A stretch of DNA of 40,428 nt from an uncultured Myxococcales bacterium (GTDB taxonomy: Bacteria > Myxococcota_A > Polyangia > Polyangiales > Polyangiaceae): assembly GCA_937902985.1 (NCBI GenBank), contig CALFNG010000384.1, forward strand, positions 1 to 40,428, read 5' to 3'. A program made the position numbers and the translations under genes. Shown here one piece after another: positions 1-40,428 of this stretch (positions are counted from its first letter, which is position 1; each line of letters opens with the position of its first letter). Below the pieces are notes generated by a model, which had not been told where the DNA came from, ran no database searches, and saw nothing but the letters and a program-made list of their open reading frames with translations.

Positions 1-48
1 CCCTCCGAGGGGGGCGCCCGTCCTGCACACGCGTGCGTATGTACGCGT

Positions 49-176
49 CTAGAGCGAGCGGCGGCTAAGTGGAACGGGCTCGGCTCGGCGGTCGCCGCGC
101 GGAAACGCACTTCCTGTGCGTTGAGCACGGCGAGCGTCGAGACGGGCTCGTTCCGCGACGCCGCCGCTCGCTCTAG
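49..176. repeat. 17-bp perfect inverted repeat flanking the 3' end of the CPBP gene
   Basis: Bases 49-65 and 160-176 are exact reverse complements, 94 bp apart. The right arm covers the stop codon of the CPBP protease gene (173-175). Between the arms a smaller hairpin lies at 104-122 (7-bp arms, 5-nt loop). Neither has a U-tract on either strand, so a Rho-independent terminator is not supported. It could be a 3' mRNA structure or the ends of a small repeat element. No gene is seen in bases 1-172. Confidence 0.5.
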
Positions 177-901
177 TAGAGGCCGTAGCCGCGCCCCAGG
201 AGCAGCGAGTAGACGTTGCAGCTCGCGTGGAAGCAGACCGCGGCCCCGATGCCTCCGGTTCGCGCGCGCAGCCACCCGAAGAGCAGCGCGGGGAAGAACA
301 CGGCGAGCCGCGCGGGGATCTGCACGGTCGCGAGGTGACCCACGGCGAAGATCGCGGCGGTCGCCAGGAGCCCGGGCCCGACGCTCGCGCCGAGCAAGTT
401 CCATCGCGGCGCCCAGGCCTCGTCGAGTCGCGACTGCAGGTACCCGCGATAGAACGCCTCTTCGGGGAGCGCGATGACGAGCACCTGCCCCAGCACTTCG
501 TTCGCGAGCTCGGCGGGCCTCATGCCCAGCGAGAACGTCATGCGCGGGTCCCACCACAGGCGCCAGAGGAGGAAGAAGGGAACGACGACGGCGGCCATGA
601 GCCCGAGGGCCCAGGCGAAGGCGCGACCGGCCGCGCGGCTCGCGGCGCGCAGGTCGAGGCGCCCGGGGATGACCAGGCCGCCCAGCGCGAGTCCGGCGCG
701 CCGGACCCGCTCGTCGTCTCCGCGCCACACGAGCGCCCAGGTCGCCGCCAGGAACGTCAAGCCGACCAGCGTCGTGTGCGTGCCCGTCGGCGCGACGCGC
801 GCGATCACTGCCACGGCGAGGGTCACGTCGGCCGATACCCAGAGCGCCTCGATCGCCGCATCGGGCAGCAGAGCCCGAGGTTCGGCCGTCAGTTCCGGCA
901 T
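173..901 (-). CDS. CPBP-family intramembrane metalloprotease
   Basis: 242-residue polytopic membrane protein of the CPBP (Abi/CAAX protease and bacteriocin-processing) family, PF02517. The family signature is complete: EExxxR at residues 147-152 (E147, E148, R152), a second-motif His at 189 in FAVGHL, and the third motif FHASCN with H225 and N229. Hydrophobic segments lie near residues 20-60, 95-115, 135-150 and 175-235. The ATG at 901 lies 13 bp inside the end of the upstream kinase gene, so the two are probably co-transcribed and translationally coupled. Some myxobacterial CPBP proteins process the C-terminal sorting signals of surface proteins; whether this one does cannot be told from sequence alone. 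The substrate is unknown. Confidence 0.88.
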   Translation of the reverse strand: MPELTAEPRALLPDAAIEALWVSADVTLAVAVIARVAPTGTHTTLVGLTFLAATWALVWRGDDERVRRAGLALGGLVIPGRLDLRAASRAAGRAFAWALGLMAAVVVPFFLLWRLWWDPRMTFSLGMRPAELANEVLGQVLVIALPEEAFYRGYLQSRLDEAWAPRWNLLGASVGPGLLATAAIFAVGHLATVQIPARLAVFFPALLFGWLRARTGGIGAAVCFHASCNVYSLLLGRGYGLY

Positions 902-3558
902 TGCAGGCGAGTCACGAACGCCTCGGTGTGCCCGGCCTCGAGATCGAGCCACGACACGAACCACTCCCCGCGCCCGCGTCCCGGCGCGATCCACGGCCGG
1001 GGCTGATCGCCCGTGACCTTCGCGAAGGTGGTCGTCGCGCCGACGCCGTCGCGCGAGATCGCCGCGACCCGAACGCGGCCCGCCTCGTAGTACGCGACCT
1101 CGGCGGCGCCGTCGTCGGTGAATGCGACCGCCGGGTGCCCGCCCTTCGGCGCGAAGCGCTTGCGCCAGAGGACGGTGCCCTTCGCCGCGTCGATCAGCGC
1201 GGCTTCGGCGCCGCCCTTGTCGACCTCGTGCCACACGAGGAAGCACGCGTCTTTCGTGCACGCGATCGACGGGTAGTCGCCGCCGATCCTGTCTTCGTTG
1301 ACCGCGACGGTGTCCGACAGCTCGGGCTTGCCGGCCTTCTCGGTCAGGCCCCCGGTGGTGAGGTCGGGCGAGTTGAGCGCGATGCGCATCCGCTCGACGG
1401 AGCGCTGCTTGTCGCGCTCGAGGGCGTACGCGACGAACAGGTTGGTGTTCGACACGGCCAGGCTCGGCGCGCTGACCTGCGTGACTTTCGCTTTGTCGGC
1501 CTTGTCCGAAGTCTTGTCGGGCGCGTAGTCGGTGGCTCGCACTTCGGGCCCGCGAGGCAGGAGCTCGGGGTCGAGGTGCCGGAGGAACACGTCGTCGCCG
1601 TCCTTGTCGGGGCTCGCTTGCCAGCCGACCCAGAAGCCGCTCCCGTCCGGGGCGCGCTCCATCGAGGGCCAGTAGTTGCCGGCCTTCGCCGCGCCGACGC
1701 CGATGCTCATGCCGCCGATGCGCCCGTTGGCGTCGAGCCATCGGACCTTGACGCCCGGCTCGCGCCCGCTCTTGTCCCAGAAGAGCAAGACCACTCGATC
1801 GTCGACCGCGAGGAGCTCCGGCCGCATCGCGTAGTCGGCCTCGGGGGTCAGGTCGCGGGCCGCGGACGTCGGGCGGCCCGTGGGGTCGACGAGCACGGAG
1901 TACACGTGGTCGTGGCCCGGCTGCTCGTGGTCGTCGGTCCACGCGACGAGCGCCCCCTTCGAAGTCACCGCGACCGCGGGCCGACCGATGTTGCCGCCGT
2001 AGCCCATACGCGGATGCGAGAACGCGACCATCTTGCACGGGCCGGTGGCGGCGGCGCCGAGCTTCACCTGGTCGAGGAACGACTTGGCTACCGCTGCGCC
2101 GCCCGCGTCGGACGCGTCTTTGAACTTGCGGAGCGCTCCGTCGAAGTCGCCCGCGACGAGGAGCTGCTGGCCCTCTTCGATGGGGCCGACCCACTTCGGC
2201 TGCTCGGGCGCGGCGGGCGGCGGAGCGGTGGTCGAGTCCGGCGGAGCGGCGGCGGTGGCCGCCACGGCGGATGGAGGTGCCGGCGCGAGCCGGCTCGCGG
2301 CCACGCGCGGGCGCACCACCTTCACGTATCCGAACCAGCCCCCGGTGCCCACGCCGGCGAGCACGATCATCCACAGGAAGAGGCGCCCGACCAGCACGCC
2401 CTTGCGCTTTCGCGAGACGGGCGGCGGCTCCTCGGGCGCCGCCGTCGGTGGCATCTCCGTCGCGCTCAGCGCCGAGCGGCGCGAGCTCAAGGTCAGCAGA
2501 TCGAGCGGCTCGCTCTCTTCGGTGGGGTCGGCGTCCGCCGTCTTGATCCCCGAGCCTCGCCGCGACGAAGGGGCCGTGTCGCCGTCTCGCTGAACCTCTT
2601 GAAGACCGGCGATCGCCTCGAGCTCGATCTGGCTCGGCGCCCCCGCTGCGCTGGCCAGCGAGATGGGCCCGACTTCGAGCGCGCGAGCGAGGTCGTCGGA
2701 CAGCTCCTTGGCCGTCTGGAAGCGCGCGTTCGGGTCGCGCTCGAGCGCGTGCTTGAACCAGGCGTCGAACGTGGTCGGCAGGTCCGGTCGGAACCGGCTC
2801 GGCATCGGGAGCGGCGACGCGGCGATCGCGGCGAAGGTCATCGCCACGCCTTGCTCGGTGTTCCATACCGGCCGGCCCGTCAGGCACTCGAACGCCATGC
2901 AACCGAGGGCCCAGAGGTCCGCGCGCTGATCGACGCTCCCCTGCCCCTTCACCTGCTCGGGCGACATGTACGCGGGCGTCCCGAAGACGGCGCCCTCGCG
3001 CGTGAGCCGCGCGGTCTTCTCGTCGGTCTTGACCGGCGAGTAGAACTTGGCGAGACCGAAGTCGAGGATCTTGGCGATCTCTTCGCCATCTTCGCCTTTG
3101 CAGAGGTGAATGTTCTCGGGCTTGAGATCCCGGTGAACGATGCCGATGGCGTGGGCCTTGGTGAGGCCTTTGGCGACCTGGGTGATGATCCGGACGGTCG
3201 TGTCGGCGTCGATGAGCCGCACCCGCGCCATGCGGTCGTAGAGCGATTCGCCCTCGAGCAGCTCCATCGCGATGAAGGGCCGGCCGTCTTCGAGTCGGCC
3301 CGAGTCGTACACCTCGACGATGTACGGACTTTTCACACTCGCGGCCGCTCTCGCCTCGCGCATGAAGCGCTCGATGACGATCGCCGAGTTCGCCAGCTCG
3401 GCCGCGAGCACCTTGATGGCCACGCGCTTGCCGATGTTGATGTGCTCCGCCTCGTAGACCGCGGCCATCCCACCGCGGCCTAGCTCGCGGGTGACCCGGT
3501 ACTTGCTGACGAGCAACGTACCGACGCCGATCTTATTCTCAGGGTGGGCGGAGGCCAT
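889..3558 (-). CDS. Transmembrane Ser/Thr protein kinase with seven-repeat C-terminal domain
   Basis: 889 residues. An N-terminal Hanks-type kinase (about 18-290) has a glycine-rich loop (GRGGMAAVY), ATP-anchoring K49 in VAIK, E68, catalytic loop HRDLKPEN (142-149), DFG at 166-168 and activation segment GTPAYMSPEQ, so it should be active. Then come an acidic linker, one membrane helix near 388-412, a Pro/Ala-rich stretch, a short TPR-like stretch and about 385 residues (505-889) with seven similar segments of some 55 residues. Each has the pattern P-x-(L/I/V)-A ... V/A-x-W/Y ... L-D. This fits a seven-bladed beta-propeller outside the membrane as the sensor. I chose ATG 3558 because the upstream open frame lacks coding character and the kinase fold starts about 20 residues later. 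No clear ribosome site is seen. Confidence 0.92.
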   Translation of the reverse strand: MASAHPENKIGVGTLLVSKYRVTRELGRGGMAAVYEAEHINIGKRVAIKVLAAELANSAIVIERFMREARAAASVKSPYIVEVYDSGRLEDGRPFIAMELLEGESLYDRMARVRLIDADTTVRIITQVAKGLTKAHAIGIVHRDLKPENIHLCKGEDGEEIAKILDFGLAKFYSPVKTDEKTARLTREGAVFGTPAYMSPEQVKGQGSVDQRADLWALGCMAFECLTGRPVWNTEQGVAMTFAAIAASPLPMPSRFRPDLPTTFDAWFKHALERDPNARFQTAKELSDDLARALEVGPISLASAAGAPSQIELEAIAGLQEVQRDGDTAPSSRRGSGIKTADADPTEESEPLDLLTLSSRRSALSATEMPPTAAPEEPPPVSRKRKGVLVGRLFLWMIVLAGVGTGGWFGYVKVVRPRVAASRLAPAPPSAVAATAAAPPDSTTAPPPAAPEQPKWVGPIEEGQQLLVAGDFDGALRKFKDASDAGGAAVAKSFLDQVKLGAAATGPCKMVAFSHPRMGYGGNIGRPAVAVTSKGALVAWTDDHEQPGHDHVYSVLVDPTGRPTSAARDLTPEADYAMRPELLAVDDRVVLLFWDKSGREPGVKVRWLDANGRIGGMSIGVGAAKAGNYWPSMERAPDGSGFWVGWQASPDKDGDDVFLRHLDPELLPRGPEVRATDYAPDKTSDKADKAKVTQVSAPSLAVSNTNLFVAYALERDKQRSVERMRIALNSPDLTTGGLTEKAGKPELSDTVAVNEDRIGGDYPSIACTKDACFLVWHEVDKGGAEAALIDAAKGTVLWRKRFAPKGGHPAVAFTDDGAAEVAYYEAGRVRVAAISRDGVGATTTFAKVTGDQPRPWIAPGRGRGEWFVSWLDLEAGHTEAFVTRLQCRN

Positions 3559-3796
3559 TGAGGGACGCGGGTCGGCCCCGGACCTGAAACTTACGACGTT
3601 TCGCGCCGTGGCCAAAGCCCGTAAGTCGGCGGCGGCGTGGAACGCCCGGGGGGACGGGACGCGGACGCCATTCGCTAGCCCAGTCGCGAGCCGATTCGTG
3701 AGGCAATTCGCGGCGCCTCGTCGCCAGCTTGGCCGTGCCGCATTCGTTCGTCGATCTCGGCATGGGCCCGCCATGGCGGATGTCGTATACGGGCGC

Positions 3797-3802
3797 TAGG
3801 CT
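3797..3802 (+). promoter_or_regulatory. Possible -10 box (TAGGCT) for the histidine kinase/uvrA pair
   Basis: TAGGCT preceded by GGCGC lies 11 nt before the kinase ATG, giving a predicted leader of only a few bases. It matches the GC-TANNNT boxes seen before other genes here, but its spacing is longer than the 6-9 nt group. No -35 box or ribosome site is visible. The rest of the 255-bp divergent gap (3559-3813) shows nothing else I can support. Confidence 0.4.
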
Positions 3803-3813
3803 CGACCCCGCTG

Positions 3814-4521
3814 ATGCGCGAGCTTGCCGATGAACGCGAGGAGACGCGCGAGCGGCTCGTGGTCATCGGCGAAATCGCAGCCGAGGTCGCCCACGAGCTC
3901 CGGAACGTCTTGCAGATCATTTCAGCGAGCGCGTACGTCGCCCGGCAAGACGTCGATCGCGGAGACGCCACCGCCGCGAAGCCGCACGTCGTCAAGATCG
4001 AGAAGCATACGCGCATCGCCCACGCCATCGTCGACGACCTCATGGGGCTCGCCCGCGGCGAGCCGCTGCAGTCCGAGCCCATCTTGCTCGTCGACGCCAT
4101 TGCCGTCGCGCGCGACGACCTCGCCGAGGCCGCGGCCTGGGACGACACGTTCGAGCCGCGCGGCATCCGTCTTCGCGCTCATCCGGGGCTCCTCGCGCGG
4201 ATGTTCCACGTGCTCTACGAGAACGCGATCCACGCGAGCGCTCCGCGCGTTCCCACAATCGTCACCCGGGCGCGCATCGAGTCGGGGCGTGTCGTCATCG
4301 AAGTCGCCGATGACGGTCCCGGCGTTCCCGAAGCCATCGCGGCGCGCATCTTCGAGCCGCTGGTCACGGCGCGGGCCGGCGGGACGGGCCTCGGCCTCTC
4401 GCTCGCCCGTCGCATCGCGATGGCTCATGCGGGCGCGATCACGCTGCTCGATCCCGTCGCCTCGCCCGGCGCGACGCCCCCCGGAGCGACCTTCCGCGTC
4501 GAGCTGCCGGGCTCGGGCTAG
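3814..4521 (+). CDS. Small soluble sensor histidine kinase lacking a sensor domain
   Basis: 235 residues with only a transmitter module. The H-box is AHELRN near residue 26, within a HisKA dimerisation helix starting almost at the N-terminus. The N-box is NAIHAS, the G1 box DDGPGVP and the G2 box GGTGLGLSLA. There is no signal peptide, membrane segment, PAS, GAF or HAMP domain, so the protein is probably cytosolic and either senses through a partner or works as a phosphorelay component. No response regulator is adjacent. Its stop lies 6 bp before the uvrA start, implying one transcript. A role in DNA-damage signalling is suggested only by that adjacency. Confidence 0.88.
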   Translation: MRELADEREETRERLVVIGEIAAEVAHELRNVLQIISASAYVARQDVDRGDATAAKPHVVKIEKHTRIAHAIVDDLMGLARGEPLQSEPILLVDAIAVARDDLAEAAAWDDTFEPRGIRLRAHPGLLARMFHVLYENAIHASAPRVPTIVTRARIESGRVVIEVADDGPGVPEAIAARIFEPLVTARAGGTGLGLSLARRIAMAHAGAITLLDPVASPGATPPGATFRVELPGSG

Positions 4522-4527
4522 GTTGCG

Positions 4528-7500
4528 ATGAGGCCGATCCGGCTGCGCGGCGCACGCGCTCACAACCTCAAGAGCGTCGACCTCGTCCTCAACCCCGGAG
4601 AGCTCGTGGCCCTGACGGGCCCGAGCGGCGCGGGCAAGTCGTCGCTCGCGCTCGACACGCTGTACGCCGAAGGGCAGAGGCGGTTCGTGGAGAGCTTCAG
4701 CCCCTACGCGCGCCAGTTCCTCGAGCGGCTCGAGCGGCCACCGATGGACGAGCTCGCGCCCATCGCCGCGACGGTCGCGGTCGACCGGCGGGCGCCCGTG
4801 AAGTCGAGCCGATCGACGCTCGCGACCATGGCCGACCTCGAGCCCTACCTCGCGGGCCTCTTCGGGCGCGAAGCCATCCCCACGTGCCCGACGTGCGGAC
4901 TCGACGCGGTCGACACCTCGCCGCGCGACGCCGCCGCGAAGCTCGCCGAGACGCACGACGGCGCGCGCGCGATCGTCACGTATGCCATCCGGCTCGAAGA
5001 CGCCGAGCAGTTCCTCGAGATCCGCGAGCGCCTGACCCAGAACGGATATCGCCGGCTGGTCGTCGGCGGCGTCGTCCGCGAGATCGACGAAGTGCGGCCC
5101 AGCGAAGCCACGTCGCCCGGCGTCCGGGTCGAAGTGGTCGTCGACCGCGTGACCGTGCGACGCACCGACGCGCGCCGCCTTCAAGAGGCGATCGAGGCGG
5201 CGTGGACCCACGGCCACGGCCACGCCGAGCTCCGGGTCGACGAAGGCAAGACCAACGCCGCGCACGACGCGAGCCACGGGCACGACGTGAATGGAGCGAC
5301 GGCCGCGCACGCCGCGCCCGGTCCCGGCAGCCACGTCAGCGTGCGCCGCGGGCTCGTGTGCCCGGCGTGTTCGCGTCAGTTCGAGCCGCCGCGTCCGGGG
5401 CTCTTCTCTTACAACTCCCCCTTCGGCGCCTGCGAAGCGTGCCGCGGGTTCGGCCGCGTCATCGCCGTCGACTGGGCCAAGGTCGTCCCCGATGCCAGCC
5501 GCTCGCTGAAGGCGGGCGCGATCAAGCCGTGGAGCGGCGCAAGCACGACCTGGGAGCGCGGCATCCTCGAGAAGTTCTGCAAGGCCCGCAAGATCCCGCT
5601 CGACGTCGCGTGGGCGAAGCTCACCAGCGAACAGCGCGCGCTCGTTCTCGACGGCGAAGGGTCCTGGCACAAGGGGAAGTACCCGGGCGTGCGCGCATGG
5701 TTCAAGTGGCTCGAGACGCGCACGTACAAGATGCACGTCCGCGTGCTTCTCTCGAGGTACCGCGAGTACACCCTCTGCGAGACGTGCGACGGGTCCCGCC
5801 TCAACGCGACCGCGCTCGCGTACCGCGTGGCCGGGTTGAACCTCGCGGCGTGGCACGCGCTGACCGTGACCGAAGCGCTCGAGCGCCTCCGCGCCTTCCC
5901 CGCCCGCGACCCGCAAGGCAAGCGCGTGAAAGAGCAGCTCGAGTCGCGCCTCGGCTACCTCGACGCGGTCGGCATCGGATACCTGACGCTCAATCGCCAG
6001 GCTCGGACGCTCTCCGGAGGCGAGGCGCAGCGCGCCGGCCTGACCACGGCGCTGGGCGCCGCGCTGACCGGCACCCTCTTCGTTCTCGACGAGCCCACGG
6101 TCGGCCTGCACGCGGCCGACGTCCCGGCGCTGTCGCGCGTCCTGCGCGATCTCGCGCGTGGCGGGAACAGCGTCCTCGTGGTCGAGCACGAGCCGCTGGT
6201 CGTCCGCGCGTGCGATCGCGTCCTCGAGATGGGCCCGGGCGCCGGGCCCGCCGGCGGACAGATCCTGTTCGACGGGACGCCGGCCGAGCTGGCGAAGCGG
6301 CTCGATCTGCCCACGGGCAAGGCGTGGAGCGAGGCATCGCCCGGGTCTGCCAGGTCCGCGGGCTCGGCGCGCTCGCCTTCGGCGGCTCGTTCGCGCCGGC
6401 CGGGCCGCGCGTGGCTCGAGGTCCGCGGAGCGCGTGAGCACAACCTCCGCGGCGTCGACGTGCGCTTCCCGCTCGGGGTCTTGTGCGCCGTCACCGGCCC
6501 GAGCGGGTCGGGAAAGTCGACGCTCGTGCACGACGTCCTCTATCGAGCCGCGGCCCGAGGGCTCGGGAACTTCGCCGTCGACAAGCCGGGCGCCCACGAC
6601 GCGCTCGACGGTCTGGGGCAAGTGACGCGCGCGGTGCTCGTCGATCAGTCGCCGCTCGGCCGCACGGCGCGCGGCAACCCCGCCACGTACGTCAAGGCGT
6701 GGGACCGGGTGCGCGCCCGCTTCGCCGCCGAGCCCGAGGCGAGTCGCCGCGGCCTGACGGCGGCCAGCTTTTCGTTCAACGTCCCCGGCGGCCGCTGCGA
6801 AGAGTGCTCGGGTGAGGGCTACGAGACGGTCGAGATGCAGTTCCTGGCCGACGTGCAGCTGCTCTGCCCCGTGTGCCAGGGCCAGCGCTTCAAGCCGGAG
6901 GTGCTCGCGGTCACGCACGAGGGGCGCTCGATCGCCGAGGTGCTCGCGATGAGCGTCGAAGAGGTGCTCGCGCTCTTCGATCCGAAAGACGATCGCGACT
7001 ACGTCCTCCGGCGCACCCTCGACCCGATCGTGAAGGTGGGCCTCGGCTACCTGCCGCTCGGCCAGCCGCTCTCCACCTTGTCGGGCGGCGAAGCGCAGCG
7101 CCTGAAGCTCGCGCGGGCCCTCTCCGAAGAGGCCAAGGGCACGCTCTTCGTCGTCGATGAGCCGAGCGCGGGTCTCCACGCACAAGACGCGGCGTACGTC
7201 GTCAGCACGTTGCAGGGGCTCGTCGACGACGGCGGCAGCGTCATCGTCGTCGAGCACGATCTGGACGTCATCCGAGCCTGCGACTGGGTCATCGATCTCG
7301 GCCCCGGCGGCGGCCCCCACGGCGGCCACCTGGTCGCCGAAGGGACCCCCGAGCAGGTCGCCAAGACGCCCACGCGCACGGGAGAGGCCCTCCGAGATCG
7401 AGAAACAGGAAGACGGGAAGACGGGAAGACCAAAAAACAAGAAAACTTCCCGCCTTCCCGCCTTCCCGTTGATTCTCTCTCGATCGTGGTATCGCACGCG

Positions 7501-10044
7501 AGGGAGCACAACTTGAAGGACGTGTCGTGCGCGATACCGCACGGGAAGATCTGCGTGGTCACGGGGCCGAGCGGGTCGGGGAAGTCATCGCTCGCGTTCG
7601 ATGTGGTGTTCGCCGAGGGGCAGCGGCGCTTCATGGAAACCCTGACGCCGTACGCGCGGCAGTTCTTGCCGACCTTGCCTCGGCCAGACGTCGACTCGGT
7701 CACGGGCGTGCCGCCTTCGATCGCGCTCGAGCAGCGGACGTCGCGCGGCGGCGCAAACTCCACGGTCGCGACGGTGACCGAGGTCGCGCACTACCTGCGC
7801 CTCCTCTACGCGAAGGTGGGCGAGCTCCACTGCCCCAAGTGCGACACCGTCGTGGCACCAAGGAGCGCCGACGCAGTCTTCGGGGGCCTCGTTCGCCCGC
7901 GGCGCGGCGGTACAGCGAAGCCGGCGGCGAAGCACACGCTCTACGCGCCCGCGGTGCGAGCGCGCAAAGGCACCTACCTCGATCTCTTCACGATGGCGTC
8001 GCGCGCGGGCGTTCAGGCCGCGCGGGTCGACGGAGCCATCGTGTCGATCGATCCGCCGCCGAAGCTCGCGAAGACCAGGGAGCACACGGTCGACCTCATC
8101 GTGTACTTCGGCAAGCTGGCCGACCTCGATCGCGCCACGTTCGATCGCGCGCTCACCTGGGGCGGCGGCGCGGTGCGCGTGGGAGAGGGGCCTCCGAACG
8201 CGGTGATCGGCCTCTCCGAGCAGATGCTCTCGACCGACCGCTCGTGCCCGCACTGCGGCACCGGCGTGCCCGAGCTCGACCCCCGGTGGTTCTCGTTCAA
8301 CACCAAGCAGGGCCAGTGCGAGGCCTGCCTGGGCACCGGCGTCGAAGGCGGCCCGACCACCGTCGAAGAATACGAGCCGCCTTACGAGACGTGCGAGACG
8401 TGCCACGGTTCGCGCCTCAGCGCGGTACCTCGCGGCGTTCGCATGTTCGGGCAGTCGTACGCGGAGACCACAGCGCGATCGGTGGCCGGCGCGCTCGCCC
8501 AGATCGGGGCGTGGCGCTTCGACGCGAGGGACGCGATCATCGCCAAGGCGCCGCACGCCGAGCTCCTTCGCAGACTGACGTTCGTGCAGCAGGTGGGGCT
8601 CGGCTACCTAGCCCTCGATCGCCCGGCCAGCTCCCTCTCGGGCGGCGAGATGCAGCGCCTTCGCCTGAGCGCGCAGCTCGGGAGCGGGCTCACGGGCGCG
8701 CTCTACGTGCTCGACGAGCCGACGATCGGCCTGCACCCGCGCGACACGGGGCGGCTGATGGCCAACCTGAGGCAGCTCGCCGACATGGGCTCGACGGTGC
8801 TCGTCGTCGAGCATGACGCCGAGACGATCCGCGCGGCGGACCACGTCATCGACATCGGTCCGGGCGGCGGTCGCAACGGCGGTCACGTCGTCTCCGAAGG
8901 GCCGGCCACGCAGGTCCTCGCCGATCCGCGCTCGCCCACCGCGCGGGCCCTCCTCGAGACCGGTCGCCTCGATCGACCGAAACGCCCGATGGCCGACGCC
9001 TGGATCGAGCTCTCCGGCGCGCGCGCCAACAATCTCCGGAACGTCGATTTTCGCGTGCCCGTTGGGCGCATGTGCGTCGTCGCGGGGGTGAGCGGCTCGG
9101 GCAAGTCGACGCTCGTGCGCCACGTCTTCTATCCCGCGCTGCGACGCGCGCTCGGGCTCGTGTCGCCCGAGCCGGGCGAGCACGCGGGCCTCAAGGGCTA
9201 CAAGGTCGTGAAGCGCGCCCTCGCCGTCGACCAGTCGCCCATCGGCCGCACCCCGCGCTCGGTGCCCGCCACGTTCCTCGGCGTCTGGGACGAAGTGCGA
9301 AAGCTCTTCGCCTCGCTCCCCGACGCGAAGATGCGCGGCTACTCGGCGGCGCGCTTCTCGTTCAACACGCCCTCGATGAAGACCGCGAAGGCGGGCAAGA
9401 CCGGCGGCGGTCGCTGCCCCGTGTGCGAGGGTCAGGGGATCATCGTCGCGGAGATGCCGTTCCTGCCCGACGTCATCGCGCCCTGCGAAGCGTGCGGCGG
9501 ATCCCGGTTCGAGCCGTCGACCCTCGAGGTCCGCTTCGCCGGGCTGTCGATCGGCGACGTCTTGCATCTCCCGGCGGCCGACGCAGCGCAGATCTTCGCG
9601 AACCACCGGAAGATCGCCCGGCCGCTCGCCACGCTGGCCGACCTCGGCGTCGGCTACGTGCAGATCGGCCAGGGGTCGAACACGCTCTCGGGGGGCGAGG
9701 CGCAGCGGCTCAAGTTGGCCGCCGAGCTCACGGCGGGCTCGGCGCACGAGCCCACGGTGTACGTCCTCGACGAGCCGACCACGGGGCTGCACCTCTCCGA
9801 CGTGCGCCGACTCCTCGGCGTGCTCGAGCGCCTCGTCGAGCGCGGCGACACGCTGGTCGTCATCGAGCACCACCCCGACGTCATCGCGAGCGCCGACTGG
9901 GTCGTCGAGCTCGGGCCCGAAGCCGGCGAAGAAGGCGGGCGCATCGTCTTCGAAGGCGAGCCGCGGAAGCTCGCGCGCGCCCGGACCGCGACGGGCAAGG
10001 TGCTCGCGGCGGGCGAGGCGCGCGAGGCGCAGGTCACGGGCTGA
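4528..10044 (+). CDS. uvrA: Double-length UvrA (tandem excinuclease ABC subunit A)
   Basis: 1838 residues, twice the usual length of about 940, made of two UvrA units end to end. UvrA is the damage-recognition ATPase of nucleotide excision repair and loads UvrB on DNA. Four ABC ATPase sites are visible. Walker A motifs start near 31, 657, 1013 and 1520; LSGGE(A/M)QR signatures near 495, 850, 1369 and 1719; Walker B DEP(T/S)xGLH near 520, 874, 1394 and 1746. Each unit keeps CxxC zinc modules. Unit 2 is shorter (about 850 residues) because the stretch of some 90 residues between CEAC and the later CETC, present in unit 1, is nearly gone. Residues about 956-986 linking the units are encoded by a palindromic element (7395-7485). 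Chlamydia has a comparable double-length UvrA. The gene converges on the aldo/keto reductase gene. Confidence 0.93.
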   Translation: MRPIRLRGARAHNLKSVDLVLNPGELVALTGPSGAGKSSLALDTLYAEGQRRFVESFSPYARQFLERLERPPMDELAPIAATVAVDRRAPVKSSRSTLATMADLEPYLAGLFGREAIPTCPTCGLDAVDTSPRDAAAKLAETHDGARAIVTYAIRLEDAEQFLEIRERLTQNGYRRLVVGGVVREIDEVRPSEATSPGVRVEVVVDRVTVRRTDARRLQEAIEAAWTHGHGHAELRVDEGKTNAAHDASHGHDVNGATAAHAAPGPGSHVSVRRGLVCPACSRQFEPPRPGLFSYNSPFGACEACRGFGRVIAVDWAKVVPDASRSLKAGAIKPWSGASTTWERGILEKFCKARKIPLDVAWAKLTSEQRALVLDGEGSWHKGKYPGVRAWFKWLETRTYKMHVRVLLSRYREYTLCETCDGSRLNATALAYRVAGLNLAAWHALTVTEALERLRAFPARDPQGKRVKEQLESRLGYLDAVGIGYLTLNRQARTLSGGEAQRAGLTTALGAALTGTLFVLDEPTVGLHAADVPALSRVLRDLARGGNSVLVVEHEPLVVRACDRVLEMGPGAGPAGGQILFDGTPAELAKRLDLPTGKAWSEASPGSARSAGSARSPSAARSRRPGRAWLEVRGAREHNLRGVDVRFPLGVLCAVTGPSGSGKSTLVHDVLYRAAARGLGNFAVDKPGAHDALDGLGQVTRAVLVDQSPLGRTARGNPATYVKAWDRVRARFAAEPEASRRGLTAASFSFNVPGGRCEECSGEGYETVEMQFLADVQLLCPVCQGQRFKPEVLAVTHEGRSIAEVLAMSVEEVLALFDPKDDRDYVLRRTLDPIVKVGLGYLPLGQPLSTLSGGEAQRLKLARALSEEAKGTLFVVDEPSAGLHAQDAAYVVSTLQGLVDDGGSVIVVEHDLDVIRACDWVIDLGPGGGPHGGHLVAEGTPEQVAKTPTRTGEALRDRETGRREDGKTKKQENFPPSRLPVDSLSIVVSHAREHNLKDVSCAIPHGKICVVTGPSGSGKSSLAFDVVFAEGQRRFMETLTPYARQFLPTLPRPDVDSVTGVPPSIALEQRTSRGGANSTVATVTEVAHYLRLLYAKVGELHCPKCDTVVAPRSADAVFGGLVRPRRGGTAKPAAKHTLYAPAVRARKGTYLDLFTMASRAGVQAARVDGAIVSIDPPPKLAKTREHTVDLIVYFGKLADLDRATFDRALTWGGGAVRVGEGPPNAVIGLSEQMLSTDRSCPHCGTGVPELDPRWFSFNTKQGQCEACLGTGVEGGPTTVEEYEPPYETCETCHGSRLSAVPRGVRMFGQSYAETTARSVAGALAQIGAWRFDARDAIIAKAPHAELLRRLTFVQQVGLGYLALDRPASSLSGGEMQRLRLSAQLGSGLTGALYVLDEPTIGLHPRDTGRLMANLRQLADMGSTVLVVEHDAETIRAADHVIDIGPGGGRNGGHVVSEGPATQVLADPRSPTARALLETGRLDRPKRPMADAWIELSGARANNLRNVDFRVPVGRMCVVAGVSGSGKSTLVRHVFYPALRRALGLVSPEPGEHAGLKGYKVVKRALAVDQSPIGRTPRSVPATFLGVWDEVRKLFASLPDAKMRGYSAARFSFNTPSMKTAKAGKTGGGRCPVCEGQGIIVAEMPFLPDVIAPCEACGGSRFEPSTLEVRFAGLSIGDVLHLPAADAAQIFANHRKIARPLATLADLGVGYVQIGQGSNTLSGGEAQRLKLAAELTAGSAHEPTVYVLDEPTTGLHLSDVRRLLGVLERLVERGDTLVVIEHHPDVIASADWVVELGPEAGEEGGRIVFEGEPRKLARARTATGKVLAAGEAREAQVTG
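7395..7485. repeat. uvrA: Palindromic element with iterated arms, in frame inside uvrA
   Basis: The left arm (7395-7427) starts GATCGAGA and continues with iterated GGGAAGAC-type 8-mers. The right arm (7445-7485) is its near reverse complement (CTTCCCGC iterations, ending TCTCTCGATC). The loop is A-rich (7428-7444). The reading frame stays open and yields a Lys/Arg/Asp-rich linker of about 30 residues. The composition differs sharply from the flanking coding sequence (A-rich left arm and loop, C/T-rich right arm). It lies exactly where the C-terminus of UvrA unit 1 meets the N-terminus of unit 2. Confidence 0.85.
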
Positions 10045-10062
10045 GACGCGGCGCGGGGCACG

Positions 10063-10983
10063 TCATCCCGTCGCTCGAGAGCCCGTCGCGATGGACTCGA
10101 CCTCGTCTTCGGTGAGCGCGATTCGTCGCGCGTCCCAGTTCTCCTGCAGGTGCTCGGGCGAGCTCGTGCCCGGGATCGGCAGGATCACCGGCGACCGCGC
10201 GAGCAGCCAGGCGATGGCGATCTGCGCCGGGGTCGCGCGATGCTTCGCCGCGGCCGCGGCGAGCGCCGGCTGCGGCTTGCCGAGCGCACCGACCGCGAGC
10301 GGGAAGAACGGGAGGAACGCGATGCCCTGGGCCTCGCACGACGCGAGCACCGCTTCGGGCGACTCGACCTCGGCGTGGGTCATCTTCGCGAGCGCGCTCG
10401 TACCGCCGCCCACGTTGAACATGTTCTGAACGGCGACGATGGGCGTCTTCGCGAGGGCCTGCGCGAGCTGCGCGGCATTCACGTTGCTGAGCGCGAGGTG
10501 CCGTATCTTGCCCTCCTTCTTCAGCTCGATCATCGCATCGAGGGACTCGAGGAATGGTACGGTGCCCGGCGCGCCGATGTAGCGAAGGTGCACTACGTCG
10601 AGAACGTCGCGTCTCAGCTCGCTCAGGTCGTGCTCGCATCCCTCGCGGAGCTGTTCGGGGGTCGAGAACGCGGCCCACCCCTTGTCGGGGGTGCGCATTC
10701 CGCCGAGCTTCGAGGCGATGACGAGGTCTTTCGGGTACGGATACAGCACCTCCGCGATGAGCCGATTCGCGACGTGCGGGCCGTAGTACCAGGACGAGTC
10801 GATGAAGTTCATGCCGAGGTCGACGACGCGCTTCAGCACGGCGCGCGCACGCGCGGGGTCCTCGGGCTCGCCCCACACGTCCTTGCCGGGCAAGCGCATT
10901 GCGCCGAAGCCGAGGCGGCACACCTCGAGATCGCCGAGCCGGATCGTGGGGGGTGAGACCGCGAAGCTGGCGTCGTCGTTCAT
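10063..10983 (-). CDS. Aldo/keto reductase
   Basis: 306 residues of the NAD(P)H-dependent aldo/keto reductase superfamily, a cytosolic TIM-barrel oxidoreductase acting on carbonyl compounds. The catalytic tetrad is visible: Asp and Tyr in FIDSSWYYG, Lys in IASKLGG and His in VVHLRYIG. The C-terminal part holds the cofactor-binding region (LPIPGTSSPEHLQEN). It resembles stress-response or general aldehyde/quinone reductases, but the substrate cannot be predicted. The ATG at 10983 is chosen because a TATCTT box ends 7 nt upstream and the conserved fold begins about 15 residues in. The gene is monocistronic and convergent with uvrA across 18 bp, with no recognisable terminator. Confidence 0.9.
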   Translation of the reverse strand: MNDDASFAVSPPTIRLGDLEVCRLGFGAMRLPGKDVWGEPEDPARARAVLKRVVDLGMNFIDSSWYYGPHVANRLIAEVLYPYPKDLVIASKLGGMRTPDKGWAAFSTPEQLREGCEHDLSELRRDVLDVVHLRYIGAPGTVPFLESLDAMIELKKEGKIRHLALSNVNAAQLAQALAKTPIVAVQNMFNVGGGTSALAKMTHAEVESPEAVLASCEAQGIAFLPFFPLAVGALGKPQPALAAAAAKHRATPAQIAIAWLLARSPVILPIPGTSSPEHLQENWDARRIALTEDEVESIATGSRATG

Positions 10984-10990
10984 GGTCGCG

Positions 10991-10996
10991 AAGATA
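10991..10996 (-). promoter_or_regulatory. Leaderless-type -10 box (TATCTT) of the aldo/keto reductase gene
   Basis: On the minus strand the box reads TGC-TATCTT, followed by exactly 7 nt and the ATG. There is no ribosome site and no obvious -35 box. This position fits transcription starting at or next to the start codon. Confidence 0.55.
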
Positions 10997-11059
10997 GCAC
11001 TCGCGACCGACCCGGACGAACGAGCGCGGGCCGTCGGCCAGGCTCGCGCCAGGCTCGCG

Positions 11060-11566
11060 CTAGGCTCGCACGGCCTTCTCGAGGAGGTTACCGACGGGGG
11101 CGAGAGTGGCCGCGAGCTTCGCGTCGACGCCATGCCGCTGCACGAGCAACGCGGGGGTGTTGTACGTGAGCCAGGGCTCGCCCTGGTCGTCTTCCCAGGC
11201 GAGGGCCTTCAGCGGCAGGTCGATCGCGACCGTGGGCCTCGCGACCATCAGCGGCGTACCCCCCTTGGGGTTGCCGAAGACGAGGATCACCGCCGGCCTC
11301 ATCGTGAGGCCGACCGCGCGCGCCTCGGCGGCCTGATCGATCCGCACGAAGACCTTCATTCCCGCCGCCGTCACCGCGCGCTCGACGCGCGCGATCGCCT
11401 CGTCGACGGGGAACGCGCTCGCAATGGTGCGCAAGCCCGCGGCCGGCGCAGCGCCGTCGTGCCCGGGGGGCCCGGCGTGGGTCCCGGACCACTCGGGGGG
11501 GTCGCTCGCGGGAAACGACTCGTCGTTGGTCTCGTCGACGAGGTCGGGGATCTTCGGATCGCTCAT
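11060..11566 (-). CDS. DUF302-domain protein with N-terminal ESFPASDPP motif
   Basis: 168 residues. Residues from about 45 to the end form a DUF302 domain: FPVDEAIARVERAVTAAGMKVFVRID, then VILVFGNPKGGTPLM, a short (V/I)AIDLPLKALAWED strand region and a C-terminal helix. DUF302 proteins are small proteins of unknown biochemical role. The N-terminal 30 residues carry DETNDESFPASDPPEW, a short linear motif I recognise from many small bacterial proteins. An AGAGG ribosome site lies 6 nt before the ATG. It follows the Cys-rich peptide gene after 18 bp on the same strand and is probably co-transcribed with it. Confidence 0.82.
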   Translation of the reverse strand: MSDPKIPDLVDETNDESFPASDPPEWSGTHAGPPGHDGAAPAAGLRTIASAFPVDEAIARVERAVTAAGMKVFVRIDQAAEARAVGLTMRPAVILVFGNPKGGTPLMVARPTVAIDLPLKALAWEDDQGEPWLTYNTPALLVQRHGVDAKLAATLAPVGNLLEKAVRA

Positions 11567-11584
11567 GGCTCGCCTCTTCGGGAA

Positions 11585-11821
11585 TCAGTTCCAGGCGGGA
11601 TCGGCTGACGCTCCGCACGAGGCGGAGCAGCTCGACGGGCTTTCGGTCTGCAGCGTGCCCGGCAGATTGCCCCCGTACTGCCAGCAGTAGCAAGTGCCGG
11701 CGACCGTTCCGCACACCGACGCGGCGGTGTTGCCGATGCAGCCCAGCCCGAGCGCGTCGAGGAGGCAGCACTTCTTGCTGGCGGCGCAGTGACCACGAAC
11801 CGCGAGAAGACCGACGAGCAC
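11585..11821 (-). CDS. Small Cys-rich protein, probably exported
   Basis: 78 residues from a GTG start; an in-frame stop lies 16 nt upstream, so no longer form exists. It contains nine cysteines (12, 18, 19, 28, 37, 44, 46, 65, 69), including CC and CYC, with Gly/Ala/Ser-rich spacers, suggesting a disulfide-bonded protein outside the cytoplasm. The N-terminus is short and hydrophobic (MLVGLLAVRGHC), a poor but possible signal sequence. TAGAGT lies 12 nt before the GTG and might be a -10 box. No family is recognised. It sits just upstream of the DUF302 gene on the same strand. The GTG start and weak signal leave real doubt. Confidence 0.45.
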   Translation of the reverse strand: MLVGLLAVRGHCAASKKCCLLDALGLGCIGNTAASVCGTVAGTCYCWQYGGNLPGTLQTESPSSCSASCGASADPAWN

Positions 11822-11915
11822 GCACCGGGCGTCACTCTAGTGCATGGTCTGGCTGCACGCCGCTGCGACGAGATGGGTTCGAGCGGCGGCGACGCGCACG
11901 ACGATCCGGGTGCGC

Positions 11916-11921
11916 TATCCT
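11916..11921 (+). promoter_or_regulatory. Leaderless-type -10 box (TATCCT) of the aldehyde dehydrogenase gene
   Basis: GCGC-TATCCT is followed by 7 nt and the ATG at 11929. No ribosome site is present. This supports that ATG over the later one four codons downstream. Confidence 0.55.
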
Positions 11922-11928
11922 CGGGCCC

Positions 11929-13350
11929 ATGTCCACGCCCATGTCGAGCGGCGCTCACCCGCACCCGAACACGCACACGCTGCTGGTCGACAATCCCTTC
12001 ACCGGCGAGCCGGCCTGCGAGGTGCCTCTGGCGGATCAGCGCGCCGCGGGCGCGGTGCTCGACCGTGCCCGGGAAGTGGCGCGGGCGTGGCGAAACAGCG
12101 CGCTGCCCGACCGGATCGCGCTCTGCGAGCGTGCCGTCGCCGCGCTCGAGGCCCGCGCCGAGTCGATTGCAGGAGACATCACGCGGATGATGGGCAAGCC
12201 GCTGGCGCAGGCGCGCGGCGAAGTGAAGACCACCTCGGCGCGCGCCCGATACCTGATCGCGATCGCGCAGACCTCACTGGCCGACGCCCCGCTGCCTCCG
12301 CTGGCCGGCTTCGAGCGGCGTGTCGTCCGCGAGCCACTCGGGGTCGTGCTCGATCTCCCGGCGTGGAACTACCCGCTGCTCACGGCCATCAACTGCGTCG
12401 TACCGGCGGTGCTCGCGGGCAACGCGGTCGTCGTGAAGCACAGCCCCCGGTCGCCCCTGTGCGGCGAGCACTTCGCGCGCGCGTTCGCCGAGGCGGGCGC
12501 TCCGCCGCACCTCGTCCAGGCGATCGACTGCGACCACGCGCAGAGCGAGCGCATGGTGGCCGACGAGCGCGTCGATCACGTGGTCTTCACCGGGAGCGTC
12601 TTCGGAGGGCACCGCATGGTCGAGGCGGCCGCGAAGCGGTTCCTCCACCCGACCCTCGAGCTCGGAGGCAACGACCCGGCGTACGTCGCCGCCGATTGCG
12701 ACCTCGCCAAGGCGGTCGAGAACGTCGTCGACGGCGCGGTCTACAACGCCGGCCAGAGCTGTTGCGCCGTCGAGAGGGTCTACGTCCACAAGTCGGTCTA
12801 CGACCGGTTCGTCGAGGCGGCGGCGCCGCTCGTGCGCGCTTACGTCATGGGCGATCCGACGCACGCCGACACGACGCTCGGGCCCATCGCCCAGCGCCCG
12901 CACGTCGCGGAGCTCGAGGCCTTCGTCGGCGACGCGTCGGCGCGCGGGGGGCGCGTCATCGCCGGCGGCAAGGCCGCGAGCGTGAACGGGTACGGCCGCT
13001 TCTTCGAGGCGACGCTCATCGCCGACTGCGACCAGTCGATGGACCTCTTCAACCGCGAGTCGTTCGGGCCAATCGTCGCCGTCATGGCCGTCGGGTCCGA
13101 CGACGAGGCCCTCGCGAAGATGAACGACTCGCGCCTCGGTCTCACCGCCAGCGTGTGGACCACCGATCGCGATCGCGCCGCGCGGCTCGCGAGAGGCCTC
13201 GAGTACGGAACGGTCTTCATGAACCGCTGCGACTACCTCGACCCGGCCCAACCCTGGGGCGGCTGGAAAGACTCCGGCCGCGGCGTCAGCCTCGGCGCGC
13301 TAGGCTTCGAGGGCCTCACCCGCCCCAAGTCGATTCACTTCCGTCTCTAG
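11929..13350 (+). CDS. NAD(P)-dependent aldehyde dehydrogenase
   Basis: 473 residues of the aldehyde dehydrogenase superfamily, oxidising an aldehyde to its carboxylate in the cytosol. Seen in order: the LPAWNYPLL loop (about 143-151) and VVKHSP for cofactor binding, FTGSVFGGHR, catalytic base E244 in LELGGND, nucleophile C278 in NAGQSCC, and the C-terminal FGPIV and PWGGWKDSGRG motifs. Length is normal. It most resembles the succinate-semialdehyde/general aldehyde group, but substrate assignment is a guess. It is a single gene, followed by a palindromic repeat and then a convergent lipoprotein gene. Confidence 0.93.
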   Translation: MSTPMSSGAHPHPNTHTLLVDNPFTGEPACEVPLADQRAAGAVLDRAREVARAWRNSALPDRIALCERAVAALEARAESIAGDITRMMGKPLAQARGEVKTTSARARYLIAIAQTSLADAPLPPLAGFERRVVREPLGVVLDLPAWNYPLLTAINCVVPAVLAGNAVVVKHSPRSPLCGEHFARAFAEAGAPPHLVQAIDCDHAQSERMVADERVDHVVFTGSVFGGHRMVEAAAKRFLHPTLELGGNDPAYVAADCDLAKAVENVVDGAVYNAGQSCCAVERVYVHKSVYDRFVEAAAPLVRAYVMGDPTHADTTLGPIAQRPHVAELEAFVGDASARGGRVIAGGKAASVNGYGRFFEATLIADCDQSMDLFNRESFGPIVAVMAVGSDDEALAKMNDSRLGLTASVWTTDRDRAARLARGLEYGTVFMNRCDYLDPAQPWGGWKDSGRGVSLGALGFEGLTRPKSIHFRL

Positions 13351-13361
13351 CTGCACGCGTT

Positions 13362-13504
13362 GAGGGGAGAGGAGATTGGCCGCTGACGCGCAGAGGACGC
13401 AAAGATGAGGGAGCCCCCGTTCACGCGGCGAACGAGACGGTCGCGACCCCAAACCCCATCTCAGCTCTGCGCCCTCTGCGCCCTCTGCGGCCCATCTCCC
13501 CCTC
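13362..13504. repeat. Palindromic GCAGAGG-type element, copy A
   Basis: The left arm (about 13362-13411, GAGATTGGCCGC followed by degenerate GCAGAGGAC units) and right arm (13465-13504, CTCTGCGCC iterated, then GCGGCCCATCTC) are imperfect reverse complements. It shares arm sequence with the elements at 30171-30274 and 35534-35713, but its left arm has decayed. It lies in the gap between the convergent aldehyde dehydrogenase gene and the small lipoprotein gene; I see no gene in 13351-13548. Confidence 0.8.
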
Positions 13505-13548
13505 GGAATCTCGCTCTCCTAGTTCCTAGTGAGGCCCCCCCCAACGAC

Positions 13549-13821
13549 TCAAGGATGGCCCATGCGGTCCACCTGGGCGCCTCGGCAGCGATCGACGCAT
13601 TCGGGGTTGTCGACGCATTGCTGGGTGCAGTCGGAGTAGCTGCCGCGGGCTTTGGCGCAGGCGGGATCGCGCTCGCATTTCATGGGATCGCGCTGGGCGG
13701 CGTTGCGCGCGCCGCTGCACGCGGCGGTCGCGATCAGCGTAGCGATGGCCGGGCCGCAGAGGGCCGCGGCGACGACGCGCAGGGGGGCCGTGCCCGAGCG
13801 CCGCGCGGTCACGCCGGTCAC
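13549..13821 (-). CDS. Small Cys-rich lipoprotein overlapping lepB
   Basis: 90 residues. The N-terminal signal sequence (RR near residue 8, hydrophobic 13-34) ends in a lipobox ATAAC with lipidated Cys35, followed by SG. The mature part has six more cysteines (49, 55, 65, 69, 75, 79) in Cx5C, Cx3C and Cx3C spacings, suggesting a disulfide-stabilised helical hairpin. The start is a GTG overlapping the lepB stop as GTGA, the arrangement expected for translational coupling. It is the last gene of a three-gene operon (lipoprotein, LepB, this protein). No family is recognised. A longer start inside lepB is possible but unlikely given the signal-peptide position. Confidence 0.75.
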   Translation of the reverse strand: MTGVTARRSGTAPLRVVAAALCGPAIATLIATAACSGARNAAQRDPMKCERDPACAKARGSYSDCTQQCVDNPECVDRCRGAQVDRMGHP

Positions 13822-15290
13822 TTCGGCAGCGGGGGGGTGGTGACGGGCGGGCGGTTCTTGAGGCAGTCTTCGAACTGCGGCTCGAGGCCGGACGCGCTCG
13901 GGGGAAGCCGCGGGCGTCCCATGACCGGAGCCCCCTCGCGCGACCAGTCCATGCCGTTGTCGCTCACGCTCAACCACACGAAGAGGGCGCGGCCGCGTAT
14001 GTTCTCGAACGGGACGCCGCCGCCCTGGCCGCCGAACCACATGCGCGAGTCGTGGCTGTTGTTGCGGTTGTCGCCCATGACCCAGACCTCTCCTTCCTTG
14101 ACGAAGAAGGGGCCCTGATACTCGTCAGGATAGCCGCGCGACGCGCGGTCGTAGAACGTCAGATACGACTCGTCGCCCAGGTACTCGACGTAGAGATCGC
14201 CCTCGTGGCGGCTGATGGGCGAGTCGTAGTCCTCGTACGTCCAGGGGCCGACGCGGCAGCTCGGCACGTCCCACCCGTTGATGATCGGGTGACCATTCCT
14301 TGCCTCGAGCTTGTCGCCCGGGGTGACGATGACGCGCTTGATGAAGTCTTGTTCCGGGTGCTCCGGGAACGCGAAGACCATCACGTCGCCGCGATGCGGC
14401 GGCATGCTCGTCCACACGCGGGAGTGCGTGTACGGAATGGCCGGGCCGTAGCTGAACTTGTTGACGAAGATGTGGTCGCCCACCATCAAGGTCGGGATCA
14501 TCGAGCCGCTCGGGATCTTGAACGCCTCGATCACGAAGGCGCGCAGAGCGAACGCGACGGCGACGGCCATCAAGATCGCCTCGATGTACTCGCGCACCTC
14601 GCTCTTGCGCCAGCGGCCGAGGTGACCGTCGACTTCGCTCTCGGCGTGGGCGAGGCACTCGAGGAACGAGTGTTCGTCGAACGGGACGCGGTCCATCGAG
14701 TCGCGGAGCTCGTCGAGGTGATCGCGGAGCTGCTGGCGTTCCCTGGAGGCGAGCTCTCGCATGACCGCCTTCTCGTTGCGGCCGAGGATCATCTCGGCCT
14801 CGTCGAGCAGCGCCCGCGCTCGCTCGAACGACCCGCGCAGGCGCACGGGCAGGTCGGGACGAAGGGGCGGGTGGGCGTGCGAGGCGAACGGCAGCTGGTG
14901 GCGCGCGGCCCAGAGCACGATCTCGAACATCGTGAAGACGACGATCGCGACCGGGACCGGCTGCGCGCGCACGAGGGACTGGATCGCCCCGAGCCCCGAC
15001 GACAGCTCGGCCCCGCTCGGCGGCGTGAGCGCCCAGACGAGCGCGGACGCGAGCACGATGGGCAACACCACGAACCAGAGGCCCCAGTAGAGCCACCGCA
15101 GGATGCGCGAGCGCGTCAACGGCGGAAGATCGGCCGCCGACCGTGGGGGCGGCCCGTCAGCATCGGCGGGGTCGGTATTGCCGTCGACCGCGTGCGCCAC
15201 GCCGTTGGTGTGCGTGGACTCTTCCGCCTTGAGCGGCTTGAGCGGACTCTCGTCGCCAACCTGCACGACTGGGGAATCTTCCGTCTTCAA
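13818..15290 (-). CDS. lepB: Signal peptidase I (LepB)
   Basis: 490-residue serine/lysine signal peptidase of the cytoplasmic membrane (family S26), which cleaves signal peptides from exported proteins. The nucleophile is S263 in KIPSGSMIP, the general base is K318 in FIKRVIVTPGD, and the conserved GDNRNNSHDSR box lies near residue 400. A long N-terminal extension (1-230) holds two membrane helices (about 66-90 and 112-130) and a helical cytosolic stretch, before the helix preceding the active site (232-254). It is longer than E. coli LepB (324 residues). The start is a TTG overlapping the upstream stop as TTGA; no better-placed ATG exists. It lies between two lipoprotein genes in the same operon. 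Confidence 0.95.
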   Translation of the reverse strand: MKTEDSPVVQVGDESPLKPLKAEESTHTNGVAHAVDGNTDPADADGPPPRSAADLPPLTRSRILRWLYWGLWFVVLPIVLASALVWALTPPSGAELSSGLGAIQSLVRAQPVPVAIVVFTMFEIVLWAARHQLPFASHAHPPLRPDLPVRLRGSFERARALLDEAEMILGRNEKAVMRELASRERQQLRDHLDELRDSMDRVPFDEHSFLECLAHAESEVDGHLGRWRKSEVREYIEAILMAVAVAFALRAFVIEAFKIPSGSMIPTLMVGDHIFVNKFSYGPAIPYTHSRVWTSMPPHRGDVMVFAFPEHPEQDFIKRVIVTPGDKLEARNGHPIINGWDVPSCRVGPWTYEDYDSPISRHEGDLYVEYLGDESYLTFYDRASRGYPDEYQGPFFVKEGEVWVMGDNRNNSHDSRMWFGGQGGGVPFENIRGRALFVWLSVSDNGMDWSREGAPVMGRPRLPPSASGLEPQFEDCLKNRPPVTTPPLPK

Positions 15291-16450
15291 GGGGCGTCAC
15301 CAAGCTGGATCACGTAGTTGACGACCGCAGCCGTATCCCCGACGCCGAAGAGCGGGGGGGGCGGGGCGGCTTGCCCCGCCGCGGACGTGTTGTCGAGCAC
15401 GACATAGTACATACCCGCCGCGACTGGCACCGCCCGCTGATATTCGACGCCGGCTTGCACGACGTCGGCGAAGCGCGGCGGATAGGCGAGCGCGCCGACC
15501 GCGCCATACTGGGTGTAGAGCTGGAGTGACGCGTCGCCCTCGGCCTTCGGTACGACGAAGACGTCGGCCGCCTGCACGCCCTCGAGGTGCATCTTGACGA
15601 AGATGGCGCGACCCGACCCCTCGACCGTGATCGGACCGATGAAGTCACGCTCGCCGGTGTGCACCTCGGTTCGCAGGTTCTCGTAGGTGACGCGGTCGGC
15701 GCCGTGCACGTCGTACGGGTGCGACGGGTGAGTTCCGACCGGCAGGTGGCCGATGCTGAAGTCGACGCTGCCGTTCGTCTCCTGAATGACCGTGAACCCC
15801 TGCCCGAGCTGGCCCGACACCATCTGCTGGCCGAACGTGTCGGCGAAGGGCGTGATCCAGTTTTGCATCAGGTTCGCGACCGGCTGCTCGATCTGGCCCA
15901 CGCGAAAGTCGGGCGCCGAGACCGACCGCGTGTCGAAGTATGCGTAGATCGCGTTGTCCTCGGCGCACTTGAAGTCCTGGTTGTATTGAATCGTCGCCGC
16001 CGAGGTGAACGTCACCTTCTTCGATAGGGCCGTCCACGCGTACCCGATCCCGTCGAACTGGACCCAGAGGTCCCCGTTCTGGAGCGTCTGCTGGGTGCAA
16101 TGCTGCGGAAAGAACCGGCCGACGACGTTCGCGTCCGGCGTCAGCTTGAGCGGCGCGTTGTGCGCCGTCATCTGCTGGCAGAACTGCCCCAGGCCGAAGC
16201 TCATGATGCTCCGGCGCAGCGTGTAGTTCGACGGATCGTTGATGGGTCCGGCGAGCTTGCACACGGCGTTCGGCGAGCAGCCGCCGGCAGCGACAACCGC
16301 GGCGAACGCCGCCGCGCTGGCCGCGAGGGATGCGACGGATGCGACGGATGCGACGGATGCGACGGATGCGACGGATGCGAGGCGTGACGAGAGCGGCCGC
16401 CCGACGGCGACGGCCCTCGGGTCTCGAAGTCGGCGCAAAGATAGGCGCAT
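15287..16450 (-). CDS. Lipoprotein of unknown function, first gene of the lepB operon
   Basis: 387 residues. An unusually long signal peptide (n-region with RRLRDPR, then ASV repeats and Ala-rich h-region) ends at lipobox AAGGC with Cys58. The mature domain of about 330 residues has four cysteines (one five residues after the lipidated Cys) and aromatic-rich beta-type patterns (YAYFDTR, VDFSIGHLPVGTHPSHPY, MYYVVLDN), suggesting an extracytoplasmic beta-rich fold. I do not recognise the family. The ATG at 16450 is chosen because a TATGCT box lies 9 nt upstream and it places a normal signal sequence first. The stop overlaps the TTG start of lepB by four bases. The signal peptide is encoded by a 9-bp tandem repeat. 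Confidence 0.85.
   Translation of the reverse strand: MRLSLRRLRDPRAVAVGRPLSSRLASVASVASVASVASVASLAASAAAFAAVVAAGGCSPNAVCKLAGPINDPSNYTLRRSIMSFGLGQFCQQMTAHNAPLKLTPDANVVGRFFPQHCTQQTLQNGDLWVQFDGIGYAWTALSKKVTFTSAATIQYNQDFKCAEDNAIYAYFDTRSVSAPDFRVGQIEQPVANLMQNWITPFADTFGQQMVSGQLGQGFTVIQETNGSVDFSIGHLPVGTHPSHPYDVHGADRVTYENLRTEVHTGERDFIGPITVEGSGRAIFVKMHLEGVQAADVFVVPKAEGDASLQLYTQYGAVGALAYPPRFADVVQAGVEYQRAVPVAAGMYYVVLDNTSAAGQAAPPPPLFGVGDTAAVVNYVIQLGDAP
16329..16382. repeat. 9-bp tandem repeat, six units, inside a signal-peptide coding region
   Basis: Five exact GATGCGACG units and a sixth, GATGCGAGG, in direct succession. On the minus strand they encode Ala-Ser-Val triplets in the hydrophobic region of the lipoprotein signal peptide. 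Since 9 is a multiple of three, copy-number change would lengthen or shorten the signal peptide without shifting the frame. Confidence 0.95.
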
Positions 16451-16459
16451 CGAGACGGC

Positions 16460-16465
16460 AGCATA
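16460..16465 (-). promoter_or_regulatory. Leaderless-type -10 box (TATGCT) of the lepB operon
   Basis: On the minus strand GCGC-TATGCT is followed by 9 nt and the ATG of the first lipoprotein gene. No ribosome site is seen in those 9 nt. Confidence 0.5.
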
Positions 16466-16589
16466 GCGCTCATGGCGTCGCAGCGAGCGAGCAACATGGC
16501 GCATGCGTGGACGCCGGCGCACCGTGGAAGCCTCGCGCCCCCGACCGTGGCGTCGGAACCGGGGCGCCCTGGGCGCGGGGGGGGCGTGC

Positions 16590-16595
16590 TAGGAT
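16590..16595 (+). promoter_or_regulatory. Leaderless-type -10 box (TAGGAT) of gpsA
   Basis: TGC-TAGGAT is followed by 8 nt and the gpsA ATG at 16604. AGGA within the box could also act as a weak ribosome site, so the two readings compete. Confidence 0.5.
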
Positions 16596-16603
16596 CGGTG
16601 ACC

Positions 16604-17650
16604 ATGAAGGTCGCCGTGCTCGGAGCCGGCGCGTGGGGAACGGCGCTGGCGTTGCTCTTGGCCGAGAAGGGGGGCGAAGTCCTCCTCTGGACGCGACGCC
16701 GCGAGCTCTGCGACGCGATCAACGCGGCGCACGAGAACGTCCGCTACCTGCCGGGGGCCAGGCTTCCGGAGAACGTGCGGTCCACGGACTCGATCGCGTC
16801 GGCGCTCGATGGCGCGCAGATGATCGTCTTCGTCGTGCCCAGTCACGCCACGCGCGAAGTGGCGCGCGAGGCCGCGCCCTTCATCCACGGCGAAGTGCCG
16901 ATCGTCAGCGCGACGAAGGGGATCGAGAACGACTCGCTCATGTTCATGGACGAGGTCCTGGCGGAGGAGCTCCCCGGCGCGCGCTCGCAGTTTGCCTTTC
17001 TCTCGGGTCCGAGCTTCGCGAAAGAGCTCGCGCACCGCTTGCCGACGGCCATCGTGATCGCCGCGCGAGACGCTGCGATCGGCTCGAGCGTGATGCGGCG
17101 CTTCCACACGCCCTACCTTCGAACCTACGCGAGCGACGACGTGGTCGGCGTCGAGTGCGGCGGGGCGCTCAAGAACGTCATCGCGATCGCCGCGGGAGCG
17201 GTCGACGGCATGGGCTTCGGCCACAACACGCGGGCCGCGCTCATCACGCGCGGTCTCTCCGAGGTCGCGAAGCTCGCGATGGCGCGCGGCGGCTCGGCGC
17301 TCACGCTCTCGGGCCTCGCGGGAATGGGCGATCTGGTGCTCACCTGCACCGGCGAGCTCTCACGGAATCGAACCGTGGGCCACGAGCTGGGCCGGGGCAA
17401 GACCCTCGACGAAGTGCTCGCCGCGCTCGGCCACGTCGCCGAGGGCGTGAAGACCGCGAAGAGCGCGCACGAGCTCGCGAAGAAGCTCGGCGTCTCGATG
17501 CCGATCACGAGCGAAGTGTACGCGGTGCTCTACGAGCAGAAGCCGGTGCAGCAGGCCGTGAAAGACCTCATGGCGCGCGAGCTCGGGTACGAGTTCGACC
17601 CCGAGGCCATCGCGCGCGCGACGCTGCGCAGCACCGACCGCCGCGACTGA
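16604..17650 (+). CDS. gpsA: NAD(P)H-dependent glycerol-3-phosphate dehydrogenase
   Basis: 348 residues, typical length. It reduces dihydroxyacetone phosphate to sn-glycerol 3-phosphate, the backbone of phospholipids, in the cytosol. The N-terminal Rossmann motif is VLGAGAWGTALA (5-16). Next come FVVPSHATREV, SATKGIE and SGPSFAKEL, then catalytic Lys near 190 in GGALKNVIAIAAG and the C-terminal GLAGMGDLVLTC plus SRNRTVG box. The start is fixed by the Rossmann strand beginning at residue 2. It is transcribed alone and divergently from the lepB operon (153 bp between starts). It converges on the copper-protein gene. Confidence 0.97.
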   Translation: MKVAVLGAGAWGTALALLLAEKGGEVLLWTRRRELCDAINAAHENVRYLPGARLPENVRSTDSIASALDGAQMIVFVVPSHATREVAREAAPFIHGEVPIVSATKGIENDSLMFMDEVLAEELPGARSQFAFLSGPSFAKELAHRLPTAIVIAARDAAIGSSVMRRFHTPYLRTYASDDVVGVECGGALKNVIAIAAGAVDGMGFGHNTRAALITRGLSEVAKLAMARGGSALTLSGLAGMGDLVLTCTGELSRNRTVGHELGRGKTLDEVLAALGHVAEGVKTAKSAHELAKKLGVSMPITSEVYAVLYEQKPVQQAVKDLMARELGYEFDPEAIARATLRSTDRRD

Positions 17651-17715
17651 CGCCCGGAGACCGACGCGCGCCCTCCCGTCGCGCCGCGGACGGTGCGCCG
17701 CAACCGCGGCTGCCC

Positions 17716-18864
17716 TCACTGCGGCACGTTGTTCGTCACCTGGCCGGCGCCGCTCGCCGTTGCTGACTGGCACTCGATGTCGTCGCCGCTCGGCGCCGAA
17801 TAGAAGCGCGCGAGGAAGATGCACATCTCGTTCTTCTGGGCCGAGTCGCCGAAGTTCAGCGTGCCGCCGGTCTGGTTGTCGTAGGTGCAGGTCCATGTGA
17901 TCGAGTCGCCGGGGTTGAGCCCGATCGGCGGGTCGTACGCGACGATGGGCGGCTCGTCCCACTCGGTGGTGTCGACGAGCTTCGTTCCGGCGCTGGTGTT
18001 CGCCACGTAGTGAATGCCGCGGCTGTGCATGTGGCTGGCGCCGCTGATGAGCGAGATGGGCCCGTAAGTCGAGGGGACCGTGCACGTCGTCGAGACCTGC
18101 TGGTTGTTGCCCGGAGGCACGCTCAGCACCGTGCGGTTGAAATAGAGCTGCGCGACCCACTTGGTCACCGTCGCCGGATCGACCTTCGTGAGCCGGACGA
18201 CCACGTTGGCCGTGTAGTCGGCCGACGCCGTGTTGAGGTAGTGGGCCTGCAACCGGAGACCGACCGACCCTTTGAGCTTGGCCGCCATGCCGGCCGGGTA
18301 CTGCGTGACGAGGTGCGGCTGACCCGCGACGTGCAAGAGCGAGCGAAACTCGAAGGGGTTCTGGCAAACGGAGACCGTCTTGCTGGCGGGGCTGTCTTCT
18401 CCGTAAAGGACGTGGAGGTGGTGCGAGCCCGCCGTCATGTCCGACTCGCTCGTTCCGATCGCCACGTCGACGCCGTTGAACGGGTTGTCGAAGTCCTGGC
18501 ACATGAAGACTTCTTTGCCGGCGGGCACGACGAAGCTCCCCATCGTGATCGTGACCGTGTTCGGATCGCTCACGGACGCGTCGACCGAGCCCGACCCGCC
18601 TCCCGCGGCGCCCGAGCCGCTGCCGGAATTCGTGGTTCCGTTCGCGGAGCCACCGGTTCCGCTCGCGGAGCCACCGGTTCCGCTGGAGCCGGCGCCGCCG
18701 CTGGCGCCCGGGGACGACGAGCCGCCCGCGTTGTCACTCGAACCGCCGGCGCCCGGATCCGACCCCGACGCGGACCCCGTGGAGCCGCTGCCGCCCGACC
18801 CGCCGGTTCCGCAAGAAAGGCCCAAGACGGCCGCCATCAAGGCAACGACTCGCCACGTCTGCAT
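17716..18864 (-). CDS. PHM-like copper type II monooxygenase-family lipoprotein
   Basis: 382 residues. The signal peptide ends at lipobox LGLSC (Cys18), then comes a Gly/Ser-rich spacer to about 97, and then a two-domain fold like peptidylglycine alpha-hydroxylating monooxygenase (Cu2_monooxygen families). All copper ligand positions can be matched. CuH: His-His at 148-149 in SHHLHVLYG and H208 in LQAHYLN. CuM: H278 and H280 in SHMHSRG and M347 in KNEMCIF. In this family two uncoupled coppers hydroxylate a substrate using ascorbate-type reductants. The protein is probably an outer-membrane or surface lipoprotein; the substrate is unknown. AAAGGAG lies 10 nt before the ATG. Confidence 0.85.
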   Translation of the reverse strand: MQTWRVVALMAAVLGLSCGTGGSGGSGSTGSASGSDPGAGGSSDNAGGSSSPGASGGAGSSGTGGSASGTGGSANGTTNSGSGSGAAGGGSGSVDASVSDPNTVTITMGSFVVPAGKEVFMCQDFDNPFNGVDVAIGTSESDMTAGSHHLHVLYGEDSPASKTVSVCQNPFEFRSLLHVAGQPHLVTQYPAGMAAKLKGSVGLRLQAHYLNTASADYTANVVVRLTKVDPATVTKWVAQLYFNRTVLSVPPGNNQQVSTTCTVPSTYGPISLISGASHMHSRGIHYVANTSAGTKLVDTTEWDEPPIVAYDPPIGLNPGDSITWTCTYDNQTGGTLNFGDSAQKNEMCIFLARFYSAPSGDDIECQSATASGAGQVTNNVPQ

Positions 18865-19202
18865 CTCTTTTCAGCTCCTTTCCGAGCCCAGAGCTCGCGT
18901 TCCCCATCAATGACCGAGCGGATGCTCGCACGCGAGCACGTGGTCGGCAAGCGCCGAAAAGGTTCATGAGATCGAGGGATTGGGACGTTTTATTTTTGAA
19001 GCCTGAGCGTAACGGACCGGCCGACGATGGCCGCCTGCGTCTCCCTTCTCAGAAGGTCCCTTCGAGAAGGGCTCCTCCGCCACCCGGCAGGGGCGAGGGC
19101 GCGGCGTCGAGGCCCGGAGGCTCACCATCGCGCACCGCGATCTCGCGGTCGCAGGTGACGCTCGCTCTGCTCGGCTCGTCCGGTTGGCGCTAGCATGGGT
19201 CG
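18865..19202. other. 338-bp divergent intergenic region
   Basis: It separates the copper-protein gene (minus) from the Pro/Gln-rich envelope protein (plus). It holds the AAAGGAG ribosome site of the former (18875-18881 on the opposite strand), an operator-like dyad at 18923-18938 (7-bp arms, 2-nt centre), an AT-rich stretch near 18988-19001 and a hairpin at 19043-19071 (8-bp arms). No convincing gene is present. Confidence 0.6.
19191..19196 (+). promoter_or_regulatory. Leaderless-type -10 box (TAGCAT) of the envelope protein gene
   Basis: GGCGC-TAGCAT is followed by 6 nt and the ATG at 19203. No ribosome site is present. Confidence 0.5.
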
Positions 19203-20414
19203 ATGCGCCGATGGCTCGTTGGTGGGGTGCTGCCGTTCGCTTGCGTGGCTTGGTCTTCGCTCGCGGCATCGCAGTATCCGCCGCAGCCGCAGGCGCCTCA
19301 ACCTTACTCGCCTCCGCAGCCGTATCCCCCGCAGCAACAACCATATCCGCAACAGCCGTATCCTCCTCAGCCCCCTCAGCCGCCGTATCCGGCGCCCCCT
19401 CCGCAGGCGCAGCCGTACGCCCAACCGCAGCCGCAACCGCAGCCTTATCCCCAGCAACCGCAGCCCTACCCGCCGCCGATTCCCACCCCTTACGGGCCCA
19501 CCCCTTACGGGCAGCCCATTCCCGCCCCCTACGGGCAGCCCGCGCCGCCGCTGCAGCCTCTCGCACCCGCGCCGAGCCGGTACCGAAGCGGGGGCGAGAT
19601 GGCCTACCTGTACGGAGTCGGCTTCGCCTACGGCGTGGGCTCGGGGATCTGGATCGACGCGCTCGCCAAGGAGAGCGATCCGGGCATCGCGTTCATCGCG
19701 CCGCTGCTCCTCGGCGCCGCGGTTCCGGTGGCCGTCTACGCGTGGGACTACAACCAGGAGTTCGATCGCGGAGTCCCGTCGTCGATCGCGACCGGCCTGC
19801 TCCTCGGAGGCATCGAGGGCACCGCGATCGACGGGCTCCAGTGGCAGCTCTCGGGGAACGACGGCCCGAACTCGTGGACGTTCCGCACCTGGACGACGGT
19901 CACCTTCCTCGGGGCGACGGCCGGCGGGATCGGCGGGTACCTGTTCGGCGAGGCGATCCAGCCCGACCCTCGCAGTCTCGGACTCATCTCGAGCGGCGCC
20001 GGCTGGGGCGCTGCCGCGGGCATCCTCTTCGGATCGGGCGTGGTCGGCGGAGACTGGAAAGACGGGGCCGCGGTCTGGGGCTTCACCGGATACAACGCCG
20101 GCATTCTCGCCGCGGGGGTGGTCTCGACGGTCTACGTCCCCTCGTGGCAGACGCTGAAATACATGTGGCTGGGCGACGTGCTCGGCACCCTCGCCACGAC
20201 GCCGGTGTACTTCTTCTACATCGGGAGCGACGCGGAGCCTCGCCACGGGCTCATCGCGAACGCGGTCGGCGGCCTCGCGGGCCTGAGCCTCGCCGCGGCC
20301 CTGACCGCCAACATGACCGACTCACCCGGCACGGCCTCGTGGGCGCCGCCCTTTCAGGTCTCGGTGAGCCCGAGCCCGGGCGGCGGGCAGGTCATGGCCT
20401 TCGGGCAGTGGTAA
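19203..20414 (+). CDS. Envelope protein with Pro/Gln/Tyr-rich N-terminal region
   Basis: 403 residues. A signal peptide (1-23, cleavage near AAS-QY) is followed by about 100 residues of low-complexity Pro/Gln/Tyr (YPPQ, QPYP and similar repeats). The remaining 280 residues have several hydrophobic, Gly-rich segments (GVGFAYGVGSG, AFIAPLLLGAAVPVAVYAW, SIATGLLLGG, VTFLGATAGGIGGYLFG and others). These could be membrane helices or beta-strands of an outer-membrane protein. No family is recognised; similar Pro-rich secreted proteins are frequent in myxobacteria. Its TAA stop is part of the U-tract of a terminator serving the opposite strand. Confidence 0.82.
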   Translation: MRRWLVGGVLPFACVAWSSLAASQYPPQPQAPQPYSPPQPYPPQQQPYPQQPYPPQPPQPPYPAPPPQAQPYAQPQPQPQPYPQQPQPYPPPIPTPYGPTPYGQPIPAPYGQPAPPLQPLAPAPSRYRSGGEMAYLYGVGFAYGVGSGIWIDALAKESDPGIAFIAPLLLGAAVPVAVYAWDYNQEFDRGVPSSIATGLLLGGIEGTAIDGLQWQLSGNDGPNSWTFRTWTTVTFLGATAGGIGGYLFGEAIQPDPRSLGLISSGAGWGAAAGILFGSGVVGGDWKDGAAVWGFTGYNAGILAAGVVSTVYVPSWQTLKYMWLGDVLGTLATTPVYFFYIGSDAEPRHGLIANAVGGLAGLSLAAALTANMTDSPGTASWAPPFQVSVSPSPGGGQVMAFGQW

Positions 20415-20453
20415 AAAAACGGCGAGGCTTCCCTTCTCAGGGGAGCCTCGCCG
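20413..20453 (-). terminator. Rho-independent terminator of the 52-residue lipoprotein gene
   Basis: Read on the minus strand, a strong GC-rich hairpin (arms within 20421-20452: GGCGAGGCT pairs with AGCCTCGCC, continuing into GGG/CCC with one bulge) is followed directly by seven Ts (20413-20419). It is 25 bp beyond the TAA of the small lipoprotein gene. There is no T-run on the plus strand, so it is a proper terminator only for minus-strand transcription. Confidence 0.9.
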
Positions 20454-20477
20454 GGTACTTCAGGGTCCTTCGAGCGA

Positions 20478-20636
20478 TTACTTGCTCGTCGCCGGTGCCG
20501 CGGACGAATCAGCGGGGGCCGACGACGATGCGCTGGTGTCGGGGCTAGCGGGCGCCGGCGTGCCACCGCCGCAAGCCGCCAGGGCCCCAACCGCCGCCAT
20601 CGTCGCAAGAAGAGCGGCAATTGCGATGTTCTTCAT
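20478..20636 (-). CDS. 52-residue lipoprotein
   Basis: Very small gene with complete expression signals. The ATG at 20636 is preceded by GAGGAGAA with a 7-nt spacer. The product starts with MKNIAIAALLATMAAV, a typical signal peptide, ends at a lipobox ALAAC (Cys22) and continues with about 30 residues of GGG, Pro, Ser and Ala. There is no folded domain, so the mature lipopeptide is a short flexible tail anchored in a membrane. A promoter (20685-20714) and terminator (20413-20453) delimit a monocistronic unit. The role is unknown; Lpp-like small abundant lipoproteins are a loose analogy only. Confidence 0.85.
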   Translation of the reverse strand: MKNIAIAALLATMAAVGALAACGGGTPAPASPDTSASSSAPADSSAAPATSK

Positions 20637-20684
20637 GATCGTCTTCTCCTCAAAAACAGCCCCGAGCTAGTCGAGGACGGCGTC

Positions 20685-20714
20685 CTTATGCACCAGTTCG
20701 GGATAGCTCGTCAA
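20685..20714 (-). promoter_or_regulatory. Sigma-70-like promoter of the 52-residue lipoprotein gene
   Basis: On the minus strand a TTGACG -35 box (20709-20714) and CATAAG -10 box (20685-20690) are separated by 18 bp. Start of transcription near 20678 would give a leader of about 42 nt containing the GAGGAGAA ribosome site. The remaining sequence up to the activator gene at 20954 contains no gene I can support. Confidence 0.45.
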
Positions 20715-20953
20715 TTGCGTGTCGACGGGCGCCCGAAGGGGGAACCGCGGACGGCCCCCCAATATGGCCCTGCGCGCCCTGCGCAACGAGGGCTTTTCGC
20801 TCCCAGACCGAGGGAGACGCGCCGAGCGCCGAATTGAGGTACTCTGTTTCGACACCTTTTCGTGTTGCCCTCAAGCGGTCGGCCTCGACGCGGCCGCGAC
20901 TCCTACGGCGGCGCCGTCAAGCGGGCGCCGCAGACGCAGCTTCGTTCGCCGCG

Positions 20954-22858
20954 ATGCCGATCCTCAAATGGTTTCCACCTCTAGGTCCGCCGCGGACGTT
21001 CGTGCTCCACAAGCCCGTGACGACGCTGGGCCGCGCGCTCGGTAACGACGTGGCCCTGGCCGGTGACGGGCTCGCCGAGACGCACGCGCAGATTCTCTTC
21101 GACGGTCGCGACTTCAACCTCGAAGAGATCGACCGCCAGGCCGATATCCTCGTCAACGGGAAGAAGAAGCGGCGCGCGCGCCTGGTCCACGGCGACCGGG
21201 TGACGCTCGGCGAAGTGGCGTTCGCCTTCAGCATGTTCGACGAGCCCCAGAAGGTCGGCGCTCCCGCCACCGACGGCGCTCCGGCGACGATGACCGAGAC
21301 GCAGCTCAACGTGACCAACCAGCAGCTCGCCGCGTTCCGGAAGCTCTACGAGTTCAGCGAGAAGCTGATGACGCTGACCGACATCGACCCGCTCCTCGGG
21401 GCGATGCTCGACGCCGTCATCGAGGTGACCGGCGCGGAGAAGGGGCTCATCCTCCTGAACGACGACGCGTTCACCACGACCGCGCCTAAGGCGCCCGAGG
21501 CCAACGGAGCGCGACGCGCGAGCATCCGCGCGGCCCGCAACGTCAAGCGCGAGGCGGTCGCCGAGGCGGGCGGGGCGATCAGCGACAGCATCGTCAAGAA
21601 GGTGCTCGAGACCGGCCGGCCAGTCATCGTGAGCGACGCCCTGAGCGACGCGCAGTTCAAGAGCAGCGAGAGCGTGCTCGCCCTTCGCCTCTCGAGCGTC
21701 ATGTGCGCCCCGTTCGCGTCGCAGGGGCAGGTGCAAGGCGTGCTCTACGTCGGCAACGACCGGGTCAAGAACCTGTTCGACAAGGCCCAGCTCGACGTCC
21801 TCTCGATCTTCGCGTCGCAGGCGAGCCTCATCCTCGAGAACGCGATGCTCCTCAACGCCCTCCGCGCCGACAAGGAGAAGCTCGTCGCCGAGCTGAAAGA
21901 CAAGCGCTTCGGCGAGATCATCGGGGCGTGTCCCTCGATGATGGAGGTCTTCCGCAAGCTGCAGAAGGTGGCCACGACCGACATCTCCGTGCTCATCACC
22001 GGCGAGACGGGCACCGGCAAGGAGCTCATCGCCCGCGAGATCCACCGGCGAAGCAACCGCGTGAACGGTCCGTTCGTCGTCATCAACTGCGGCGCCATTC
22101 CAGAGAATCTCATCGAGAGCGAGCTGTTCGGGCACGTGCGCGGGGCGTTCACGGGCGCCGTCGCGTCGCGCCCGGGCAAGTTCCAGGTCGCCAACGGAGG
22201 CACGCTCTTCCTCGACGAGATCGGCGAGCTCCCGCTGAACCTCCAGGTCAAGCTGCTCCGCGCGCTCCAGGAGCGGGTGGTCTTCCGCGTCGGGGAGAGC
22301 AAGCCCGAGAAGGTCGACATTCGCGTCGTCGCCGCCACCAACCGGGTGCTCGAAGAAGAGATCCGGGCCGGGCGCTTCCGCGAGGACCTCTACTACCGCC
22401 TCAACGTCGTGAACCTGTTCTTGCCCCCCCTGCGCGAGAGGGGCGACGACGTGCTCATCATCGCGCGCGCCCTCCTCTCCAAGCACTCCGAGGAGCTGGG
22501 CCGACACGTGCAAGGCCTCACGCCGCAGGCGCTCGCCGCGATCAAGAAGAGCCCGTGGCCGGGGAACATTCGCCAGCTCGAGAACCGCATCAAGAAGGCA
22601 CTGGTCCTGTGCGACCGCACCCTCTTGACGCCGGAAGACCTCGACCTCGGCAAAGAGGCCGAGAGCTTGATCCTGCCGCTCGAGAAGGCAAAAGAAGAGT
22701 TTCAGCGCAAGTACGTGCTCGACATCCTCGAGCGCAACAACGGAAACCGCACGCAGACGGCTCGCGACCTCGGCGTCGACCCCCGCACGATCTTTCGCTA
22801 CCTCGAGCGCGAAGCGAACCCGCCCCCGCCCGGCGGCGCGAAGTCCGCAGACGAATAG
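20954..22858 (+). CDS. Sigma-54-dependent transcriptional activator with FHA and GAF domains
   Basis: 634 residues. An N-terminal FHA domain (about 15-95: TTLGRALGNDV, ETHAQILFDG, VNGKKKRRARLVHGDRVTLG) binds phosphothreonine peptides. A GAF domain follows (about 130-305), then an AAA+ sigma-54 interaction domain with Walker A GETGTGKE (350-357), the GAFTGA loop (397-402) and Walker B GGTLFLDEIGE (about 415). A Fis-type helix-turn-helix lies at about 596-622 (NRTQTARDLGVDPRTIFRYL). The intact GAFTGA loop means it can activate sigma-54 RNA polymerase. The FHA domain suggests control by Ser/Thr kinases. ATG 20954 is chosen because the FHA strand pattern begins at once; upstream in-frame codons look non-coding. 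It is 33 bp from the GH15 gene downstream. I saw no -24/-12 promoter nearby. Confidence 0.94.
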   Translation: MPILKWFPPLGPPRTFVLHKPVTTLGRALGNDVALAGDGLAETHAQILFDGRDFNLEEIDRQADILVNGKKKRRARLVHGDRVTLGEVAFAFSMFDEPQKVGAPATDGAPATMTETQLNVTNQQLAAFRKLYEFSEKLMTLTDIDPLLGAMLDAVIEVTGAEKGLILLNDDAFTTTAPKAPEANGARRASIRAARNVKREAVAEAGGAISDSIVKKVLETGRPVIVSDALSDAQFKSSESVLALRLSSVMCAPFASQGQVQGVLYVGNDRVKNLFDKAQLDVLSIFASQASLILENAMLLNALRADKEKLVAELKDKRFGEIIGACPSMMEVFRKLQKVATTDISVLITGETGTGKELIAREIHRRSNRVNGPFVVINCGAIPENLIESELFGHVRGAFTGAVASRPGKFQVANGGTLFLDEIGELPLNLQVKLLRALQERVVFRVGESKPEKVDIRVVAATNRVLEEEIRAGRFREDLYYRLNVVNLFLPPLRERGDDVLIIARALLSKHSEELGRHVQGLTPQALAAIKKSPWPGNIRQLENRIKKALVLCDRTLLTPEDLDLGKEAESLILPLEKAKEEFQRKYVLDILERNNGNRTQTARDLGVDPRTIFRYLEREANPPPPGGAKSADE

Positions 22859-22887
22859 TCCGCCGGCACGGGTTCTGCTCAAGCTCC

Positions 22888-22898
22888 GGAGGTGCCCC
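22888..22898 (+). promoter_or_regulatory. Ribosome site that questions the GH15 start codon
   Basis: GGAGG at 22888-22892 overlaps the first base of the GTG at 22892, too close to serve it, but lies 5 nt before an in-frame CTG at 22898. Either the GTG is used without this site or translation starts at the rare CTG. The conserved family N-terminus (RIEDYALLGD) follows immediately in both cases. Confidence 0.5.
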
Positions 22899-24703
22899 TG
22901 AGAATCGAGGACTACGCCCTTCTCGGCGACTGCCAGACCGCCGCGCTCGTAGGGCGCGATGGCTCCATCGACTGGCTGTGTCTCCCGCGGTTCGACTCGG
23001 GCGCGTGCTTCGCGGCGCTCCTCGGCTCGCCGGAGCACGGGCGGTGGCTCGTCGCGCCCGCCGCCCCCATCAAGCGCGTGTCGCGCGCTTACCGGCAGGG
23101 CACGCTGATCCTCGACACGACCTTCGAGACGGAGAGCGGCGCGGTCACTGTCACCGACTTCATGCCGATGCGCGACAGCGCGCCGCACGTCGTCCGCACC
23201 GTACGCGGGGTGCGCGGCCGGGTGCCGATGCGGACCGAGTTCGTCGTGCGCTTCGACTACGGCTCGATCGTCCCCTGGGTCCGAAAGGCCGACAGCGGCA
23301 TCCGCGCCATCGCAGGGCCGGACTGCGTTCGCCTGCAGAGCAGCGTCCCGCTGCGCGGCGAAGGCATGACGACCGTCGCCGACTTCGACGTCTCCGAAGG
23401 CGAGACGGCGTCGTTCGTACTCGCCTGGTACCCGTCGCACGGGCGTGAGCCGCGCGAGGTCGACGCGGCGATCGCGCTCGAGCGCACCGAGACGGCCTGG
23501 CGCAAGTGGTCGGCCCGGTGCAACTACGAGGGCCCGTGGCGCGACGCGGTGCTGCGCTCGCTCGTCACGCTCAAGGGCCTGACGCACACGGCGACCGGCG
23601 GCATCGTCGCCGCGCCGACGACGTCGCTCCCCGAGTTCATCGGCGGGCCCCGCAACTGGGACTACCGCTTCTGCTGGGTTCGCGACGCGACCTTCACGTT
23701 GCTCGCGCTCCTGCACAACGGCTTCGCCGACGAGGCCCGCGACTGGCGCGAGTGGCTGCTCCGGGCGATCGCGGGCGACCCCTCGAAGCTCCAGATCATG
23801 TACGGCGTCGACGGCGAGCGACGCCTCGACGAGCAAGAGATTCCCTGGCTCCCGGGATACGAAGGGTCGCTCCCGGTGCGCATCGGCAACGGCGCGTACC
23901 GGCAGCGTCAGCTCGACGTCTACGGCGAGGTGATGGACGCCCTCCACCAGTGCCACGAGCACGGCATGCCCGGCGACGAGAACTCGTGGAACTTGCGGCG
24001 CGGGATGCTGGAATTCCTGGAGACCTGCTGGGACCAGCCCGACGAAGGCATCTGGGAGGTCCGGGGCCCTGCGCGGCAGTTCACGCACTCGAAGGTGATG
24101 GCCTGGGTGGCCTTCGACCGCGCCGTGAAGCGATTGGAGAAGGTGGGCGCCGGGCCCGACGACGGCAAGCTCCTCGGACGCTGGCGCGGCCTCCGCGAGC
24201 GCATGCACGAAGAGATCTGCGTGAAGGGCTTCGACGGAACGATCGGCGCGTTCGTGCAGTCTTACGGGTCCGAGAGGCTCGACGCGAGCGTCCTCATGAT
24301 CCCGCTCGTCGGCTTCTTGCCGCCCAACGACGCGCGCGTTCGCAGCACCGCGCACGTCATCGAAGCGCGCCTTCTCGAAGGGGGCTTCGTGCGACGCTAC
24401 GAGAGCGACCGGCGGGTCGACGGGCTCCCCGAGGGCGAGGGCGTCTTTCTGCCCTGCACGTTCTGGCTCGCCGACAACTGGGCGATGATGGGTCGCGAAA
24501 CCGACTCGCGCGCGATGTTCGAGCGGCTCGTGGCCCTCTCGAACGACGTCGGCCTCCTCTCGGAGGAGTACGACGTGACCCGGAACCGGCAGGTCGGCAA
24601 CTTTCCGCAGGCGTTCTCGCACGTGTCGCTCGTCAACACCGCGCGCAATCTGAGTCCCCGGGGTGACGCGCAGGGCGGCCCGGCGCGGCGTCGAAGCGCG
24701 TAG
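22892..24703 (+). CDS. Glycoside hydrolase family 15 (glucoamylase/trehalase-like)
   Basis: 603 residues, normal length for bacterial GH15 proteins. The N-terminal beta-sandwich domain begins RIEDYALLGDCQTAALVGRD; the (alpha/alpha)6 catalytic barrel begins near 215. Family hallmarks are GGPRNWDYRFCWVRDA (about 250-265), GYEGSLPVRIGN, catalytic acid near E389 in GIWEVRG and a Glu near 557 in LLSEEYD as base, followed by GNFPQAFSHVSLVN. The family hydrolyses alpha-glucosidic bonds of glycogen-like glucans or trehalose. There is no signal peptide, so it acts in the cytosol. It closely follows the sigma-54 activator gene and may share its transcript. The exact start is GTG 22892 or CTG 22898. Confidence 0.92.
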   Translation: MPLRIEDYALLGDCQTAALVGRDGSIDWLCLPRFDSGACFAALLGSPEHGRWLVAPAAPIKRVSRAYRQGTLILDTTFETESGAVTVTDFMPMRDSAPHVVRTVRGVRGRVPMRTEFVVRFDYGSIVPWVRKADSGIRAIAGPDCVRLQSSVPLRGEGMTTVADFDVSEGETASFVLAWYPSHGREPREVDAAIALERTETAWRKWSARCNYEGPWRDAVLRSLVTLKGLTHTATGGIVAAPTTSLPEFIGGPRNWDYRFCWVRDATFTLLALLHNGFADEARDWREWLLRAIAGDPSKLQIMYGVDGERRLDEQEIPWLPGYEGSLPVRIGNGAYRQRQLDVYGEVMDALHQCHEHGMPGDENSWNLRRGMLEFLETCWDQPDEGIWEVRGPARQFTHSKVMAWVAFDRAVKRLEKVGAGPDDGKLLGRWRGLRERMHEEICVKGFDGTIGAFVQSYGSERLDASVLMIPLVGFLPPNDARVRSTAHVIEARLLEGGFVRRYESDRRVDGLPEGEGVFLPCTFWLADNWAMMGRETDSRAMFERLVALSNDVGLLSEEYDVTRNRQVGNFPQAFSHVSLVNTARNLSPRGDAQGGPARRRSA

Positions 24704-24829
24704 CCGGGCGGCCGTCGAGCACAGTCAGAAGCGCCTCGGCTCGCGGCGCGAGTGGCAAATCGCGTCGCGATGGCCGGAACACGTCGGCCCGACTAGCGCC
24801 GCACCGCGTCGGGACGCAGCGACACCACG

Positions 24830-25216
24830 ATGACCGGCGACGTCGTGACCCGCGCCGTTCCGCCGCTCGAGAATCCGCCCGGCATGCAGCCTCGTGAGAG
24901 CGGATTGGGCCTCGCGCTTGCAGTAGCCCCCGGCATGGCAACTCTAGAGGAAGGGACGTGCTCGCTGACCGCGGCGATCGAGCACGCCGCGCGGAGCCTC
25001 GCGCTCGCGCGAGAAATCCTGTCGACCGACGATCCGCCCCGCGTGCCTCATGCGCGCGAAGAGGCGAAGGCGCGGGTGCGCACGGAGATCACACACGTGA
25101 CGCGCTTGCTCGAAAATACGTCCGAGCCCACCGAGACGTCGTTCGCCGCGCTCAACCGCGCCGCGCGTCAGCTCGACGACGAAGCAGCCAACCTCGACCG
25201 TGCTCTGCATCCCTAG
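24830..25216 (+). CDS. Small helical protein of unknown function
   Basis: 128 residues if it starts at ATG 24830; a second ATG at 24935 would give 93 residues. Codons 36-128 show strong G/C third-position bias and predict long amphipathic helices (AIEHAARSLALAREIL, AREEAKARVRTEITHVTRLL, SFAALNRAARQLDDEAANL). The first 35 codons have a weaker bias, so the shorter form is quite possible. There is no signal peptide, cysteine cluster or known domain. No ribosome site decides the start. The preceding 126 bp (24704-24829) hold nothing recognisable. Confidence 0.5.
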   Translation: MTGDVVTRAVPPLENPPGMQPRESGLGLALAVAPGMATLEEGTCSLTAAIEHAARSLALAREILSTDDPPRVPHAREEAKARVRTEITHVTRLLENTSEPTETSFAALNRAARQLDDEAANLDRALHP

Positions 25217-25327
25217 CGGAGGAGAAACCGCAGAGGCGCGAAGATCGGGGGTTTGCGGGTCGCTAGCCCCGCCCAATACGGACAAACCGGGCGCCCAAGG
25301 AGCTCAGCGCGCTTGCGAGCCGCACGG

Positions 25328-25507
25328 TCAGCCCGGGCGGCTGGAGCGGCGCTTTGCCATGGGCGTTTGCTCCACGGTCTGCTGGAGCTCGACCGACGGG
25401 TCCCAGACGTGGTGGCAGCGCGGGCACGTGATCTCGACGACCTCCGGCTTCACCGGAGGCAGCGTGACGAAGCACGCGGGGCAGACGACGCGCTCATCCG
25501 CAGCCAT
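25328..25507 (-). CDS. Small zinc-ribbon protein
   Basis: 59 residues. Two CxxC knuckles (C9/C12 in CPAC and C28/C31 in CPRC, followed by HHVWDPS) form a zinc ribbon like the MJ0042 type found at the N-terminus of many myxobacterial proteins. Here it stands alone, with a charged, unstructured tail (QTPMAKRRSSRPG). A TACGCT box lies 6 nt before the ATG and there is no ribosome site, fitting a leaderless message. It lies downstream of metK on the same strand, 230 bp away; that gap shows no gene I can support. It may be a nucleic-acid or protein adaptor; the function is unknown. Confidence 0.65.
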   Translation of the reverse strand: MAADERVVCPACFVTLPPVKPEVVEITCPRCHHVWDPSVELQQTVEQTPMAKRRSSRPG

Positions 25508-25513
25508 GAATCC

Positions 25514-25519
25514 AGCGTA
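25514..25519 (-). promoter_or_regulatory. Leaderless-type -10 box (TACGCT) of the zinc-ribbon gene
   Basis: On the minus strand GCGC-TACGCT is followed by 6 nt and the ATG at 25507. Confidence 0.45.
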
Positions 25520-25737
25520 GCGCGCCTTGAGCGGGTTGGCGCGGGATTCCGTGAGCCGCGCGCGCGGCACGCCAGGAGGCGCGCCCGGAGAGGGCCGATC
25601 CGCGCGCCGAATCCACGCGCGCGCGAGGCGCGGCCGATGCCGCGCGGGGCAGCGCAGGGGCGGAAAGGAGCAACGATTCCATGAGAAGGCTCCCCCCGGC
25701 CGCTCACGCTTCGCACTAACCCTGCTCGCTCTTCGTC

Positions 25738-26976
25738 TCAGGCTTCGGCGGGGGCGCCGCGCTTGGAGGGCTTGCCGGCGGGCGGGGCCTTCTTGCCGTT
25801 GGCGGCGCTGCCCTTGCTGGAGCGCAGGAGGTCGTCGGCGATCTTGGCGGCGCGGCCTGTCTTCTCCCAGGAGAACTCGGAGCGGCCGAAGTGGCCATAG
25901 GCGGCGGTCTTCTTGTAGATGGGGGCGAGGAGCGCGAGCTCCTCGATGAGCGCCTTGGGACGCATGTCGAAGTTCTTGAGAATGTACTTCTCGAGCGTCT
26001 CGTCGGTGATCTTGCCGGTGCCGAACGTGTTCACGTGCACGCCGACCGGCTGCGCGACGCCGATCGCGTAAGCGATCTGTACCTCGCACCGCTGCGCCAC
26101 GCCCGACGCGACGACGTTCTTGGCGATGAAGCGGGCGTAGTAGCAGGCGCTCCGGTCGACCTTGCTCGGATCTTTTCCGCTGAACGCGCCGCCGCCGTGA
26201 CGGCCCATGCCGCCGTACGAGTCGACGATGATCTTGCGACCGGTGAGGCCGCAGTCGCCCTGGGGCCCGCCGACGACGAACCGCCCCGTGGGGTTGACGT
26301 GGAGCTTCGTGGCCTTGTCGATGAGCTTCTTCGGAAGCGACTTCTCGATCACGAGCTCGATGACGGCTTCGCGGAGCTGCTTGTACTTGACCTTCTCGTC
26401 GTGCTGCGTCGAGACCACGATGGCGTCGATACGCACGGGGACGTCGTTCTCGTACTCGAGCGTGACCTGCGTCTTGCCGTCGGGGCGCAGGAAGTCGACC
26501 GCCTTCTTCTTCCGGACGGCCGCGAGCTGCTTCGCGAGGAGGTGCGCGTAATGAATAGGCGCCGGCATGAGCTCGGGGGTCTCGTCGGTCGCGTACCCAA
26601 AGACGAGCCCCTGGTCGCCCGCGCCCTGCTCCTTGTGGAGGCCGTCGCCCTCGTTGACGCCCTGGGCGATGTCCGGGCTCTGCCGCTCGATGGCCGTGAG
26701 CACCGCGCAGGTCTCGCTGTCGAAGCCGATGGCCGAGTCGGTGTAGCCGATGTCCCTGACCGTTTGCCGGACGATGGGAACGAACTCGACCTTCGCCGTG
26801 GTGGTGATTTCACCGGCGACGACGACCATGCCCGTCTTCGCGAGCGACTCGCAGGCCACGCGGGCGCGGGGGTCTTGCTCGAGGATCGCGTCGAGGATCG
26901 CGTCGGACACCTGGTCGCACAGCTTGTCCGGATGCCCCTCGGTGACGGACTCGGACGTGAAACGGTAGCGGGACAT
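25738..26976 (-). CDS. metK: S-adenosylmethionine synthetase
   Basis: 412 residues. It makes S-adenosylmethionine from methionine and ATP in the cytosol. The N-terminus has [22 protein letters not shown] (metal and ATP site). Further on are [12 protein letters not shown] (about 118-129), DGKTQVT and the triphosphate-site region [21 protein letters not shown] with [16 protein letters not shown]. The C-terminal 25 residues are a Lys/Ala/Gly-rich tail ([16 protein letters not shown]) beyond the usual end of the enzyme. AAGGAG lies 10 nt before the ATG. It is divergent from gcvP; both belong to one-carbon metabolism. I found no SAM riboswitch in the leader. Confidence 0.97.
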
Positions 26977-27278
26977 TCGACGTTCTCTCCTTGGCCAAGG
27001 CTCGGCGCGAGCTGGGCGCCGGCTCTGCGGGCGCCGTTGTCATAAAGCCTTTTCCGGTCACGGTCGAGCGATAGTCGAGCGCCTCTCGAGCCTTTTGGCC
27101 TTTGTCGAGCCTGCGCGCCGGCGAACGTGCGCGAGCGCGCGAGCGCGGGTGCGCCAGCACGCGCCGCACGCGCCGGCACGCCCCAGCATCGCCCCGGCAC
27201 GCCCGCTTCGCGAGAGGCGCTCCCGCCCCGGTATCGACCTAGCCAAGCGCACACGGCGGCAGTAGACACGTGAGCGCC
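26977..27278. other. 302-bp divergent region between metK and gcvP
   Basis: It holds the metK ribosome site (AAGGAG, 26987-26992), a GGCGCC inverted pair (27015-27020 and 27030-27035), a possible metK promoter (27039-27067) and a very GC-rich stretch with short direct repeats of CCGGCACGCCC (27120-27230). TAGACA at 27263-27268 lies 10 nt before the gcvP ATG. No gene is seen. Confidence 0.55.
27039..27067 (-). promoter_or_regulatory. metK: Possible sigma-70-like promoter of metK
   Basis: On the minus strand TCGACC (27062-27067) and TATGAC (27039-27044) are separated by 17 bp; each matches four of six consensus positions. A start near 27032 would give a leader of about 55 nt that begins with the GGCGCC hairpin and contains the AAGGAG site. 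Confidence 0.35.
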
Positions 27279-30170
<2,892 letters not shown>

Positions 30171-30274
30171 GAGCTGGGCCGCAGAGGCGCAGAGGGCGCC
30201 GAGCCGAGACCACGAGCGTTCCGAACCCCTTTTCCTCTCTGCTTTGCGCCCTCTGCGCCTCTGCGGCCCATCTC
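30171..30274. repeat. Palindromic GCAGAGG-type element, copy B
   Basis: Arms 30171-30199 and 30246-30274 are reverse complements at 28 of 29 positions, with a 46-base loop. The arm begins GAG(C/A)TGGGCCGCAGAGGCGC. The element starts at the first base after the gcvP stop and lies between gcvP and the convergent START-like gene, where its transcript would fold into a long hairpin at both 3' ends. Confidence 0.92.
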
Positions 30275-30368
30275 GTCTTCGAGCGTGAGCCGCACTGAGC
30301 CCGGCCCGCGGAGAGCGGGTCTGACGGAGCGCAGGGTCGCCCCCCTGGCGGCGACCGTGCCGCGTCCC

Positions 30369-30794
30369 TCAGCGGCCGAGCTGGCGGTCCAGCTTCTTCA
30401 ACGCGCGGTCGATGCCCGCGCCGAGACCGACGCGCACGAGGGCCCCGAGGGCCGGAATCTTCGACTCGAGGTCGATGCGCCACTCGGCGCTCGAGCGATC
30501 CGCGCCGAGCGACGTCACGTTGACCTCGCCGCGATGGTAGCTGAGCGGGAAGAGGCCGCGGACGATCTTGTACGCGATGCGCTTCGGCACTTCGCGCTCG
30601 ACGATCTCTTCGTCGATCTTCTGGAGCCCGATGTGGAGCCGGCGCACGGTGCCCACGCCCTTGTCGGGCGGGCTCTTGACCAGATCGACCTTCACGCCGA
30701 GCCAGCGGCCCATCGTCGAGTTGTCGTCCAGGGCCGCGAACAGGCGCTCGGCGGGGACGTTGAACGTGTGCGTGACCAGGATCGGGCGGCTCAT
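30369..30794 (-). CDS. START-like (SRPBCC-superfamily) protein
   Basis: 141 residues of the polyketide cyclase/dehydrase-type SRPBCC fold, a small cytosolic ligand-binding barrel. The N-terminus reads ILVTHTFNVPAERLFAALDD, typical of the first strand and helix of the family, followed by MGRWLGVKV and later a GEVNVTSLGADRSSAEWRIDLES strand region. The C-terminal long helix (LVRVGLGAGIDRALKKLDRQL) would close the cavity. The ligand is unknown. The ATG at 30794 is 29 bp downstream of the folD stop, so the two form an operon; the functional link to folate is not evident. Confidence 0.78.
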   Translation of the reverse strand: MSRPILVTHTFNVPAERLFAALDDNSTMGRWLGVKVDLVKSPPDKGVGTVRRLHIGLQKIDEEIVEREVPKRIAYKIVRGLFPLSYHRGEVNVTSLGADRSSAEWRIDLESKIPALGALVRVGLGAGIDRALKKLDRQLGR

Positions 30795-30823
30795 GGCGGC
30801 GCATCTTTTCACGAAATTGCGCC

Positions 30824-31768
30824 TTACTCGAACGAATATCCGTGCTGGCCGACGCCGGCCGCGAACTGCCCGGCGCGAAAGAGGTTCTCGCAGAGCGCGG
30901 CGACGGTTACCGGTCCAACGCCCCGGGGCACCGGCGTGATGAACGACGCGATCGTTCGCACGGCTTCGAAGTCGACGTCGCCGTGCATCTTCCCCGCGTC
31001 GTCGACGCGCGTCGCCACGTCGAACACCGCGACCCCGGGCTTCACCATGTCGGCCGTGATGCGGTAGCCGGTCGTGCCCACGGCCGTCACGAGGATGTCG
31101 GCCTCGCGAATGAGGCGCTTCTGGTCCGCGGGCGGCACGTGGCGATGGACCCAGATCGCCGCCGCGTTGCACATCCGCCCGCCGAGCATCTGCAGGATCG
31201 GCTTCGCCGTGATGTCGTTGCGCCCGACCACGACGGCGACCTTGCCCGCCGTCTTGACGCCGTAGAAGGCCATCATCCGGCGCACGGCGAGCGCCGTTCC
31301 GGGCAGGAGGAGCACGCGGTCTTGCTGCGCGCGGTAGAGGGAGGCCACGGCGTCGCGCCCGACGCCGTCGACGTCTTTCTCGCCCGCGACGGCGTCGAAG
31401 ATGTCGAACTTGTTCGTGGTGGCCGCGTCGTGCTCTTCGAGCGCGCGCGGGAGCGGGAGCTGCACGAGCACGCCGTGGTAGTCGCGCGACGCGCTGATCG
31501 CGGCCACGGCCGCCTTGAGGGCGTCGGGCGCGATGTCGGCCGGGAACGCCTTGAGCTCCGCGCGCATCCCGAGCCGCGCGCAGGCTTCGATCTTCTTCTT
31601 CACGTACCGCTCGGAGGCGGCGTTCTGCCCGACGAGCACGATGGCGAGCGTCGGGACGAGCCCGTGGCGCTCGATGAACGCGGGCACGTCGGCGCGGAGC
31701 CGAGCTTCGATCGCGTCGGCGACCGTCTTGCCCAACATCACCACCGCGCCGTTCTGGGTCGTGCTCAT
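30824..31768 (-). CDS. folD: Methylenetetrahydrofolate dehydrogenase/cyclohydrolase
   Basis: 314 residues. The bifunctional enzyme interconverts 5,10-methylene-, methenyl- and 10-formyl-tetrahydrofolate. Hallmarks are Y55 and K59 in SERYVKKKIEAC (active-site Tyr/Lys), GVLVQLPLP, KDVDGVG, the Rossmann-type VVGRNDITAKP and the C-terminal TPVPRGVGPVTVAAL. Two positions differ from the usual consensus: Arg replaces the first Gly of PGGVGP, and NDIT replaces the common S(x)IVG, so kinetics or cofactor preference may differ. It is divergent from the membrane sulfatase-like gene. It fits the surrounding glycine cleavage genes, which supply methylene-tetrahydrofolate. Confidence 0.94.
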   Translation of the reverse strand: MSTTQNGAVVMLGKTVADAIEARLRADVPAFIERHGLVPTLAIVLVGQNAASERYVKKKIEACARLGMRAELKAFPADIAPDALKAAVAAISASRDYHGVLVQLPLPRALEEHDAATTNKFDIFDAVAGEKDVDGVGRDAVASLYRAQQDRVLLLPGTALAVRRMMAFYGVKTAGKVAVVVGRNDITAKPILQMLGGRMCNAAAIWVHRHVPPADQKRLIREADILVTAVGTTGYRITADMVKPGVAVFDVATRVDDAGKMHGDVDFEAVRTIASFITPVPRGVGPVTVAALCENLFRAGQFAAGVGQHGYSFE

Positions 31769-31819
31769 CGCCGCCCCCCTTCTAGCATTCCGCCGTCCGC
31801 GGCCCTCGCTCGAACTTGC

Positions 31820-31825
31820 TATAAC
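31820..31825 (+). promoter_or_regulatory. Extended -10 box (TATAAC) of the sulfatase-like gene
   Basis: TTGC-TATAAC lies 13 nt before the ATG at 31839. TGN before the hexamer makes it an extended -10 type; no -35 box is visible. The predicted leader is about 6 nt, with no ribosome site. Confidence 0.5.
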
Positions 31826-31838
31826 GGCCGCTCCCCCG

Positions 31839-33788
31839 ATGGCGAAACCGCGGTTCGACGCTCGCCGTCTGCTCGTCATCGTAGCCGGGGAGCGCCCCGT
31901 CGCGCTCCTCTGTTTCGTGTCGCCCACCTTGCTGGCGATCGCCATGGATCTCGTGCTCCGCCCGAGGTCGCTCCTGGCATTCGAGCCGCTCCAGTGGCTG
32001 AACTACTTCGGGTCATCGCTCGCCAGCGCCGGCTTCTGGGGCGGGCCGCTCTGGCTGGCGTCGCGCCTCTTCACGCCGCGCTCGAGCGTGGGCGGGGGCG
32101 CGGGCGCGGGCGCGGGCGTGAGCCGGGGCGCCCGGGCCGGGCTGGCGGCGTTCTTCGGTCTCTTCGTCTTTCCGCTCTCGTTCTTCTGCTTCGGCGGCCA
32201 GCCGCTCTACTTCCACGTGTTCCACACGTACATGGCGCGCGACACGGTGCGCCTCGGCATCGCGATGCGCGGCACGCTCGGGGCGTGGCTCGCCGCGTGG
32301 GGCGGGTCCGTCGTGCTCATGGGGGTTGCCGGTCTCGTCACGACGTGGGCGTTCTTCCGGCTCGTTCGCGTCGCGGCGAAGCCGGTGCGGCCCGCGTGGC
32401 CGATCCTGCCCGTGGTCGGGTTCGGGGTCGCCGCGTCGTGCTTCTGGATGGACTTCGTCGAGTCGCGATCGCTGCAGGCCGCCCCCCCCGACACCTGCTT
32501 CATTCACGGCGCCGTGCACGCCCTGCGCGACGCCGTGACCCACAAGGGGTGGGTGCGCCGCGGGATCTCGCTCCGGGAGCCGCTTCCGCTGCCGGCGCTG
32601 GCGCTGCCGCCGCACCGCCCGAACGTGATGCTCATCGTCACCGAGAGCGTGCGCGCCGACGCCCTCTGCTCCGCGCCGCCGCCCCGATGCAAGGCGCGGT
32701 TCCTCGACGAGGTCGCGGCCGATCGGCTCCCGATGGGCCGCCTCACGACGCAGGCGCCAGGGACGCTCTCGTCGTGCGTCATGCTCTGGACCGGCCTCGG
32801 ACCGGACGCCGACTTCAAGACGATGCTGAGCGCGCCCACGGTCTGGGAGGTCGCGCACGCCGTCGGCTACCACACGGCGTACATCGCGTCGCAGAACCTC
32901 CGTTACGAAGACTTCGCCGCGTTCTTCCAGCGCGCCGGCCTCGACGTCGTCACGAGCGCGGCCGAACTCGGCGGCGCCGGCGATCCGCACCTCGGCGCCC
33001 CCGACGAGAACGCCACGGGGCGCATGCTCGCGTACGTGCGCGACCTCGCGACCACCGCTCCCGGGACGCCTTACTTCGCGACCCTGCACCTCTCGAACAC
33101 GCACTGGCCCTACCGCATCGACCCCACGCTCCAGCCCTTCGAGCCGCACGACGCGTCGCCCTGGTCCGACGGGGTGAAGCTCCACAACCACTACCGCAAC
33201 AGCGTCGCCATGCAGGAGCGCGCGGTCACGGCGTTCTTGCGCGAGCTCCGCGCCCTCCCCGGGTGGGACGACACCGTCGTCGTGTTCGTGTCCGACCACG
33301 GCGAAGAGTTCCGCGAGCACGGCGGCATGTACCATCTGACATCGCTCTTCGACGAACAGGTCCGCATCCCGGGGTGGATCATCGCCGGCCCCCGCGCCCT
33401 CGATGCGTCGCAGCGCGCCGCGCTCGCCTCGTGGGGCGACCGGCGCACGTACACCCGCGACGTGAACGCCACGATGCTCGATCTCGTGGGCGTCTTCGAC
33501 GCGCGCGCCGGCTTTCCCTACGCCGATCGGCTGCTCGGCCGATCGCTCGTGCGGCCGCCGTCGCGAGACGAGCCCGCGGTTCCCCTCTCGACGGCCAGCG
33601 GCGTCTGGGAGCCCGACATCATGAAGTACGGGATCCTCCAGGGCGACATGCTGGTGGTGCGCGGCGCCGGGGGCCGCTGGGACTGCTTCGACGCCGCGAA
33701 GGACCCCACAGAGCACGCGCGGGCGAGAGACTTCGCGTGCCTGCCGCTCGTCAAGCTGGGAATGAGCACGTTCGCCGGCGCGCCGTAG
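31839..33788 (+). CDS. Membrane-anchored alkaline-phosphatase-superfamily enzyme (sulfatase/phosphotransferase type)
   Basis: 649 residues. About five membrane helices fall in the first 215 residues; the rest is a large extracytoplasmic domain like LtaS and EptA (Sulfatase, PF00884). Metal-site motifs seen are TESVRAD with E269, a GTLSSC segment about 45 residues later that could carry the nucleophile, THWPYR, and SDHGEEFREHGGMYH with D486 and H487. The family transfers phosphoethanolamine or phosphoglycerol, or cleaves sulfate esters, on envelope glycans or lipids. Which of these applies is not decidable here. The architecture favours an envelope transferase over a soluble sulfatase. It is 39 bp before the MscS-type channel gene on the same strand. 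Confidence 0.85.
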   Translation: MAKPRFDARRLLVIVAGERPVALLCFVSPTLLAIAMDLVLRPRSLLAFEPLQWLNYFGSSLASAGFWGGPLWLASRLFTPRSSVGGGAGAGAGVSRGARAGLAAFFGLFVFPLSFFCFGGQPLYFHVFHTYMARDTVRLGIAMRGTLGAWLAAWGGSVVLMGVAGLVTTWAFFRLVRVAAKPVRPAWPILPVVGFGVAASCFWMDFVESRSLQAAPPDTCFIHGAVHALRDAVTHKGWVRRGISLREPLPLPALALPPHRPNVMLIVTESVRADALCSAPPPRCKARFLDEVAADRLPMGRLTTQAPGTLSSCVMLWTGLGPDADFKTMLSAPTVWEVAHAVGYHTAYIASQNLRYEDFAAFFQRAGLDVVTSAAELGGAGDPHLGAPDENATGRMLAYVRDLATTAPGTPYFATLHLSNTHWPYRIDPTLQPFEPHDASPWSDGVKLHNHYRNSVAMQERAVTAFLRELRALPGWDDTVVVFVSDHGEEFREHGGMYHLTSLFDEQVRIPGWIIAGPRALDASQRAALASWGDRRTYTRDVNATMLDLVGVFDARAGFPYADRLLGRSLVRPPSRDEPAVPLSTASGVWEPDIMKYGILQGDMLVVRGAGGRWDCFDAAKDPTEHARARDFACLPLVKLGMSTFAGAP

Positions 33789-33827
33789 GCTTGGCCCGCG
33801 CGGTAGTCGGGTCCGCGCGTCTGGGCT

Positions 33828-35507
33828 ATGTGGCCCGGCGTCGTGAGACGTCCTCACTCCAGCCGGCCTGGCGCCCGCCCTCGCGGTCGCGCTCGCGCAC
33901 GCGCACGCGCCGGGTCGGGCCCGCGCGTCCTCGCGCTCGCCGTGCTGCTCTCCGTGCTCGGCGCGTGGGCCACGCTCGCGAGCCCTCGAGCGACGGCTGC
34001 GGATGCGGCGCCGGAGCTCGACGCCAGCACCGACCTCGCCGTCAACGAAGAGCTCGACCGGCAGACGCCCCGCCGGACGATGCAGGGCTTCCTGAAGGAG
34101 TCGCGCGAGGGGGACTTCCGCTCGGCCGCCAACTACCTCGACCTCCACGCCGTCGGCGCCGGCACCCGCGACAGCAACGGGCCGGAGCTTGCGCAGAAGC
34201 TGTCGTACGTGCTCGAGCGCCAGCCGACGCTCGACCTCGCGAAGATCTCCGACGACCCGACCGGCGCGCCCAACGCCAAGACCACGGACACGATCGTCGT
34301 CGACACGCTCTACGCGGGCGAAGAGCCGGTCCCCATCCTGCTCAAGCGAGAGAAGTTCGCCGACGGGGTCAATCGCTGGCTCATCGCCGACAAGACGGTC
34401 GCGCTCATCCCCGTGATCGACGCGGCGTACGGGCCGCGCCCCATCGGCGTGCCGCTCCCGCCGTCGCTGACGCGCCCCACGTTCCTCGGCAACGAGCTGT
34501 GGCAGTGGATCGGCGTCTTCGGCGCGGCGTTCGTCGCTTATCTGTTGGCGCGGATCGCCGCGGCCCTCCTCGTTCGCGCGGCGAAGTACTTCACGCACCG
34601 GACGCCCACGCGGGTCGACGACGCGCTCGTCGAGTCGGCGCGGCGGCCGCTCCGCACGGTCATCGGCGCCATCACGTACCGGCTGCTCCTGAACCCGCTC
34701 CAGCTGACGACGGCGGTCGTCGAGGTCCTGGAGCACCTCACGTACACGTCGCTCGTCCTCGGCATCAGCTGGCTGCTCCTGCGCGCCCTCGGCGTGTCGA
34801 CGATGGTGCTCGACGAGCACGCCGCCCGCGAGAGCTACGACGACTTCCTCGGCCGGCGCATCCGCACCCAGGCGGTGCTGCTCCGGCGGGTCGCGAGCGT
34901 CACGATCAGCTTCGTGGCGGGCGCGGTCGTGCTGATGCAGTTCGACTTCGTGCGGAACGTCGGCGTGTCGCTCCTGGCGTCGGCGGGCGTCCTCGGAGTG
35001 GTCGTGGGCTTCGCGGCGCAGAAGTCGCTCGCGGGGGTCATCGGAGGGATCCAGTTCTCCGTCGCGCAGCCGGTGCGCATGGGCGACGAGGTCGTCGTCG
35101 AGAACGAGTTCGGCGCGATCGAAGAGATCAACCTCACGTTCGTGGTCGTCCGCCTCTGGGACAAGCGGCGCCTCGTGGTGCCGATCACCTACTTTCTCGA
35201 GAAGCCCTTCCAGAACTGGACCCGGACGGCCTCGGACCTCGTCGGCGCCGTCCTCCTGAAGGTGGACTTCGACATCCCCGTCGAGGCCGTGCGCGCCGAG
35301 CTGCGGCGCATCTGCGAAGCCGACCCCCTCTGGGACAAGAAGACCTGCACCGTCCAGACCACCGACTCGGACGCCGCGACGATGACACTGCGAGCCCTCG
35401 TTTCGGCCGGGGACGCCGCCCGCCTCTGGGACCTCCGCTGCCGCGTCCGCGAGCAGCTCCTCGCCTTCGTCCGCGCCCACATCCTGGCTCGCGCGGCCGT
35501 GCGCTAG
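33828..35507 (+). CDS. MscS-family mechanosensitive channel with periplasmic N-terminal domain
   Basis: 559 residues. An Arg-rich n-region and hydrophobic stretch (about 34-57) form a signal peptide. A soluble domain of about 165 residues follows (58-222). Then come membrane segments near 225-250, 305-325 and 357-375, and the pore helix VGVSLLASAGVLGVVVGFAAQ (about 383-403) with the Gly/Ala packing typical of MscS TM3. The MscS beta-domain follows (RMGDEVVVENEFGAIEEI, VVVRLWDKRRLVVPI) with a C-terminal alpha/beta domain. It releases solutes on hypo-osmotic shock. The N-terminal domain is like those of larger MscS paralogues with periplasmic extensions. No ribosome site or -10 box near the start is evident; it is probably co-transcribed with the preceding gene. 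Confidence 0.92.
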   Translation: MWPGVVRRPHSSRPGARPRGRARARARAGSGPRVLALAVLLSVLGAWATLASPRATAADAAPELDASTDLAVNEELDRQTPRRTMQGFLKESREGDFRSAANYLDLHAVGAGTRDSNGPELAQKLSYVLERQPTLDLAKISDDPTGAPNAKTTDTIVVDTLYAGEEPVPILLKREKFADGVNRWLIADKTVALIPVIDAAYGPRPIGVPLPPSLTRPTFLGNELWQWIGVFGAAFVAYLLARIAAALLVRAAKYFTHRTPTRVDDALVESARRPLRTVIGAITYRLLLNPLQLTTAVVEVLEHLTYTSLVLGISWLLLRALGVSTMVLDEHAARESYDDFLGRRIRTQAVLLRRVASVTISFVAGAVVLMQFDFVRNVGVSLLASAGVLGVVVGFAAQKSLAGVIGGIQFSVAQPVRMGDEVVVENEFGAIEEINLTFVVVRLWDKRRLVVPITYFLEKPFQNWTRTASDLVGAVLLKVDFDIPVEAVRAELRRICEADPLWDKKTCTVQTTDSDAATMTLRALVSAGDAARLWDLRCRVREQLLAFVRAHILARAAVR

Positions 35508-35533
35508 CCACTGGGCGCTCTCGGAGAGAAAGG

Positions 35534-35713
35534 GAGATTGGCCGCAGAGGGCGCAGAGGGCGCAGAGGGCGCAGAGGGAAGAGGGGTTTTGTACGCCATC
35601 CGGTCTCGTGAGAGCGATGAGGATCTGCCTTGCGTCGACCGTCCTGGTCGGACGGCTTCGACCCCCTCTCTGCTCTGCGCTCTGCGCCCTCTGCGCCCTC
35701 TGCGGCCAATCTC
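35534..35713. repeat. Palindromic GCAGAGG-type element, copy C
   Basis: Arms 35534-35567 and 35680-35713 are perfect 34-base reverse complements. The left arm starts GAGATTGGCCGC and then runs in 9-base units (GCAGAGGGC), with further units beyond the perfect part up to 35585. The 112-base interior is not repetitive. The element fills most of the 272-bp gap between the channel gene and gcvT; no gene is seen there. Confidence 0.95.
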
Positions 35714-35766
35714 GCTCTCGACGTGCAGGCCGGACCGCGGGCCTTGGCGTCGTGGGCCGGCTCTTC

Positions 35767-35772
35767 TAGGGT
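35767..35772 (+). promoter_or_regulatory. gcvT: Leaderless-type -10 box (TAGGGT) of gcvT
   Basis: TAGGGT is followed by 7 nt and the ATG at 35780. The AGGG inside could be misread as a weak ribosome site. It indicates that gcvTH is transcribed on its own, not only by read-through from the channel gene. Confidence 0.45.
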
Positions 35773-35779
35773 GCTGGCG

Positions 35780-36907
35780 ATGTCCGAGCCGCCGCTTCGC
35801 CGCACGTCGCTCTACGAAGAACACGTCGCCCTCGGGGGGCGCATCGTGCCGTTCGCCGGGTGGGAGATGCCCGTGCAGTACACCGGCGTCGTCGATGAAC
35901 ACGTGGCCGTGCGTACGGCCGCGGGCCTCTTCGACGTGAGCCACATGGGCGAGCTCCGCCTCCGCGGCGAGTTCGCGGGCCACGTGGTCGACTACCTGGT
36001 CACCAACGACGCGAAGAAGCTCGTCGACGGGCAAGCGATGTACACGTGCGCGTGCAACGAGCAGGGCACGATCCTCGACGACCTCATCGTCTACCGGCGC
36101 GCGCAAGACGACTGGCTCGTCGTCTGCAACGCATCGAACCGCGCGAAGATGAGCGCGCACTTCGAGCGCGCCGCGAAGGACCACTGCGAGTTCGAAGACC
36201 AGAGCGACGCCACGGCCCTCATCGCTCTCCAGGGGCCGCGGGCGTTCGAGGTCCTCGCCGCGGTCGGTCCCGCGGGCGCTGCGCTCGCGAGCCTCGGCTC
36301 GTTCCGCTTCACCAACACGACACTGGCGGGCGTGACGTGCACGGTCGCGCGCACCGGATACACCGCCGAAGACGGCGTCGAGATCTTCTGCCCGTGGAGC
36401 GACGCGCCCGTCGTGTGGCGCGCGCTCATGCAGGCGGGCAGAGGTGTGGGCATCAAGCCCATCGGCCTGGGCGCTCGCGACACGCTCCGCCTCGAGGGGC
36501 GCCTGTCGCTCTACGGCAACGACATCGACGAGACCACGAACCCCATCGAAGCGGGCCTCGGCTGGGTCGTGAAGCTCGGCACGCCCGACCATCCGCGCGA
36601 CTTCGTCGGCCGCGCCGCGCTCGAGCGCATGATGGCGTCTCCCCTGCCCCGCAAGCTCATCGGGTTCGAAGTGACCGGGCGCGGCATCGCGCGGCACGGC
36701 TACCCGCTCACGGCCGACGACGGGACCGTCATCGGCCTCTGCACCAGCGGGAGCCCGGGTCCGACCGTTGGCAAGAACATCGGGCTCGGGTATTTGCCGA
36801 GTGCGATGACCGCCGTCGGAACGAAGTTCTTCGTCGACTGCCGGGGCCGGAACATCGACGCGGTGGTCGTTCCGACGCCGTTTTACAAGAGAGGCAGAGC
36901 CCGATGA
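35780..36907 (+). CDS. gcvT: Aminomethyltransferase, T-protein of the glycine cleavage system
   Basis: 375 residues, normal length. It transfers the methylene group from aminomethyl-lipoyl GcvH to tetrahydrofolate, releasing ammonia. Motifs are the N-terminal [26 protein letters not shown] (in blocks), the folate-site region FDVSHMGE, then [26 protein letters not shown] and the C-terminal [18 protein letters not shown]. The catalytic Asp sits in the N-terminal tetrahydrofolate-binding half. The stop overlaps the gcvH start as ATGA, giving tight co-translation. Confidence 0.96.
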
Positions 36908-37302
36908 GCGATCAGATTCCGACGGACCTTCGATACACCAAGGAACACGAATGGGTCCGCGACACCGCGGGCGAGGTGACCGTCGGCATCACGGCGTTCG
37001 CCGTCGAGCAGCTCGGCGACGTCACCCTCGTGAACTTCGACATCAAGGTGGGCGACGAGGTCGGCGCCGGCAAGCCGTTCGGGACCATCGAGAGCGTCAA
37101 GACGCTGAGCGATCTCTACGCGCCCGTCGCCGGGAAGGTCGTCAAGATCAACGCCGACCTCGCGACCAAGCCCGAGCTCGTCAACGAAGACTGCTACGGC
37201 AAAGCCTGGATGATCGCTATTGCCCCCACCGACCCGAAGGCCGCCAGCGCCCTCCTCGACTCCGCCGCGTACGCCGACGTCGTGAAGACCGCAGCGCATT
37301 GA
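36904..37302 (+). CDS. gcvH: Glycine cleavage system H-protein (lipoyl carrier)
   Basis: 132 residues. It shuttles the aminomethyl intermediate between GcvP, GcvT and the lipoamide dehydrogenase (not in this window) on a lipoyl arm. The lipoylated lysine is K66 in ESVKTLSDLY; the N-terminal YTKEHEWV and the GVVEQLGDVT-like block (AVEQLGDVTLVNF) are typical, as is CYGKAWMI. It overlaps gcvT by four bases. A stable hairpin follows 6 bp after the stop. Confidence 0.97.
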   Translation: MSDQIPTDLRYTKEHEWVRDTAGEVTVGITAFAVEQLGDVTLVNFDIKVGDEVGAGKPFGTIESVKTLSDLYAPVAGKVVKINADLATKPELVNEDCYGKAWMIAIAPTDPKAASALLDSAAYADVVKTAAH

Positions 37303-37308
37303 TCGAGT

Positions 37309-37334
37309 TCGAGGGGAGCCGGAGCTCCCCTCGA
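37309..37334 (+). terminator. Hairpin after gcvH, terminator-like
   Basis: An 11-bp perfect stem (37309-37319 with 37324-37334, containing GAGGGGAGC and its complement) with a 4-nt loop lies 6 bp beyond the gcvH stop. No U-tract follows, so intrinsic termination is uncertain; it may protect the 3' end. Confidence 0.5.
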
Positions 37335-37340
37335 GCTCCC

Positions 37341-37418
37341 CATCCGGGACGGGGACGGGGCCCCATCCGGGACGGGGACGGGGCGCCATCCGGGACGGGG
37401 ACGGGGCGCCATCCGGGA
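37341..37418. repeat. 23-bp tandem repeat, about 3.4 copies
   Basis: Units start at 37341, 37364 and 37387, with a partial fourth at 37410; each reads CATCCGGGACGGGGACGGGG plus three variable bases. It lies between the convergent gcvH and Cys-rich lipoprotein genes and ends 5 bp before the latter's stop. On the minus strand the units carry doubled CCCCGTCCCCGTCC pyrimidine runs. Confidence 0.93.
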
Positions 37419-37423
37419 TCGCT

Positions 37424-38131
37424 CTAATGCCCGGCGTCGCCGAACGGGAAGCGGGGGCCGCCGTCGCGGACCGGTACGCCGGGGCCGGCGTCGCGTGGGG
37501 GCGGGGGCGTGGACGCGGGGCCGCAGGTCGCGGTAGTGCGGCTGCAGATGTCTCCGCCGCTGCAATCGGCGTTGGTCGTGCAGAGCTGGGTTTCGCCCAT
37601 CGCGCAGGTGGCCGCGCACTTCGACGACGCGGGGGTCATGCGCGTGGCGCGCGTCTCGCAGCAGATGCCGGTCGCGCAGCTGTTCGTACCCGAGCACGCA
37701 AGGCTGCTTCCCATGCAGGCCGCGGCCGCAGTGCAGGCTGGGCGACCGTTCCCGGTGCAGCAGACCTGCGTCGCCGAGTCGCACGGCGCCGCGCCGCACG
37801 CGATCTGACCGGGGCCGCCGTCGGTTCCCCGGGGCGGCACGGTCATCCCCCCGCCGCCGCGGCCCGCGTCGAGGTCGACGCTCGCGTCGTCGCCCGTGGG
37901 CGAGCCGCTGTCGTCGCCGGTCGGCGCTGTCGCGTCGTCTCCGACGCCCGAGCTGCTCCCGGTCCCGGAGCTGCCTCCTGTGCCCGAGCTGCTCGCGGTT
38001 CCCGAGCTGCTGCCGGCACCCGAGCTCCCGTTCCCCCCACCGCTGTCGTCGCCCGAATCGGACCCGATCGACCCGCTGCATCCGATCATGACCGCGATCG
38101 AAGCGCCCAGAAACGTTCGCAAAGCCGACAT
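37424..38131 (-). CDS. Cys-rich lipoprotein
   Basis: 235 residues. A signal peptide (MSALRTFLGASIAVM) ends at a lipobox MIGC (Cys18), followed by a Gly/Ser/Asp spacer of about 70 residues with SSGTG iterations. A Cys-rich domain then runs from about 110 to 205 with some 15 cysteines (CCTGNG, CCETR, CTTNADCSGGDIC and others). The pattern resembles the disulfide-rich domains of many Polyangia surface proteins. GAGGAGGT lies 6 nt before the ATG at 38131, deciding that start over an in-frame GTG inside the ribosome site. The C-terminus is Pro/Gly/Asp-rich. It is divergent from the ECF sigma gene; no enzymatic motif is visible. Confidence 0.85.
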   Translation of the reverse strand: MSALRTFLGASIAVMIGCSGSIGSDSGDDSGGGNGSSGAGSSSGTASSSGTGGSSGTGSSSGVGDDATAPTGDDSGSPTGDDASVDLDAGRGGGGMTVPPRGTDGGPGQIACGAAPCDSATQVCCTGNGRPACTAAAACMGSSLACSGTNSCATGICCETRATRMTPASSKCAATCAMGETQLCTTNADCSGGDICSRTTATCGPASTPPPPRDAGPGVPVRDGGPRFPFGDAGH

Positions 38132-38196
38132 TGAAGTACCTCCTCGCACGTATTTCGCAGTGAGTTCAGGGCCTCAGTGCCCGGTAGGGGCCGAGC

Positions 38197-38234
38197 GGTT
38201 ACACAAATGCGACGCGTGCAATCGGGCGTAACCT
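38197..38234 (+). promoter_or_regulatory. Promoter/operator region of the ECF sigma operon: dyad and TAACCT -10 box
   Basis: TAACCT at 38229-38234 is followed by 7 nt and the GTG at 38242, as in the other leaderless-type boxes. It overlaps the right half of an inverted pair GGTTAC (38197-38202) and GTAACC (38228-38233), separated by 25 bp, so a bound regulator would cover the -10 box. Confidence 0.45.
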
Positions 38235-38241
38235 TCTCGGG

Positions 38242-38877
38242 GTGGGCGGGCACAGTGAAGCAGTGAAGGGACCCGTCGCCGCGCGCTTCTCGAGGAGAGA
38301 CGACGTCGATCTCGCCCGGCGCTGCGTCTCCGGCGACCAGACCGCGCACCGCGAGCTCTTTCAGCGCGAGCGCCGGCGCGTCCACGTGATCCTCTTTCGC
38401 GTCCTCGGCTCCAACGCCGACATGGACGACCTGCTGCAAGAGGTCTTCATCGAGGTGTTCCGATCCATCCCCGGCTTCCGCGGCGAGGCGGCGCTCGGCA
38501 CGTGGCTCGATCGCATCGCGGTTCGCGTCGCCTACGCCCACATCACGCGCCGGCGGGTCGAGACCGTTCGGCTCTCGATCGTCGCCGAGCCCGTTTCGCA
38601 CCAGCCCGGGGCCGACGAGCGCGCCATGACGCGGGAGGCGGCGGCGCACCTCTACAGCGCGCTCGATCGCATGCCGGCGTCGCAGCGGGTCGCGTTCACC
38701 TTGCACGTGGTCGATGGACGCCCCATCAAGCAAGTGGCCGAGAGCATGGATGCGAGCGTCGTGGCCACCAAGGTCCGGGTCTGGCGGGCGTGGCGCGCGC
38801 TCCGGCGCGCGGGCGGGCGCGATCCCCTCATCGCCGATCTCTTGAACGGAGGGGCCCAGCCGCCCGATGAACGATGA
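38242..38877 (+). CDS. ECF-type RNA polymerase sigma factor
   Basis: 211 residues. Region 2 (about 24-105) contains DLARRCVSGDQTAHRELFQRE, then NADMDDLLQEVFIEVFRSIPGFRGEA with the core-binding acidic helix, and WLDRIAVRVAYAHITRRR. Region 4 (about 140-195) contains SALDRMPASQRVAFTLHVVDG and a helix-turn-helix (IKQVAESMDASVVATKVRVWRA). There is no region 3, as in group IV sigma factors. The GTG start is supported by TAACCT 7 nt upstream; a GTG seven codons in is possible. It overlaps the FecR-like gene by four bases (ATGA), which suggests that the latter is its regulator. Confidence 0.93.
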   Translation: MGGHSEAVKGPVAARFSRRDDVDLARRCVSGDQTAHRELFQRERRRVHVILFRVLGSNADMDDLLQEVFIEVFRSIPGFRGEAALGTWLDRIAVRVAYAHITRRRVETVRLSIVAEPVSHQPGADERAMTREAAAHLYSALDRMPASQRVAFTLHVVDGRPIKQVAESMDASVVATKVRVWRAWRALRRAGGRDPLIADLLNGGAQPPDER

Positions 38878-39866
38878 AGCGTCCGCCCCCCATCCTCCAT
38901 CGCAAGTTCGAGGTCGAACCGCTCGGCGAAGCGCGGTGGACGCGCGTCGAGCGCGCCGTTCTCGACGGCGCCGCGAACGCCGCGAACGCGGCGGGCCCAC
39001 CGCGATCGCTGGCTCCTCGAGCCGACGCGCCTCCCCCGCGGTGGAGACTGGCCGCGGCCATGCTCGTGCTCGCCGGCGCGGTCGCGACCATCGCGGGCGG
39101 CCTCGCGTGGCGCGTGGTGGTCCCGTCGGTCGGTCACGAGGGCACGACGCGCGTCGAGACGGCGGCCAACGGGTCGCGCGTTGAGTTCGGCGAATCGACG
39201 ATCGACGTCGGCCCCACGTCGGCGGTGCGCTTCGCGGGCGACGACGCGCGCGGCGTGGTCGTGACGCTCGACCGCGGCCGCGTCGAGTGCGACGTGGCTC
39301 CGCGGCGCGAGCGACCGCCTTTCGTGGTCGAAGCGGGGGGCGTCGACGTGCGCGTCATCGGGACGCACTTCGTCGTGGCGCGAACGGGCGACGCGGTGTC
39401 CGTCGACGTGCAGCGCGGAGAGGTCGAGGTCACGTCCGGCGGCGCGCGGGCGCTCGTTCCGGCCGGCTCGCGCTGGCCGCCGTCGTCCACGGCCGATGGG
39501 GTCGACGCCCCCGCTCCTTCCGGCCCGCCGCTCTCGAACGAACCGGCGCGCGAGACGGGGTCGCACCCGACCGACTCCCGAGCCGCCTCTCCGGCGGGTC
39601 ACGCAACGGCCACGTCCCCGCGCGAGCAATACGAGGCGGCCAGCCGGCTCGAGGCCGCCCAGCCCGCGGCGGCGATCGCGCTCTACCGGGAGCTGGCCCA
39701 TCAGGGAGGCGCCTGGGGCGCGAACGCGCTCTTCGCCGCGGGCCGCCTCGAGGCCGATCGCGGGGATCACGACGACGCGCGGCGCCTCCTCCGCGACTAC
39801 CTGGCGCGGTACCCCGGGGGTCCCAACGCGAACGACGCGCGCCAACTCCTCGATCGCTTGCGGTAG
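38874..39866 (+). CDS. FecR-like transmembrane regulator with C-terminal TPR-type repeats
   Basis: 330 residues. A short cytoplasmic N-terminus (1-56), one membrane helix (about 57-80), a FecR domain (about 90-190: GSRVEFGESTIDVGPTSAVRF, LDRGRVECDV, VRVIGTHFVV, VQRGEVEV), a Pro/Ser linker and C-terminal tetratricopeptide-like helices (YEAASRLEAAQPAAAIALYREL, LFAAGRLEADRGDHDDARRLLRDYL). FecR proteins pass envelope signals to a partner ECF sigma factor. No clear anti-sigma zinc motif is seen in the N-terminus. The 4-bp overlap with the sigma gene and 17-bp gap to the next gene define an operon. Confidence 0.88.
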   Translation: MKRPPPILHRKFEVEPLGEARWTRVERAVLDGAANAANAAGPPRSLAPRADAPPPRWRLAAAMLVLAGAVATIAGGLAWRVVVPSVGHEGTTRVETAANGSRVEFGESTIDVGPTSAVRFAGDDARGVVVTLDRGRVECDVAPRRERPPFVVEAGGVDVRVIGTHFVVARTGDAVSVDVQRGEVEVTSGGARALVPAGSRWPPSSTADGVDAPAPSGPPLSNEPARETGSHPTDSRAASPAGHATATSPREQYEAASRLEAAQPAAAIALYRELAHQGGAWGANALFAAGRLEADRGDHDDARRLLRDYLARYPGGPNANDARQLLDRLR

Positions 39867-39883
39867 GCTCCCGATGCCGCCTC

Positions 39884-40428
39884 ATGGTGCGCGCCCCGTC
39901 TTCATCCCGGCTCCGTCATCGGACGATCGCCGTCGCTTGCCTCGCGCTCCCATCGTGGATCGCGTCAACGGCGTCCGTGGCCTACGCGGGCGACGGACGG
40001 GTCGTGGTCATCGACGTCGACCCCCGGGTCGCAGACGCCCTCGTCGTGGCGCTCTCGCCGTGGAGCCTCACGGTCGTGCGCGCGCCCGGCCCGAGCCCCG
40101 CGTCTGACGTCGATGCCGCCGCGGCGCGCGCCCGCGTCGTGGCGTCCGATCTGCACGCGGGAGCGGTCGTCTGGATCGCTCCGCCGCGGCCGCCCGACGA
40201 GCAAGCCACGCTGTGGGTGTACGACGCCCAGACGCTGGAGCTCGCGGTCCGGCCGCTCACCGTCTGGGCCCCGTTCGACGACGCTGGCGCCGCGGCCGTG
40301 GCCCTCTCGGTCAAGACCGTGCTCCGCGCGAGCCCGCTCATCGCGACGGAGCCCCCGGCGTCCGACACGCCGCCGCGCCCGGCGGCGCCCGCCGCGCCGG
40401 TCGCCGAGGTCGAGCCTGCCCCCTCGCC
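39884..40428 (+). CDS. Secreted or periplasmic protein, 3' end beyond the window
   Basis: Open from ATG 39884 to the window end (181 codons and two bases). The N-terminus has a signal peptide (Arg/His-rich n-region, hydrophobic 14-30, cleavage near AYA-GD). The mature part starts with alpha/beta-like text (GRVVVIDVDPRVADALVVALSPW), an AVVWIAPP strand and later a Pro/Ala-rich stretch. No family is recognised from the fragment. It is third in the ECF sigma/FecR operon, 17 bp after the FecR stop. Confidence 0.75.
   Translation, partial: MVRAPSSSRLRHRTIAVACLALPSWIASTASVAYAGDGRVVVIDVDPRVADALVVALSPWSLTVVRAPGPSPASDVDAAAARARVVASDLHAGAVVWIAPPRPPDEQATLWVYDAQTLELAVRPLTVWAPFDDAGAAAVALSVKTVLRASPLIATEPPASDTPPRPAAPAAPVAEVEPAPS

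Follow-up and report, generated by a model that had tools for sequence, protein, structure and literature searches.

A conserved family of small predicted lipoproteins encoded beside a sigma54 activator gene in myxobacteria

Our analysis of the window, the whole stretch of 40,428 nucleotides considered here, indicates that a short unit on its minus strand, running from position 20714 down to 20413, encodes a predicted lipoprotein belonging to a real, conserved family of small lipoproteins that is ordinary in kind and carries no name in the two libraries searched, Pfam and NCBIfam. The literature that we searched likewise yielded no description of this family. As for what such a protein might do, we consider it rather probable that it is an envelope lipoprotein, optional and confined to its lineage, that docks on a partner through its membrane-proximal motif.

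The gene occupies 20478..20636 of the minus strand (52 codons, the coordinates including the stop), as delimited by sequence and by its orthologues, with its ATG at 20636 and a TAA stop that ends at 20478. A ribosome binding site, GAGGAG, lies 9 nt upstream of the ATG (20646..20651, minus strand). The predicted protein begins with MKN and carries a signal peptide at residues 1-21 (20574..20636, minus strand) that closes with LAA before Cys22, giving the lipobox LAAC; it has the sequence features of a type II signal peptide, and a structure model places its single helix at residues 4-22, that is, on the signal peptide. Cleavage before Cys22 would leave a mature peptide of 31 residues by our count, in agreement with the figure of about 31 given in an earlier note on this DNA. 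The mature part starts with Cys22 and the membrane-proximal motif CGGGTPAPASPD (residues 22-33; 20538..20573, minus strand), marked out by alignment and pooled constraint, and is modelled with a mean pLDDT of 44-57 per block, with no confident structure. The earlier note had also placed a promoter, ribosome site, ATG, signal peptide, lipobox, stop and terminator within about 300 bp, and on inspection each of these could be read directly. How readily would such a combination arise by chance? When ORFs of 40-100 codons are filtered for both a ribosome site and a lipobox, two remain in the window against a mean of 0.0 in 60 shuffles, the second being antisense, inside the regulator gene described below. 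We take the predicted unit to be beyond chance and read it as a genuine single-gene transcription unit.

Transcription of this unit would end at an intrinsic terminator at 20413..20453 of the minus strand, recognised by folding and by a comparison of T-runs, in which a stem-loop at 20453-20420 (14 pairs, one mismatch) is followed by seven Ts at 20419-20413. The 71-nt stretch containing the terminator has a folding z of -3.6, with 1 of 200 shuffles equally stable. T-runs of six or more occur only twice in the window, both strands considered: the one behind the lipoprotein gene follows a hairpin of -28.2 kcal/mol, whereas the other (7437, minus strand) follows one of -9.5 kcal/mol, and the description of the former as the clearest terminator in the window is true for T-runs on these values. 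The T-run had further been said to overlap the stop of the convergent gene; it does so by two bases, that stop being the TAA at 20412-20414. Of 30 loci, the window included, 12 have a predicted hairpin and T-rich tail 3' of the gene (one of them, in G012, weak).

At the other end of the unit, the predicted promoter consists of a -35 element, TTGACG, within AATTGACG (20709..20714, minus strand), and a -10 element, CATAAG, within GCATAAG (20685..20690, minus strand), with an 18-nt spacer between them. Written as AATTGACR-N18-CATAA, the pattern is found exactly in 6 of the 14 genomes scanned (G000, G002 and G074-G077), at one site per genome and always 5' of the lipoprotein gene; from the remaining 8 of the 14 the exact pattern is absent. 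When the six promoters are stacked, AATTGAC and GCATAA are unbroken and most of the remaining columns vary. We take this predicted promoter to be sigma70-like and kept in relatives. Certain other members have promoter-like sequences of their own, for example TGGTCA-18-TAGAAT, picked up by a mechanical scan. A generic scan of positions 13000-32000 listed neither the promoter nor the terminator of the lipoprotein gene; its promoter rule needs a T as the final base of the -10 hexamer, where here there is a G, and its terminators numbered 8 against 7.8 in shuffles. Since the generic scan missed both elements, the case rests on the relatives, and by sequence comparison it is conservation there that settles the reality of the predicted unit. 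The promoter motif as the mark of a wider regulon was considered and rejected: sites with one mismatch number 17, scattered over the 14 genomes, and a backward control pattern gives 3.

The predicted 5' leader in the window holds a small hairpin followed by TTTTT (20676-20660), directly 5' of the ribosome site. A stable leader hairpin was rejected, the folding z of 0.0 to -1.9 in six genomes being no better than shuffles, and Rfam gave 0 matches in the window at its gathering score. In two other loci (L133 and L134, in G090 and G095) a TAGAAT box ends 8 nt 5' of the ATG, with no ribosome site detected; in these two genomes the lipoprotein mRNA is possibly leaderless.

The earlier note had pointed to related genomes as the place where a conserved short frame would show itself, and one is found there, together with its lipobox, its synteny, its promoter and purifying selection. 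In G002, a genome of the same genus, a 62-residue protein with 69% identity over 51 codons is encoded between the same two neighbours. A single-sequence search of 58 relatives returned one strong match, to G002 (2.2e-7), with the remainder weak because the tail of the lipoprotein is low-complexity. The remaining members were recovered through synteny, with the convergent gene, conv, serving as locus finder: 70 of 95 conv loci were read, 21 of those 70 were re-read, and the 70 revealed small lipoproteins, one locus after another, in the interval that separates conv from the divergent gene, reg. With a profile built from 21 sequences we then searched 183 of the order's genomes, at most 35 candidates per genome being scored. 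Among the best 37 rows of this search 33 lie at a reg or conv locus, 14 of those 33 outside the set from which the profile was built, and matches at E 0.001, many of them weak, occur in at least 103 of the 183 genomes. Our collection stands at 36 sequences from 33 genomes, the window included; 29 of the genomes belong to the same family as the window and 4 to another (f8, the second family below), all in one order, probably the Polyangiales. Tandem double copies of the gene are present in G022, G108 and G109.

The gene is also missing from many places where it could have stood. In G001, again of the same genus, conv and reg are three bases apart with no lipoprotein gene between them, and in 27 of the 70 loci similarity to reg starts less than 200 nt from the conv stop, with no member detected. 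The regions upstream of reg, read as 60 stretches in 59 genomes, some of which overlap with the 70 loci, contain one clear member (G010), along with a lipoprotein of a similar kind, a probable member, in three genomes of a further family, f6 (G132, G134 and G136). Given the absence from G001 and from many of these loci, we conclude that the lipoprotein gene is optional and lineage-specific.

The convergent gene conv (19203..20414, plus strand) encodes 403 aa, with a Pro/Gln/Tyr-rich N-terminal part followed mostly by helices; it has no Pfam match at E 0.001, and its model, with about nine helices and a mean pLDDT of 72, has no PDB match at E 0.001. It occurs in 95 of 108 family genomes at E 1e-6, and the 25 named conv loci are labelled Myxococcales, Polyangiaceae, Labilithrix, 'delta proteobacterium' (two), Sorangium cellulosum (one) and Nannocystis exedens (one). 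The divergent gene reg (20954..22858, plus strand) encodes, by domain and similarity searches, a sigma54 activator with the domain order FHA-GAF-sigma54 activator-Fis HTH, its start being set at the ATG at 20954, the point where similarity begins. The lipoprotein gene is divergent from reg on the same contig in 29 of the 33 genomes, at a distance of 79-1013 nt in 28 of them, the 29th being G077. In the exceptions it lies on the far side of conv on the strand of reg (G013), adjoins conv with reg elsewhere (G035), or has reg on a separate contig (G062 and G075). Since the second family keeps the pair with reg and no conv was found next to it there, the place beside reg looks like the oldest association of the lipoprotein gene. 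Among 177 genomes sampled from the order, 160 have a strong match to reg, as do 247 of 377 sampled from the phylum, both groups being larger than the sample; there is usually one match per genome, and the spread is far wider than that of the lipoprotein.

The lipoprotein gene is under purifying selection, strongest beside the anchor. Of 15 pairs compared, some of which share a genome, 14 give a dN/dS of 0.03-0.44 and one is saturated; for the window against G002 the ratio is 0.17. Pooling 10 of these pairs, without error bars, gives pN/pS of 0.38 in the signal peptide, 0.34 in the tail and 0.17 in the 13 residues that begin with the lipobox cysteine, making those 13 residues the most constrained segment. 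A KPPLTPD-like stretch stands beside the anchor in 21 of the 36 sequences and a shorter K/T-P-A/P form in 14, among them the window, whose copy has a weakened motif, TPAPASPD in place of KPPLTPD; the variant in G171 is KPANSP. Around the cysteine itself, the preceding residue is A or G in all 36, Gly follows in 34, and position -3 of the lipobox is L, V or I in only 19. The Ala/Ser/Pro tail is variable and of low complexity; its last residue is Lys in 20 of 36, the window included, and N, H, S, G, D or T in 16.

How could so small a protein work? In E. coli, lipoproteins are sorted by the residue at +2, with Asp distinguishing those that are kept from routing to the outer membrane. From its sequence we expect the window's signal peptide to be cut before Cys22 and the cysteine to be lipidated; Gly rather than Asp at +2 would then send the 31-residue peptide to the outer membrane, under a rule that is E. 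coli's and may not be that of the host group. In that membrane, a segment of about 12 residues adjoining the anchor would dock on an envelope protein or complex, which the peptide would serve as accessory or assembly factor; the Ala/Ser/Pro tail would form a variable, probably disordered spacer. By analogy, the nearest known case of such a working mode would be LptM (YifL), which acts through a short motif adjoining its lipid anchor; published work on LptM describes the motif at the lipobox as conserved and the remainder as poorly conserved outside Enterobacteriaceae (PMC10567701). The likeness would lie in a tiny lipoprotein with Gly after Cys, a conserved stretch at the anchor (CG, Lys, Pro-Leu, Pro) and a short variable tail, yet we do not take the protein to be LptM. 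A stronger version, that these are a new family of Polyangiales envelope-assembly lipopeptides in which CGGxxKPPLTPD docks on an outer-membrane machine, reaching the LptM principle by convergence in bacteria in which no LptD is detected, seems to us unlikely.

Could the family instead be divergent LptM, an assembly factor for the LPS translocon protein LptD? From the Cys, E. coli LptM reads CGLKGPLYFP, to be set beside CGGxxKPPLTPD in many of our members, and in both the motif is followed by a short, poorly conserved portion (PMC10567701). However, a Pfam search with 21 members, taken to E 10, does not list PF13627, which exceeds its cut-off in 0 of 19 relatives, though in controls it does so in only 1 of 14 genomes; NF047847 scores no higher than 17.1 bits where its cut-off is 27.7, the alignment covering the first 21 of its 31 positions; and hhalign against E. 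coli LptM aligns only the signal peptide and CG, with probability 29. LptD (PF04453) was detected in none of the 177 genomes searched from the order; the model matches 2 of 14 control genomes and may miss a diverged LptD. The order either is without an LptD-type LPS translocon or has one too diverged for PF04453. The neighbourhood differs as well, E. coli having lptM next to dapF, in contrast to the sigma54 activator gene reg and the helical conv here. As neither the family models, nor the search for LptD, nor the comparison of profiles spoke for it, homology to LptM was rejected, and we give it hardly any weight. The members resemble other known families in part. Lpp is marked by an invariant C-terminal Lys and a helical, coiled-coil mature part, and a Braun-type tether, that is, a small abundant lipoprotein linked to peptidoglycan via its C-terminal lysine, would suit the size of our protein and the final Lys of the window copy and its 19 companions; yet the other 16 sequences end differently, the low-confidence model has no helix in the mature part, and no Lpp family is among the Pfam matches up to E 10. 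The tether was rejected on the C-terminal Lys, which is not invariant, and we regard it as very improbable. Entericidin-type small lipoproteins are of comparable size and Ala-rich, but their family did not come up when 21 members were searched against Pfam to E 10, and the genes described here have a fixed place beside a regulator gene. Across those 21 members all Pfam and NCBIfam matches up to E 10 are below cut-off where a cut-off is given. The best Pfam E-value, also under cut-off, is 0.0065 for New_glue, and the closest library entry by member count is NF058595, 'invert_tail', an NCBIfam model weakly matched by 17 of the 21 (best E 0.00055 to 0.00071); the match is well under cut-off, at 18.4 of 37 bits for the window, and covers the signal peptide and first mature residues.

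Two further readings concern what the gene is for, if for anything. The lipoprotein might belong to the circuit of the divergent activator reg, as a target gene or an envelope-side signal, as its divergent position in 29 of 33 genomes across two families would suggest, along with further lipobox ORFs divergent from reg in more genomes, for example in family f6. On the other hand, the predicted promoter is sigma70-like, reg is far more widespread than the lipoprotein gene, and two genomes, G035 and G013, have the gene next to conv in a position that is not divergent from reg. A sigma54 site between the divergent genes was rejected, none in the window at 20637-20960 being a convincing -24/-12 site and the best having 9 of 12 letters without the GG/GC core. 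We accordingly hold a role in the circuit of reg to be doubtful. Alternatively, the peptide could be expressed yet functionally idle, retained by chance, as its absence from G001 and many relatives and its low-complexity tail might hint; against this, dN/dS is below 0.5 in 14 of 14 computable pairs, the motif is kept and so is the promoter, in two genera, and there is very little to be said for idleness.

The envelope lipoprotein that docks through its membrane-proximal motif thus remains our preferred reading. The work on LptM indicates that tiny lipoproteins can serve as working parts of envelope machines, and, with its clear motif, kept place and clean expression signals, the present family could serve as a way into the study of the myxobacterial envelope. 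Even as no more than an optional accessory, it would be a gene family without a name in Pfam and NCBIfam.

Lipoproteins of other kinds also occur next to reg. In family f6 a different lipoprotein with an NRTxxTICFLYLSP-like stretch is divergent from reg at L229, L232, L233, L234 and L236, with lengths of 112 and 115 aa in the two measured, and larger lipobox ORFs are likewise divergent from reg at L211, L225, L239, L244, L245 and L249.
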